DNA of 64,000 nt. It comes from Paracyclopina nana (Eukaryota; Arthropoda; Copepoda; Cyclopoida; Cyclopettidae). Shown here piece by piece: positions 1 to 64,000 of the stretch; the first letter of the stretch is position 1, and every line of letters starts with the position of its first letter. The notes beneath the pieces were generated by a model. The model saw only the letters and a program-made list of their open reading frames with translations. It searched no databases and was not told the origin of the DNA. The DNA is taken from assembly GCA_019096065.1 (NCBI GenBank), contig JAGUCH010000007.1, forward strand, positions 2,688,501 through 2,752,500. Reading direction: 5' to 3'. Position numbers and translations under genes: made by a program.

Positions 1-247
1 GCATGACTTTCTATAAGTCATACGAGACCACTACGATCCATGCCTTGCCTTAGTCGTACCCATCTATGGGAAGCTGAACACGGCCAACGGGCTTACAAGC
101 CCAGGTGGACGTGCTGGCTCGACAGAACGAGTCGATGCACAATTACCTCATGACGGTCCTGCCGCTGCTACGGTGCCTTCGGCTACGTCCACGCCTTTGA
201 AACCTATCCCGAAAGTTGCCCTCGGGGGGTCTATGCGAACCTCCTAC

Positions 248-555
248 AACTGGGAGCGAAACTCGTGTAACGTGAATAATTATTGGAGCAAAATTGCATT
301 TTTTGACAAAGGCCAAAATTTAAGTCTTTGCTTCACCTAGTTTTGACCAGACAAGTCTCCTAGTGCAAAAACTAACTGAAACTAGCATATTTTTTGGCAA
401 CTTTTTTGAACTGGGAGCGAAACTCGCCTAACGTGAATACTTACTAGAGCAAAATTTCATTTTTTGAAAAGGCCAAAATTAAGCCTTTGCTTCACCTAGT
501 TTTGACCAGACTAGTCTCCTAGTGCAAAAACTAACTGAAACTAGCATATTTTTTG
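248..555. repeat. Tandem duplication of a ~160-bp unit
   Basis: Two head-to-tail copies, 248-408 and 409-about 555, share the opening AACTGGGAGCGAAACTCG, a middle TTGCTTCACCTAGTTTTGACCAGAC and the ending CTAACTGAAACTAGCATATTTTTTG, with scattered substitutions and small indels. It lies downstream of the minus-strand retroelement ORFs and could be part of that element's 3' untranslated region or LTR, but no matching copy was found upstream of gag. The first 240 bases of the window hold no feature I can recognise. Confidence 0.8.
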
Positions 556-653
556 TAGCGTATCAAAATCTACTCATCCGATCCAGTGTCTTCATTCCTC
601 TAAGTTGCTTTTCAAGGCAGTGTCGTCAAAGCAACCTCCCTCCATTGGACATT

Positions 654-1049
654 CTATTTTGCACACCATATGACCAGTGTCAGACCGATAGCTACCATCG
701 TGACTGCAGCCATGCCATGCTTTCGGCGGTCTTCTTTGAATACTTCCACCAACTCGTCACGCTTCAAGTCCATAATCTTGACGATCTCAGCCTTCGTGAC
801 ATGGGTCTCAACATTCGAGCCTTCATCTCCATGGGCGGCCGTGTAGAGCTGGCCACCGCTCCTCCCATATCCAATGAGCTCGGCTTCAACCATCAAACCC
901 TGAAGTGTGTATGCTTTGCCAGCTCTGGGCATGTAGCCTTCGCGCTTAGCAACCTCGGCATTTTCGAAGTAAGGTCTGGAAACTCTGTGGACCCCTTCAG
1001 CGTCAACCACTACTGTCAGGGGATCGGTATGATCTGGGTCCGCTTCCAT
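654..1049 (-). CDS. Small ORF with C-terminal membrane anchor, retroelement-associated
   Basis: An uninterrupted 131-codon ORF of unknown family. The N-terminal part is acidic (many Asp/Glu). The last ~20 residues, around MAAVTMVAIGLTLVIW, are hydrophobic and look like a single tail-anchor membrane segment. It is the last of a series of same-strand ORFs 3' of the Ty3-type pol remnant, with about 50 bp to its upstream neighbour. This spacing suggests it belongs to the retroelement as an accessory gene rather than being a host gene, but that is inference. It could also be a chance ORF; the low stop density in one strand argues mildly against that. Confidence 0.4.
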   Translation of the reverse strand: MEADPDHTDPLTVVVDAEGVHRVSRPYFENAEVAKREGYMPRAGKAYTLQGLMVEAELIGYGRSGGQLYTAAHGDEGSNVETHVTKAEIVKIMDLKRDELVEVFKEDRRKHGMAAVTMVAIGLTLVIWCAK

Positions 1050-1101
1050 TTCTTGCTAGGGGAGTTCATGGCCTTATGGATGTTGTCGAAGATTTTATCC
1101 A

Positions 1102-1425
1102 TCATCCCCTGTAGCCGTTGTACTGGTGCTTCAAGTCCGCTCTTAGTACATCCTTGGTCCAGATGAGATCCCTGACCTCACTATTGGCCTCAGCCAAGTT
1201 GTGCTCCAGTTCAGTGATCCTGAATTGAGCATCGTACAGCTCTTCCTTGGTCTTTGCCAATGTGGCTTTCAGCGTGGCTATGTCTTGGCGGTCTATCTCT
1301 TCTAGGGTGGCTACGTCAAGTGGTTCTGGTGCGTCATTCCGGTCTTCCTTGACAGGTGCGTTGGAGACCCAATCTGGATGATCCCAATCTACGGAGGGAC
1401 TCTGGTTGGCTTGACCTTTCGACAT
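1102..1425 (-). CDS. Small coiled-coil ORF, retroelement-associated
   Basis: A 107-codon ORF starting MSKGQANQSPSVDWDHPDW. Residues ~40-100 form a clear heptad-like, charged helix (TLEEIDRQDIATLKATLAKT and following), predicted as a coiled coil. No database family is recognised. It sits between a proline-rich ORF upstream and a tail-anchored ORF downstream, all on the minus strand after the pol remnant, so it may be an accessory ORF of that element. Coiled-coil plus membrane-anchor neighbours recall structural or envelope-type functions, but nothing in the sequence proves this. Confidence 0.4.
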   Translation of the reverse strand: MSKGQANQSPSVDWDHPDWVSNAPVKEDRNDAPEPLDVATLEEIDRQDIATLKATLAKTKEELYDAQFRITELEHNLAEANSEVRDLIWTKDVLRADLKHQYNGYRG

Positions 1426-1449
1426 GCCTGCAACATAGAGAAAAACATT

Positions 1450-1770
1450 TTAGATATTGTTGTAAGAGATGGCTAAAGGACGATTTCGCCTTCTCTGCTC
1501 CTCCTCCAACAAGGGGGGTGAGTCTGGATGTGAAACCGCAGGTGCACTTCCCAGCAGGGAGGCTCCATTAGCCGGCAATGACATATTCGGCAGGCTCTGT
1601 ACAACTCCTGGGAATGGTTGATAAATCATCGGATGAGGGGTCGGGGCAATAGACATTGTTGAGGCGAAGGGCGTGACATAGGGTGACGCATAGCCTGGAC
1701 AGCCATATGGGGCAGGGGCTTGTTGGGGGTAGACCGGTGGCTGCACATTTGTAGCCGCTTGAGAATGCAT
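1450..1770 (-). CDS. Proline/serine-rich small ORF, retroelement-associated
   Basis: Starts at the in-frame ATG at 1770 (MHSQAATNVQPPVYPQQAPA) and runs ~106 codons. The first 90 residues are rich in Pro, Ala, Ser, Tyr and Gln and probably disordered; the end is basic (EEEQRRRNRP). Its start lies within a few bases of the stop of the preceding ORF (1773-1967), a compact, retroelement-like arrangement. Function unknown. Confidence 0.35.
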   Translation of the reverse strand: MHSQAATNVQPPVYPQQAPAPYGCPGYASPYVTPFASTMSIAPTPHPMIYQPFPGVVQSLPNMSLPANGASLLGSAPAVSHPDSPPLLEEEQRRRNRPLAISYNNI

Positions 1771-1772
1771 GA

Positions 1773-1967
1773 TCAACAGCGAGTCTCTGGCCCTTTTCCT
1801 CGCGCAGGCCTTCTTCCGCTATTTTCTGAACCAAAGTCCAATCCATAGCAAAGCCATAATAGCGCAAAAGGCCACTCCATAGAAGATCCAATGTGTGACA
1901 TCTCTGCCAGCTGCCTCGGCAGCCTACTTGTTCTCTTCACTGGAGCCTTGCGGAACCATAATGTCAA
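1773..1967 (-). CDS. Short ORF with hydrophobic centre, retroelement-associated
   Basis: A 64-codon ORF overlapping the next upstream ORF by 44 bases. It has a short hydrophobic stretch (MEWPFALLWLCYGLDF) that might cross or enter a membrane, and a basic end. It is supported mainly by position in the same-strand series and could be a chance frame. Confidence 0.25.
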   Translation of the reverse strand: MTLWFRKAPVKRTSRLPRQLAEMSHIGSSMEWPFALLWLCYGLDFGSENSGRRPARGKGPETRC

Positions 1968-2289
1968 TGTCCGCTAGCCTAATACCAGTGTGGCTGGTCT
2001 CATCAACAACCTGAGCCTTCGCTTTGTCAGCGCTGTTGGTTGTACTTTGACCCGCTCCCATGCTAACCTCCGACCAAGTGCAATTTAAAGGGGGACAATT
2101 TTTTGCAATGCTTTTTGCTATCAGGGCAGCTAACTTCTCTTCGTTTTTGTGAGCCTCTTCCACAGTCGGTGGTTTCAAAAAGCCAAACCAACTGGTGTAT
2201 GCATACATCAAAAGAGACTTACTGAGTGCTGGTGGACTTGGCAAAGTTCCAATTATCCTAGAGAAGTGGCTGCTGCAAAAGCTGGGCAT
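1924..2289 (-). CDS. Small ORF immediately 3' of pol, with internal myristoylation-like start
   Basis: The ORF begins about 20 bases after the stop of the pol remnant (2310). It encodes ~121 codons. An internal methionine opens MGAGQSTTNSAD, which fits the N-myristoylation pattern M-G-x-x-x-S/T. The ~46 residues that follow are polar and acidic, ending SSEENK. If translation starts there, the product would be a short lipid-anchored protein. No family is recognised. The tight spacing to pol is seen; the assignment as an element gene is inference. Confidence 0.35.
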   Translation of the reverse strand: MPSFCSSHFSRIIGTLPSPPALSKSLLMYAYTSWFGFLKPPTVEEAHKNEEKLAALIAKSIAKNCPPLNCTWSEVSMGAGQSTTNSADKAKAQVVDETSHTGIRLADIDIMVPQGSSEENK

Positions 2290-2309
2290 TGAGTGAGGTG
2301 CTTCAATTA

Positions 2310-2500
2310 CTAGTCAAAAGATGCATTCGCATCGAGGTCAGCCGCCTGTGCAGAATGCTTGCGTAAGAAGCGCTTGTTCCTCACACTAATCGCGCCATTA
2401 TCATTTTTGATGACGTAGCTTCTACTGGAATGCCGAATTTCGAGGATGACCCTAAAATCCTACCATAGCTTAGTGACTGCATTTTGCATGCGCACATTTT
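2310..2500 (-). pseudogene. Remnant of Ty3-type integrase C-terminus
   Basis: Reading the minus strand gives a segment with VGENVRMQNAVTKLW and then SRSYVIKNDNGAISVRNKRF, the usual GPY/F-like tail of Ty3 polyproteins (a chain ending in 'xVxNxxGxxxRRNRxxL'). An in-frame stop interrupts it and the RNase H reading frame ends just before, so at least one frameshift separates the two. The zinc-binding domain and DDE catalytic core of integrase are absent: RNase H is followed within ~200 bp by this tail. The element copy therefore cannot integrate on its own. Confidence 0.6.
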
Positions 2501-2503
2501 CCC

Positions 2504-4664
2504 CTACCTTGAAATCTGGAATGATCTCCTTAGGTTTTGGGGCACCAGCTTTAATGCATGAATGGCCACTCCCTTCTTCTTATGATGATGAAGGTCTTCC
2601 TGGATGGCCTCAATTAGATCCTGATACTCCTTGTCAGCTTTTGCTGCATCATGGATTTCTTGGAATGCCGGATCTTCTTCTGCTGAGACAGAGAGGGCTG
2701 ATATTACACTGATCTTTGAGTTCTTCAAAATTTCTGCTTCTTTAGCGTCTGAGTGGTCATCTGAGAAGTTAATGGGATGTCTTGACAAGGCATCTGCAAT
2801 GAAGTTAAACTTCCCCTCAAGGTAGACCAAATCGAAGTTGAATGGTAGTAGCCTCTCTCTAAGCCTCAAGAGTCTGGAGTTTGTGATCTCTGCCATGTCC
2901 TTTTTCATAATACCAAGTAAAGGCTTGTGGTCAGTCTTCACCAAAAATTTTGGGCAGCCATGCAGAAAATGTGAGCTCTTCTCACATCAATAGACTATCC
3001 CCAGCAACTCCAGCTCAATAGTTGCATAATTCTTCTCAGCGGCAGAATTGACCTTGGACCCACAGGTAATCAGATAGCTCCTGTCTGGATCTTTTGAGGC
3101 ATACTGAGTTAGAATGTAGCCGATGCCATATAACCTACTGGCATCCGTTGTCAACACTGTGGTCTTGTTGACATCAAAGTGCTTCACCAACAAAGGTCCA
3201 GTCAGGATCTTCTTCAGCTGGTTGAAGTCTTCTTCGTGTTTTGGTAACCACTGAAACTGAACTTTGGCCTTGGTCAGTTCCCTCAATGAAGCTGACATGT
3301 GGGCCAGATCAGGCAGGAAACTTCCTAAAGTTTGAGCCAATCCCAAAAAGCTTCGCACATCCGACTGGTTGGCTGGCCTTGGGTACTCCCTGATTGCTTT
3401 CAAGTTGTCATCGTGTGGTTCTACACCATTCTTGCTGACCATGAATCCAGCAAACTTAACACATTCACCCATGTGCAGCTTTTTGGGTGATAAGCTGACA
3501 CCATAGGTTTTGCAGTTGTTGAGGAGGACATCCAAATGGTGCAATGCTTCCTGCTCTGTCTCTCCCCAGATGAGGACATTATCAACCAATTTGACTCCTT
3601 TTCCATTAAGGCCTGTCATAATCATGTCACTCCTGCAACACCACTCATCGCTGGAAGATGTGAGCCCCATTGGTGCTCTCACATAACGGAATCTTCCTTG
3701 TGGTAACAAAAATGTAGTCAAGTAGGATGACTTTTCTTCCAACTTGATCTGGTGGTATCCTTGCGCACAGTCTCCGACCACAAACTACTGAGCCTTTGCA
3801 GGGATGCTCTTTAACAAGTGGAATGCAGACGTAAAGGGGTAGGTTGGTCTCCTCACGTACTTGTTCAGCTGAACGAAGTCCGTAACCAGCCGGACTGATT
3901 TCCCATCAGACTTGATGATGAAGAATCCTCTAGAGGTCCAATCTGTAATCTCCCCTGGTTTCAGCTTCTTGACAATGTCGGCATCCTCCAGATCCTTTGA
4001 GGTGCACCGGTATGGCATTGGTCGAGGAGATCCTCATAGGCTTGATATCCCCATCCACTAAGTGGATCTTCATGGGTTCACCCTTCAAGAACCTAGTTTT
4101 GTCAAGCTTGTCTGCAAAGACCTCAGCATACTTGAGCTTCAAGCTCTCCAGAGTCATCTCCACTGTGGTTGCTGCGATTGCTGTGGAGCTAGTATTTAGG
4201 CCAACCACACCTAAAATCTCCAGTGTCTGCCAGTCAACAATCACCTCTTCATCATCACAAAGTGAAGCAACCACTGCATTGGTTACTATGACCACTTTCG
4301 TGCCACGTGATATTGCAATCTCACATGTTCGGCTTGTCTTCACTTCGGTGCCATCGACGCTCCTGACGGTCTCCGGATTGGGATATCTAGGCACCCCTAT
4401 GTCCGCTGCAACTTTCTCATCAACCACTGTAATGGTTGCTCCGGTGTCTGGCAGACAATACGTAGTGAAAGTAGACCCTATCTCAGGGCAAAATAATAGT
4501 TTGGCCTTGGGAGTTGGCCTTGATGACATGACTCTGGTAGCATTGGGTAGGCATGAGGGCCGCAGCCCGCTCACTGCCTTGGAATTCTTCTGCATCTCCT
4601 TCCCTTTCTTGCTCTTGGTCTTCACCATCTTGATGACCCCTGCCCCTCCATCATCTTCCTCCAT
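2504..4664 (-). pseudogene. pol: Ty3-type pol remnant: protease, reverse transcriptase, RNase H
   Basis: The minus strand carries, in order, an aspartic protease (TYCLPDTGATITVVDEKV, 3930-4664), the RT fingers (RGFFIIKSDGKSVRLVTDFV, 3785-4018), the RT palm and thumb (2987-3781, with VVGDCAQGYHQIKLEEKS and FRYVRAPMGLTSSSDE) and RNase H ending in the typical FIADALSRHP (2504-2944). The parts lie in separate frames split by stops or frameshifts near 3,783, 3,930-4,018 and 2,945-2,987. The RT active-site box reads LVDNVLIWG: the second of the two catalytic aspartates expected here is Asn. The copy is clearly dead. Closest in style to the crustacean/cnidarian gypsy group with an RAPMGL motif. Confidence 0.85.
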
Positions 4665-4712
4665 CCTCTTGATGCGACTCTGGAAAATGAATGGCAGAGA
4701 GTATCTATTTTT

Positions 4713-6334
4713 TTATTTTTTCATGATGTGTATTGCCTCATTGCATGCAATAGCATTTTTACACTCTAATGTGCTAGAAAAATCCAAATTCAAAGGCAAC
4801 TTAACTGTTAATTTTTTTATGGCTTTCGATGGGCTCCCATTCGGCTTCTTCTCGCCACCCTCGCCCTTGCCTTTCTTCTTGAAGCATTTGTCCGCCCCAT
4901 GACCCTTCTTCTTGCAATGTTGACAGGTTGGTGCCTTCGGACAACTTGTTCGGAGGTGCTCCTTACTTCCGCATTCGTAGCAACCTCCCTGCTTCTTCTT
5001 CTGGCTTGAACCCGTGGCCGCAGCCCCAGCGTTCGAGCCCATGGCCTTTTTCTTGCGATAAGCAGTAGGCCCGGCCTTCTTCACGGAAGGGTGTTCATAT
5101 CCCTCTTCGGTGGCTGTATTGACATTGTACATGTTGCCAGCCCCTTTGAGCTCTTCCATCGTTGCTTTGCCGCCCAATAAATTGTCGGCCTTGATGAGCT
5201 CCTTCCGTAAGGTCTTGTTAGCTAGAGAGCTCATGTAGAGGTACTTCATGACCATCTCAATGTCCATGCTCTCAAACTCGGCTGCTTTGCATTTCAGCTC
5301 AAATGCAGCCCAACTTGTTCCATGCAGCTCGCTTGGGTTTGTACTTTTTTGACGAAAGCACTCCAGTCTTCTCTTGGACAATGGAAACGCCAGCTGGAAC
5401 TCGTTGACTACGATCCTCTCCATTGAAAGGATCCAAGGAGTGCCCATATTTTCATCTTGTATGAATAGGGGCGATTCTGCACTCAACTTTGCTGAAATCT
5501 TGGCTGATAGATTGGCATCAAATAATACCAGACTGTAAGTGTGCTGGGCATCGAGGGACTTCTTCCTGATCTCCGACTCTTGAACATAAGTCTTCCAAGT
5601 CCTCATAAAGACCTGCAGCTCAATAGCTGTTGCACCAGTCTTCAGCGTTTTCGGCTTCAAATTTGCATCCGGCTTGACAATTTTTCTGTCCTCTGATGCC
5701 GGGGCACTTGATGCCGATAAGGCAGTTGGATGGGCCTTTTTGTACCGGCCTATGATTGCCAGGGCTTTTATTTCCAGGGCATCCTTTCTCTCGAACATCT
5801 CCCTGACCTTTTCAGCTTGTGTGACTCGGTCATGTCCGGCAGATTATTCAAAATCTGCATGATGCTGTTTTCCTGGTCGGCCAACTTTTGTTTCAGCTTG
5901 TGGAGGACTTTTGCCTCTGAAGCTGACAAATCCTTCTGCTTTTCCAGGGCCTCGTATAGCTTCTCTCCATCAATCAAGTGCCTGGACATTCAACTCTTGT
6001 GTCCATTGAGACTATGTACTTGTTTGGTGAGGTCCTCGAGTGCTCTTGCTCCTCTGGCTTCGGCAAGCTTTCCGATTGCCAGTTGCAAGTCGTTTGGAAT
6101 CTCCTCGGTCATCGCTAAATTTGCTCTGACCGTACTATTAGTGTCAAATAAGTCCTCGTCACTATTTGTGGCTGCCAAAAGCGTATCTTCGGGGCCCTCC
6201 GCTTCTTCCTTGCCTTCTTCTAAGGCTTTCAATTGCCTTTGGAGTGCTGCAAATACGTTTTGATCTGCAGTATGCCACTCTTCTTCGCCAGCACTTTTAA
6301 TTGAGTCCTGGCTCATGGACCTATTTGTTGACAC
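4713..6334 (-). pseudogene. gag: Ty3-type gag with two zinc knuckles (frameshifted)
   Basis: Gag starts at ATG 6334 (MSTNRSMSQDSIKSAGEEEW), runs to about 5990, shifts frame (5768-5989), then continues 4713-5798. The central part (FMRTWKTYVQESEIRKK and following) resembles a capsid helix bundle. Near the end are two CCHC knuckles, CYECGSKEHLRTSC and CQHCKKKGHGADKC, followed by a Lys/Gly-rich tail that overlaps the protease region. The frame changes may include one genuine programmed shift, but more likely reflect decay, since pol is also broken. Confidence 0.75.
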
Positions 6335-6660
6335 TCTGTTGTCGTGATGCTGCCAAGGGTGGCGGAACTTTCACTATTCCACTCACAAAACCTTCTTTGG
6401 CTGCTTCTCAAACCTTCCCTCTTCACGGGACAGGGCCTCTTATGCAAAGAGACTGAGAATCGACGCCATGGTGGATCCCGACCTTGTGGGTGCCACTACT
6501 GGCACTACTACTCGAGCTACGTCGGAGAATAGATCCCTGGTCTCTACCAGGAAGCCATGAGTAACAAGGGTAGTCTCTGCGCCGAGATTTACCAGATCGA
6601 GGCGAATGTATCCACTTCGATACAAGATGTGTACTGAGTATATTTTCGTGTAAGCTTAAG
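6335..6660. other. Gag upstream region, no LTR recognised
   Basis: This stretch is where the 5' LTR or leader of the minus-strand element should lie. I looked for sequence shared with 1-650 and found none, so the element's ends are not defined. It contains no convincing gene. Confidence 0.4.
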
Positions 6661-6675
6661 CAATACAGAGAAAGA

Positions 6676-6957
6676 ATGAATATGCGCTCGCGCTGGGATC
6701 ACAAGAGGGCGTATCTAGCTATGTTACACGTGAGAGTCAAGTATAGAGAAGTATGTTTCAACGTGATACAACAGGTACAAAGCATAATGGATGGCTTGGA
6801 TGATGGTGAGACGTTTGGTGTTTGGGCAAAAAGCCCTCTCTTAGCCATCAAAGAGTTTGACATCGTCAAGCAACTTCTTCCAGATCCATTCCACCTTCTT
6901 TTTCTTGGTATTTGCAAGATGCTGACAAGATCCTTTTTTGCAATGATCACTAGTTAA
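6676..6957 (+). pseudogene. Probable CACTA-like transposase remnant
   Basis: A 93-codon ORF whose second half reads SPLLAIKEFDIVKQLLPDPF then HLLFLGICKMLTR. This matches the pattern of invertebrate transposase-domain proteins of the CACTA/EnSpm kind ('G-x-S-x-L...FD-x-V...DxMH-x-x-x-LG-x-x-K'). Similar-looking coding may continue past the stop (to ~7,100) in other frames. No terminal repeats were found. Assigned from remembered family pattern only; a fragment of another transposase family is possible. Confidence 0.4.
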
Positions 6958-7099
6958 AGCCAAAACTTAAAGTTCCATCCCTCCCCCTATAGGGTGATAA
7001 TAGAAGAGGCATATTCAGGCTGGTGGTGAGAGGCATAAATTTTGGTTGGTCGCGCTCTGCTGTGCGTTGGGAGGCAATAACTAAAAGTGTTCATAATCT

Positions 7100-7770
7100 C
7101 TGTTCTGATTTAATGCTGAATTGGTTTCACAGAAGAAACAAACACTACTCACCATTTTAAGCTTTTCACTTATATTGAACACCTATTTTTCATCATTAAG
7201 AATCAAAGATTTTGCCAATTTTTGCAAGAACTATTTGCAAAAATGCTACTTTAAGGCTTGCATTTTCCTAGTTTTTCCGTGCCAGTACAACAACTATAGC
7301 ATGGCAGTCATGATTACCAGAAAATTTTGTTTCCTCAACTAATTGCAAGTAATGGCTAATTTGCTGAAAAATTGGCCATTTTTATTGAATCCACACCAGA
7401 TGAACTTTTTTGTTTTGAACACACACAGAGCACAGCTACAAAAAGTAAGGCTATTTCTTCTGATTTGATCCATCATGCTCAGGTCTGGATATGATGTGAC
7501 TCATGATCCAAAATTCCTTGACTTTCATGAATCTTACTCAAAATGGTACCAATCTAATCCTTGAATCAATTGTGCTGTTACAAGCTCAAAATCAGCACTT
7601 TCTTTGCCATTTTGTTCCCAACAATTCCAAAAAACGTTTTGTTTACTTTTAGTCAGAAGCACTATTTTTTCGCAATTGCTACGCGCGCTTACACGCACGC
7701 CAAAGGAACCAAAAATTCCGCCCCATCTATTGCATTTTGTTTGTCTTTTGTTCCCTATGAAGCTTAATTT
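7100..7770. other. AT-rich intergenic DNA
   Basis: Only short chance ORFs. No RNA gene or repeat structure recognised. Confidence 0.5.
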
Positions 7771-8129
7771 TCTTGTAGTGATGGGCTGAGCTTAAGCTGC
7801 CATTGACAGAGAATTGAATGACTTTATATCGGATGATCACACAGTGCATGAACTGTTGAGAGTCCACAGTGTTGCTTGATCAGAAATACTTTCTCTTTTC
7901 AACTAGAGGCATTTTGCTAAAACTTTTGAACAACATGTTAAAATTAGCCTAGTCGCACTGACAAATTATCTTCAGAGCAGCCATGATTGCCAAAGCTGCC
8001 GAAAAAGAGGGAATATTCAATTTCAAAGTTATATTTATAATTAATTTACTGATCATATGCAAGTTGACCTTTTTGCTTGATAATTACAGCAAGGATCAAA
8101 TTGGCAAATGATGTAATCTTCCAAAAATG
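7771..8129 (+). repeat. Interspersed repeat, left part (split by Foldback-like element)
   Basis: Starts at CTTGTAGTGATGGGCTGAGC. Related sequence occurs at 23,520-23,735 (same orientation) and at 43,728-43,862 (opposite orientation, internally shortened). The shared block TGATAATTACAGCAAGGA...AAATTGGCAAATG at 8,078-8,110 matches 23,600-23,640. The repeat continues at 11,509-11,633 after the inserted 3.4-kb element. Confidence 0.75.
8121..8129. repeat. Target site duplication, left (CCAAAAATG)
   Basis: Nine bases, repeated exactly at 11,509-11,517 on the other side of the fold-back element. The paralogous copy near 23,650 has a single CTTCCAAACTTCTG in this place, supporting a 9-bp duplication made on insertion. 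Confidence 0.7.
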
Positions 8130-8867
8130 CGCTCCTACTAAAACACACACAATGCCCACAATTGGCACACAATGCCCACAACACCCACAAGGCACACAAC
8201 CGGCACACAATTACTAAAAGGCACACATTGACCTAAAAAAAATAAAAAATGAATGATTCTTACATGTAAGCTAGAAAGTGGTTGCAAAAATTCTTGCAAT
8301 GAGGAGCCAATATTTTTAGCTTAGCTGTGTGCCAAATATGAAAGTAGCTTTTAAAATTATAAAGAATTAATATTTGGCTTATCTTATTTAACAAAAAAAA
8401 TAAAGATAATGTGAGGCAGCTTTCAAAAATGTAAACACAATATTTGTCTGACTTTGCTTTGCTGAGATTATGCCAAAATTTGGGCAATTACTGCTGAGAC
8501 CTTTGTGTGCTTGTTGTGTGCCAACATGAAAATTGCTTTTAAAAACATAAAGAATAAAAATTTGGCTTTTATTATTTAACAAACAATAAAGATAATTTGA
8601 TGCAGCTTCCAAAAAAGTAAACTGACTAATTTTCTGACTTTGCTTTGCTGAGATAATGCAAAAATTCGGGCAATTACTGCTACCACCTTTATGTGCTTGT
8701 TGTGTGCCCAGCATGAAAATTGCTTTTAAAAATAAAATTAAGAATTAAAATTTGGCTTTTATTATTTAACTAAAATAAAGATTATTTGATGCAGCTTCTG
8801 AAAATATAAACTGAATAATTTTCTGACTTTGCTTAGCTGAGATAATGCCAAAATTCAGACCAAAGCA

Positions 8868-9050
8868 CACAATGGCACACAATTATAGTAGACATTGGCA
8901 CACAATAGCACACAATGGCACACAACGGCACACAATGGCACACAACGGCACACAATGGCACACAATGGCACACAAAGTCACACAATTGCACACAATGGCT
9001 CACAATGGCACACAATGGCTCACAATGGCACACAATGGCTCACAATGATG
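8868..9050. repeat. 10-bp minisatellite (GGCACACAAT)n
   Basis: About 17 imperfect copies of GGCACACAAT, with variants such as GGCTCACAAT. The same unit, in reverse complement (ATTGTGTGCC), recurs in each right-arm unit near 9,740, 10,075, 10,435, 10,795 and 11,165. Open frames across it are products of the periodicity, not genes. Confidence 0.9.
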
Positions 9051-9065
9051 GCAAACTAATAGCGC

Positions 9066-9530
9066 ACTTTTGTGACCACTTTTGTGACCACTTTTGGATT
9101 GTGACCACTTTTGTGACCACTTTTGTGACCACTTTTGTGACCACTTTTGTGACCACTTTTGTGACCACTTTTGTGACCACTTTTGTGACCATTTTTGTGA
9201 CCAATTTTTTGAACACTTTTGTGACAACTTAAGTGACCACTTTTGTGACCACTTTTGTGACCACTTTTGTGACCACTTTTGTGACCACTTTTGTGACCAC
9301 TTTTGTGACCACTTTTGTGACCACTTTTCTGACCTCTTTTGATACCTCTTTTGTGACCACTTTTGTGACCACTTTTGTGACCACTTTTGTGACCACTTTT
9401 GTGACCACTTTTGTGACCACTTTTGTGACCACTTTTGTGACCTCTTTTGTGACCACTTTTGTGACCACTTTTGTTACCACTTTTGTGACCACTTTTGTGA
9501 CCACTTTTGTGACCACTTTTGTGACCACTT
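9066..9530. repeat. 12-bp tandem array (TTTTGTGACCAC)n
   Basis: About 38 copies of a 12-bp unit, nearly uninterrupted, with a few variants at 9,096, 9,190-9,235 and 9,330-9,350. Because 12 is divisible by three and the unit lacks stops in most frames, it yields false ORFs on both strands (runs of TTFV or VTKV residues). It sits between the two arms of the fold-back element. Confidence 0.95.
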
Positions 9531-9679
9531 AGCTGAGATAATTTCCAAATTCGGGCAATTACTGCAAAGACATTTGTGTGAATGTTGTGTACCCAGCATG
9601 AAAATTGCTTTCAAATGTAAACACTATAATTTACTGACTCTGCATTGCTGAGACAATGCAAAAATTTGGGCAATTTTAA

Positions 9680-11210
9680 TTTTAAAGGCTAATTTCATAT
9701 TTGACACACAGCTAAGCCAAAAACAGGCAACCACTTTCCATTGTGTGCCGTTGTGTGCCATTGTGTGCCATTGTGTGCCATGATGGCACACAATTACTAA
9801 AAGGCACACATGGAGTAAAAAAACAAACAAATTAGATCATGTGCTTGGGATGTTCATAACATTGGATTAGGCAGTAATTGCCCGAATTTCGGCATCAGCA
9901 AAGCTAAGCAAGGTTGGAAAATTATTCTGTTTACATTTTTGGAAGCTCTCGCAAATAAAATAAATAATAAAAGCCGAATTATTATTCAATATAATTTTAA
10001 AGGCTAATTTCATATTTGGCACACAGCTAAGCTAAACACAGGCAACCACTTTCCATTGTGAGCCTTTGTGTGGCGTTGTGTGCTGTTGTGTGCCATTGTG
10101 TGCCATTGTGTGCTATTGTGTGCCATTGTGTGCCATTGTGTGCCATGATGGCACACAATTACTAAAAGGCACACATGGAGTAAAAAAAACAAACTAATTG
10201 GATCATGTGCTTGGGTTGTTAATAACAATGGATTTAGCGGTAATTGCTCGAATTTTGGCATTATCTCAGCTAAGCAAAGTTGGAAAATTATTCTGTTTTC
10301 ATTTTTGGAAGCTCTCCCAAATTATCTTTATTTTTTGTTAAATAATAAAAGCCAAATTATTTTTCTTTATAATTTTAAAGGCTAATTTCATATTTGGCAC
10401 ACAGCTAAGCTAAACACAGGCAACCACTTTCCATTGTGTGCCATTGTGTGCTGTTGTGTGCCATTGTGTGCCGTTGTGTGCCATTGTGTGCCATTGTGTG
10501 CCATGATGGCACACAATTACTATAAGGCACTCATGGAGTAAAAAAACAAACAAATTAGATCATGTGGTTGGGATGTTAATAACAATGGATTAGACGGTAA
10601 TTGCCCGAATTTTAGCATTATCTCAGCTAAGCAAGGTCGGAAAATTATTCTGTTTACATTTTTGGAAGCTCTCCCAAATTATCTTTATTTTTTGTTAAAT
10701 AATAAAAGCCGAATTATTATTCTATATAATTTTAAAGGCTAATTTCATATTTGGCACACAGCTAAGCTAAACACAGGCAACCACTTTCCATTGTGAGCCT
10801 TTGTGTGCCATTGTGTGGCGTTGTGTGCCATTGTGTGCCATTGTGTGCCGTTGTGTGCAATTGTGTGCCATGATGGCACACAATTACTAAAAGGCACACA
10901 TGGAGTAAAAAAGCAAACTAATTGGATCATGTGCTTGGGTTGTTAATAACAATGGATTTAGCAATAATTGCTTGAATTTTAGCATTATCTCAGCTAAGCA
11001 AGGTCGGAAAATTATTCTGTTTTCATTTTTGGAAGCTCTCCCAAATTATCTTTATTTTTTGTGAAATAATAAGAGCCAAATTATTATTCTTTATAATTTT
11101 TAAGGCCAATTTCATATTTGGCACACAGCTAAGCTGAAAACAGGCAACCACTTTCCATTGTCTCCATTGTGTGCCGTTGTGTGCTGTTGTGTGCCATTGT
11201 GTGCCATCAT
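9680..11210. repeat. Four ~360-bp direct repeats in right arm
   Basis: The block AATTTTAAAGGCTAATTTCA begins near 9,678, 9,993, 10,371, 10,729 and (diverged) 11,095. Each unit then holds an AACCACTTTCCATTGTG segment, an ATTGTGTGCC array, an ATGATGGCACACAATTACTA segment and a TTATCTCAGCTAAGCAA segment. Units are nearly identical, pointing to recent unequal exchange or replication slippage. Confidence 0.85.
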
Positions 11211-11508
11211 TGTGTGCAAAGCAAAGTCAGAAAATTTTCGTATTTACATTTTTGGAAGCTGCATCAAATTATCTAATGTTAAATAATATTAGCTAAATTG
11301 TGATATTTTTAAGAAGGTACTTTTATATTTGGAACATTGCTAAGCTAGAAACAGGCAACCACTTTCTAACTTTCTTTGAGGATTCATTTAATTTTTATTT
11401 TTTTAACTCAATGTGTGCCTTTTAGTAATTGTGTGCCGGTTGTGTGCCTTGTGGGTGTTGTGGGCATTGTGTGCCAATTGTGGGCATTGTGTGCCTTTTA
11501 GTAGGACC

Positions 11509-11633
11509 CCAAAAATGTCATAGGTGTGGCAGGAGAATAATTTTAGTACATAGACTCATGGGTGCAGACTCAAAAATGCAAAGTGACTCTCAGTTTGTCT
11601 CAGCAAGCACTATACTCTCCTTATATTGCCCTG
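11509..11633 (+). repeat. Interspersed repeat, right part
   Basis: Continuation of the repeat interrupted at 8,129. It holds GACTCATGGGTGCAGACTCA (also at ~23,685) and CAAGCACTATACTCTCCTTA (reverse complement at 43,740). It begins with the second CCAAAAATG copy. Confidence 0.75.
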
Positions 11634-11639
11634 GTTTTG

Positions 11640-12055
11640 AGAAGCTCTGTTGCCTTGATTAGGCTTGTTCGGATGCATTTAAGATTTTCTGTTCGAATTA
11701 GCTAGCAAAATTGTGTAGCTTGCACAGTGGAGCATTGGAACCTTGGAAACAGCAGAATCTTTTCTAAGAAGGAGATCTATATGCTTCAGAGCTAAGCAGA
11801 ATTCTGTGTCACATTCTGCTACGCAGAGTTTTAAAAACGTTTCAAATGGATAACTTTCTGTTCCCCATGTGTGAGCATGATTCTGGCATTCTTGGCACAA
11901 ATCTAAGTAGCAAATAATTCAGCTGAGGCCTAGTCATAGTCGACATTTTAAGACGCACCGCGTTGACTGCTATCTGCTTTCTTCATGAAATGCCGAGCGC
12001 GCGCGCTCTCTCGAAAATCCTGAAACATTCTTGGCACTTGTCCCTGTCCAGCCTA
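11640..12055. other. Intergenic DNA upstream of paramyosin
   Basis: No gene recognised. A GC-alternating stretch (GAGCGCGCGCGCTCTCTCG) lies at ~11,996-12,014. Confidence 0.4.
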
Positions 12056-12060
12056 AGCAC

Positions 12061-12070
12061 CTATTTTTAG
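12061..12070 (+). promoter_or_regulatory. Candidate MEF2 binding site
   Basis: CTATTTTTAG is a perfect match to the MEF2 consensus YTA(A/T)4TAR. It lies ~115 bp upstream of a splice-donor-like AGGTAAGC (12,182) that may end a 5' untranslated exon of paramyosin. CACTTG E-box cores lie near 12,035 and 12,115. MEF2 sites and E-boxes together drive muscle genes in insects and vertebrates. The match is seen; function here is inferred from the neighbouring muscle gene. Confidence 0.5.
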
Positions 12071-12183
12071 GCGCTGAGTGCATGCTCCTCAAGGCTCCAT
12101 CTTGCATGACTTTCACTTGTACCTAAAGCTTGCAAGAAGAATCATCCACCGACTGGCCTCCATTGAAGCTCATCAAAGCTTAG

Positions 12184-13312
12184 GTAAGCGCTCAGTAAAG
12201 CTATAGTTAACTTACTTAAAGACAAAGTAGCTAGTAATCATACTTTGTCTGATATCATATCTTGTGACCACTCTCGTGAAAGTTAAGTTTCGGTGGGAAT
12301 ACTGTGAAAATTTCGCTATGTCATAAGTCCTGATAAATAAAATCCTTCTGTCAAAAAGTCCTGATGTGAAGAGTAGGCTCTACAAGTATAATTTACTAAA
12401 TAAAATGGCTCAAATCTACCAGAAATTGATTGAGCAGAGGTGATGAAATTGATAGCTCGGGTTCCATGACCAAGAATCACTATTCCTTTGAGCAGAGCAC
12501 AATCCAAGAGTTTACATAAGAGCCACAAGAAGATATTCCATCCACAATCTTAATTTGGTCAAGCCTCAGTAGGTTAGCGCCAAAATGCAGAAAAAATATG
12601 AATTGAGAAATCATAAGTTAAATAATGCCCAGATCATCTATGCTGCTTATTTGCAACTTTAACTAAGAAAAAAGCTGTCGTAATTCCACAAATTTCCATA
12701 AATGTTGAGGACTCTTCTTACACATGCCTTCACAATAGCTGCTTTAAGGGTTGAGTAAACTAATTGTAGAATTTCATATGCTGTCTCTAGATATATGTGC
12801 TCCTTGCAGATGACCGCCACTTAACTGAGGTTGCCGCAATAAATTAGCAAACATTCAACATGTGACTCTAGCGGATTAGCTAGAACCTAGAATAATAGCG
12901 CTAAAGTTGAGAGCTCCTGAACTTTGTGCGCTTGAAAGAGAGGCCATGATGGATAAACTCAGCAAAAATAAAAGTAAATTACCTTGGAGAGTTCATGTTG
13001 GATAAACTCAGCAAAATAAAAGGAAATTATCTTATTTTTAAAAGAAGTGGCACTATTTTGACCTGCGAAATTATAGCCAGTTAGCTCTGCTGTGTCACTT
13101 TCAATAACTTTGGATAACTTCAATTAGGCGCCATTTTGGCCACCTCTTTTGATCGTATGAGATTGAAGTGTTCCGATGAATCAGAAGTACGAAATCTTTC
13201 GCACTTCATTCAAGGAAAGATTTTAAGGAAACAAGGCATGGGTCTATAAGTGATACGTATGAATTATTTGGCTTGATCGAGTATATGTTGAGCACGTTCA
13301 GATTGCTTGCAG
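12184..13312 (+). other. Candidate 5' UTR intron of paramyosin
   Basis: AAAGCTTAG|GTAAGC at 12,183 is a strong donor, and GATTGCTTGCAG|CTTTTC at 13,312 is a good acceptor 32 bp before the paramyosin ATG. No other coding content lies between. Muscle genes often have such an upstream non-coding exon. Part of the interior, 13,135-13,250, is a copy of a dispersed repeat also found inverted at 27,915-28,040. Confidence 0.4.
13135..13250. repeat. Dispersed repeat, copy A
   Basis: The reverse complement of this stretch matches 27,915-28,040: both hold GTTTCCTTAAAATCTT, TTTCGTACTTCTGATT and a TGACCAAAAGAG-like block (ATGATCAAAAGAGG here). Divergence is substantial, so it is an old family. Its copy number elsewhere is unknown. 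Confidence 0.6.
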
Positions 13313-13344
13313 CTTTTCTGTTGAAGTCGCAGTTGAAGATCAAG

Positions 13345-16294
13345 ATGGCAAGCCGCGCTGTGGCCATCGCCGCCAGCAGCAAGGCCTCGGCGCAAGACGT
13401 GTCCACGTCCGTGGCTAGCAGGAAGACGACCAAGACGTACACGTACAAGACCGACAGCTCCGGCAACGTGTCGAGGGAGGTGCACACGCACGTGGACTCG
13501 AGCTCTGATACAAGTCACTTGGCCATTCGAAAGTTAGAGGAGCGCATTCGCATCCTGGAGGAGGATCTTGACTCCGAGCAAGGCCTTCGCCGCCGGATCG
13601 AGCGGGAGAAGCATGAGCTGCAGGCGCAGATCATTCACCTGTCCGAGAGGCTGACCGAGGCCGAGGGCGGGGCCGAGTCCCAGCTGGACATTAACCGCAA
13701 ACGCGAGGCCGAAATGGCCAAGCTGAGGAAGCTGCTGGAAGACGTGCACAGCGAGTCCGAGCAGCAGATCCACCTGCTCAGGAGGAAGCACCAGGAGGCC
13801 ATGATGGAGCTGCAGGAGCAGATCACGGAGATGTCCAAGTCCAAGGAGAAGGTGACGAAGGAGGCCTCGCGCATGAAGGTGGAGATCAGCGAACTGATCG
13901 CCCAGATCGAGATCCTCTCGCAGGAGAAGGTCTCCATCCGCAAGGTCGTGGAGAAGCTGGAGATCAACATCAGCGAGTCCTCGTCCAAGATCGAGCAGCT
14001 CAACAAGACTGTGATCGAGGTGAGCGCGGCTAAGCAGAGGCTGCAGCAGGAGAACGCCGATGCCAACCGACGCTTCAACGAAATGAAGTCCGCCATCGAG
14101 ATGAGCGGCCTCGACAAGAACAAGCTCGCCTCGAGCATTAAGGACTTGCAGGCCAACTGCGACGAGCTGGCCAGGGCCAAAGCCTCGGCCGACTCGGCAA
14201 TCAAGAACCTCGAGCAGAGGCTCAAGTCCGTCACCGTCGACTTTGAGGAGCAGCGCAGCATCAGAATCGATCTCGAGAAGCAACTCGTCAAGGCCAGGGA
14301 GGAGACCTTGGACTGGAAGAAGAGGTACGAGAACGACGTCCGCGTTCACGCTGACAACCTAGAGGACCTCAAGAAGAAGACCTCGCTCCAGATTCTCGCC
14401 ATGGAGGACACCATCAACCAGCTGAGGACACAGATCAAGACCCTGGAGCAGCAAAAGGCTAGGATGCAGCAGGAGACCTCGGTCATCATCAAAGACTTCG
14501 AGTCCTCGCAGGTCACCATCAAGGAGCTCACCGTCAAGATCAACACCTCGGAGCGAAGAGCAGAGGAGATCGCCATCAAGCTCCGCGAGATGACCAACTT
14601 GTACGAGAAGAGCGACAAGGAGGCCAAGGTGCGAGGCCAGGAGATTGTCAAGCTTGCCAATGAACTCGACCGCTCGCACATGGACAACGAGAACCTCCGC
14701 AAGGACCGCTCCAAGCTGGACGACGAGCTCAAAGGCCTCAAGGCTGAGTTGGACGCGTTCAAGAGGAGGCTGCACGAGGTTGAGCAGGAGAACCGGAAAT
14801 TGGCGCACGATCGCGAGGAGCTTGCTCGTGCCTACAAGGACACGGACACCATCAAGATGAAGATGGAGCAGCGCGTTCAAGAGCTTGAACTCGAGCTCAA
14901 GAAGCTCGCCAAGTCGGCCGAGGTCAATTTGCGCAACAAAGAGGACGAGTTCAACTCGATTCGCAAGAAGATGATTGTTGACATTGAGTCCCTGACGGTG
15001 AGGCTTCATGAGACCGAGGCAAAGCTCAAGAACGAGGTGGAGAAGATCAAGAAGAAGATGGCTGTCACCATCACTGAGCTGGAGATGTCTTTGGATGCCT
15101 CCAACAAGAACAACGTTCAGCTCCAGAACGCATCAAAGATTCAGCAACAAAAGATCATGGACTTGAGCGGAGCATACAATGATGCTGGAGCCAAGCTCAA
15201 GGCGGCCCTAGAGCAAAACTCGGCCTTTGCTAGTCGCATCCAGATCCTGGAAACTGAAATCACCAAGGTCAAGACCGTTTTCGAGCAGACCCTGCAAGCA
15301 AAGAAGGTACATACATTAATAGGATAAATCCGATTGCGTTCAACCAACTGTATACATATGATATGATTTCTAGGTGGCAGAGTCGAAGCTGAACGAGATG
15401 GCGCCGAGGCTGAACGAACTTAGTGGACTGTCCAACAACTTGGGAGCTGCCAAGGCCCAATTGGAGAAAGAGCTCGTAGCCGTGAGGAGCGAGTACACCG
15501 ACATCGCCCGGGAACTGAAGCTGGCTGACGAGAGGGCCAACAAGGCCAGTCATGACGCCCAACACTTTGAAGGCCTCCTTCGCGAGGAGCAGGCCAAGTT
15601 TGTGAAGGCTGACAACATCAAGAAGGCCTTGGAGAACGAGGTGCGGTCCATGACCATCCGCATGGAGGAGATCGAGACCAATACTGTGGCCTCCAGCCGC
15701 AGGACCATCCAGAAAATGGAGGTTAGGATTGAAGAGCTGGAGGTTCTGCTTGCCAAGGAGAAGCAGACCCACGTGGAGACGACGACAGCCCTGCACAAGA
15801 AAGAGAGGTCGGTGAAGGAGCTGCTGCTACAGTCTGAGGAAGACCGCAAGAACATCCTCATCCTCCAGGAGTCGTTGGACAAGCTCAACGAAAAGATCAA
15901 GATGTACAAACGCCAGCTGGAGGAGCAGGAGCAGATCTCCAATTCCAACATAATGCGAGTCAAGAAGTTCCAAAGGGAATTGGAGGCCGCAGAGAGCAGG
16001 GCTGAGGAGGCAGAGTCCAGCTTGAACGCCTTCAGATCCAGGGCCAGGGTCTATGCCTCCGCTGAGTCCAGAAGGGAAAACGTCGTAGAAGAGGTGGAGA
16101 GGCAGGTGGTGATCAACAAGACCTCATCCTCCATGGAGGCCAAGAGTGAGAACATGACCTCCGCAAGGATTGAGATGGGTGCGTCCAGGGATTTGAGGGC
16201 AGCTTCCACTTACTCCAGAGCAGGGTCAATGGCAAGAAGCTCAGCATTCAGGGCTGCTTCAGTGGGCAGGGCAGGCTCTACACTCAGATACTAA
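13345..16294 (+). CDS. Prm: Paramyosin
   Basis: Two exons, 13,345-15,306 and 15,374-16,294, joined in phase 0 across a 67-bp GT-AG intron, give 960 residues; the family is usually ~870-880. The protein is the rod that forms the core of invertebrate thick filaments. The first ~55 residues are a Ser/Thr-rich non-helical head. From about residue 60 (RKLEERIRILEEDLDSEQGL) to ~900 it is an unbroken heptad coiled coil, with hallmarks such as LSERLTEAEGGAE, RKLLEDVHSESE and ITELEMSLDASN shared with insect paramyosin. The Ser/Arg/Ala-rich tail ends GRAGSTLRY and is longer than in flies. The ATG is chosen because residues before it are unlike the family. Coding is strongly GC-ending compared with its surroundings, as expected of a highly expressed muscle gene. 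Polyadenylation-like AATAAA lies at ~16,480 and ~16,658. Confidence 0.95.
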
Positions 16295-16721
16295 CTCATT
16301 TTTTCTAATTTTCACTGCCCTTTTTTCATATAACCAACAACAGCAACATGAATTGCCGGCTTCAAGTTTTAATTGGTGCTTCTTTGGCTGGAAAGTCATC
16401 AAATTAAAGCTTGGCCATTTTAAAAGTATGCGAAAAATAATGCAACTCCAACAACAACTCAGCAACTTCCTCCCAAATAAATAAGTGTTGTTGAAATTTA
16501 CCACCTTTTTTGCTCGCGGCGGCCGGGCTGGCCCGCCTGCATGCAAGGAAAGTCAACCGGTTAATTTTAACCACCTTTGTGTCATTTGCAAAGGCCGCAA
16601 AGAATGCTAGTGTTCAAGAAGTTCAAGCAATGTTTCTTCGATTGTGCTACATCAAACAATAAAATTACAGTGATCATTTTTTGCATGTAAAAAAAGCTAG
16701 TATCTGTGCTTTTTCTTCCCG

Positions 16722-19286
16722 TTACACAGGGGTCCTGGTTGTTGCAATTAAATCACTGCCATTGGACTCGATGACTATGGTTATTTCAAACACACCAAGC
16801 AAGGTGCTAGTGGACTTGGTTGCTGAAAAAGTGTTGTGATCCACCCCTATGTTCGCACAAGTCATGGATCTTCTCCAATAATGTCTCTTGTTAGCAGCTT
16901 CTTTTGTCAAATTTGGACAACTGCTACAGATTGCCGCCCCTTTGATGAGGGTCTGGTGAATTCTCACGGAAACGGGAGACTTGTCTTCTTCAGCTCCTCC
17001 GAGAGGTGCCGCATATTCCACCGAAAGTTTGCAATCATCAGAGGCTTTGATTATATGACTATTGTACGTGTTCTCGGACTGAAAGCTCACGTTGGACCTC
17101 TTCCGACCCCGTTCTTGGCCGACGCTCAAATGGCCTCGAACTGAGGCAGTGCCACCAACCGCGTTGTCTCCTCTACGCACAGAATGGCCATAGTCCAAGG
17201 TATGCCTGAGTGGACTATGGACTGTCAAAGTCATTCCTATGACGGGGGCAAAGGATCGAAAAACAACCTGGATACGGAAGTGATCGAATGTTGTTTTATA
17301 TTGAGCAGCATATAATAGCGCAATCAATACCTTGCACATTTGCTGCCTGAAAGCCTTCCCCACCAGACAGTAGAAGACAAAGTTGATGGATGAGTTGACG
17401 ATGAGAGCCAATTTCTCGACACTGGACATGACGAGCACCCACGAAGGTGAGTAGAAGGGCATTTTAAAAAGCAGGCTGCACAGAAACCTCCTTTTGCTCA
17501 TGGGCACTTCGTACACATTGAGGATGATCCTGGGCATATGGCAGAGCAAGAAAGTGATGGTCAAGCACACAAAGGTCACATACAGAGTTCTCTCCTGGCT
17601 GGCTGTAAAAGTGTTTCGATTCGCGGTTGGAGCTCCGACTTGCTGAGCTGATATATTGCCAATTGACATGCGACTTCGCAAATATGAGGCCTCTGAATCT
17701 GGAGGCCCTGTGGAGCCTGCTTGTCTATTTTCAGGCCGAGATCTCGTTATTCCAAAGCTGGAACAGGCAAAAATCCGTATTATTTTCAAAAATGAATTCA
17801 AGAATAGGTTAAGCTTTGACTGATTCCGTATGCATGATTGAGCGATTACAGAACAGTGGTGCCAGTGTTTAGGGAAAAACCTGTGTGTTGATGCCTGCGA
17901 CCTATAGTGCGTGTGAGTAATACAACCAAAAGCTGCACGTGTGTGTGTGTTAATTAAGACCTGTGTAGCATAAATGTGTTATTTGCTGGTAATCACCTAG
18001 CTTAATTTTTGAAATTTCCTTCAATAGGCTTTTTTCTGAGCACTGAATTGTGCAGCAAAGCGCTAGCCTAAACTTGAGTTATTGTTGTGAAAAAGGTTTG
18101 ACTTTAATAGCTCTAGCGCGAAAGTGCAACCAGTTGAAGCATGGCCTCCACTGTTAAACGTGCGTATGTGCTATATAAACACATGTAGGTATATCATAAG
18201 CATAAACAATTAAGCTGTAGGGATAAAATCGTTGGCCTTAAAACGCTCTCCCTTGAGCAGACATAGCATGCCACGATAATTATGACGTGTAGGAATGCTG
18301 CCTGGCTTCCAAGAGGGTGCTACAAAAATAGGTGCAATAAAATAGCACTATACCTATTTTTCCGATAGTAGAATATGATGCCCACATTGCAGCAAAGCAT
18401 AAGGCAAAAGGGAACCACCGCTGTTGCGATGAGACGAAACCAAAGTGTGTAAACTGTGACGTAGGTTTTATCATTGCGGAGCTGGGTGTATGCAAAGCCA
18501 GTCACATTTCCATTCTCATCCCACGTCGTTTCAATCTCCAAGAACCTGGAAAGTAAGTAAATGCTCAAAGTACATTTTTCGCTGCAAGAAGAAATTATGG
18601 TCATACCTTGGCCCATCAATGACAAGGGTCAAGAAAATGATGGCCCCAACGTAGAATCGGGACTTTCTTACGTACCAGTGGCTCTGAGAAAAGCATATGC
18701 CCAGATACCTTTCAAGAGCTATAGCCACGCACGAGTAGGTTGAACCTATAAAGAAGAAACTACTGATTGCTATAGAAGCCACGTCATTATCGGGCGAATC
18801 AAAATACTGTTACTTATCAAAATCGATCGCACAACGGTTGTACCTGTCATTGAAATTCCCGCCATTGGATAAATCAATTTGGGAAATATCACGTTGAAAG
18901 CAGACGATTCAAATGGAATGGATTGCTGCACCATGAAAAGACCTCCAGTCATCAAGAAAAGCATATCGAAAGAGGTCAAAGTGAGTAGGAGTTTGTGGAA
19001 CAAGCTCTTCTTGCGCATTGTCACAATTGTCGCAAATGATATAACGTTCCATAGTAGGCCTAGAAGGCATAGTAGTTTTCATGTTGATCACAAGTCCTTT
19101 CGGACGTATACCTGGTATGCCCACTAAAGCCACGGCAATGCCTGACACCCAAAATCGTACATCATCAATTGTTTGGTCATCTTTTGAAGATAGGCCGCAA
19201 AACGGGCTTCCATATTGCCTCGAAGCAATGATAAACAGTTTGGTGGCAAACTTGGAACCTCTCGAGCTTGTGGTGTTTCCGTCCAT
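16722..19286 (-). CDS. Class A neuropeptide GPCR, FMRFamide-receptor-like
   Basis: Five exons on the minus strand: 19,286-19,112; 19,059-18,844; 18,745-18,607; 18,545-18,354; 17,757-16,722. Introns are 52, 98, 61 and 596 bp, all GT-AG; the joined frame gives 585 residues. A short extracellular start with N-glycosylation NTT precedes seven helices. Helix 1 spans the first junction. Helix 3 holds GSTYSCVAIALERY with the ERY variant of the DRY motif. Helix 5 ends in LCCNVGIIFYY, helix 6 is LYVTFVCLTITFLLCHMP and helix 7 carries NSSINFVFYCLVGKAF in place of NPxxY, a feature of insect FMRFamide-type receptors. The C-terminal tail is long (~200 residues) and Ser/Thr-rich. It should couple a peptide signal to G proteins at the plasma membrane. 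The ligand cannot be read from sequence; other peptide receptors of the same branch are possible. Confidence 0.88.
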
Positions 19287-20080
19287 GGCCGAGGAATGAC
19301 TAAGGGAGCACAGCCATATCACCAAGGAATACTTTTGCTTACCCTAATGAGATGAGAGGGCCTGTCAAAGTGTTCAAGCCTTGGGATCTATAGCCATGTG
19401 AGGATGATGCAAGTGAGATGCTCGATCACCCATTAGTGAATGTGGCAAGGCCTCATGGAAGCAGCGCTCCTCTCTCGGTTGGACGAAATTGCTCTCTGGC
19501 AATGCATGCAATGGCAGCGCGAGCTCACCTTTGCACCAAACTGTTGACTCCTCCAATGCTGGCATATACTTTTTCTTTATACATTATTTGATGCCATTTA
19601 AGGCTCTCGAGAAGTATATGCGGATAGATTTGCTCGACGTACAGGCACAAATCCTATCCTCTATACTTTGATTTGCGAACTTAATTGTTTGAAAAAATGG
19701 AAGAACTTGATTTGAACACAGCGCGCAAAGACTGCCAGAGAGGCAATTTAAGTTCGTGCTACAGCAAGTCTGCACGTACAAGTGTGCTCTCTAAAATACC
19801 TCAAATTGCTTGTATGAAAAAATGAATTAACAAGCCGACACGAGTTGACGTGGAAAGTTTCTTTTTTTTTAATTCACTGGACTCATTTTTCAAATGAAAG
19901 AGATAGTGTTCCATTTCTAGCGACATGAAGCTATCCACGATGGATATCGTCTATTATTGAGTAGTTTAACAAGGGATATGTGCCTCAAACTGTGTTGTTC
20001 CGTCGTATGGCTTGAGGTCTTCAATCGAACTGCTGGTAAGCAAAAGTAAACAGGAGCAGCATGGTTGAACCAGGGCTGCG

Positions 20081-23000
20081 TCATTGAGTTCCGTCCTTTT
20101 TTCTCGTGGAGTAGTGAGTTTGCGAAATGAGGCAAGGATACTCATGGAATTGTGGCAGCCATTTCACCCATTTATTGGCTATCCACTTATTTCCGTGAAT
20201 GACGGGGCATCCAAGGTGGAAGATTCTCGAGTCAAAGTTTTCCTGAGGGCCAACGTTGAACCAGAAGAGTGCCGAGCCCTCAACTGGAGGCACTGAAATG
20301 CCTGCTTGTGGGAAGATGGTGCGGCCTCCAGCCTCCACCGAGGTAAGATAGATCATGAACGTCGTCACTCTCAGCCCTCCAAGCTCTAGTTCTTCAGTAG
20401 TGTGAATGGTGTTGCCACCTCAAATGAAAAGACTCTTTTCCTCTATAAAACCTAGCTGTATGGTTCTGGCTCACCCTTAGAGTCCAAGTGGCCAGATATT
20501 TTGCCTCCAATTCCGTAGTTCATGACCTGAAAGTTTTCGCTGGCGTACCTTTCATGAGTCAGCTTGTACCTTGTGATCATCTCTATTCTCTTTGAAAGTG
20601 CCATGGCTGCTTTTACATTGCGTTCATTGATGTACATCACTTTAGACGTTCTGGAAGGAAACAGAGCAATAATTGGGGAAAACCGAAATAACTGGAGACG
20701 GACCCGAACCTGCATGACAGGGAAGCGAATCGGCGATTTTCACTGTTTTTTGGAGGTCCGCTCAGTGAACGTGACGTCATGATCGCGTGAGCGTAGTTGA
20801 CCCGTGCCTCAAAAGTGTTTCAAATTGTTGGAAATAGAATCAGGCCAAAAAGAGCCAACTTTTTTACTATTTAGCCACTTTTTATAAATAATGCCATTCC
20901 TGGAACACCTTTGATTGATGCATTGGCTTGCCTAAAAGCCAGCCCAAAAGCCAGCCCGAAATTAGCAGAAAAATTGGATTAACTAGCAAAATATGGCTCA
21001 AAATATGGTCAAATTACAATAAAATATGTACTTTCTTCCCCTAAGTACAAGGTAGGCTTGACAAAATCCCACCTTGTGATAGAAAAATATCGAGAAAAAC
21101 TGATTCATTAGAAATTGGAGGTCTGATGCAGGCAGCGATCGGACCTCCAAAATGTTACATAATTCGCCGGTTGGATAGATATGGGACTTGTTTACGTGTT
21201 CCTTAGGTTCGAGTCAGCTAGCTAGCCAGCTGCCTAACTAAGCCAGTAACTTAGTTTTTCAGTCAGCCCGGTAATCAAGATTAACTCGAAGGGCTCAAAT
21301 CGCTTCAAATGTTCGCCAATTTGAGGAGTTGATCAGAGTCCTGCTAGCGTTTGTCATTGTCCGCCGGATCTGTCTCGATTTGGTCTTAGTACCGGGTTTG
21401 TCCCAGAAAGCTAGTTTGTCATTGGCTAAAAGTTTGCTGCGGGTCTGTCTCTGCTGGTGTCAACAGTTGGTCCAAGCGTAGGTCCGCAAATTGACCAATT
21501 GCTTGCTACTTGCCTTAGTTTTGAGAAGCTCAATTCTTTATCCCCTACGGCATACGGTGTGCTCTTCATCCGTCCTCGAGCAATTTCTCTGATCCGCCTT
21601 GTCTCAGTTTGGCTCGCCATGTCGTGGATAATTGCTACTTCTGGGCCCCCATGCACCATCTCGTACTTAAACGGGCCTAATTTCAAGTAGGGTTGATTGT
21701 GGTCCAGCCAGTGGCACCGGAGATGCCGGTCAAGGTGTGCAGGTCTTTGATACTAAAAATGCGCGCGTAGAATCATTTCATTGTCTGATGGCGGCTTCTT
21801 TTTGTCACTTACTGTACCAGTACAAAGTTTCTGAACTCTTTTTCTGAGGAAAAAAGTCATTCGGTTCGTCAAATCATTGCCATCCCAAAGACTGCCAGGC
21901 TGAAGGATGTTGTCAAAAATAGAATTCATGTGGACACTCCTCTCCTTGAACTCTACACTTTTTTCACCTGCCCCGGAGCTTGAGTAGTAGGGAGCATCGT
22001 TGATGCGTTTCAATTGATCCATGAAGGCATTAAAATCCACCCCATAAAAGTGGTCATCGTGCTCAGCTTTGGCTTGGCGAATCAGCTTTCTACAAGATAT
22101 GAGGTGGATCCCACAACATTAGGCAGCTAAGCTTAAGCAAAGCAAGGTAACTTTGATTGCATATTTCTCAGCAACTTCTCATCTGATTCGAACCAAAATT
22201 GGTAGGATTCATCAGAGTTGCCTTATAATTGTTGCTGTCAAATTTAGTGCAAATCCGAGGCTGCTAAGTGGTACCCAATTTCCCTTTGCTTAACCCAGCT
22301 TTGCTTTGCTTAAAACCAATCTTTTGAATGTGACCTCGGATTTGGACTGAATTAGGCATGAACAATTATAAGGCAACTCTGATGAATCCTACCAATTTTG
22401 GTTCGAATCAGTTGAGAGTTTGCTGAGAAATTCGCAATCAAAGTTACTTTGCCTTTGCTTAAGCTTAGCTGCCTAATGTTGTGGGATCCACCTATTGGCA
22501 TGCAGTATGTTGCGTTGAGCAACGTGAAAGTAGTCCTCACTTGATGTAGGCTAGGAATTTCTCCTCTCTCCCCTCAATTTTGGCACTGTCAAGCGCAGAT
22601 TTGCACCATGCAACAAATCCATCCAAATAATCCGCGTCTCTAGCTGCGGTTGCAATTTTTATGGCCTCAGCTGAGGTGATATTGCTGCCAGACACGTAAA
22701 CTTTCCCGGATAATTCGTCTTTGATCCTCCCACTCAGAATTTGTGATGGCGTCACCCCGAAATACTCATGTATGTCGACCAGCCCATTGGTGGCGCCGTA
22801 GTTAGCATCGGCTATTGTTGGCAAGATGTACTTAAACTGGCATAGCTTGAGTTTCACGAGCTGAGGCATCCTCTGAGCTATTCGCTGAACCATGTGATAT
22901 GCATTAATTGGATGGAACACGTACGAAGAAGCTTCAACAGTTGGACTAGAATTAAGAAGAGTCTTTTAATCACGCCCGGCTGCCCCTAATTGTTTCGTCT

Positions 23001-24077
23001 TCTTCTTTTTGTTATCGACACAATATAGAAGTAAATCGAGCTAGCTAGCTGCTTTCTCGCCTTACCATTCAAACCAACTTTGAATACTCACTCAAAATCC
23101 ACTCTTTTCAAGTAATTCGTCACCAGCTCATTTTCCTTTGCGTTGCTCATTTCCCGTGATTTCATCTGAAGAATTGCCTCCTTTTCCGCCTCAAAAAGGA
23201 GCATCAGGTCTTCAGTTGATGAAGACAAATGCATACGTATATCCTTCTAGAAAGGCAAATAGAACGAAAAGTTTGCCTCGTAGGGTACTATGATGAGCAG
23301 AGCAAACACTACACTAATAAGGGCGAATCTACTTTGAGACTGACCATGGAAAATGTAGCTATATAGCTGCCAGGATGTGCTCAAAAATGCAGCTAGGCGG
23401 GGGGCAATGCAATACTACAGTATCCATCAGGCCAATATAAGGAGAGTATAGTACTTGAGGTATTTGTGTCTACTCCAGCCATTTACAACCAACACAAAAT
23501 GGCGAATCAAAATGGCTGACTCATGAGGTAAGGGAATATTCAGATTTGAAGTAATTTTTATGATTAATTACCTTACAAAGCAAAAGTTCCTTTTTCGCCT
23601 GATAATTACAGCAAGGACCATTTTTAAATTGGCAAATGTTCGAATACTTCCAAACTTCTGTGATAGGAGATTCATTTCAGTACATCGACTCATGGGTGCA
23701 GACTCAAAAAGTGACTCTTAGTACAGGACTCTAGCAAATGTCTTGTCATTAGCTCTCTCAAATGAAAATCAATTGTTGATTCTCAGCTTAAAGTAGCTAA
23801 AATTGGTCCCAGTTAAAGGAGCAGGGAGATAAAGGTACACATTTTCGCACTGCTCACCTCTGCTTTGGCTCAGCATTTGCTTTTACTACTTGTCTCAGTC
23901 AAGATAATAAGTATGAGTACGTGAAAACCAATTTCTTCATTATTTGCACTTGTTGCCTTCACTTACCTTTTGCGAGGGGCTGAAATCTCCGTCTCCAAAT
24001 AGCTCATTGTACCAATCAGCCATGCACAGAGGCCATTGCTGAGAGAGAAGCAAAAACCAAGCAATTTGCAAATGCAT
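20081..24077 (-). CDS. P4HA: Prolyl 4-hydroxylase alpha subunit
   Basis: Seven exons: 24,077-23,967; 23,246-23,092; 22,945-22,541; 22,089-21,813; 21,752-21,514; 20,650-20,475; 20,418-20,081. The joined frame is 1,701 bases, 566 residues, near the family's ~530-550. The first exon encodes a signal peptide (MHLQIAWFLLLSQQWPLC). Next come the dimerisation helices (STEDLMLLFEAEKEAILQ) and the peptide-binding domain beginning FHPINAYHMVQR. The catalytic 2-oxoglutarate/Fe(II) domain has the HxD pair in GGKISGHLDSKG, the distal His in FHLGCPVIHGNKW, and the Lys of GNKW that binds 2-oxoglutarate. It hydroxylates prolines of collagen-like chains in the endoplasmic reticulum, normally with protein disulfide isomerase as partner. 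The intron after exon 5 has a GC donor (AG|GCAAGT). The intron between exons 3 and 4 contains a fold-back element. Confidence 0.93.
22103..22493. mobile_element. MITE-like fold-back element in a P4HA intron
   Basis: About 390 bp whose ends are reverse complements: AGGTGGATCCCACAACATTA at 22,103 and its complement ending at 22,493. The arms continue for ~170 bp through TTGGTAGGATTCATCAGAGT with a short spacer near 22,290. No ORF. The target duplication is unclear. It lies wholly inside the intron between exons 3 and 4 of the prolyl hydroxylase gene, so it is spliced out. Confidence 0.8.
23520..23735 (+). repeat. Second copy of the interspersed repeat (empty site)
   Basis: Matches 7,990-8,129 joined to 11,518-11,590 without the 3.4-kb insertion. 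It shares TGATAATTACAGCAAGGA, AAATTGGCAAATG and GACTCATGGGTGCAGACTCA. A short inverted piece of the same family (ATCAGGCCAATATAAGGAGA) sits at ~23,427-23,460. Located in the first intron of the prolyl hydroxylase gene. Confidence 0.7.
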
Positions 24078-24149
24078 TCTGTAGAGCCGAAAAATGCTGT
24101 TATCGACCATCAGGTAATTTTGGACTGTTAGCACATTGCACTTACACAG

Positions 24150-25550
24150 CAAAATCATTCTTGCTTGACGTTTTTTCTGATGACAGGCTGATCACTCACT
24201 TGCCAGAGGTCCTTGCTGCTACCGTATGTCGCGGAAATGTTGATCAAAACTTCATACATCATTCTTTCTAGTATCAATAGAAAGGCGAACTCATGTTCAG
24301 GAAGTAGTGGTATTTAGAGTGTCAGTTCTGTAGCTCCCGGTAGCGTGACTGCTCATTCAGTAAGGCTGTCAGTTTTTCAGAACAGTAGTGATAAAAAATC
24401 GGGATTAGTGCAAATGTGATTAGTAAGATCCCCCCGACAAGATCACTCGTAACTTCTGTCATTAGTAAACGTGTAAGGCCAGTCATTTCGCGAAATCGGG
24501 CAAGTGAGTCTAGCTAGGGTTAGGTAAATCTATGCAAAACACCTGGTGTCAAAGTTGCGCTAGTCTAATCAGTCCTTGTGCAAAGATTAAGCACTGTTCC
24601 TAAGCAAGGAAAATCATAACAGTCTGGAGACGTAACTTTACTTTTTAGCATGGTCAGTTCTTAGGTAGCTCGAACTGGCTTAACTGAATTACCTTACTAT
24701 TGTCCCAGTACGGGTGGCCTAAAACATCTGGCGTGCAATTATGTTCTTTCTCTGACTAATTTAGTCAACCCTAAAGGCATGTGTAGCGCAATGCTCTAGT
24801 TCAACTGAATATCAGAGAGAGCGGCAATCTTGGCTAGCTGAGATCAACGCGAGCCCTCCAAAATTTGCAAAGGTCGAACTAATTTACTTGGCGAGGTGGA
24901 GTGACAGATTTCCTAAAAATTGCGCCACCTATGACTTCGACCAGAGTTTCGACCTTTGCAATCTGCTCAGCGTTGGATGATTGCCGCACTCTCTTATAAT
25001 AAGTTGAACTGGCAATGCTCGTTCTTTTCTGCAACGACATGGTTTGTCGAGTTAAGCCAACTGTTATCGTTTACACCAAAATTTTTATAATTGGCCCGGC
25101 TCTTGGAGCTCAATTCACGTAGTTGTACTTATGTTATAAGCTTAGTAGTCCAATTAGTTATTGCAATTAATGATGTCTTTAACTGTACGACAGCAAGGGG
25201 CCAGCTTGACCACTTGTTATGATTTATTTAGCCAGCTCCGAGGCCGCAATGTTATTGCTGGCCTCTGCCTATCGATAAAGCCCGAAGGTGAAACCTTTTC
25301 TGGTTGCGGATAAGAAATAAAATCTCCTAGCAGCGAAAATGTTTTAAAGCTTGTTACCCTAGGTAGGCAGGAATTTGCCATGGAAATGCAAACAGCTCAT
25401 CTGCTCATCTTGGATGAATGATTGTTTATTGATCCAACGGTCGTCACCAGGCAAAAGTCAAACGCGAAAATGCTAATGAAAATTTTGGTATGAGAGAGCA
25501 AAGCGTGGTACTGACTATCTAAGCGGTGTAACGGTATTTTGAGGCACTGA
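24150..25550. other. Intergenic region with an inverted repeat
   Basis: No gene recognised. 24,800-24,890 (CTCTAGTTCAACTGAATATC, GAGAGCGGCAATC, TTTGCAAAGGTCGAA) is matched in reverse complement by 24,935-25,020, suggesting a decayed fold-back element of ~220 bp. The rest is featureless. Confidence 0.45.
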
Positions 25551-25556
25551 GTCGCT

Positions 25557-27011
25557 TCAGTTCCTGAACGACTGAGCCCTTCTCTTCTTCACTGACTGTT
25601 TTGCTTCGAGCTTTGTCGACCTTATGAAGTCCTCGTCTTCAGATTGGACCTCATCGGTGGTCATCACACCAATCATGTCAATGATCGAGTCATCAGATTC
25701 ATTTTCCACATTTTTCACATCCTCTTGGCCTTCGTCTCCCTCATCTGCATCGTTGGAAGCTTGTTGTTGTGGTGCAGATATTGGCTGCTGTGACAACACT
25801 CTCAGTGCTAAATGCTGCTCTTCAACGAGCTTTTTCTCTTCCTTGATGAACTCGTCTCCCAGCTTGTACTTTTTCAGCAGAAATTGATAAGCTTCATGAA
25901 GTATTCGGACCTCATCATCCATCGAGGGCTGCTTTCTTCGATATCCCACCGTGCTTGGAGCCTTTTGAGTATTTTCCTCTTTCTGAAACGAACACACGCA
26001 ATCATTTTGGCTGCTAATTTCTTTGCTGCATGAAAAATCTCTCGAATCAAAGAGGCGAGCGGGTTGAAACTTTGAGATCAAATACAGCTCGCCCCTTTGA
26101 GCCTGAGAAGATTCTTATAATAATAGCTAGCTTGAAAGCGAAAAATTCTGCTCGCTCACTTTAGATTGCCGCTTCTTCTTGACGATTTCCATCATTTGGT
26201 TGAAGTGGGCTTTATCCAGCTCCTCTTTGGGATTCATGCCAGATGACATGTCAAGCCACCTTGTGCTCGTGAAACCCAGGGTGGACAAGGCCTTTGCCAA
26301 GTCCATTTTGGTGTTGAGTACCTTCAGCGGTACCGGCTTGGAGGCCATCACTGAAGATGCTCTGGCCACTGATTTGAAGCTCTTTCGTTTCGGGGGTATC
26401 GGGGGTTCGCCTTCGAGGCCACTCCCTCCACCTTTCTAATGCAGAGCAAAGTAAGTTTCCAACACAAAATGGGTCCATCGCAATTACTGTGTGTCTGCAG
26501 TGTATTTTCAAAGTTTTGTGCAAAACAGCGTTGTTATTGAAAGCAATATCTCAAGTTCTGCCTGTGGGTGTCGTGTCATAGTTTCAAGCCTTTGTTGCAT
26601 CACCGTTGCTACTGGCGATGGCATGACATAAAAAGCTGAAATAAAAAGAAGCGACGCAGCCTGATTCGGACGATTTGAATTGAAGCGTTCATTAATCTCC
26701 AACAAATTGCATCCAGTGTCCGAATCAGAGGTATGTACAAAGCAAAGAAAAGTGAAAAATCTTACCCTATTTGCACGCTCGTCAAAAGCTGACCTGTTTT
26801 CAAAACTAAAAAGTAGTTTAATGTATCAATAACGGTACAGTGTCCCTCATAGTTTGAGTGTCTGACCGTCTTGCTCAGTTGCTAATTTTAATTCTTGAAC
26901 GGCTGCGTTTTGCGAATTTTCTATTGCGTTGCACCTTGTGCCATATTGTTTTTTGAGCTACAATTTTTCATAAATTGTGCTTGGGCTTACCTTGTCTTCA
27001 GGGGTCGACAT
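25557..27011 (-). CDS. Orphan three-exon gene, acidic/basic protein of unknown function
   Basis: Exons 27,011-26,991 (MSTPEDK), 26,435-26,160 and 25,982-25,557 join in phase 0 across two GT-AG introns to give 240 residues. The first part is basic and proline-containing (GEPPIPPKRKSFKS). The middle has helical segments (LAKALSTLGFTSTRWLDMSS; MDDEVRILHEAYQFLLKKYK). The end is strongly acidic (DADEGDEGQEDVKNVENESD) and closes with a basic KKRRAQSFRN that may be a nuclear localisation signal. I do not recognise a family. The first exon is short, so it is the least certain piece; exons 2 and 3 are well supported by matching phases and consensus splice sites. A nuclear or chromatin-related role is only a guess from composition. 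Confidence 0.6.
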
Positions 27012-27179
27012 GACTGTATACACTGGCTTGCCTTCCAAGGGTTGTTGTCAACAGTTTCAAGGATCGACCTCTAACAATCAGAAGAAGAACAATTGCACAC
27101 TGGGGCACCCCGACATGGAAGCTTCTCATGATATATTTTTAAGAAAAAGTATGCTGTGCAAGCCTCTTACGATGTAACT

Positions 27180-27850
27180 TTTCTTAAGAGCGGTTGTTGT
27201 CTTTAAAGCCATCGCTTCACGCTGTGCTATTATTATACCAGTAGAGTGTAGGGAAAATAGCAACTTTTATGCTGTTCCAAGGCCTACTGCTATTATTATT
27301 ATGACAGTCTTAGCAACAAAAGCAAGCTGTTAATCGTCATTGTCTTGGTCATGTCATAAATACAGGTAATTGCTGAGGAGTAGAAAACACAATAAGGTCG
27401 AAAAGGAAATTTTTAGCTGACTTGTTAAAAGGTTCAGCATATGCATGCATGAAATGAATTCTGGAAAGGTCTTCTTTCTCGAGCAAAATGTAGGCTTGTT
27501 CAAAAGTAGGTGGATTTGCTTGCACGTCAGCCTGCGTTGGAATATGGCAATTTTCATCATCCTCTCAAAGATTGAAAGACCAAGACGCTGCCAAAACAAA
27601 AAATAATTCGTGTTATCCTCCAGCATAGAGGTGTACAATCCTATTACATTTAGCTAACCCCAACATTTCAAGCATTGGCTTAAATTGAATTCAGGAAAGA
27701 TTTTTTGGGCTCAACTTTTGGCAAGATATGCCTTAGATTTTGCGGTCCGCTTTGTTGCAGAAGTGAGCATGAGCTCATCAAAGTTGACCCAGCAGTTTAG
27801 CCTGCACCAGCCACTTGTTGCCGCTGCACTGTTGGGGAAACATTTTATCT
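27180..27850. other. Intergenic DNA
   Basis: AT-rich, with only short chance ORFs. Nothing recognised. Confidence 0.4.
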
Positions 27851-27914
27851 TCTAATTTGTAGATGTTTTAACTCCTACATGTCTGGTGTTTTTAACTTCT
27901 AAATACATTGCACT

Positions 27915-28040
27915 TTAATGGGGTGTTCATCTATGCCTCGTTTCCTTAAAATCTTACGACAGCCTTAAATGAAATGTCTAAGTTTTCGTACTTCTGATTA
28001 ATCAAAATACTTCTAACTCATATGACCAAAAGAGATGGGA
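27915..28040. repeat. Dispersed repeat, copy B
   Basis: Inverted, diverged copy of 13,135-13,250 (see there). It sits just inside the left side of the CTACACCTTTTGG-containing inverted-repeat region, which it may have split. Confidence 0.55.
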
Positions 28041-28149
28041 AAAGTGGTTTACTTAAAGCTATCAAAAGTGGGTAAAAATTATCAGTACTAAAATAGGAGG
28101 CTTGAGTAAAACGCAATTTAACAGAAGGAAAAAATATCCTTTATAGATG

Positions 28150-29250
28150 AACATTGCATAGCTACTACACCTTATGGTATAGTTGGATGTACTCCTACAG
28201 ATAAAGATGTTTTAAATGCTACACCTTTTGCCAGAGATGTTTTAACTACTACGGTCTAGTAATTTTAACTTCTACACCTTTTAGTGTAGTCATTTTTACT
28301 ACTACACCTTTTGGAACTGCCTTTTTTACTCATACAAGGAAAGTTGCTTTAACTTCTAAAAAATGTTGACTTGATGTTTTATGTACTACACAATTCAATG
28401 CCAAAGTAACATTCGCATCTGTTTATTTGATATTAATTGGTAGGGGCGACGATCTAATAAGGTAGATCCAGGTCCGGAAATGGAACTGCGATACCAGTCA
28501 GGTGCCAACAGGAGCAAGCTAAGAAGCGTAGTAGTGTGATGACAAACAGATATCAACAATGCGACAGAGCTAATGATCAGTCAAATAGCGATAAGACAAT
28601 GATCGTGTATTTTCATCTTCGTGTAAACTATATATACCAGATGTGAGGCGTGTGTTTACGCGTGATCGTGCTTACGTAACAAGGGGATATAACATTAATA
28701 ATTATACATTGGCAAATATTCATAGGTGCAAGATTGCAATAGTTGGACTCCTACCAAGCCCTCTATTTGAATCCTCTGCATTGAATCTGCTTAATGTAAG
28801 CAATTTTGAAGCATGAATTATTATGTTAAGTAAACTTAAAATTTCAGCGTAGAATATTTGAATGCCTACATCATTCCAGTCACCAATACATTTCACAAAA
28901 GAGATGACCTTTTTGTTGATGGCATTCACATGTTGGGTCAAGGATCAGTTTCAATCGCAAAAAGAATCTTTAATTATGTGCTTGAAAAATTTCAGCGAAA
29001 TTGCTTAGGGTTTATAGTTGTTGGCTTGTAGAAGTTATTATGACCATGCTAAAAGGTGTAGTAGCTAAAACTACTATACCAAAAGGTGTAGAGGATAAAA
29101 TGTCTAGGCATGATCTTTTTAGAAGATAAAGCAACTGTACTGTAGTGGTTAAAACAAATAGGGGATTATGTGTAGTAATTAAAACATATAGACTTGTAGG
29201 AGTTAATCCAACTATACCAAAAGGTGTAGTTGTTAAAGTGGCCCGCTGCA
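28150..29250. mobile_element. Inverted-repeat element with CTACACCTTTTGG motifs
   Basis: 28,150-28,385 holds five variants of a ~35-bp unit, TTTTAACTNCTACACCTTTTGG with a following TATAGT. The same unit recurs in reverse complement (ACTATACCAAAAGGTGTAG) at 29,015-29,245. The inner ~600 bp has no recognised ORF. This arm structure suggests a second fold-back type element with internally repeated arms, unrelated in sequence to the one at 8.1 kb. Related units at 27,860-27,900 hint that the left arm extends further. Target duplication not identified. Confidence 0.55.
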
Positions 29251-29280
29251 CACAGCGAGCGTGAGCTAAAGTTTCTCTAA

Positions 29281-29345
29281 ATTGATGGCTCAGAGGTAGA
29301 GCGTCGGCGCGCTACCCGGGTGACCGAGGTTTGATTCTTACTGCC
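29281..29345 (+). pseudogene. tRNA-like sequence (SINE head or tRNA pseudogene)
   Basis: TGGCTCAGAGGTAGAGC matches the A box and D arm (GCTC pairs with GAGC), and GGTTTGATTC ~30 bases later resembles the B box. A run of seven T's follows at ~29,353, a typical Pol III stop. The anticodon, T and acceptor stems do not pair well, so it is unlikely to be a working tRNA gene. No SINE tail was recognised. Confidence 0.4.
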
Positions 29346-30058
29346 TCCTTCCTTTTTTTCTATGATATTTAAATAAGATAGATGGCGCACCGATCAATTG
29401 AGATCATTATCCACTTGTAGATCGATAATGCGAATCAAAGAGGATCATGGAAATTATAAGGTCGGAGCTTATGTACTGCTCAGCCGTCTCAGCTAATAGT
29501 AATAAATATTGTATTACTTTAGTTTGAAATACTTAGCATTAGTGCGGCCGTATGCAAGCCGTTGCGTGTGGCAAGTAGCACGAAGTGACCGCCAGCCAGT
29601 TCAGGCTAGACCGCTGGGTCAACTCCGGTTTTGCTACACCAGCATTGTCTCTGTTCCCAAAGTGAAAGCTGCTTTATGAGTAATCTAATATTTTTACCCG
29701 AATAAAGAGTTATAAAAAATGTGCATCTTTCAGCTTTTCACTCCAAATACTCTGGAATTCCCCTACTTGCTCATATTATCAATAACTTGCTGCATCTAGG
29801 GTAGTCCGACCTTTTCTCTGAACACAAACACAGGATAATGATGAATGGATCACGTTTCAAATGATGCTGTTGAAAAATGCGTTTCGTTAACTGATTTCCT
29901 TGGGCGAACTTCAATTCATCATTGGGAAAATATGCAATTAATTTTCTTAATGGCGTGCTAAAAATGATGACTTTCTTGTAAGCCAGATCATCATGCCTTT
30001 AGCATTTAGATTAGAAAGCCTCTGGTGCTGCAGGGCTTAATTGGCAAGAAGCCCAAAA

Positions 30059-31003
30059 ATGCGAGTACGTAGTGATTTGACAGCTTCAGCAGTCATGACA
30101 CTAGTTTTCCCAAGAAGATCATTGGCCATGATTTTCTTGGTCTTAGGCGTTGTTTGTTGCGTGGCCTTTACTGACAGCGCTGGTTCAGCCTGTGACTTGA
30201 ATCCCTCTACCGACCTTGTTCGAGTAAGGCTTGATCCAGCTAGTGAATTGTGGACTTCACCGGGCACTTACAGGATCATAGACCTATCATTGTCATTGGA
30301 CCAGGATGAGGAAAACTCCACAAAATCCGTTCTCATTAGCCACTTTGAAAAGTTTCCTTCGAGAGGACGTCATGCCACATTTGTCACTTCAGTGAGACCA
30401 TCCATTCTTGAATTGACCCCTTGGGACTCCACCAAAGTGTCTATGACCATTTTTGCTCCTGACTACATTCCCAACGGGTCGAGAGTGATGATAAGCCTTG
30501 TTGTGCAGGAACGACCAAGACATTCTCGAAGAAGCAACAGAGGCATGAACTTTCGGGATATCATTCTTGGTCAGAGGACTTTTTACTTTTCCGTCACAAA
30601 GTCACCCCTGAGTGCCATCGATCCTGATCCACCAAGTTGTCGTAGCAAGTTTGTGTGCTCGACAATTCTGGATGATTGCAATTATGATGGTGATGGCGAC
30701 TGTGAATCTCATGAATGGAAATCACATGTTGCTTTGCTAGACAACATCACTGGTCTAAGAGGTGCGAATCCTATGACTGATATGCAAGCAATCATTTATG
30801 ATGATCTCACCATTGGAACCAATGACGAAGTGATTCTTCAAGTGTCGGGATCGTGTTGCAATCAACGAGTTGCCTTGAACCTGACCGATGTGGCCGGTAA
30901 TTGGAAAGTGTGCCAAGCTTCATTAAATCAAGGAGAATCTCTGATTTCATCAAGCTACTCATGCATAATGATTTTGTCATTTTTGCTAAAGTCACAACTC
31001 TGA
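30059..31003 (+). CDS. Secreted protein, VWA7/hemicentin-like C-terminal module
   Basis: A single 314-codon reading frame. It starts at the ATG at 30,059; a second Met (at the start of MIFLVLGVVCCVAFTDSAGS) begins a clear signal peptide, so either start gives a secreted or anchored product. The following ~130 residues look like a beta-sandwich (YRIIDLSLSLDQDEENSTKS; SVRPSILELTPWDSTKVSMT). The last third has PPSCRSKFVCSTILDDCN, a long W-centred stretch, and GSCCNQRVALNLTDVAGN. The CC...DVxGN pattern is known from the C-terminal domain of VWA7 and similar VWA proteins, but the VWA domain itself is absent. The C-terminus is hydrophobic (MILSFLLKSQL), perhaps a GPI signal or simply the end. An upstream exon with a VWA domain cannot be excluded. 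Confidence 0.6.
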   Translation: MRVRSDLTASAVMTLVFPRRSLAMIFLVLGVVCCVAFTDSAGSACDLNPSTDLVRVRLDPASELWTSPGTYRIIDLSLSLDQDEENSTKSVLISHFEKFPSRGRHATFVTSVRPSILELTPWDSTKVSMTIFAPDYIPNGSRVMISLVVQERPRHSRRSNRGMNFRDIILGQRTFYFSVTKSPLSAIDPDPPSCRSKFVCSTILDDCNYDGDGDCESHEWKSHVALLDNITGLRGANPMTDMQAIIYDDLTIGTNDEVILQVSGSCCNQRVALNLTDVAGNWKVCQASLNQGESLISSSYSCIMILSFLLKSQL

Positions 31004-31398
31004 AAATACTATTGGATTTTGATCATGCCTTTTTTTCATTTTTGTGATATAAATATAGAGAAACTATCTTATATGCTTAACGCATCTTGGCTTAACGATG
31101 CAGTTTCTCGAAGTTTTCGGGCTTTTTCATAAGTTCTAATTGATCTTTCTTCATTCGTGTTTTTGCTTAAAATGACGTCAAGAAAAAATCAGCATTTGCT
31201 TTTGTTCTGACCAACACGAGTACTGTTGCTTCCTTTGGCGATTAGCTTGTATAACTCGAACCCTTTTTGCCCTCTGAAACCGATTTTACTCGCGAGTAAA
31301 TTCACTTTGCCGATCGTGTGAACTAGAGCACTGAATTTTGATGAGAGTATCTCGCTCTCAACAACAGCTGACCTTTTTTTGGAAAAAATTTGCTAAGG

Positions 31399-31403
31399 TA
31401 TAG
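31399..31403. repeat. 5-bp target site duplication, left (TATAG)
   Basis: TATAG immediately precedes the 5' LTR and is repeated exactly at 43,190-43,194 after the 3' LTR. Five-base duplications are usual for BEL/Pao integrases. Confidence 0.9.
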
Positions 31404-31621
31404 TGTGTGGGCTCCCACCCCCGAGATGGAGTTGTGATGCTATCATACCGAGCTCGACTCATTTATTCGATCTGTTATGTTTATGTTTACGTCAGTACGA
31501 TTTGAGATTTCGGGAGTGATAGTTGAATAAAGTCGACTAGTACTTAGAAATCGCATCGGCTCTTTTAGTTCGTGACTTTATTCATAGTTTTACAGACAGA
31601 CAGGCTTCTGAGCTTTCCACA
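31404..31621 (+). repeat. BEL/Pao 5' LTR
   Basis: 218 bp, TG...CA ends. Contains a GAATAAA-type signal (GTTGAATAAAGTCG) typical of the R region. Followed directly by TGGCGACC, a tRNA-primer-like site. Confidence 0.93.
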
Positions 31622-31826
31622 TGGCGACCAACTCGGCAGAAGACCACGAGAGAGATTGAGAGTTCATCTGTCAACTATCCCGGCTTCTTCAGGATTGGAA
31701 AATTCCAGAGCTGAGAGTTTGGCGGAATTTTTTCGGCATCAGCTGCTGCCAGCAGCAAAGACCAAGCCTTGCTTGGCACAGTGATAGTGACACTTAACCT
31801 CACCCCAAACGGGAAGACAGTGATCA

Positions 31827-34544
31827 GTGGTGTCATCCCTAAACGGGGAGACCACCCAACAGCGGCCTAAACGGGGAGACCTCGCGGTTCCACGGATGTC
31901 CCGAGAGGCTCAAAGAACAAAAAGTGGAAGGCAAGTAAAACCTTCTCAGAGATACCCCGAAAGCGATTTTGTTACAGGCAAGAGATTGACCTCAGCGCAG
32001 CGGAACCAGTTGGAGGCTGCCAAAGATAGTGAAAGTGAGACAAACACTAGACAATACTCCGACGTAGTGCAAGACGGATACAGGTGGATCTTCGACAACC
32101 ACATGTCACAGGAAGGAAGACAAAACTTTGGAAGAGCTGACGTCAATGACTTGTCAGAGTTACACGGCTATGACACAATAGACCAACTCATGGAGATGTC
32201 AGGCCTCGAGGTTCCCGGCAATCCGGGACCGTCAAGCCAAGCTGCTCAGCAACCGCAGCAAGGAGGGCAAGGGCAACCGCAGCAGCCACAAGGGCAGCAT
32301 GTTGTCCCACCATGGAGGCTTTTATTGGGAGCAATCATGAACGATGCCAACGAAGTCATAAAGGAATTGGCCAGCAAAATCAGGGAATTGGCCAGCAAAA
32401 TCAGGGAATTGGCCAGCAAAATCAGGGAATTGGCCAGCAAAATCAGGGACACAGCGTCCCCGGATAAGGCCGACCAGTACAAAAAAGAGCTTGCGAGAAT
32501 CTCGGATGACATTGCAGTCGACATCAGCTCCACAGCCAGAGCAGTGAGGGAGCATGAGAAGGAACAGTTTGAAGCAGAGGTCGACAATATGCATTTGCAA
32601 ATAGCAGGCTACGTTTGGCAAGCAACGAAAGCCATCAGGGAGAAGAGATTGGCTTTGTTCACGGAAGACAAACCGGCGGCGACGGCCTCGGATGCTGTTG
32701 CCGCAGGTGAGGAAGAAAAAGAAGAAGAACCGACCCCCGCAGACGAAAGTGATGCCATAGAATGGGTCAAAGAGCATGCGTTGATCACTACACAGTTGAA
32801 GGATGCAGACAAAGTCAGGAGAGGCATGGAGGAAAGCAGCCTGGATCATACAAACCAGGTAATTACGATGCAGAAATTCAATGAGAGAAGAAGAGAGCTT
32901 GAGGCAAAACTCAAAGCAGTGAGCGATGGAGTTAAAAGCATCGTCAACATGCAACAACTTGTCCTCAACGCAAGGGAGTTGGACAACCTGATGATGTTCT
33001 GCACACCAAGAGCCGAAGTCAAAGTGACAAGGCCGAGTCAGTTGCTGCCAAAAGAAGCAGGTGAAGAGAGACAACCGTTCCAAGAAAGCGTAGCAGACCG
33101 AAAAGACTTGAATCTGGGGATGCCAACGGTCATGATCTCAGATGAGAAGTATGACATCAAAATAAAAGAAGAAGAAGCCTACCTAGCACAAGACACAATC
33201 ATTGACAGAGTCAGACGAAGAGTCAAGAGGGATGTCTGCTGGAGCGAATTGTTCGAACGGCGGAACCTGCACAAATTTTACGATAGGACCCTGCCAAGAG
33301 ACATGATCAGAGATGATGTGAAACCGATCTACTTCAATGGATCGGGAAATGTCCCCTACCGAGACTTCAAAGAGTTTGTCCACGCAGGCATAGTGATGAA
33401 AGCGAACATGAATTGGTTCGAAAAAATGTCAAAGTTGAAGCAGTTGTGCACTGGAATCGCGAGAAATAAAATTGCAAAGTGCGACTTGTCCATGGAAGGC
33501 TTCATTGAAGCCCTAGAAACACTGGAAGCTGATTTTCAAGAGCACAAGGGAGCAGCAGAAGAAATGATCACGGCGCTGTTGATCAAGCTCCGGAGCAGAG
33601 CGATCATTTCTTTGAAAGACCTCAACACAGTGGAGGCAGCATTAGCCATTGTTGAAGAAATCATAGACTGCAACGGCAGAGCTGGAAAAGATCCATTGGA
33701 TGGTCAAGCCTCGATCTTGTCAAATATAATCATGGACAGCTACACTGAGAGAAACTATGAGGCATTCAAGGAACAAAAGCTGCAATCAAGAAACTCGCTT
33801 AGACTGTTCATAACTTGGGCCAAACTGAGAGTGAAAGATCACATCAAAAATAGAAAGGCTGACCAATTCATCAAGAACATCACAAAAGTGTACGACAACT
33901 CAGACAAGGAAGAAGATGCTGAGCAGCAAAAGAGAAGACAATTCAAGAAGAAAACCTTCAACAAAAGAAGAGAATACGTCAACTACGCCAGCGATGATGG
34001 AGACAGTGAGAGCTCGACGTCAGAAGAAGAGGTCACGGCGCTAGCAGGCCCTAAAGAGCCATGCTTTGTTTGCAACAAGAGCGGGCACAGAGGCTTCCAG
34101 TGCGAGAGCTGGGGGGACTACAACTTGTCGGACATAGCAGAGCTGGTAAAGAAAGCAGAGCTGTGCGAGAAGTGTCTAAGAGGGAGACATTCTATCAAAA
34201 ACTGCGCCAAGAAGACAATGGTGTGCGAAGTCTGCCAGAGTCCAGATCATCATACGAAGCTTCATGGAGTGAAAAAGAAAGACAGCAGGCCAGCCAAGAG
34301 CAGAGGAGACTTCAAGAAGCAGCTCAGGGATGCACTGATGAATGTGGTCAAAATTGTGGATGAGGAGGCTACACTGCTCAATCAAGACCTCGGTTGTCTT
34401 GATGAGGGCAGCGAGGAAGAAGACGTAGAGGTGGTGGGTCTTGTTGGGAAGAAAGAAAGATCATGGATGACAGTTCCAGTGGAAGTGGCGATGTCCAAGG
34501 AGTTCGAAACTTCATTGGAGACGAACGCATTGATCGACATCTGA
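31827..34544 (+). CDS. gag: BEL/Pao gag, 905 codons, ends inside protease start
   Basis: A long open frame. Residues ~1-150 are polar; residues ~110-150 are rich in Gln/Pro. At 32,363-32,446 a 21-bp unit is repeated four times (ELASKIR). The centre is a long charged helical region. Zinc-binding knuckles follow: CFVCNKSGHRGFQC, then CEKCLRGRHSIKNC and CEVCQSPDHHTKLH, the three-knuckle pattern of BEL gag proteins. The frame stops at ALIDI-stop, exactly where the protease active site (ALID-S/T-G) would be expected, so the protease is lost. The first methionine in frame may not be the true start; nearer ATGs downstream are possible. Confidence 0.8.
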   Translation: MVSSLNGETTQQRPKRGDLAVPRMSREAQRTKSGRQVKPSQRYPESDFVTGKRLTSAQRNQLEAAKDSESETNTRQYSDVVQDGYRWIFDNHMSQEGRQNFGRADVNDLSELHGYDTIDQLMEMSGLEVPGNPGPSSQAAQQPQQGGQGQPQQPQGQHVVPPWRLLLGAIMNDANEVIKELASKIRELASKIRELASKIRELASKIRDTASPDKADQYKKELARISDDIAVDISSTARAVREHEKEQFEAEVDNMHLQIAGYVWQATKAIREKRLALFTEDKPAATASDAVAAGEEEKEEEPTPADESDAIEWVKEHALITTQLKDADKVRRGMEESSLDHTNQVITMQKFNERRRELEAKLKAVSDGVKSIVNMQQLVLNARELDNLMMFCTPRAEVKVTRPSQLLPKEAGEERQPFQESVADRKDLNLGMPTVMISDEKYDIKIKEEEAYLAQDTIIDRVRRRVKRDVCWSELFERRNLHKFYDRTLPRDMIRDDVKPIYFNGSGNVPYRDFKEFVHAGIVMKANMNWFEKMSKLKQLCTGIARNKIAKCDLSMEGFIEALETLEADFQEHKGAAEEMITALLIKLRSRAIISLKDLNTVEAALAIVEEIIDCNGRAGKDPLDGQASILSNIIMDSYTERNYEAFKEQKLQSRNSLRLFITWAKLRVKDHIKNRKADQFIKNITKVYDNSDKEEDAEQQKRRQFKKKTFNKRREYVNYASDDGDSESSTSEEEVTALAGPKEPCFVCNKSGHRGFQCESWGDYNLSDIAELVKKAELCEKCLRGRHSIKNCAKKTMVCEVCQSPDHHTKLHGVKKKDSRPAKSRGDFKKQLRDALMNVVKIVDEEATLLNQDLGCLDEGSEEEDVEVVGLVGKKERSWMTVPVEVAMSKEFETSLETNALIDI
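32363..32446 (+). repeat. 21-bp repeat x4 in BEL gag
   Basis: Four perfect or near-perfect copies of GAATTGGCCAGCAAAATCAGG encoding ELASKIR in a predicted helix. In-frame expansion, so the reading frame is kept. Confidence 0.9.
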
Positions 34545-34551
34545 CACGGAG

Positions 34552-36037
34552 ATGAGGTATCTTATGGATAGACAATATGGATTAGAATCGATAGGCATCG
34601 ATCGAGCTGAGCAGCCAACGAAGAGATTGACTGTGGCAGAGGAGGCGGCCCTGGAGAAGATGAAAAAGACGCTGAGACGATTGCCAAATGGGTTATATGA
34701 AGTGGGGATCCCAATGATCAAGGAGAATCCGAACTTGATCGACAACTTCAAGCAATGCGCAGCCATTCAGCGCACATTGGATAAGAAGCACGCAAAAGAC
34801 CCAAGAGTCGCAAAGGCAGTTGAAGACACGATGGCAGAATACGTCAGACTGGGCATAATTGAGCCAGTCCCAGCCTCGGATGTTGGGACTGGAAATTTCG
34901 TGCCATATTTCTGTGTCGCAAGAGAAGGCAGCGAGACAACAAAGTATAGGTTTGTCTACAACGCAAAGCAAAAGTTTGGGGGCACCTCCATCAATGAAGA
35001 AATGTACACGGGCCCGAACTACCTCGACGACATCTTTGACACGATGATCCAATTCAGGGTGGGAGAAGTCGGGGTGGTAAGTGACATTGAAAAAATGTAT
35101 CTCATGATCGCTCTTCCAGAAAAGGACCGCAAGTACTTGAGAATTATAGTCAATGGCCAGCAAATGCAGTTTTGCAGGTGGCCATTTGGTCTCAGAGCAG
35201 CGCCGAGCAAATTTCGTGGTTAAGCAACATATCAAGGAGCACGGCTCGAAGAGGTTGCGTGAGACGGTCAGAATATACATGGATGACGTCATCGTGGCCT
35301 TCAAAACAGTGGAAGAGGCCAAGAGCATCATGAATGAGCTCATCCCGTTGATGAGCAGCTGCGGCATGGAGCTCAGGAAGTTTGTCTCCAACAAGACTGA
35401 AGCATTGGCGGATGTACCAAAGGAAAGGCTGGGAAAGGCCATGGTCGTGGGAGAGACAAATGAAATACCTGTGCACTCAACATTAGGCCTGAAATGGGAG
35501 CCCAAGACTGACAGAATTGGCTACAAGCTATCAAGAGTGGAACAAAAAGTGATCACCAAGAGAATTATGGCGAGTCAGATTGCAGCAGTTTATGATCCAT
35601 TGGGAGCACTAACACCATGCCTGCTTAAGGCCAGGAGAGCCTTGCAGTTGGCCCACAAAGCAGACAGGATCGAAAAGATTGCATGGGACGACAACATTGA
35701 AAAATTTGAGCAAGAGCAGTCGCACGTGGAGATCTGGGAAGAAGACGACCAGGAGGGCATGGAAGATGCTAATGATGAGCCAGTAACTTTGGCACTCATT
35801 TCGGAGGGCACTCAGGTCGAGGAGGCTGATTTCCTGCCGCCCAGTCAGGGCATCCCCGGAGGCTATGAAGATGAGCTCATGGCAGATATGGCAGATGCGG
35901 CACCAGTGATGAAAAGTCACCTCAAGCCAGGAGGTCGCACGCTAGCACCTGACGAGGACTACCTGAAGAACTACGGTAAGCCCAATAAAGCATGCCCTGA
36001 ATTAGTTTGCGGCGAGCTCATCGGAGTCGAGTCCAAG
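34552..36037 (+). pseudogene. pol: BEL/Pao reverse transcriptase (frameshifted)
   Basis: Two overlapping frames, 34,552-35,223 and 35,153-36,037, meet at a frameshift near 35,200 in the conserved RWPFGLRAAPSKF block. The first holds IIEPVPASDVGTGNFVPYF and the BEL-type palm start VGEVGVVSDIEKMYLMIALP. The second has the catalytic IYMDDVIVAF, STLGLKWEPKTDRIGYKL and AAVYDPLGALTPCLLKARRA, which closely follow BEL/Pao RTs. After ~35,700 the sequence is acidic and unlike RNase H. The frame runs straight into the nested Ty3 element at 36,038. Confidence 0.85.
36034..36037. repeat. 4-bp target duplication of nested element (CAAG)
   Basis: CAAG occurs directly before the first nested LTR and again at 41,339-41,342 directly after the second. 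Confidence 0.75.
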
Positions 36038-36275
36038 TGTTATGTTTTTATAACCTTCATCATGGCGCTAGCGCGTCGTGTTGTAGTAAAATGTAGTAGT
36101 ATAGTAGTATAGTTCGAGCCGCGCTACCTAACCACACTTTCACCTATGCAGGATGTGCAATGCTATTCACCTTGACAGTACATTGTATATACAGTGCTTG
36201 GTTGAGAAATAAACTCAGTTGTGGCTTTGTACGAGAGAAGTCAAGTCCCATCATGTAGACACCAAATTCACAACA
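36038..36275 (+). repeat. Nested Ty3 5' LTR
   Basis: 238 bp, TG...CA. Contains AGAAATAAACTCAG, a polyadenylation-type signal. Followed by ACTGGTGGCAGCTC, which may hold the primer site. Confidence 0.92.
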
Positions 36276-36344
36276 ACTGGTGGCAGCTCACTTACCTGCA
36301 GCCCTGGAGGGAATGAGAAGTGAGTGATGCTGTGTCCTATTTAA

Positions 36345-37394
36345 ATGGCTGATAGTGAGGACGAATATTATGAGGACGAATATTACGAAGAGGCTTCATC
36401 AGAGGGAACAATTCGACCTACTGCTCCACCACAAGAGGATAACACAGAAACCTCTGCATTTCCTCAACAATATCTGTTCACCATGGCTTAGCGTAATATC
36501 AAGGCAATTGATGTACCCGAATTTAGTGGGGACCCGGCAGTTGACAAGCTGCAAGCACGAGCATGGGCTAGGAGGATCGACGATTTAAGAGCCCTTGCCA
36601 ACGAAAACATCCCAGCTGGACAGCCGCAAAGATGGACGGACGAAATGACGGCCATGTACGCTGCCATGGCACTCAAAGCCAAGGCAGCACAATGGTATAG
36701 CACCCTAAAGGAAGAGGGATTTGCTCCTAAAAAGTGGAGTGGAGTATCTGGTCTGAAGAAGGAGTTCCTGGATCATTGGCACCATGAGGCCACTTTAGCC
36801 GAACAGTCCGCAATCGAGGACAGCCTGGTGCAGGAGGCATCAGAATCCGTGCGGGATTTCTATGACTGTGTAAAAACTGGAGTCATGACCCTGATGGAAA
36901 CTTTCATCGTCCTTGGTGAGGGCGAGTACGCCACAAATGACGCTGCCATAGAAATGTGCAAGAGGAGCGCATATGTGTTCGCATGCCGGCGAAAGTTCAT
37001 TCAAGGTCTGTTACCTGCCATCAAGAAGCAGGTGATCGTGCATGACATCACGGACCTTAAGGAAATCTTCAAGGTTGCTAAGCGTGTAGAGGCCTCATTG
37101 TCAAGTGAAAAGAAAGCCACTGTACCAGTCCCTGAAGTCCATGCTGTTGAGCAAGCCGACAGTGCTCAGGAGAGCAATCCTCACGACCAGCCTCTGACAC
37201 TAGGAGCACTTGTGAATCTCATCAATGGAAGTGGAGCGCGAGGACAAGCGCAAGGACAAGTGCAAGGACAAGCCCGAGGACAAGTGCGGGGTCCTGCGAA
37301 TGGACAGTTCCGAGCCAACATGGTCTGCTGGTATTGCACCAAGAAGAATCATAGTGAGGCTGAGTGCTTTTCCAGGCAAGCAGATGCTGCTTAG
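36345..37394 (+). pseudogene. gag: Nested Ty3 gag with one zinc knuckle
   Basis: An acidic start (MADSEDEYYEDEYYEEASSE) at 36,345 reads to a stop near 36,491; the frame then continues as the capsid region (IDVPEFSGDPAVDKLQARAW; TDEMTAMYAAMALKAKAAQW) to the zinc knuckle CWYCTKKNHSEAEC and ends at 37,394. A short Gly/Gln/Arg repeat (GQAQGQVQGQARGQ) precedes the knuckle. The early stop may be a true gene end or a mutation. Confidence 0.7.
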
Positions 37395-37462
37395 GGCATG
37401 TACAACCCAAGGCCTGGCAGTAAAAGAGCAACAGAGCAGGAGGCAAATAAGGTCAATGAAGT

Positions 37463-39088
37463 TTGTGCCTCCTACCATTCCAACCCTTTAAACTGGTAAA
37501 CGACCAGGGTGGGCTCCGCACCACTGGTCGTCGCAAGGTCGTTGAGCTTTTTCACGCAATCACAAGTTTCAGCCTGCTATCCTCGAGTGAGAATACCAAC
37601 CGACCTTTTGTATCAATCCACAGCCTTGGAGCCACCTTTGAAATGTTGTTTGACACTGGCTCCAATATTTCCCTGTTATCACTTATGGCATTCAGGAGAA
37701 TTGCCCCCCAACTAAGACCTCAGAAAATTACAAATGCTCCTATGTTACGCGCAACTTGTGCTTCCGGAAACCCTTTAAAGATCAATGGACTTTATGAAAT
37801 AGACTGTGTAATAGAAGACCGACAGTTGAAGTGGCCATTTTATGTGTGCGAGGGACTCGCACTTGATGGAATTGTGGGTATTGACCTGATCCATGCTAGC
37901 GGCTTGTTTTATGATCCCATATCGATGAAAATCCACTCTGCAAATAAGTTTCAACTTGAGGCCAGAACTCAGAAGAAGACGTACATACCCGCCAGAAGTG
38001 TCGCTACAATTTCCGTGCAGCTGAAGAACCAGGATAATGGGCCCATAGCTCACTTTGAAGGATGTCTCCAAAGAAGCGATGCCGTCCAACTTTGCAAGGA
38101 GGATTGCCTCATCCGTTCTACTCAACAAGGAATCGCTAATATTAAGGTTACTAATGCAGGATTATTGCCTTTTGAGATAGACAAGGTTTCTTTCATAGGG
38201 CAAATTTTGAGTGTTGATAAGATTGTCCCAGTACATGATGTGTTTTTAAAAGATAAAAATGTTATAGGGAGGCCTTCTAAACAGGTGGAGGACTACATTC
38301 TAAAGCATGCAAATCTTGATCACCTTTTTCCTAATCTATGTCAGAGTTATTTGAAGTGTTTACTTCGTAATTCTGACATTATTTCCACTTCAGAATTTGA
38401 CTTGGGTGACTGCACCTTGATGAAACACAAATTTGACACACATGACCACCGACCAGTTCATGCTAGACAATTCCAGATTCCCATGTCACATCTTGATGAA
38501 ATCAACAAAAGCATTGAAGATTGGCTGGAGATGAACATTTTGGAACCCTACAATTCTCCCTGGAACTCAAGTATTTTCTGTGTGCCCAAGAAACTGCCAG
38601 TTGGAGCTACTGGTTGGAGACCAATGGTCGACTTTAGAAATCGAAGGAATGTTCCTGTTCTTCTGCGAGGTGGTGAACCTCACAATATCATTGTTAAGGC
38701 CATTGAGGACATGGCATTTCTGAAGAAGTCACGAGGGCTTCTGCAAGGTGGTGAACCTCACAATATCACTTTTGAGGCCATGGAGGATATGGCAGTTCTG
38801 AAGAAGTCACGAGGGCTTCTGCAAGGTGGTGAACCTCACAATATCACTTTTGAGGCCATGGAGGACATGGCAGTTCTGAAGAAGTCACGAGGGCTTCTGC
38901 AAGGTGGTGAACCTCACAATATCACTTTTGAGGCCATGGAGGACATGGCAGTTCTGAAGAAGTCACAAGGGCTTCTGCAAGGTGGTGAACCTCACAATAT
39001 CACTTTTGAGGCCATGGAGGACATGGCAGTTCTGAAGAAGTCACAAGGGCTTCTGCAAGGTGGTGAACCTCACAATATCACTTTTTAG
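37463..39088 (+). pseudogene. pol: Nested Ty3 protease and truncated RT running into tandem repeats
   Basis: The protease has FEMLFDTGSNISLLSLMAF and the flap-like ALDGIVGIDLIHASGL. The RT begins with MNILEPYNSPWNSSIFCVPK and GWRPMVDFRN, then is cut off at ~38,660. Instead of the palm domain it reads GGEPHNITFEAMEDMAVLKK repeats until a stop at 39,086-39,088. A second frame-matched ORF continues through the repeats to 40,114. No catalytic RT residues remain. Confidence 0.75.
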
Positions 39089-39975
39089 GCCATGAAGGAC
39101 ATGGCAGTTCTGAAGAAGTCACGAGGGCTTCTGCAAGGTGGTGAACCTCACAATATCACTTTTGAGGCCATGGAGGACATGGCAGTTCTGAAGAAGTCAC
39201 GAGGGCTTCTGCAAGGTGGTGAACCTCACAATATCACTTTTGAGGCCATGGAGGATATGGCAGTTCTGAAGAAGTCACGAGGGCTTCTACAAGGTGGTGA
39301 ACCTCACAATATCACTTTTGAGGCCATGGAGGACATGGCAGTTCTGAAGAAGCTACGAGAGCTTCTGCGAGGTGGTGAACCTCACACTATTACTGTTGAG
39401 GCCATGGAGGACATGGCAGTTCTGAAGAAGCTACGAGAGCTTCTGCAAGGTGGTGAAACCCACAATAGCACTGTTGAGGCCATGGAGGACATGGCAGTTC
39501 TGAAGAAGCTACGAGAGCTTCTGCAAAGTGGTGAAACCCACAGTAATTCCGTCGAGGCCATGGAGGCCATGAGGGACATGACAGTAATGAAGAAACTTGA
39601 GGACATGGAGGACATGGCAGTTATGAAGAGGCTACAAGTGAGTGGTGAAACCCACTGTAGCACTGTTGAGGCCATGGAGGACATGGCAGTAATGAAGAAA
39701 CTACAAAAGAGTGGTGAAACCCACAGTAATTCCGTTGAGGCCATGGAGGACATGGCAGTTATGAAGAGGCTACAAGAGAGTGGTGAAACCCACTGTAGCA
39801 CTGTTGAGGCCATGGAGGACATGGCAGTAATGAAGAAACTACAAAAGAGTGGTGAAACCCACAGTAATTCCGTTGAGGCCATGGAGGACATGGCAGTAAT
39901 GAAGAAACTACAAGAGAGTGGTGAAACCCACAGTAATTCCGTCGAGGCCATGGAGAGCCTGGCAGTTATGAAGAA
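38669..39975 (+). repeat. 78-bp tandem repeat array, in coding frame
   Basis: Copies start at 38,669, 38,747, 38,825 and every 78 bp to ~39,527, each encoding a 26-residue unit around EPHNITFEAMEDMAVLKKS. After 39,540 the units are shorter and diverged (SGETHSNSVEAMEDMAVMKK) to ~39,975. Copies 2-9 are almost identical while later ones drift, the usual sign of recent expansion at one end. Confidence 0.92.
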
Positions 39976-40116
39976 ACTCCGGAAATGTATTGAAACCCTA
40001 AGTATAGTTGTTGACGCCATAGAAGACAGTGCAACCATGAGGAAGCTACAATCTACAGACTTGGTTGTTGCGGCTTTCCTTTCCTTTGTTAAACAAGGAC
40101 TTGTACCCAGATAACA

Positions 40117-40606
40117 AAGGGTTATTGGTTTGGTTGGATTGCCCAGAACTTCTGAAATTCAACCAAACCAATAACCCTTTCCTAAAGTTTTCTGGCTTGA
40201 TCTTGGCATCTAAAACCATATTTGGATCCATTAATGGTTTTCTGGGATGCACTCCAAAAAGGAGGAAGAATGGACTCATTCTTGTTGTCTCACTCAAAGG
40301 AGAAGATGTATCAAGCATCTTCCGCAAGTAACTTAAGTGATATTGTGAGGTTCACCACCTTGCAGAAGCCCTTGTGACTTCTTCAGAACTGCCATGTCCT
40401 CCATGGCCTCAAAAGTGATATTGTGAGGTTCACCACCTTGCAGAAGCCCTCGTGACTTCTTCAGAACTGCCATGTCCTCCATGGCCTCAAAAGTGATATT
40501 GTGAGGTTCACCACCTTGCAGAAGCCCTCGTGACTTCTTCAGAACTGCCATGGCCTCCATGGCCTCAAAAGTGGTTGGATTGCCCAGAACTTCTGAAATT
40601 CAACCC
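40117..40606 (-). pseudogene. Inverted segment with integrase fragment and reversed repeats
   Basis: The minus strand encodes TTRMSPFFLLFGVHPRKPLM, the C-terminal part of a Ty3 integrase core, and 40,331-40,570 holds about three 78-bp repeats in reverse orientation. The segment is bordered by two copies of TTGGATTGCCCAGAACTTCT (near 40,134 and 40,574). A perfect 20-bp inverted repeat (40,117-40,136 and 40,161-40,180) lies at the left border. This shows an internal inversion in the element. Confidence 0.75.
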
Positions 40607-41024
40607 GAAAATTCCCCTCAAATCAGAGGAACCAGCTGCCAGCATTGCCTCTCCGATGACGACAACACCTCCACTAATTAAGCAAGAACCAGACTCTCCA
40701 CCTGCGGAAGAGGTACTCATTCATGACGATGTGCATGAACCCACTCAATATGATCAACCACCAGACTTGCCGTCAAGAAGTAACCCTGGCTCACCTAGGA
40801 AACTACTCAACCGTTTTCGTGACAGCTTCCGAGTGGGACGAGACCCCACAAGCTCATTGACACGCAATCAGGCTAGAGCTCAACAAGTTTTGATAGAAGA
40901 CCAGCCTTTACCAGCCAAGTTACCAGAATACAAGCCTGGCCGGGGCCGACCTAAGAAAAATGATGTTTGCCTTAACATGGCTTGTTACATTTTCTTATTT
41001 GACCTGACACCTTACACTTTCTAA
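40607..41024 (+). pseudogene. Nested Ty3 pol C-terminal piece with AT-hook-like motif
   Basis: A polar, Pro/Ser-rich stretch (TTTPPLIKQEPDSPPAEEVL; FRDSFRVGRDPTSSLTRNQA) followed by PGRGRPKKND, an AT-hook-like motif, ending at 41,024. It probably is the tail after integrase. No catalytic motif. Confidence 0.5.
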
Positions 41025-41100
41025 CTTTTACGACTTGGTGGTGGTTTTGCTAATATCTTCATCTCCCTGTTAACAACAGCTTTCTTTAGCTTGGGAGGGA

Positions 41101-41338
41101 TGTTATGTTTTTATAACCTTCATCATGGCGCTAGCGCGTAGTGTTGTAGTAAAATGTAGTAGTATAGTAGTAAAGTACGAGCCGCGCTACCTAACCACAC
41201 TTTCACCTAAGCAGGATGTGCAATGCTATTCACCTTGACAGTACATTGTATATACAGTGCTTGGTTGAGAAATAAACTCAGTTGTGGCTTTGTACGAGAG
41301 AAGTCAAGTCCCATCATGTAGACACCAAATTCACAACA
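41101..41338 (+). repeat. Nested Ty3 3' LTR
   Basis: 238 bp, preceded by a GGGAGGGA purine tract. About four differences from the 5' copy. Confidence 0.92.
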
Positions 41339-41342
41339 CAAG

Positions 41343-41591
41343 AGGGGTGGCAGGTGCGAAGTGATGATGTGCGTGGCGAGAGCTGAGTTCAGCAAGGCAG
41401 AGTGCTCGTCACCAAAGATGAGAGTGCCCGTCAAAATCACAGTGGCTCAAGCATTGGCCAGGGCAAAGATGGGCGCCAAGAGCAGGTACGACTTGTCGGG
41501 GCCGAAGGTCCAATCAGTCCTGGTCTACGGGCTCACAAAAACATCGAACCTGAGTACAAGCAACTACTGGGTGAGTCTTTGTATCGCTTAA
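41343..41591 (+). CDS. Continuation of the BEL pol frame after the nested insertion
   Basis: With the nested element and its duplicated CAAG set aside, this frame follows the RT frame directly. It reads MRVPVKITVAQALARAKMGA and ends shortly after VLVYGLTKTSNLSTSNYW. It resembles neither RNase H nor integrase. It overlaps the beginning of the exonuclease ORF in another frame. Confidence 0.45.
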   Translation, partial: RGGRCEVMMCVARAEFSKAECSSPKMRVPVKITVAQALARAKMGAKSRYDLSGPKVQSVLVYGLTKTSNLSTSNYWVSLCIA

Positions 41592-42859
41592 GAAAAAATG
41601 ATTTTTTTGAAGACATCGAAAGCCACGGGTTCATGACCGTGGACTGCGAAGGATTTAGCACGTTTGTCAGTGATAAGTACGCTGACGTGTATGGAGCCAA
41701 CCAAGGCCAGTGGCAGAACATGACTGCATACTTGCACATGGGATCGCCAGGGGGAGTTGCTTTTGGCATCAGGGTTGCCTTCATTGGCACGAGATTTCTT
41801 GGTCGTGAGATCCCTGACGAGATTAAAGCTCTCTTGGAGTCGCCGAAGATCTCTAAGATTGGCTATGGTATTGATGGAGATCTGAAGAGGCTGAGGTACA
41901 TGGGCGTGAATCTGCAAAATTGGGTCGACGCTAGCCACTTCAACAGACTTCTGGATCCAACCAGCGACATTGGCAAGTGGCAAGCTTTGAGGCTCCTGGG
42001 TGTGCAGCATGAGATCAAGAAGCCAAACTGGAAAGACGATCACTATGGTGGGTTCGTCGACGAGTACAGCCTCACAATCATGTATTATGACAGGGCTGAT
42101 CAATTTGTGCCCTTTGCGGCCCTGCTGAAGGTGGCTGCTTTGTTGGGGCAGAAAGAAGGCTTGAAGGACGAAGACAACGTTCACCAGTATGCGATTCATG
42201 TGCTGGAATTACTCAGAGGGTGCCCAGCAAAGGCCGGTGGCAGCAGCAAGTTTGCCGACTTCCTTCCCGACCTCGGTTGTCGGGAAGGAGTGGTGACATT
42301 GCTGCGTGAAGAATCCAGGATGTGGAACTCTCTTCGTCAGACGCTACTTAATGTGCGTGAGTTTGAGTTTGTCTTCCCCTTGAATAAGACGGCGTTTGTG
42401 ACACTAGATGAAGATGACTTGAACGCCGTGGCGACCTTGGCTAGAGCTCATGTTGAGGAGCTTCACCTGACTCACCTTGTTAAACCTGCATGGGAGCAAG
42501 GAGTTGGAGTTAAAGCTGGATCAGCTAACTTGTCAACATACCCGCATGCATGCACCTTGTGCGGGTCATTTGACCACGTAGTTGCAGATTGCTTGGAACT
42601 AGATCTGGAATGCAAGCTGCCATTCTGCAAAGAGTCGGGTCACGTGTCGAAGGTTTGCCCCTCGGCCTTGACCAATTGTGAGATTTGTGATGGGCGTGGT
42701 CACACAGCCAGCCACCATGAAAAGGATGACTCGGTGCAGGTCTATGCCGCTGTTCATCTTGGCCAATTCCTGCATTGCATGGCTGTTAAGTGCCTAGACC
42801 GCGACGCCAGGCTGCTGGTCTCGGAGCACAAGAGCAAGTTCCGCATCTACCACGCTTAG
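41402..42859 (+). CDS. DEDDy 3'-5' exonuclease with three zinc knuckles, encoded by the BEL/Pao element
   Basis: 485 codons open to the stop at 42,857. No ATG opens the frame before residue 78 (41,633); the RT-side frame (41,343-41,591) overlaps it by 190 bp, so a ribosomal frameshift, splicing or an old mutation would be needed to join them. Residues ~77-245 carry the RNase D/WRN-type exonuclease fold: motif I VDCEGF (D81, E83), motif II IGYGIDGDLKRL (D160) and motif III YDRADQF (Y229, D233). All four acids and the Tyr of DEDDy enzymes are kept. Residues 384-439 hold zinc knuckles CTLCGSFDHVVADC, a C-x4-C-x4-H-x4-C knuckle, and CEICDGRGHTASHH. Inside the LTRs and TSD, so part of the element. 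Substrate (DNA or RNA) is unknown. This looks like a captured host domain sitting where integrase normally lies. Confidence 0.85.
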   Translation: MLVTKDESARQNHSGSSIGQGKDGRQEQVRLVGAEGPISPGLRAHKNIEPEYKQLLGESLYRLRKNDFFEDIESHGFMTVDCEGFSTFVSDKYADVYGANQGQWQNMTAYLHMGSPGGVAFGIRVAFIGTRFLGREIPDEIKALLESPKISKIGYGIDGDLKRLRYMGVNLQNWVDASHFNRLLDPTSDIGKWQALRLLGVQHEIKKPNWKDDHYGGFVDEYSLTIMYYDRADQFVPFAALLKVAALLGQKEGLKDEDNVHQYAIHVLELLRGCPAKAGGSSKFADFLPDLGCREGVVTLLREESRMWNSLRQTLLNVREFEFVFPLNKTAFVTLDEDDLNAVATLARAHVEELHLTHLVKPAWEQGVGVKAGSANLSTYPHACTLCGSFDHVVADCLELDLECKLPFCKESGHVSKVCPSALTNCEICDGRGHTASHHEKDDSVQVYAAVHLGQFLHCMAVKCLDRDARLLVSEHKSKFRIYHA

Positions 42860-42971
42860 AAGGTTTTGTGGACTTTTATTAGAAACATTTTAGTGAGCGC
42901 TAAGCAACATTTCAGTGATTTATCGATGGACATCAGTGATGCTCGTGCTCGTGATAAATCCCAGGGGAGAC

Positions 42972-43189
42972 TGTGTGGGCTCCCGCCCCCGAGATGGAGT
43001 TGTGATGCTATCATACCGAGCTCGACTCATTTATTCGATCTGTTATGTTTATGTTTACGTCAGTACGATTTGAGATTTCGCGAGTGATAGTTGAATAAAG
43101 TCGACTAGTACTTAGAAATCGCATCGACTCTTTTAGTTCGTGACTTTATTCATAGTTTTACAGACGGACAAGCTTCTGAGCTTTCCACA
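42972..43189 (+). repeat. BEL/Pao 3' LTR
   Basis: 218 bp, TG...CA, five differences from the 5' LTR. Preceded by the purine-rich AGGGGAGAC. Confidence 0.93.
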
Positions 43190-43194
43190 TATAG
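43190..43194. repeat. 5-bp target site duplication, right (TATAG)
   Basis: Second copy of TATAG flanking the BEL/Pao element. Confidence 0.9.
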
Positions 43195-43507
43195 CTCAAA
43201 CTACAGCTCCGATCGGAACGAAATTTTGAGAGGTTCATGGTTTCTCGGCACAATTGCCAAATACCAAATTAAAAATAGCATAACATAATATAATAAGCGG
43301 TGCGCGGTGGAACATAAATGGGCAGATGTCGTGCTTTTAGGCCGGCCGGCCACTTTTAGGCTGTTTTTTTGGAACTGAGTTTTGAGAACGATTTTTGTTT
43401 TGTGAACAGCGTTATTGTGACCCTGTTACGTCACAGCATGGCATTTCGGGAAGTTCATTTCGCTCAGAAAATCGGTGACAGTTGATGAAATTTGACTACT
43501 CGGGGCC

Positions 43508-43582
43508 TCGAAGGTAACGTAAAAATTGCCCTCAGTTTGGTTTCATTTACTCTCCGAAGGCATTTTTACGTTACCTTCTCCA
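43508..43582. repeat. Short inverted repeat
   Basis: GAAGGTAACGTAAAAATTGCC at ~43,509 is matched in reverse by GGCATTTTTACGTTACCTTC at ~43,558, with ~30 bp between. A small stem-loop or MITE remnant. The rest of 43,195-43,720 has no gene. Confidence 0.6.
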
Positions 43583-43727
43583 ACCCGAAAAACAGCAAGT
43601 AATATACTGGAATGTATCGTAAATGGATAATGCTATGCCTGACCGGATAAGTTCCAGCGCTCCAACCACGCAATCTTAGCTACCCGCCTTTTATATCTAC
43701 AGGTTGTATTCTTCACAGAAGCTGCTA

Positions 43728-43862
43728 TCAGGCCAATATAAGGAGAGTATAGTGCTTGCTGAGACAAACTGAGAGTCACTTTGCGTTTTTGAGTCTGCAT
43801 CCATGTAGTCATTCAATTCTCTGTCAATGGCAGCTTCAGCTCAGCCCATCACTACAAGTAAA
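43728..43862 (-). repeat. Third copy of the interspersed repeat (inverted, internally deleted)
   Basis: The reverse complement runs from CTTGTAGTGATGGGCTGAGC through GAGAATTGAATGACT to CACTATACTCTCCTTATATT, thus joining the two ends of the repeat seen at 7,771 and 11,633 and omitting the middle. Confidence 0.75.
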
Positions 43863-43922
43863 TAAAGCTTTATAGGGCACATCAACCTGAGGGCTATTGT
43901 AACCCAGAAAAAATTGCCCACC

Positions 43923-44583
43923 TAAAATAAATACATATTCTGAAAGCTTATGCTATGGGGGTTCATTTGGTAGTAATTTTAAAATCCTGGCCTAGCGCTT
44001 CCCGTAACATAAAATTTTAAAAAACTTCTAGCGTCGAAAATATTGACTTGGTCGGATTTTCCCTGTTATAATACCCCCAATAAAATTGCAAGATCTATCT
44101 TTCTTTATTTCATAAGAAAAATGCTAGGATGCCCTGGAATCGAGATACAGTGGTGGCAGGTGTCTTCTTTGCCAAATGGCATGAATTCATCAGTTGTATG
44201 ATCCGACCACAATGGCTCATTATCTTCCGCGTCTTTGATCGTAGCATGGTTGCGGTTGTTATCGGTTCTTATTTACTGACGAGGTTGCGATGTCAGTAAA
44301 TAAGAAGCGATAACAACCGTAACCAAGCCACGATCAAAGACGCGGAAGATAATGAGCCAATATCTCGATTTCTGGGCATCCTAGCAATTTTTGTATGAAC
44401 TAAAGAAATATAGATCTCGCAATTCTAGTGGGGGTATATTAGCATACAAAATCCGACCAAGTCAATGCTTTCGGCGCTAGAAGTTTTTTAATTTTATGCT
44501 ATGGGAAGTGCTAGGCCAGGATTTTAAAATTACTACCAAATGAACCCCCAGAGCATAAGCTTTCAGAATATGTATATATTTTG
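43923..44583. mobile_element. ~660-bp fold-back element with nested hairpin
   Basis: Arms of ~230 bp: the left starts ATACATATTCTGAAAGCTTA (43,931) and the right ends with its complement (~44,572). They match through TACTACCAAATGAACCCCC, GACCAAGTCAATG and the GGGGGTAT blocks. The 150-bp centre (44,205-44,355) is itself a hairpin, CTCATTATCTTCCGCGTCTT against AAGACGCGGAAGATAATGAG. No ORF. Target duplication not resolved. Confidence 0.85.
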
Positions 44584-44589
44584 ATTGGA

Positions 44590-46100
44590 AGAAAAGTTCT
44601 ATCGCTACATTAGCGCTCCGATCACGCAACCTGAGAGACTTCTCAACATCAGTTACCTCAGTATTCCTAGCTTTTGTACAAGCTGTCAGCTTCCTGCTAA
44701 ATAGACCAGTTCCATTCCGTATTTCACATCGTTCGTTTGTTTATTACAACGTCCACTAAGTTCCAAAGACTTAGGTTATACCGTCGGCATCAGGGAAGCT
44801 GTCCAGCGACTTAGCATCGGTCTGTCACCTTCCTTTCATGGCGCCCAACGTTTACAGGCCGGTGAACTCACACCCGATCTCTATTCAAAGGGAGGTATAA
44901 TTTCTCGTGAAATTTGAACTCGTTTGCGTTTTTGGCAGATATTAGAGATCTGTCACTAACGGAGGTCCCTCGCGCTGATAATAGAGATCGGCCCCGAGGT
45001 GATCGCGAATCTGCTCTCGGCAGTCCCCCACTGGAAAAGTAGGAGGAGACGCCCGCGAGTGCTTATCGCTTTTTTGGCCGGCTAATAGAGAGTCCGCCAT
45101 CTTAGCCAAACCTTGGCAGTTGTCATAAAGGTCAGCGTCAAGTTTCAAGCCCTTGGAAGCCCATAAAGCACCAAGGCCTCAAAAATCCGGTTCAGTTCAG
45201 GCTTGATATAGTCTCCCTGACCAGTGCAAAATTTTCAGTTAAGCTAGATCGGCAAAAAAGCGGAAATTAGCGTTAGCCACGCAACATTTTCCGACCAGAA
45301 ACAGCAAAAACGGCGGAAACGGCGGCAAAATTCGAAAATTCAAAATTGACTTTCTTTGATTAGTTAGAAGGCTTCCTAGCGTCCCTTCTTTCCAAAGAAC
45401 CAAAAATTATAACAGCATTAGAAATTTTCCTGGCAGTCTAAAAAAGCCGTCAGGATCCACTCAATTTAAGCCATCGTTGAGGCCTCTAGGTAGTTCGCCT
45501 GGATATCATAGAGAGCGGAAGATTTCCAGCGCACGCTACTGAGCAAATCGCGAAGGTCAAAATCTAAGTGAACGCAAATTTAATTTAATTTACACGTCAC
45601 ACAACCTCAAGTACATAAGTTTGACCTTTGCAATTTTTCGAGCGTTCGCTCTGGTCTCAGCTTACTAAAACGTCCGCTCTCTATTTATATCCAGTCGACC
45701 TACCTCTAGGCATAAACAGGATTGTCTTAGCGTCTGGCTTGAATTTGTTCTCCCGGCGCCATTATTCTTCTTGGCAGTATGAGAAAGACGTCAGGATAGA
45801 CTTATTATTTTCGGCAAGGCACTCACGGCAACCTGCCAAAAACATTGAAATTTCCGAGTTCGGCAAGCTGCTAATACTCACCTCCCGAATTCACCAAAAA
45901 CTATCGCAACGTTTGGCTTGAGCTTTTTGAAGGCCTCCCAAGTTGCATAGAATTTTCTAGCAGTCTATACTGACATTAGAAGGATTATTGATAAAAGTTG
46001 GCTTGACAAAGTCTCCCAGCTTAAAATATCATTGAAAAACCCTAACTCAGGTTTGAACAAGTTCTCCCTGAGCCATATCTACTTAACACTAATTGTATTG
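44590..46100. other. Intergenic DNA
   Basis: No supported gene. Several vaguely repeated phrases (GGCAGTCTA, GTCTCCC, GTTTGAACAAGTTCTCCC-like) between 45,150 and 46,060 suggest an old, decayed tandem structure, but I could not define a unit. Confidence 0.35.
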
Positions 46101-46118
46101 ATAAGAGTCAATAAATAG

Positions 46119-46788
46119 TTGAAAAAGAGAAGTGTTGTTGCAGTCATTCATTTAAAAGCAGTATCTGCTATGCCTAATAGTACACTCAAAATATGGCAAC
46201 TCTTTGTCAAAAAAGCTGACATAAAAATGCAGGCTCTTACAGCATTGTATTTCAAGTGGAAGAAAAAATCCCCTGAGCAATGTGAAGAGGCAATAGAGGT
46301 ACTTGTCCTTGAAGTGAAGCAGTCAAGAGAGGCCATAGACATACTTGAAGAGGAGATCAGTGCAATATTCAATGTGAATGTCAGCACTGAATCCAAGCTT
46401 TATGATGAGAGTACTGATGAGGTCAATCCAAATGACCCAAAGTCAGAAGGAATAAGATTAAGTGGACAAATTCACAAATTAAGGAAGCAATTCTGGTCAA
46501 AGTATTTCCGCAAGATCTTGAGAAAAAAATAAAAAAGTGCACCAAGACTTGACCACAAATGATGCAAAACAACAAATCAAAACTGCCAATACTCTGAGCA
46601 GTCAAGAAGCAGCCATCCCTAAAGCTAAAAATCAGACTAAGTCTGTTCAACCTCCAGAAAGGAGCTTGATACCAATGGTGGACTCTGATGTGATCAAATC
46701 ATTGGCAGAGTCTAATGATGGCGACATTATGTTGGATCTCTTAAGATTCCAATATGCTAACCTCAAAGTCATGATTACAACGACATAG
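46119..46788 (+). pseudogene. Two adjacent ORFs of unknown origin, possibly one broken gene
   Basis: ORF 1 (46,119-46,532) is a charged helical protein (SPEQCEEAIEVLVLEVKQSR; EGIRLSGQIHKLRKQFWSKY). It ends in an A-rich run, and ORF 2 (46,537-46,788) opens in another frame with LIPMVDSDVIKSLAESNDGD. Both have biased, gene-like composition. A frameshift in the A-run could have split one ORF. No family recognised. A 54-bp palindrome follows at once. Confidence 0.3.
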
Positions 46789-46794
46789 GATAAA

Positions 46795-46848
46795 TATGGT
46801 ACCGTTTTACGGTTCCCTATAGGGAACCGTAAATCGTACCATATTTTC
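46795..46848. repeat. 54-bp near-perfect palindrome
   Basis: AATATGGTAC...GTTCCCTATAGGGAAC...GTACCATATT, with only a couple of mismatches (TTTTACGG against CCGTAAAT). The centre is TATA. It could form a cruciform in DNA or a tight hairpin in RNA. Confidence 0.9.
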
Positions 46849-46849
46849 C

Positions 46850-48165
46850 TACCGGCAAGCTCATAAGATTTCAGACGTCTGATTGCTGACTTCGTAGCGC
46901 CGTCTGAATGAGCATAATGCCTTATTTTCTTGATTATTTTTCGTAAGGTATAATTTTTACAAGCTTAAGTAGTGTCTAAGATTCAAATTGACCAATTATA
47001 TTTACATCTCACTATATTTAGAGATCGAGAGCTATCTTTCCTGAAATTCCATCTTTTCCTCAAATTACAGGCTGGCCTTTGGGCTGGCTTACGGGCAAGC
47101 TAGAACACTAATTAAAAGTGTATCCAGATTGACCCATCATATTAAAGTGGCGTTTTTGTACGAGGGAGCTGGCTCTTTTTGACTTTTTAATATAGTTCAC
47201 ATCTGGCAGTTCATTTGTTAAACGTGTCAACTACGCGCGCGCACTGATGACGTCAAGCCGTCTGAACTCAGTGCCATCTAGTGCAGTCAGCTTGACTTCG
47301 GGTTCCTATATGTGTGTAGTGGGGACGCGTTCTAGAGGCTTAGAATCTCTGCGTCACCTTCCTTTCAATGCCACTCTGCTCACAACAATTAAAGGAGCAG
47401 AAAGCTTATCAAGCTGGAAAAGCACTAATTAAAGAAACTCTATGTCTCTTTGCACTAATCTATGCTTGTCCGTATCCATATTGTTCAGAACCGAGGTAGT
47501 GATTGCAAGTGACACTAATAGCACCAAGTATAAATGTACGAGAGTAATACCATATATACACATGCATTTTTAAGCTTTTCAGTGACCCAAATAATTACAT
47601 ACATGAGACAGGAATGGAAATGTATTTCATGAGTTTAAGTGTACAAATTTGAGTGTTGTTCTATATAATAGAGGCTCTTTCAAATTTAGTGATAATAGTA
47701 TAGAGTTGCGTTAGTAAGTATGCTAGTGCATATTTGAGAAGCCCAACTTCATTTTCAGCAATGACAATGTCTGAATCTGGAACTAGCTGAAGTTGGAAGT
47801 AAATATTTGAAGCTGCGTGTGAACGAGAGTTTTGCCAACTGCCTTCTCTCTACTGCGGGGAAAGTATCACAATTCATTCTCATCAGTCATGCACTCAGAC
47901 CAGCAACAAAGAGCCTCTCATCTTCCTTGTTCTCTATAATGTCTTCGTTGAATTACCTTTTACCAAAAGTAGTAAAAAGACTGTAGAGACCCCCTGCCTA
48001 GTATTTATAGTGTGCTGGCCGTCAATTACACACTGCGGTAAAAATGTAAGTAGTAGCAAGAGCAGAGAGAGAATCAAAATCGGCTAATTACATTCATGAA
48101 AGCAAAACGCGTTTAGCGTAAAGTAAATTATTGTAAGAGCAAAAGTGCTCCTAGAATGTCAAATG
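46850..48165. other. Intergenic DNA
   Basis: No gene recognised. It contains the 3' flank of the mannosidase gene and only short chance ORFs. Confidence 0.4.
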
Positions 48166-48170
48166 GGTGC

Positions 48171-51100
48171 TCAATCAAAATTTAGCTTGAGCGTTGCGAG
48201 ACGCATGGGCTCTGGAGCCCAATTCGTACTTATCAGATCTTCCAAAGTTACCTCGGTCGATTCCGACAAGTCAGCTGCATTTCCAGTCAGACTTGTTCTC
48301 ATGAGGCTCTTCACCCTTAACTCTTGGCTGACAAACTTGGGGACAAAGTCGCCGTCCAAATGCGGCGAGGTCTCATTTTTCCCCCCTAACTCACAATTGT
48401 GGCCTTGCCTATGCAGTATTAAAAGAGCTGAACGTTGCGGCTTTTGAAGGCTGTTGCCTAAGGTTCTCAAGTTGAACAAATGCAGGTCGTCACGGAGAGG
48501 CTGCTCAAGGCCTCGAACTTGGCTGCGAAGTACGTCTTTGGCTGCGGTTTCAGGACACACAAACTGTAGGTACATGAACAGATTGATTGACGTATCGCCA
48601 TGAGAGTACATGAGATGGCACTTACTTGAATTGGAGGGTAGTTAAGCTTTCGTCCCAATTGGTTAGCCATATGAGACGGCAGGCTAACAGTGCCGCGAGA
48701 TTCTGTAGTTTGGTCACCTCTTTCTTTGGCTTCAAAGAGCAACCAATAACGATGCTCGGTATCTCGACTGTCCAAAATGCCTTCTCCCATCCCGCGAGCA
48801 TCGTCATAGCTAGCTCGACGATCAACGATGACCTCTAGCCAGCCCTAAAAACAGTTATGACATAGATTATTCTCAACTTGGCCTTTCTGCTTAGCAACGT
48901 ACCTGCTTTTGACTGGAGGCTCCTGTTGCGTGGTCAACTAGCAAGCTCAGTCGAGCCTCGGCGTCCTCAAGATATATCAAATTTGATATAGGGTACGTAT
49001 TGCCTTCGAGGCCGCTAGCGTTCCTAGCAGGTGCACGTCGCAGCATGCTGAGGCCACTCGCATCCGAATACCACTCATTTCGTGCGTTCTTGAGCCCACT
49101 TTCTAGCCTCATGAAAAACTCCACATCTCGGAAATTACCTTGGTCTCCAAAGTTAAAATTGTTTTCTAAGTAAATCCCTGCAAGGCCAATTTATATCTAC
49201 AAGTTTAGTAATTCAAAGAGATCCCTGTAGGGCATAATTAGGCGATTGCTGCAAGCGAATAAGAAAAGCAAACTAACCTTGAGCAAGATGACAATCAGGC
49301 TGAGCATGGTACAGCCTCACGGTGTGTACTAATGTTGCTTGACTCGCGGACGAACTGCCAGCTTCGTAGATGAGGGAGATTTCACTGAATATTGGCCCGG
49401 TTATAATGACGATTTCCTTGAGACTGTCAATGGGGTCGATTATGGGTATATACTGCGGCGGCAACCTATCCGGATCGGGCTTGAACAAATAAGCTCCGTT
49501 CCTGAACTGTTGAGTAGGATAGGCTCCGAACACGACCCGAACGTGCTTGGACAGTCCTATCCTTTTGTCAGTGATGGACTGCAAAAGCCTCGTGTCTTCG
49601 TCAAATATCAACTCGAAGTTGGCGTTGCTGACAACCACGGGTCCATCGGAGATCTTCTCGAGTACCACTGGTGAATCATCGATATCGCTGGTGTTTTTTG
49701 GCAATTTTGGACAACGCAAGCAGTACACCTTTGTCGCCTTGGACACCTTCTGCAGTGCCACGTCTTCAGCATCAGTATAACGATCCCTGAAAAGGCATTT
49801 ATTAGAACAAGGTCGCATACAGAAGTGGATACGGCTCACTTTTCACTGCAAAGGTGAACAGTAAATTTGGTGACAGACAAGGCCGGCAACCTGGCTAGGA
49901 AGGAGACTTCAACAAAGTACTTCTCAAGCCTCACGAAGCCCTCTGTTGTCCACGTTGGGCTGAACTGAACCGGGAGCCTAAGCCCATTCTCGTCTCTGAC
50001 GCACACATCGCTTCTAGTCTGGATTCCATCCAAGAAAAACGACACTACCTCATCAACATCTTGACCATGGCTGTTGACTACGACGACATTATGGGGGCCG
50101 TTGCGAATATCTATGGGTAAAGGCTTCTCTCTGCTACCATAATCTGGTCGTTCGAAGTCGCTCTCCAAAAACTTCCTGGGGAAAAGGCCTCGATCTTTCA
50201 GCAACAAAAACTGGGCAGAGTTCTTCAACAAATGCCGAGTCGAGATGATGCCGTCAAACAACTTTTCGCCATAATCGTGAGCGACGAATTGCTTCGAAGT
50301 TCCTGGAGTAGAAAGACATCAAAGACGCTGCAACTGACATACTCTGCACAATCAAAGTAGAGACTCACCTGTGATGGCATCGTGATGTTGAAACAGAGCC
50401 AAATTCGCTCTGGACTTGGAGAGGTTTTCATAGTTGCTTTCAAACGTCTGCACTGCCGCCTGATTGTCCACGGATTTAGCTAAGTTATAGGCCCATGTGT
50501 AGAGGATTTCAGCAGCTCGAAGATTGCTTTCAAGCTGCCTGCTCAGCTTTTTCATGAACGGCCTGGTGGAGAAATAGCCACTCCAGTAAGCCGGTGCACC
50601 CTCAGAAAATACGTCCGAGTAGACAAAGAAGTCGCCAGTGAGGTCATCAAATTTAGTTATCCTGGATTTGACTGCCGCAAAGTAATCAGACAACGTGCCC
50701 CATTTGACCTCAGCGTCATAGTTGTTGCTGTGGAAACAAATCGGCCAACTAATGACCTTTTCCTAGAACATTTAGACGGATTCGTTTTACCTATTTATGT
50801 ACTCGATGATTTGATTATAATTCGAATATTGCTGGTCCCATTCGCCATCATTTGAGTACGTGAAATCATCACCCAGTGGAATGAGGACGACATTGTGTGG
50901 AAACAGAGAACCAGCTTTGCCCCATTGATCCAGGATGAGTTCAGCCCTTTCTCGTACGTTGGAGTTTGTCACAGGTACCGTGCGACCACTGTACTCACTA
51001 TAACGACCAGGAATTGAAGCAAAGTTAAATTGCAGACACGTTTGAGCCTGAGGACCACAACTGCCCTTGATACTATAAATGTCGAATGGGAAATTGTGGC

Positions 51101-54100
51101 AAAGAATGGCATCCTTGCCATTCGTGTCCCAGGGCTGCCTCCATAAGAAGTCTCCCGACTGCTCCTTGGCAAACCATTCCTAGTGCAAAATCGATGGTAG
51201 AAAATGAATTGGAAGCAAAAGTGATATACTTATGCTATTCTGCTACTATGACCATATACAGTCTGTTTCAGAGATTTCTACGCACTTTGAAATCAAAAGT
51301 TTGCGTTACGGATTTGATAAATGCGCTAGACATAATGGATATCGTTGGAAACCTTGAAACTCTGGTCTTCTTTTTTATTAATATCACTTTTGATAAAAAT
51401 TAATTAAGATTTGGATTAAAAGCCTAAAATAAAAAAGCACTCAAAAATGGCACCCATTTTTTTATGGCAATGCACACATTTCAAAATGGCAAATTTTGAC
51501 GTTTTTTTTTCCAATAAAGGATTAATTGTTCTTCTCAGCATTAAAATACTAATGGTTCATCAGTGATTTTGATTTTATTATGAAAATGCTTGATTTTAGC
51601 TGCATTCAGTAGGTGAAAAATTGCACTTTTGCTCTAAAAAAGTTGCCACGGAAAAATTTAATTTTCTTATCTTTTTTACTTTTATTTTGGGATTTTCACT
51701 GCTACAAAATAGATGGCAAAAGATTCAAGCTTTCCAACAATATCCATTTTGTACCGCATTTCTCAAATCCGCAACACAAACTTTTGATTTCAAAGTGCGT
51801 AGAATTCTCTGAAACAGGATCCCCACTAGAATTTTGGCCTATTTAATTTCTTGTTTAATGAGGATTTTAGGAGTTATAAGTCCGGTATAAGTAGCCCAAA
51901 TATAAGGAACTTATGTGACATTTTTCGCAAAATTTATAAGGGACAGGCAAAAATGGCATAAACGCTATTCCATGACTGTCAGTGACTGGTTACATGTGCA
52001 CAGAAAATGAAGCCATAATTTTAATATGTGTGTGTCTGTGCATGTTGTAAACTCTTTCTTTTGTTGATACAGCAAACTTTTGTGAAGTCATGAAAGTTTC
52101 ATCGATCTGGGTAGTTATACTGTTTTTATGAGTCTGGAGAAAATCAACTTAGAACCTTAATTTGCAAAGAATACGACAACTGAGCATGTAGGAGTTAACA
52201 AAAAAGCATTTAAATGATGCTATTACCTGATGTGCAGCTGCATATTCATGTTACATGACATGAAATAATTTCTTGGATGAAAAAAACTTTTATGCATGAT
52301 AAGAAATTCATATGTTAGTACTGTTTTATAATGTATTTGTAAGTTTTATTTTTTAAAAATTTCCTTGATTTTCTGCTCTCCTATGAAACCCATATAAATC
52401 TGTTAATTTATTAGCTTGACATTAGTATTTCATAAGAGTACTTTTTTTCCAGCATTTTAAAAAAATCGTCCATACATAATTGTCCCTTATACTATGAGAT
52501 TTTTATGTGGGTTTATAAGGGTGCAGCCTCATCAAACCCTCCTATAAACTGTGAGAATTATAAGAGATCACCCTTCCTCAGAATTTAAGAAAGTTTATCC
52601 TGGATAAGTTCAATCCTGAACTTATCCATGATACTTTTATTCTAGAAGAGTATCAAGGAAGACTCTTTGAAAAATCAATATCTAAGATATCATGAAAATA
52701 TTTGAAAAAAAAATGAATTTCAGATATTTCATCAAAATTAATGCATTTGAAAATTAAGTGAAAAATCAATTATGCAAAGGCATTACAAGGTGTTGTTGTG
52801 TAATTATTGATTCAAAATAAGTTTAGATAAAATAATATTAATGATTCTTGAAATTTTCTGCATGTATTTAAGCTTCTTAATTAATAGAGTTAACCAAAAT
52901 AAAAGAAACAGTCACAGCGCCATCTACTAACAGTTTATGAAACTATATTAAATTTTGTTAATAGCATAGCGTAATGAAAGTCTCATGACACAAGCCTTTT
53001 ATTAGTGATTTGTATGAGAGTAGGTTTTATTTCAGAGTTAAGTCTAAGCCTAGAGGAAGCAAGACGGAAGCAATCTACTAATTGCACAAAAGGAAGAATA
53101 TCTAATTATCAATATAGCATTATTACCAATTATGAAAAATACACTGAAAGGATTATACTATCCCAAACTAATTTGCATAATTTTATAAAATCGTATAGTT
53201 GACTTAAGTAATTGCATCACCACCTTTAAAAGAATGCATAACATTTTGAGCTAACAAGAAAAATAACTAGATGACTTAATAAATTGACATCATCTAACTG
53301 GGTAATAAAAGCAACATGAAATAAGGCAATTTTAATACATTTATATAAGCGTATTTTTGCTTAAATCTTTAATCAAAACAACATTAAAATGTAAACAAAA
53401 GATAGCAATTGTTTTAAATGATGATTTTTGTTCTTCCACCAATTGTAAGTGATAGTATTATTAGTGGTTGCACAAGGAAATTTAGGACTATAAATCCCTT
53501 ATAGTGGTATAAGGGATTCATATGTATTGGAAATTGATAAAGTTCGTGAACAAAAGTTGAATTTCACTCTACTAGCAATCTATCCAAACTAAATGAAGGC
53601 ATAAAAAGTAATGAAACACAATGTTTTAAGGTAAATACAAAAAGTCACCTCCCAACTCATTTTTATGAGACACAATAAGGGATTTATAAGGGACAAAAAA
53701 TTTCATAAAATCTCATGTTTCTCAAAAATTTTGCTAACTATATGATGTTTAATTTTACATATTTCATCCAGCCAGATAAAGGAGAATCATTTTAAGTTAT
53801 TTTTTCCATGATTGGACCACATTTAGTTTTTATGACTGTTTTATAGTCTAGTTATGACAGACTTTTCTAGTGGGGATATATATATATGAGTACAGGATGC
53901 TACAGAAAGAGCTCACCTTCCATGCGTAGTGGATTCTCATGATAACCATGCCATCGATGCCTGACGATTTGAGCACATATGGAAAAGCAGCTCCGTGCCC
54001 GAACGGGTCCACAGACCAAGAGGACTTTGGTTCAACGCCCAAATTATTTCTTAGCCATTGATGCCCTTCGACCAGCTGGTCCACCATAGCGAAAAGATCA

Positions 54101-54866
54101 ACATTGGCTTCGTCAGTCATGACCCAACCGCCCGTTAGTACTTCGAACCTGCCTTCAGCAACGAGCTTTTTGAGCCCAGCTTTTCGACTCGGATGCGCAG
54201 ACTCCCACCAAAGGGATAAAAATGAGATTTCTGTCCATATGAAAGTCATGCTTGTGTACTTTGCCTTTGGAAGAATTTTCTTTCAGTACTCCCAACTACT
54301 TATTGATTAACAGGCCAACGTTACCAGCTTATCGACTGCGTTGTCAAGGATGAACTTGGTGGATGAGTGAAAATAGCCCTCATACGTCTTGAGCCATCCA
54401 GGATCATTGTGTGAATGCGGCATAATGATCACCTTTAATGGGACTTTGGGCCACAGTTCCTTTCTCCGACGCAAGTAGCGCCTTTCCATGGCTTCGCTCC
54501 AGTATTCTCTTTGGCTCATCCATTTGGCCTAGAGTGTACATAGAGTCAATAATATAACAGACGTACGCGAGTTCCACTTACATTAAAGTTCAACGTTGGA
54601 TAAATGTCTGCAGTGTCAATGACCGCCTTAGCACTCGGAATAATCGAGCAACCGTCGGAAAAGTCACCTCCATGGGAGGTAATGTTGCTTGCCTTTGATT
54701 GAATCAAAGCACTCGGTGTCGAGCCTTGTCCAGCTAGCAGGTTTGCCCCTATGAACAGAGGCAAATTGGACGGCTTCTCGAAGCCGGCCTTGTTCGTCGT
54801 CCAGATCACAGTGAGAATCACGGCGGCTCCTAGGAGCAGCAGCAAATACAACTTTTTCGACCTCAT
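48171..54866 (-). CDS. MAN2A: Golgi alpha-mannosidase II
   Basis: Ten exons: 54,866-54,582; 54,528-54,325; 54,279-53,917; 51,179-50,791; 50,727-50,369; 50,302-49,840; 49,786-49,278; 49,177-48,903; 48,844-48,626; 48,563-48,171. The sum is 3,459 bases, 1,152 residues, as in animal mannosidase II. It starts with a short cytosolic tail and a signal anchor ([17 protein letters not shown]), making it a type II Golgi protein. The GH38 catalytic domain has the zinc motif [21 protein letters not shown], and WSVDPFGHG containing the nucleophile Asp. Further zinc/sugar-contact motifs are PLGDDFTYS and FQHHDAITG. It trims two mannoses from GlcNAcMan5GlcNAc2 during complex N-glycan formation. The lysosomal enzyme is less likely given the membrane anchor. 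One intron is 2,737 bp (51,180-53,916); another is only 45 bp (54,280-54,324). Confidence 0.95.
51255..51832. mobile_element. MITE-like fold-back element in the long MAN2A intron
   Basis: CTGTTTCAGAGATTTCTACG at ~51,262 and CACTTTGAAATCAAAAGTTT are matched in reverse complement at 51,784-51,825. The arms are ~130 bp (with GGATATCGTTGGAAA-like against TTTCCAACAATATCC); the middle is AT-rich with no ORF. Total ~575 bp. Confidence 0.7.
51840..53840. other. AT-rich intron interior
   Basis: Part of the 2.7-kb intron of the mannosidase gene. Very AT-rich with repeated phrases such as TTATAAGGGA. Chance ORFs only. Confidence 0.5.
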
Positions 54867-54879
54867 TCCGGATCACGCA

Positions 54880-55345
54880 TGACGGCAAAACTTGCTCCCC
54901 AACTCTTTTGACATTTCACTTTGACAGCATTTATTTTCTTTCCCCGAGCTTAAAATGATTTTCGTGGTATTCGACGCTACGCTCATTTTTGGCCACATTT
55001 GTTTCTGTGAACTGCCACTTGGACGACAACTCTTCTTTGAAAGTGCGCATGCCTGATAACGCTGAAATATTTTGCGGAACAATAGCTTCGTACTCACTCA
55101 ACCTTTTCTAGAAGACAAATTACACCACCACCAGTGATAAAAGCTCGCGTCTAATGGTCCGATGGATTCCTTGTTCGTTTTAAGCTATGTATTTGGAGAG
55201 CAACATCACGACGTTTATGTGGAATTGTCCGCTGCTAGAGTGACTGAAGGTTTTCTTCAGCGGGATTTTCCTTTTTCTATAATCTATTGGCACAGTGTGG
55301 ATGTTATTGCTGACACAAGACCAATTGATTTATAGAAACGCAACG
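54880..55345. other. Spacer between BTBD and mannosidase genes
   Basis: Upstream of MAN2A and downstream of the BTBD gene, both minus strand. Probably holds the MAN2A promoter; no TATA-like element stands out. Confidence 0.4.
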
Positions 55346-55349
55346 GCAT

Positions 55350-57507
55350 TCAGGTGTAGAAGATAATTTCGGGTATTTGACCGTCCTCGACGGATGTTCC
55401 ATTGTTATTGCCGGCCACGTAGGAAAATTGGAAAGTCACCTTTTGCCCTCCAGGACAATCCAATGAAACCTTTCTAAGCCCCTTCGTGCCATAGTGAGAA
55501 TCAAGGCCCTGAAAGACAGAAAAGGTTTTTAGTAGGAGATTTGATGGCGAACCAAATGTCTTCACCTTCAGAGTGGCACTTGCTGTGTAATTTGTGCCAG
55601 GCTGAATTTCGATTGGCTCCTTGAACATAACTCTAAATGTGGAATTGGATCCGTCTGAAGTGAATGAGACCTCGTTGGAGCCAAGGAGCCGCTCAGATCC
55701 AGTGTGAATGATTTGGATAGTAACTTGGTACTCGCAGGGACCGTGAATGGAACCATAAAGTCCGAAGCCAACCACGTAAATGCGTTTGTCGACAATGAAC
55801 CTATGGAAAGTAGGAAAATCTGGAAGGCAGTTCACATGAAATGCCATATTTGAGAAAAAGACCTGATTTTGTCCGACATGCCCGAGTAGCCCCACCGACT
55901 TTCGATTTGCCGATATCTCCCCACAGTTTGCTCTTTCCCCGTCATGGAGCACCTTGGCACATCCAAAAATCCCACAGGAGGCTTGGGATTCACAGTGAAA
56001 TGAAGAAAGAGTGAAACGCATTCACGATCAGTAAGAATTCCAGATTGTGCGGGTCCATGGGCGAATTCCTCTACATTCATCAAAGGAAACCGAACTTGGC
56101 CAAGAACTCGTCCCAACACAGCACGCTTGTTTTCTGCGTTCAATTGCAAATTTTGTCTTAAGCATTCGGCTTCAGACCACTTAATGACTGCTGCAAATAG
56201 TTTGGCCTCTTTGATCCTCAATGAGTCCCTATCAAGGACCGCGCTAAGGGTTTTGATATCAATGTCAGTGAAGCCCTCGGCAGAAAAAGCTTCTGGAGTA
56301 TTCTTATCGATAGTTTCCAAGCACAGAGCTGCTAGTTGAGGCTCGTCGAAAAGTCTGGCCTTGAAATAAAATTGAAAAAGTGACTGTGAAGCATAAGGCT
56401 AGAAATGGAACTATTTCATTACCTGGGTCAACAGCATGAAAGCGTTGTCGGCGCACAGGTGTCTCTTGAGGAAATCGACACAATGTTTTTCCAACGCTGG
56501 TACTGCATACTTTTTTGCAGTGTAGAGAGTTGTCATGACGGTTTCAGGTCCAATTTGGACCTCATCAGAGTACAAAAATTTCAGCAGGGCCAGAAAGGAT
56601 GCAGGCTCAACGTCAGGTAGTGGGATCTCTTCGTCGCTATTGTAGAGAAAAAGGGTGCTCCATTAATGAGCAACCTATAAAGTGTGCATTCGTTACCTTG
56701 TAGCCAGAGTCGAGTTGAACATGGCATCAAAAACGGCCGATCCAACCGAAAGGACAAAGCGGTGAGCTGGAATCCTTTGCTGCTGGTTATCCCTGCCCAC
56801 GATGAAAGTGACATCACTCAAGATAGAGCTGTTGAACAGGAATGAGATTCGCTCCTTGACAGTCATTTTGGTGGACTGCCAATTGTAAAATCCAATGCCA
56901 TGGTTGTCGTGGCTGTGCTGCTCCCTAGGAGAAGCAAATTGCAGCGTGTTTCTCCTGTGGAGTGGTGACCCTGGTCTGTTGTTGTGGGGTCCTCCTCTGG
57001 GACTTTGGCTGTTCAGGGGTGGAGGCAAGCTATGAGCACGGGCATTTTCAGGCTGAGCAAGGTCAGCACGCTCCAGAGCTGCTGCTAGGCCTCCAGAAAG
57101 GTCATCGTTGACAGCTTCAGCATTGTTGTCCTCGCTTTGCCTCACATTGCCCGACGATCCTTGGCTTCTCCTTTGGTACCAAGGTTGCTGTGAAAGAAAC
57201 AAAATTAGCTTTTGGCAATTACTTGCATGAAGAAGTTTATCACAAGAAAGTTGGAAGGCTCCCGTGGAGCTGATGCGGAAGCTAGCGGGCTATTTTTGGC
57301 CTCGTCCACGTCAGCAGCATCGTGGTCGTTCTCGGAAGTGTCGTGGAAGCCAACTTCATCCTGGGCGGGGATATCATCTAACTCATTGTCCTCTTGTTCG
57401 AGGTTGTCAGCGGCGAACTCGTCTTCGGGAAGTCGAGGCATGTCTGATCGGCGGCCAATTCGTTCTAGTCGACTTGCTGTGCTCTCACTCGAGGAAGGAA
57501 AATGCAT
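55350..57507 (-). CDS. BTBD2: BTB-BACK-PHR protein, BTBD1/BTBD2 orthologue
   Basis: Six exons: 57,507-57,223; 57,187-56,697; 56,636-56,423; 56,359-55,863; 55,800-55,566; 55,508-55,350; joined length 1,881 bases, 626 residues. The first ~200 residues are disordered, acidic then Pro/Ser/Arg-rich. The BTB domain begins about [18 protein letters not shown] and includes [17 protein letters not shown] and [20 protein letters not shown]. The BACK domain follows ([20 protein letters not shown]). The PHR domain at the end reads [18 protein letters not shown] and closes [20 protein letters not shown], which is almost identical to vertebrate BTBD2/BTBD1. BTB-BACK-PHR proteins bind cullin 3 and serve as substrate adaptors for ubiquitination; BTBD1/2 also bind topoisomerase I. 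Introns are 36-63 bp. Confidence 0.95.
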
Positions 57508-58135
57508 TTTTTACCGGACGCATTCACAAACACATTTTGCTGCGTTGTTTCACGAGAAATGACAGGCATCAACATGGGAAAAACTCAGGCGCAGAGAAGC
57601 AGCACTCGTACGACTTATTTTAGGCCATTTCTCAGTTGCTTCTGCTGCATTTCTGATCATGCTGCCAAAAAACTTGATAAATTATGGCATTTAGGTATTT
57701 ACTGATCCAAAAACATAAGCAAAGCTCTCGAGCAAAAACTTTGATATAGATTGAAAGCACAAATTATTGCTTGTGAGAGTCGTAAAGTTGAGATTTTGCG
57801 AGGGATCGTTAATGCTAAAAAGCTTAGCGAACAATCAATTCTGAGTGAAGCAATCGTAAAATGTTCGAGGAAATGAAGCGTTTAAGCCCATAATTAGACA
57901 AACAAAAATGACATGAATTTGACGTCCAAAAACAGACATCGTCATCCATGAATTAAACTATAACAAATGATCGTTTCTAAAGACATTTTATAAAAATCAG
58001 CCTTTAATGAAAATGTTACAAATGACGGATCGAATTTGTGCATCATAAATAAAGTTGATAAACGGAAAATCGTCAACAATCGTCCGGATTTCGTCGTTTT
58101 GCATTGAGAAAAGTGTTCAAGCCGCCTTCATCAGC
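57508..58135. promoter_or_regulatory. Divergent intergenic region between BTBD and 4EHP
   Basis: 628 bp separate the two start codons, which point away from each other. No CpG-rich or TATA element is obvious. It must hold both promoters and may act in both directions. Confidence 0.5.
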
Positions 58136-59031
58136 ATGTCGACCAACAAATTTGACGCGTAAGTTGTCATGTTCCATTCCTAAGGTGCTTTAAAGACGAG
58201 AGAGAATCTTTCCAGATTAATCACCAGCGATGACAGCGACACTGAGGACTTGGCTAATGTGGACAACATGTCACGAGCCAAGGTAATTTTACAGCGGTGG
58301 TCAATGGTCTGTATTTCGCATGTTTTTCTCGCAGATTGACAAACTTTTGCTCGATGTCTCCGTGCCGGAAGGAGAACATCGTTTGCAGTCCTCGTATTGC
58401 CTATGGTACAGCCGGAAAGCCTCTGGAAAATCTCATCAGTCAACCTTTGATCAAAATCTTCAGCTCATTGGAGCTTTCGCTACTTGTGAGCAGTTCTGGC
58501 ATATGTACTCGTTTTTGGTCAGGCCAGGAGAGCTCAATTCCCACTCGGACTTTCATCTGTTCAAAAAAGGCATCAAGCCTCTCTGGGAGGTGAGTGATCA
58601 TTGTCCATGTAAACAGCGTTCATTGCAACATCTTGCGTCAGGACGAAGCCAACAGATATGGTGGCAAGTGGATCGTGCGGCTCCGGAAAGGCCTGGCCTC
58701 GAGGTGTTGGGAAAACCTTATCCTAGCCATGCTCGGCGAACAGTTTATGGTGGGCGAAGAGATTTGCGGTGCAGTCGTGTCCATTCGGTACCAAGAGGAC
58801 ATTCTCTCTGTTTGGAATCGAACTGCTAATGATGTTGGGGTGACAAATCGAATTCGAGACACTTTCAGAAGAGTGCTCAATTTGCCGCCTGGAACCACCA
58901 TTGAATACAAGGCTCATAATGACTCAATCAAGTAAGCTCACAAGACTCTTTCCTTCAATGCATGCTTCATTTTTCTCATTATTTCCAGAGACAACTCGAG
59001 TTTTCGGAACACAGATGTTTTCGTGAGATAA
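58136..59031 (+). CDS. EIF4E2: eIF4E homologous protein 4EHP (eIF4E2)
   Basis: Five exons: 58,136-58,158; 58,216-58,282; 58,335-58,589; 58,642-58,931; 58,989-59,031, all with GT-AG introns of 51-57 bp; 678 bases, 225 residues. It starts MSTNKFDALITSDDSDTEDL, resembling vertebrate 4EHP (MNNKFDAL). The core has LWYSRKASGKS (Tyr in place of the first cap-stacking Trp, the class II sign), GAFATCEQFWHMYSFLVRPG, HSDFHLFKKGIKPLWEDEAN and the near-invariant RKGLASRCWENLILAMLGEQ. The end, DNSSFRNTDVF, also matches. 4EHP binds the mRNA cap without eIF4G and represses translation with partners such as GIGYF. Confidence 0.96.
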
Positions 59032-59150
59032 ATTTCTATCTACTTTTTCGTTGCCAAATTTATAGGATACAAAACCACATCCACCGAAAGGCAAATAAAT
59101 TCTATAAATAACTCAATAGCATGGATACAGTAGATCGATATTGTTCCATA

Positions 59151-59320
59151 AATTTGGGGATGTGTCACAATCGGCATTTGGCGCGCGGGATTTCTCCACA
59201 TATGCATAAAAGGAAAGAAGCGAAGTTTAGCGAGCTGCTGCAGCAGCCTCACCACTGACCTAATGTACATGCGGAGAAATCCCGCGCGTCAAATGCCGAT
59301 TTTGAGAAATCCCCAAATTT
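59151..59320. mobile_element. Small MITE-like hairpin element
   Basis: AATTTGGGGATGTGTCACAA... followed by TCGGCATTTGGCGCGCGGGA is mirrored by TCCCGCGCGTCAAATGCCGA...ATCCCCAAATT at the other end. Arms ~53 bp, spacer ~65 bp. No ORF. Confidence 0.85.
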
Positions 59321-59384
59321 GAGCTCGTGTGCATGCATATTTTCAGATTGCATTGTAGTTACTTATAATCAGGGTGCCTAACTT

Positions 59385-59530
59385 TGTCCTACTACTGACC
59401 GTACCTGGTCCTACAAGTCATATCGTACTTGGTACTACCATCACCATGACAGACCGTACCTGGTCCTACTGTGACATATTGTACCTGGTCCCACCACGAT
59501 GGTAGACCGTACCTGGTCCCACTGCACTAG
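59385..59530. repeat. Short minisatellite (GACCGTACCTGGTCCYAC)
   Basis: About five spaced, imperfect copies of GACCGTACCTGGTCC with CTACTG/CCACTG ends at intervals of ~20-45 bp. Confidence 0.75.
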
Positions 59531-59549
59531 CAAAATATTCACCTTATTT

Positions 59550-62500
59550 GAATATAGAATTTATATCAGGCCTTAATTATTACTCAGCTAGTATTGGAAC
59601 AGGTATACGGTGTGTCATAGTAGGACCATGTAACGTCTGCCAAGCACAATCTGACTTGTTGGCCCACGTACAGTTTTCCGTTGTCAATTTTCAATCACTG
59701 CGGTACTTGAAAGGCGTCTCGGACTGGACCATAATTGCCTTGCGGTCAAGCCTCGTAAAACCCAACCCCAATGTATCTGCATTATATTCGTTTGCTATTG
59801 TTTTCTCTTTGAAAAAGCATTCCCATTAAGAAAGCTGCATCGCCCATCCCTTTTCAACACAGAAAATGTCTCTTGCGCTAAAATAGCTTAAAAAATTATC
59901 CATCTGAGGCAGGTACTCAATTCAAAAGCACATGGCGTTGTTGTGAAAGGGCGGCCATTATTGCTCATATTTCGGCTTATTTTTCCTTTGTGAATGGTCA
60001 CTTTTGAACGTCGTAATGCACACTTGCCAGAGCACTGCGGAAAAAAGTAAATTCCGCGCTGCCTTTTTTTCCCTTGAATTTAGTTAGAGTTTTTCTCTCG
60101 GCTGTCTTTCACTTTTCAGCATACCAACTCACATTGACATATCATTGCAATAGCGCTCGTTCTGGGACAATTTATGCAACACTTTGTCCCCCGCGGTTGT
60201 GCTTTGCATTGGCAATAAGAGAGATGGTAATGTTGGCAAATGGATACTATAATCTTTTGAGCTACTGATTTTCAATAGCCAAGCAGCTGCAAGGCCTAGA
60301 AATAGCCCCTGGCGAGCAGAGATTTATTTGTGGCAGCTCTTAAAGAGCACCACTACACCTAATGGGGCACTATTTCGACAAGATGGATTGAATAGCATGC
60401 CAGTGACTACTGAGTAGCATATACTTGCTACTACAATGGCTCAAGAGCCTAAGGCCTTCATAAAATGAATTTTGCGCAATTCTGCCGAGCGCGAACGCTA
60501 CTTTTGGCAACGGGATGACCCCACTGTGACTCTAGTGCGTCAAGGAATCTGAGAAACGTGACCTAAATGGCCATCTCATCTGCATTGGGAGAAGCAGTAG
60601 CGCCATTGTTGTTATCATTCGCCAACCAATGCACAAAAAATTGGACAAATACTGCATGAAGAGCAAAACTTTTGGCAGAACTACCGTCTAAGACTACATA
60701 CATGTGTGTGCTTGCTTTCAGGGACCTTCAAGAGCTCCCATCCCCTTTTTTGCCCCGTGAAAATAGCCCCCAAAGCGCAATCTATTTGCTAGAGCCTCCA
60801 GCATTGTTAATTCGATAAGAGGTGCATATCAGGAGCGAGTAGTTTACAGTTTTGCAAAGCCCAAAACATGTTGATACCAGTCGTGGTTCCATTGAACGCA
60901 GGAGCTGTTAATTTATCCCTCTAGTCAATATCGGAATAGAGCTTTCATTTCGATTGAACTTTGTAAAAGGATATCAAGATGTTTGTTGTGAATTACATCG
61001 TATGCAGTTTCTAGTTAGGTAGTATCATTATTTATAGTATGCATGGTGATTACAGATCTGACATCTTCTGACCATTTGTCTTCTTCTTTTGTGCCCATGC
61101 TGAACGCCTCTTGGCACTAGGTTGATGGGTACAAAAAAGTGTCCGTATTGCAGCTGAATCATAACCAGCTCTGCTACATGGTACGTGAAGTGCACACTGC
61201 TGAAAGTGCACAAACGGGGTCGAGTTTCTCCACGACACTTCTTGCATGGGGACTCGCATCATAAATTTTCAAATTAAGGCCCGCGGCCCCCTCTTGTTGC
61301 AGGACTGAATTAATGAGACGGACTTTCACATTTGCCATAACTGCTATCCATTTTTCTCATGTGCCGGTTGAAATGTTGCAATTGAAGCGCCAACAGAATC
61401 ATCGGTGAACTTTTGTTTTATAAATGGGGTGAAGAAAATTTGCTTTGTCTATACATGATGGCCTTTTGGCGAAAGGCTGTCGAGCCATAAGAAAAATTCT
61501 TGTCAGCCACGTTAAGATGAACATCAAGATTGAAGCACTTACGCTACGCAATTGTGGTGAAATGTTGTACGTGTTACGTTTCATAATGCTTTCGCCTAGG
61601 GGAGACTATGCTAGAGCGCTGGGATTTCCCCCGATGACGCCTTGGTATTTTGTGAGTGCCATAAAGGAAGAAATGGTTAGAATTTTATTATCTGCTTGGC
61701 TTACCTACCTAAACAGCATGGGTAAAGAGATGCATCAAAATGGCATTGCTGATTTTTCAAGCACGCCGTATCATCTGTATGTGTAGCTACATGTAATTTT
61801 CACCCTTTCAGCCGCAAAATACATTTTGTCCACAATCGCCGTCATTTATCAACAGAGGCTGTCGGATAGTGCAAATAATCCTCACTTAGGACCACATTTA
61901 CTTCGCGGGGTATCTATCTGTTAGTCAAGGCCGCGCGCGCGCGCTCGAGCGATTTTCGCAAGAAGATTTGACCAGCTTTCAAAGAGCCGAGCACAAATGG
62001 AATCAAAAGCAAAGAAGTCCGATAACTTGAGTGGTAACTTCTCAATCCGGCTTTCCATGCACATTCTTCGACTTGAGACTGCAAAAAATGTGAGAAGATG
62101 AGCACGTATCCATCATAGCCATGTCCAATACTCTTGGAGCCGCGGTCGATTTGTAAAAGCTTACTACTTTGCAGCCGTGCGCGGGGCGCGCGCCTTCTTC
62201 AGTTGTTTTGTGGTTAGCTTCGAGGCCGGAGTCTCGCACGTCGTCCTCCTCGGCCTCGGAAATATAAATTTCCTTACTCGCACAGGAGCAAGTAGAGCCT
62301 TTTAAGCCTATATACTATATGCCTTAGCCTGCAGTGCGACAACCGAGGCTATAGGGTGCTCGCATCCAAGCGGCTGAGATTAACCTGAAACCTCCCGGAT
62401 TTTCCCCTTTATGGCCTTCATTTCCAAGCAATAGTGGGAATGGTGAGCATATTTTTAGTGGGCTCAACGTGAATAGCTTTATGCCTCATTGATCGCCTTC

Positions 62501-63380
62501 TTTCTATGTATATCTTTCTTCTTGTTGCAGAAAGCAATCAGCCTTTATTCCACAAATTAAGTCCTTTTGTGCTGCTCGAGCACATATTATTGCAATTTTT
62601 TGTGAGAGGGGAAATGGTGGTGGAAAGTCTTGGTTGATTTTGGTGCGTGTATTATTTGCATGCCTGCTCAGGCCAGGAAGCTCGTAAAAAAGCAAAATGG
62701 TACCTTTAGGCATAACTTTTTTCAAATTGCACTCTCTTTGCTTGTAACTGCAAAAGACCAAGATGGAAATGCTTCTTCGCATTTGGTCGTTTATGACCAA
62801 ATCTACGTTTAACAACAGGCCATCAAATCCACGCACCAACGCAATGGCAAGCTTTCTTTTTAGAGAGTTTGGAGAACGCCCATTAATCAGAAGCAGTTTT
62901 CAATTTCAGTGCAGTAACTTTATCGTTCGCGATTACTCTTAAACCTGTCTTCAGCTTTGCCTTGAAGTAAACAATTAGCGTGGCGTGGAAAAAAATGACG
63001 TAAATGTGCTTTTTCTGAAGGCTTTTTCGGTAAACATTGTACATTTTTGCTTATGCACGTGCCAATTAGTAATTACCAGTGCGATACATGTAGCACACAC
63101 TGAAAGTGCATTAATAATGTGCTAATCACGGTCACTACTGCAGCATATTATATATTCCTTGTTGCTATATTAGTGTGGCTGCTCAAAAGTTTGACGCTTT
63201 GACAAAAGAGCTGCGAGTCCCTAGAGGATAGCTGCTGTGGGGCTTTCAAATTTTTGCCAAACATGCGAAATATGTTAGCTACTAATTTATTTCCCAGCAT
63301 GAGCTAATTTACATTCCATGTATTATAGAGGGAGACCGTGGCGTATGAAAATGAAGTTGAGCACGAATGATCATCAATAA
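59550..63380. other. Intergenic region upstream of a potassium channel gene
   Basis: Nearly 4 kb with no coding region I can support. A (GC)n-type run (GGCCGCGCGCGCGCGCTCGAGCG) lies at ~61,928-61,950. It may include 5' untranslated exons and control regions of the channel gene at 63.4 kb. Confidence 0.4.
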
Positions 63381-63385
63381 CCTCC

Positions 63386-64000
63386 ATGATGACTTTTGCC
63401 CAAAAGTTCAAAACCGACGTTTTGGAGCGATTTGCGGTGCAAATCAAGCAGCTCAAGACTGTCCTTAGCCATGTTGGCCTTTATGTTGGCCTTATAGCCT
63501 ATACTGCCATTGGAGCTTGGGTATGTAACCATAAAAATCGGATTCTCTGCCGTCTTCCTCTTCTGTGTAATAGTACTATACTGCATAAACCTCATTTCAC
63601 GAGCTTCATGATGCGAAAAAAAAGAAAGCAATCTCCTTATTGTGGGTCAGGCCCAGGCTGAAGTAACGAGGAAATGAATTGGCAAGCAACCGCTGCAAAT
63701 GCCAGATTTTGACCTTTCCACTATTGATATTGAGGCTCTGATTTCCTTAGGAGCTCTCAGGATCTCATTTCTCGCTTTTGCTGGCGCTCATTGATTAAAA
63801 AACTGCTGCAAGCTTGTTTCCCCTTTTAAATAGATCTTTCAAGTCCTGGAATTTCCCCAAGAAGAGGAGAAAATGACCACCATTCAAGGGCTGGTGATCG
63901 CAGAAAGGGAAAACTTTTTGAACCTTGTGTTCAACTTGACTTCCACACTTAATGACGATGAAATGGAAGCTCTGAGGACGTACATGATCCACGGTCCTGA
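63386..64000 (+). CDS. Two-pore domain potassium channel (5' part)
   Basis: Exon 1, 63,386-63,520 (45 residues, from MMTFAQKFKTDVLERF), is joined in phase 0 to exon 2, which starts at 63,834 and runs off the window. The join forms GLYVGLIAYTAIGAW plus IFQVLEFPQEEEK, the first membrane helix and start of the extracellular cap of TWiK/K2P channels (pattern Y-x-x-x-GAxxFxxLE). It is followed by a cap-helix stretch with an NLTS glycosylation site. Pore loops lie beyond the window. The intron is 313 bp. Leak channels of this type set the resting potential at the plasma membrane. The start ATG is the first in frame with a short basic cytosolic N-terminus, as usual. Confidence 0.8.

Follow-up and report, generated by a model that had tools for sequence, protein, structure and literature searches.

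Juno and Vesta are Gypsy-like elements. DEDDy exonucleases are encoded by ORF3 in these two kinds of LTR retrotransposons and in the Athena/Terminon elements of bdelloid rotifers, and a Cys-His-Cys motif is described for Vesta2 and Vesta5 (PMC5408684, accessible part). The benefit of the extra ORFs to the rotifer elements is left unclear in that part of the paper, where Pao elements are not mentioned and neither Juno nor Vesta is assigned to BEL/Pao. The accessible part of another paper lists a DnaQ-like exonuclease among the accessory domains of LTR elements (PMC6338049), and Maelstrom is described as having a DnaQ-type exonuclease fold that has been kept while the catalytic set has been lost (PMC2628886, accessible part). 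A word search of the open-access literature found no exonuclease in BEL/Pao in titles and abstract openings, and no earlier report of Gag-like knuckles or of a split into active and inactive members. An earlier interpretation of the present locus (the sequence-only reading) had named DEDDy exonucleases of rotifer Terminons and knew of none in BEL/Pao. The first point was too narrow because Juno and Vesta carry them in ORF3.

In the copepod Paracyclopina nana, the sequence comparisons presented here support a BEL/Pao element in which a WRN/EXD2-type DEDDy exonuclease is combined with zinc knuckles. The window, which is the whole stretch of 64,000 nucleotides that was analysed, contains one copy of this element (Table 1), and comparison with intact relatives shows that it is a degenerate copy from a large BEL/Pao group. 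The 218-bp LTRs and the exact 5-bp duplication described by the sequence-only reading were both recovered.

Table 1. Features of the BEL/Pao copy and of the element nested in it (window positions)
Feature	Position	Strand	Details
TATAG target-site duplication, left copy	31399..31403		
5' LTR, BEL/Pao element	31404..31621	+	218 bp, TG...CA; 5 mismatches to the 3' LTR over 219 aligned positions
gag ORF	31824..34544	+	sub-threshold DUF1759 match; knuckle triple CCHC-CCHC-CCHH
pol remnant with RT (matches under the cut-off) and the first part of Peptidase_A17 (34.1 bits)	34534..35709	+	split over two frames
Internal-deletion junction	35699..35709		about 3.4 kb gone, about 11-bp overlap; from comparison with intact L008
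Acidic linker of exonuclease ORF, upstream of nested element	35699..36037	+	
CAAG, likely target duplication of nested Gypsy	36034..36037, repeated 41339-41342		
Nested Gypsy element	36038..41338	+	LTRs 36038-36275 and 41101-41338, 98% alike
Exonuclease ORF, 3' remnant	41387..42859	+	490 codons, stop to stop; relatives align from about 41561
DEDDy exonuclease domain	41585..42121	+	D86, E88, D165, Y234, D238 intact
Three zinc knuckles	42551..42718	+	C-x2-C-x4-H-x4-C, C-x4-C-x4-H-x4-C, C-x2-C-x4-H-x4-H
3' LTR, BEL/Pao element	42972..43189	+	
TATAG target-site duplication, right copy	43190..43194		

The window copy is damaged in two ways. Its pieces match the intact copy L008 (reversed) up to position 2598 and again from 6005, and the deletion mapped in this way has removed the remaining A17 region, the whole integrase and the N-half of the exonuclease ORF, so that pol directly abuts the acidic linker of the exonuclease gene. 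The Peptidase_A17 match that is left exceeds the Pfam cut-off of 22.3 bits, RVT_1 is under its cut-off, and no integrase match was found in the ORFs of this copy. The exonuclease ORF is further interrupted by a 5.3-kb Gypsy element, unmentioned in the sequence-only reading, whose Retrotrans_gag and aspartyl protease matches are both below the Pfam cut-off. The first approximately 58 codons of the window exonuclease ORF are out of the frame of its relatives, where matches begin at residue 59-61, and a second match, covering residues 1-74, contains stops. Set beside its intact counterpart of about 1,000 amino acids, the ORF of 490 codons is a remnant.

Several other features of the window were recorded. 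The 5' leader (31622-31900; from 4385 in the copy L010) has the purine-rich word AACGGGGAGAC twice, and this word resembles the polypurine stretch GGGGAGAC directly before the 3' LTR. The nested Gypsy element has long tandem arrays within and after its pol frame (38504-40573), with 12 register copies spaced by 78 bp, six spaced by 69 bp and a set of three in inverted orientation (40335-40573); a repeated peptide can be read from part of the arrays. Nested inverted repeats with arms of 99, 131 and 68 nt that are 85-94% complementary, possibly a foldback element, are found at 43924-44582. The window also has an additional RT/RNase H fragment (2990-3784, minus strand), a myosin-tail coding stretch (13180-16291, plus strand) and an ORF with a PHR domain (55353-56021, minus strand). 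The last two are in keeping with animal DNA, whereas the canonical nematode SL1 22-mer was looked for and is absent.

The exonuclease ORF of the window has motif I as MTVDCEGF (D86, E88), motif II as GIDGDLK (D165) and motif III as YDRADQF (Y234, D238), and the zinc knuckles occupy residues 389-444. The four acids, the DEDDy tyrosine and the three knuckles that had been read from the letters are all there. The profile search proposed at that time gave a divided answer: three relatives exceed the cut-off of PF01612 (3'-5' exonuclease) alone, with 27.7, 25.3 and 24.5 bits, and one more does so with its neighbours, but the window ORF alone stays below it (20.8 bits, E 3.8e-4, Pfam cut-off 23.6). 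Profile hits in the PDB are weak and span the domain incompletely, with WRN 2fbt at 0.0074, a reconstructed diDNase ancestor at 0.02 and EXD2 6k17 at 0.029. A single-sequence AlphaFold2 model was of no use for assessing an RNase H-like exonuclease fold (mean pLDDT 36.5). Relatives elsewhere were sought without success: the protein collection gave nothing at E <= 0.001 among 7,998 and 7,994 scored candidates, and IMG/VR gave no match either.

Two intact copies of 10.3 kb each are found on contig C4 (at about 7787166-7797468 and 8476803-8487123). Their LTR pairs are identical (218/218 in both) and their 5-bp duplications are exact, which suggests that both were inserted recently. In these copies gag-pol is a single long frame of 2,176 and 2,189 codons that ends in integrase, and a separate ORF of 1,022 or 998 codons lies between gag-pol and the 3' LTR. 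The third ORF is built up by an N-half without known relative, an acidic linker, the DEDDy exonuclease and, last, the three zinc knuckles. In other elements this position is occupied by env. Since integrase is followed by a separate exonuclease ORF in the intact copies, the gene order identifies the exonuclease ORF as a third gene that has been added where env would lie, and not as a replacement of integrase.

The assignment to BEL/Pao builds on the TG...CA LTR pair with a 5-bp duplication, found in the window and in the two intact copies, and on an RT with a Pao-type Peptidase_A17. When the first intact copy was searched in pieces, A17 scored 99 bits, RVT_1 38.6 and the DUF5641 model of the integrase 62 bits, and matches to aspartyl protease and H2C2 were below cut-off. 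The RNase H of BEL/Pao lies in the stretch after RT/A17, and no RNase H Pfam model matched the pieces of this copy. The N-half of the third ORF had no match in the PDB profile search, and its Pfam matches are weak, below cut-off and each present in one or two of 21 members. Words resembling splice sites, GTAAGT at the end of pol and TCTAGTC after pol, were seen in two and three elements; with splicing between these candidate sites the frame appears to hold in one copy but to fail in a second one.

When the complete genome (10 contigs, 92 Mb) was searched at the protein level, which gives lower bounds for all counts, ORFs of the catalytic type were located at 41 or more places after the matches had been joined by hand. 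All 38 integrases that are at least 40% identical to that of the intact copy have such an ORF downstream in the same orientation, at a distance of 1.2-7.7 kb. Thus, integrase and exonuclease are both present, and the case that the sequence-only reading had named as speaking against it, copies with a normal integrase and no exonuclease, did not turn up among these close integrases. A close integrase accompanies 38 of the 41 catalytic-type ORFs; the three without one include that of the window.

Two further searches with distant ORFs as queries found at least 93 additional homologous ORFs, of which 80 have Peptidase_A17 3.4-5.4 kb upstream. Of 345 integrase candidates, 108 were scored, and 107 were used after one piece of a split integrase had been dropped. 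At the sensitivity used, such an ORF lies within 9 kb downstream of 32 of the 69 distant integrases and was not detected after the other 37. The latter number may be an overestimate because the one of the 37 that was read (L082, C4:7321500-7323867) has a third ORF of 741 or more codons that matches the distant profile weakly (domain E 1.8e-5, with 0.76 as the best of 200 shuffles); its match to the catalytic-branch profile is not significant (domain E 0.037, whole 0.17). BEL/Pao is very abundant in this genome, with at least 150 Peptidase_A17 matches in 92 Mb (150 of 243 candidates scored), many of them in open frames of 2,000-3,100 codons.

The catalytic residues separate the two sets of ORFs completely where they were scored. 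The full set (D, E, D, Y, D), with the D-x-E, D and Y-x3-D motifs in order, is kept in 26/26 aligned catalytic-branch ORFs, some of which are as little as about 30% identical to the window ORF. These comprise the window and 25 of 29 fetched loci, i.e. 26 of the 41 places; L029, L030, L036 and L037 were omitted because of short or split ORFs. As all five residues are kept in all of these related ORFs, the motifs are not a product of chance. None of the 22 distant ORFs counted (of 93) has the full set or these motifs. The first aspartate is missing in all 22 and the aspartate of motif III in all 22, the motif I glutamate is kept in four, and motif II has D in seven and E in 13. Motif I reads, for instance, CHFQPWT or ATLGTLNW, compared with MTVDCEGF in the window. 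A histidine replaces the first aspartate in 10 of the 22, and W-T is found nearby in most. All twelve knuckle ligands are invariant when three distant rows are aligned with 17 catalytic rows.

An unrooted tree of 45 ORFs, made without two near-copies and one broken row and accompanied by a tool warning on long branches that meet, places the catalytic and distant groups on the two sides of a 100/100 branch. We infer that the distant branch is inactive, and other catalytic chemistry may occur there, given the single acids kept in some ORFs. Because the enzyme family that the domain resembles is an active one, the branch without the catalytic set is read as derived. The loss of the set argues against catalysis as essential to BEL/Pao replication in general. 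The distant branch resembles Maelstrom, where the catalytic set of an exonuclease has likewise been lost. Maelstrom is a host protein with an EHHCHC set of its own (PMC2628886, accessible part), whereas the loss seen here is inside a retroelement gene.

The exonuclease is under purifying selection, with pN/pS of approximately 0.02-0.14 over 15 pairs from the catalytic branch. Constraint is weaker in the distant branch, where the exonuclease region gives approximately 0.16-0.42 over eight pairs, and the ratio is far below 1 throughout the 23 pairs. Because most pairs are close to saturation at synonymous sites, dN/dS was computable for few, and the pN/pS values are overestimates of it. In the single intact pair compared, the exonuclease (0.107) is constrained like RT-A17 (0.136) and integrase (0.145), and the N-half and the end of the third ORF have values of 0.200 and 0.223. 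A chance resemblance or a host gene carried as a passenger is ruled out by the 26 intact catalytic sets, the low pN/pS and the presence across the group.

The third ORF and the element's own Gag have the same order of knuckles, CCHC-CCHC-CCHH. When whole profiles of the ORF and Gag were compared, the best aligned part was exactly the knuckle triple (probability 68-71%, E 4-5e-5), the knuckle region being found in 40 of 48 ORF rows, and the Cys/His columns were invariant in 24/24 and 20/20 rows of two alignments. The resemblance is suggestive, but not proof, of knuckles derived from the Gag nucleocapsid; it could also be convergent, as cysteine patterns score easily. One difference is in the second knuckle, which is C-x2-C in Gag but C-x4-C in the window and most ORF rows, although four ORF rows (L038, L040-L042) have C-x2-C as well.

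EXD2 and WRN exonucleases are among the best PDB profile matches of the retroelement domain, which differs from them in being far diverged and followed by zinc knuckles. Among six exonuclease-like loci of the host, the ORF profile matches the EXD2-like gene L055 best (8e-8 in the set of six); L055 itself matches EXD2 6k17 at 6.3e-20. Together with the PDB profile matches, this makes a source of the WRN/EXD2 type likely. The capture of a host enzyme of the RNase D/WRN/EXD kind, as suggested by the sequence-only reading, would thereby be narrowed to this type, and the associated idea of a replaced integrase falls.

For the role of the third gene we lean, with a little better than even confidence, towards a nucleic-acid-binding cofactor of the particle that would trim 3' ends in the catalytic branch and act without that catalysis in the distant branch. 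The knuckles would bring the protein to the RNA of the element or to the particle. In the catalytic branch, the intact residues point to an exonuclease that would trim 3' ends of element nucleic acid, be it RNA, primer or cDNA ends, and this choice of target is a guess. The same protein in the distant branch would most likely be a nucleic-acid-binding cofactor without such trimming. Binding would then be the shared and older role, and trimming would have been kept in one branch.

The main rival, possible but rather unlikely, is counter-defence, in which the protein would remove or bind small silencing RNAs (piRNA or siRNA) or their precursors, active members by trimming and inactive members by sequestering them. 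The position as an accessory gene with no fusion to RT fits this role, and elements that have the catalytic set occur beside elements that lack it, as sequestration would allow. Furthermore, mut-7, Maelstrom and EXD1 are named as silencing-linked DEDD proteins in the accessible part of PMC5408684. However, the Gag-like knuckles point to the RNA of the element, and the low pN/pS, far under 1 in every one of the 23 pairs, gives no sign of an arms race. It is conceivable, and we put it forward only tentatively, that a BEL/Pao lineage fused a host exonuclease of the WRN/EXD2 type to a duplicate of its own nucleocapsid knuckles as a standing third gene, that the gene outlived catalysis in many branches, and that its product is a Maelstrom-like RNA-binding factor controlling or shielding against small-RNA silencing.

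DEDD exonucleases proofread in DNA polymerases. They do so also in nidoviruses (PMC7968707, accessible part), and in the pair compared here the exonuclease is under selection of the same strength as RT. The removal of mismatched 3' ends during reverse transcription is nevertheless improbable because the exonuclease has a separate ORF outside pol and relatives without the catalytic set (0/22 distant ORFs with it). Even less probable is an env substitute serving entry or exit, which the position of the third ORF would suit and which PMC5408684, in its accessible part, raises for enzymatic ORF3s and deems unlikely: the nuclease active site and zinc knuckles are conserved in the catalytic branch, and no glycoprotein Pfam match was found in the searched ORF sequences. 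An exonuclease in place of RNase H and integrase, as the sequence-only reading had it from a copy whose ORFs give no integrase match, has next to no probability and is refuted for the family by the 38/38 coexistence and the mapped deletion in the window.

Compared with the bdelloid Juno, Vesta and Athena elements, as they are described in the accessible part of PMC5408684, the P. nana elements are alike in being LTR retrotransposons with an extra ORF that encodes an RNase D-like DEDDy exonuclease. The ORF is separate and follows pol here too, in the two intact copies and in the order seen for all 38 close integrases. The differences are that these are BEL/Pao elements, that constraint is strong, that there are three Gag-like knuckles and a long N-half without known relative, and that at least 41 catalytic-type and at least 93 distant ORFs occur in one genome. 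This genome thus holds a natural contrast between two branches, one that has the catalytic set and one that lacks it, which is suited to asking whether captured DEDDy exonucleases are useful through binding or through cleavage.
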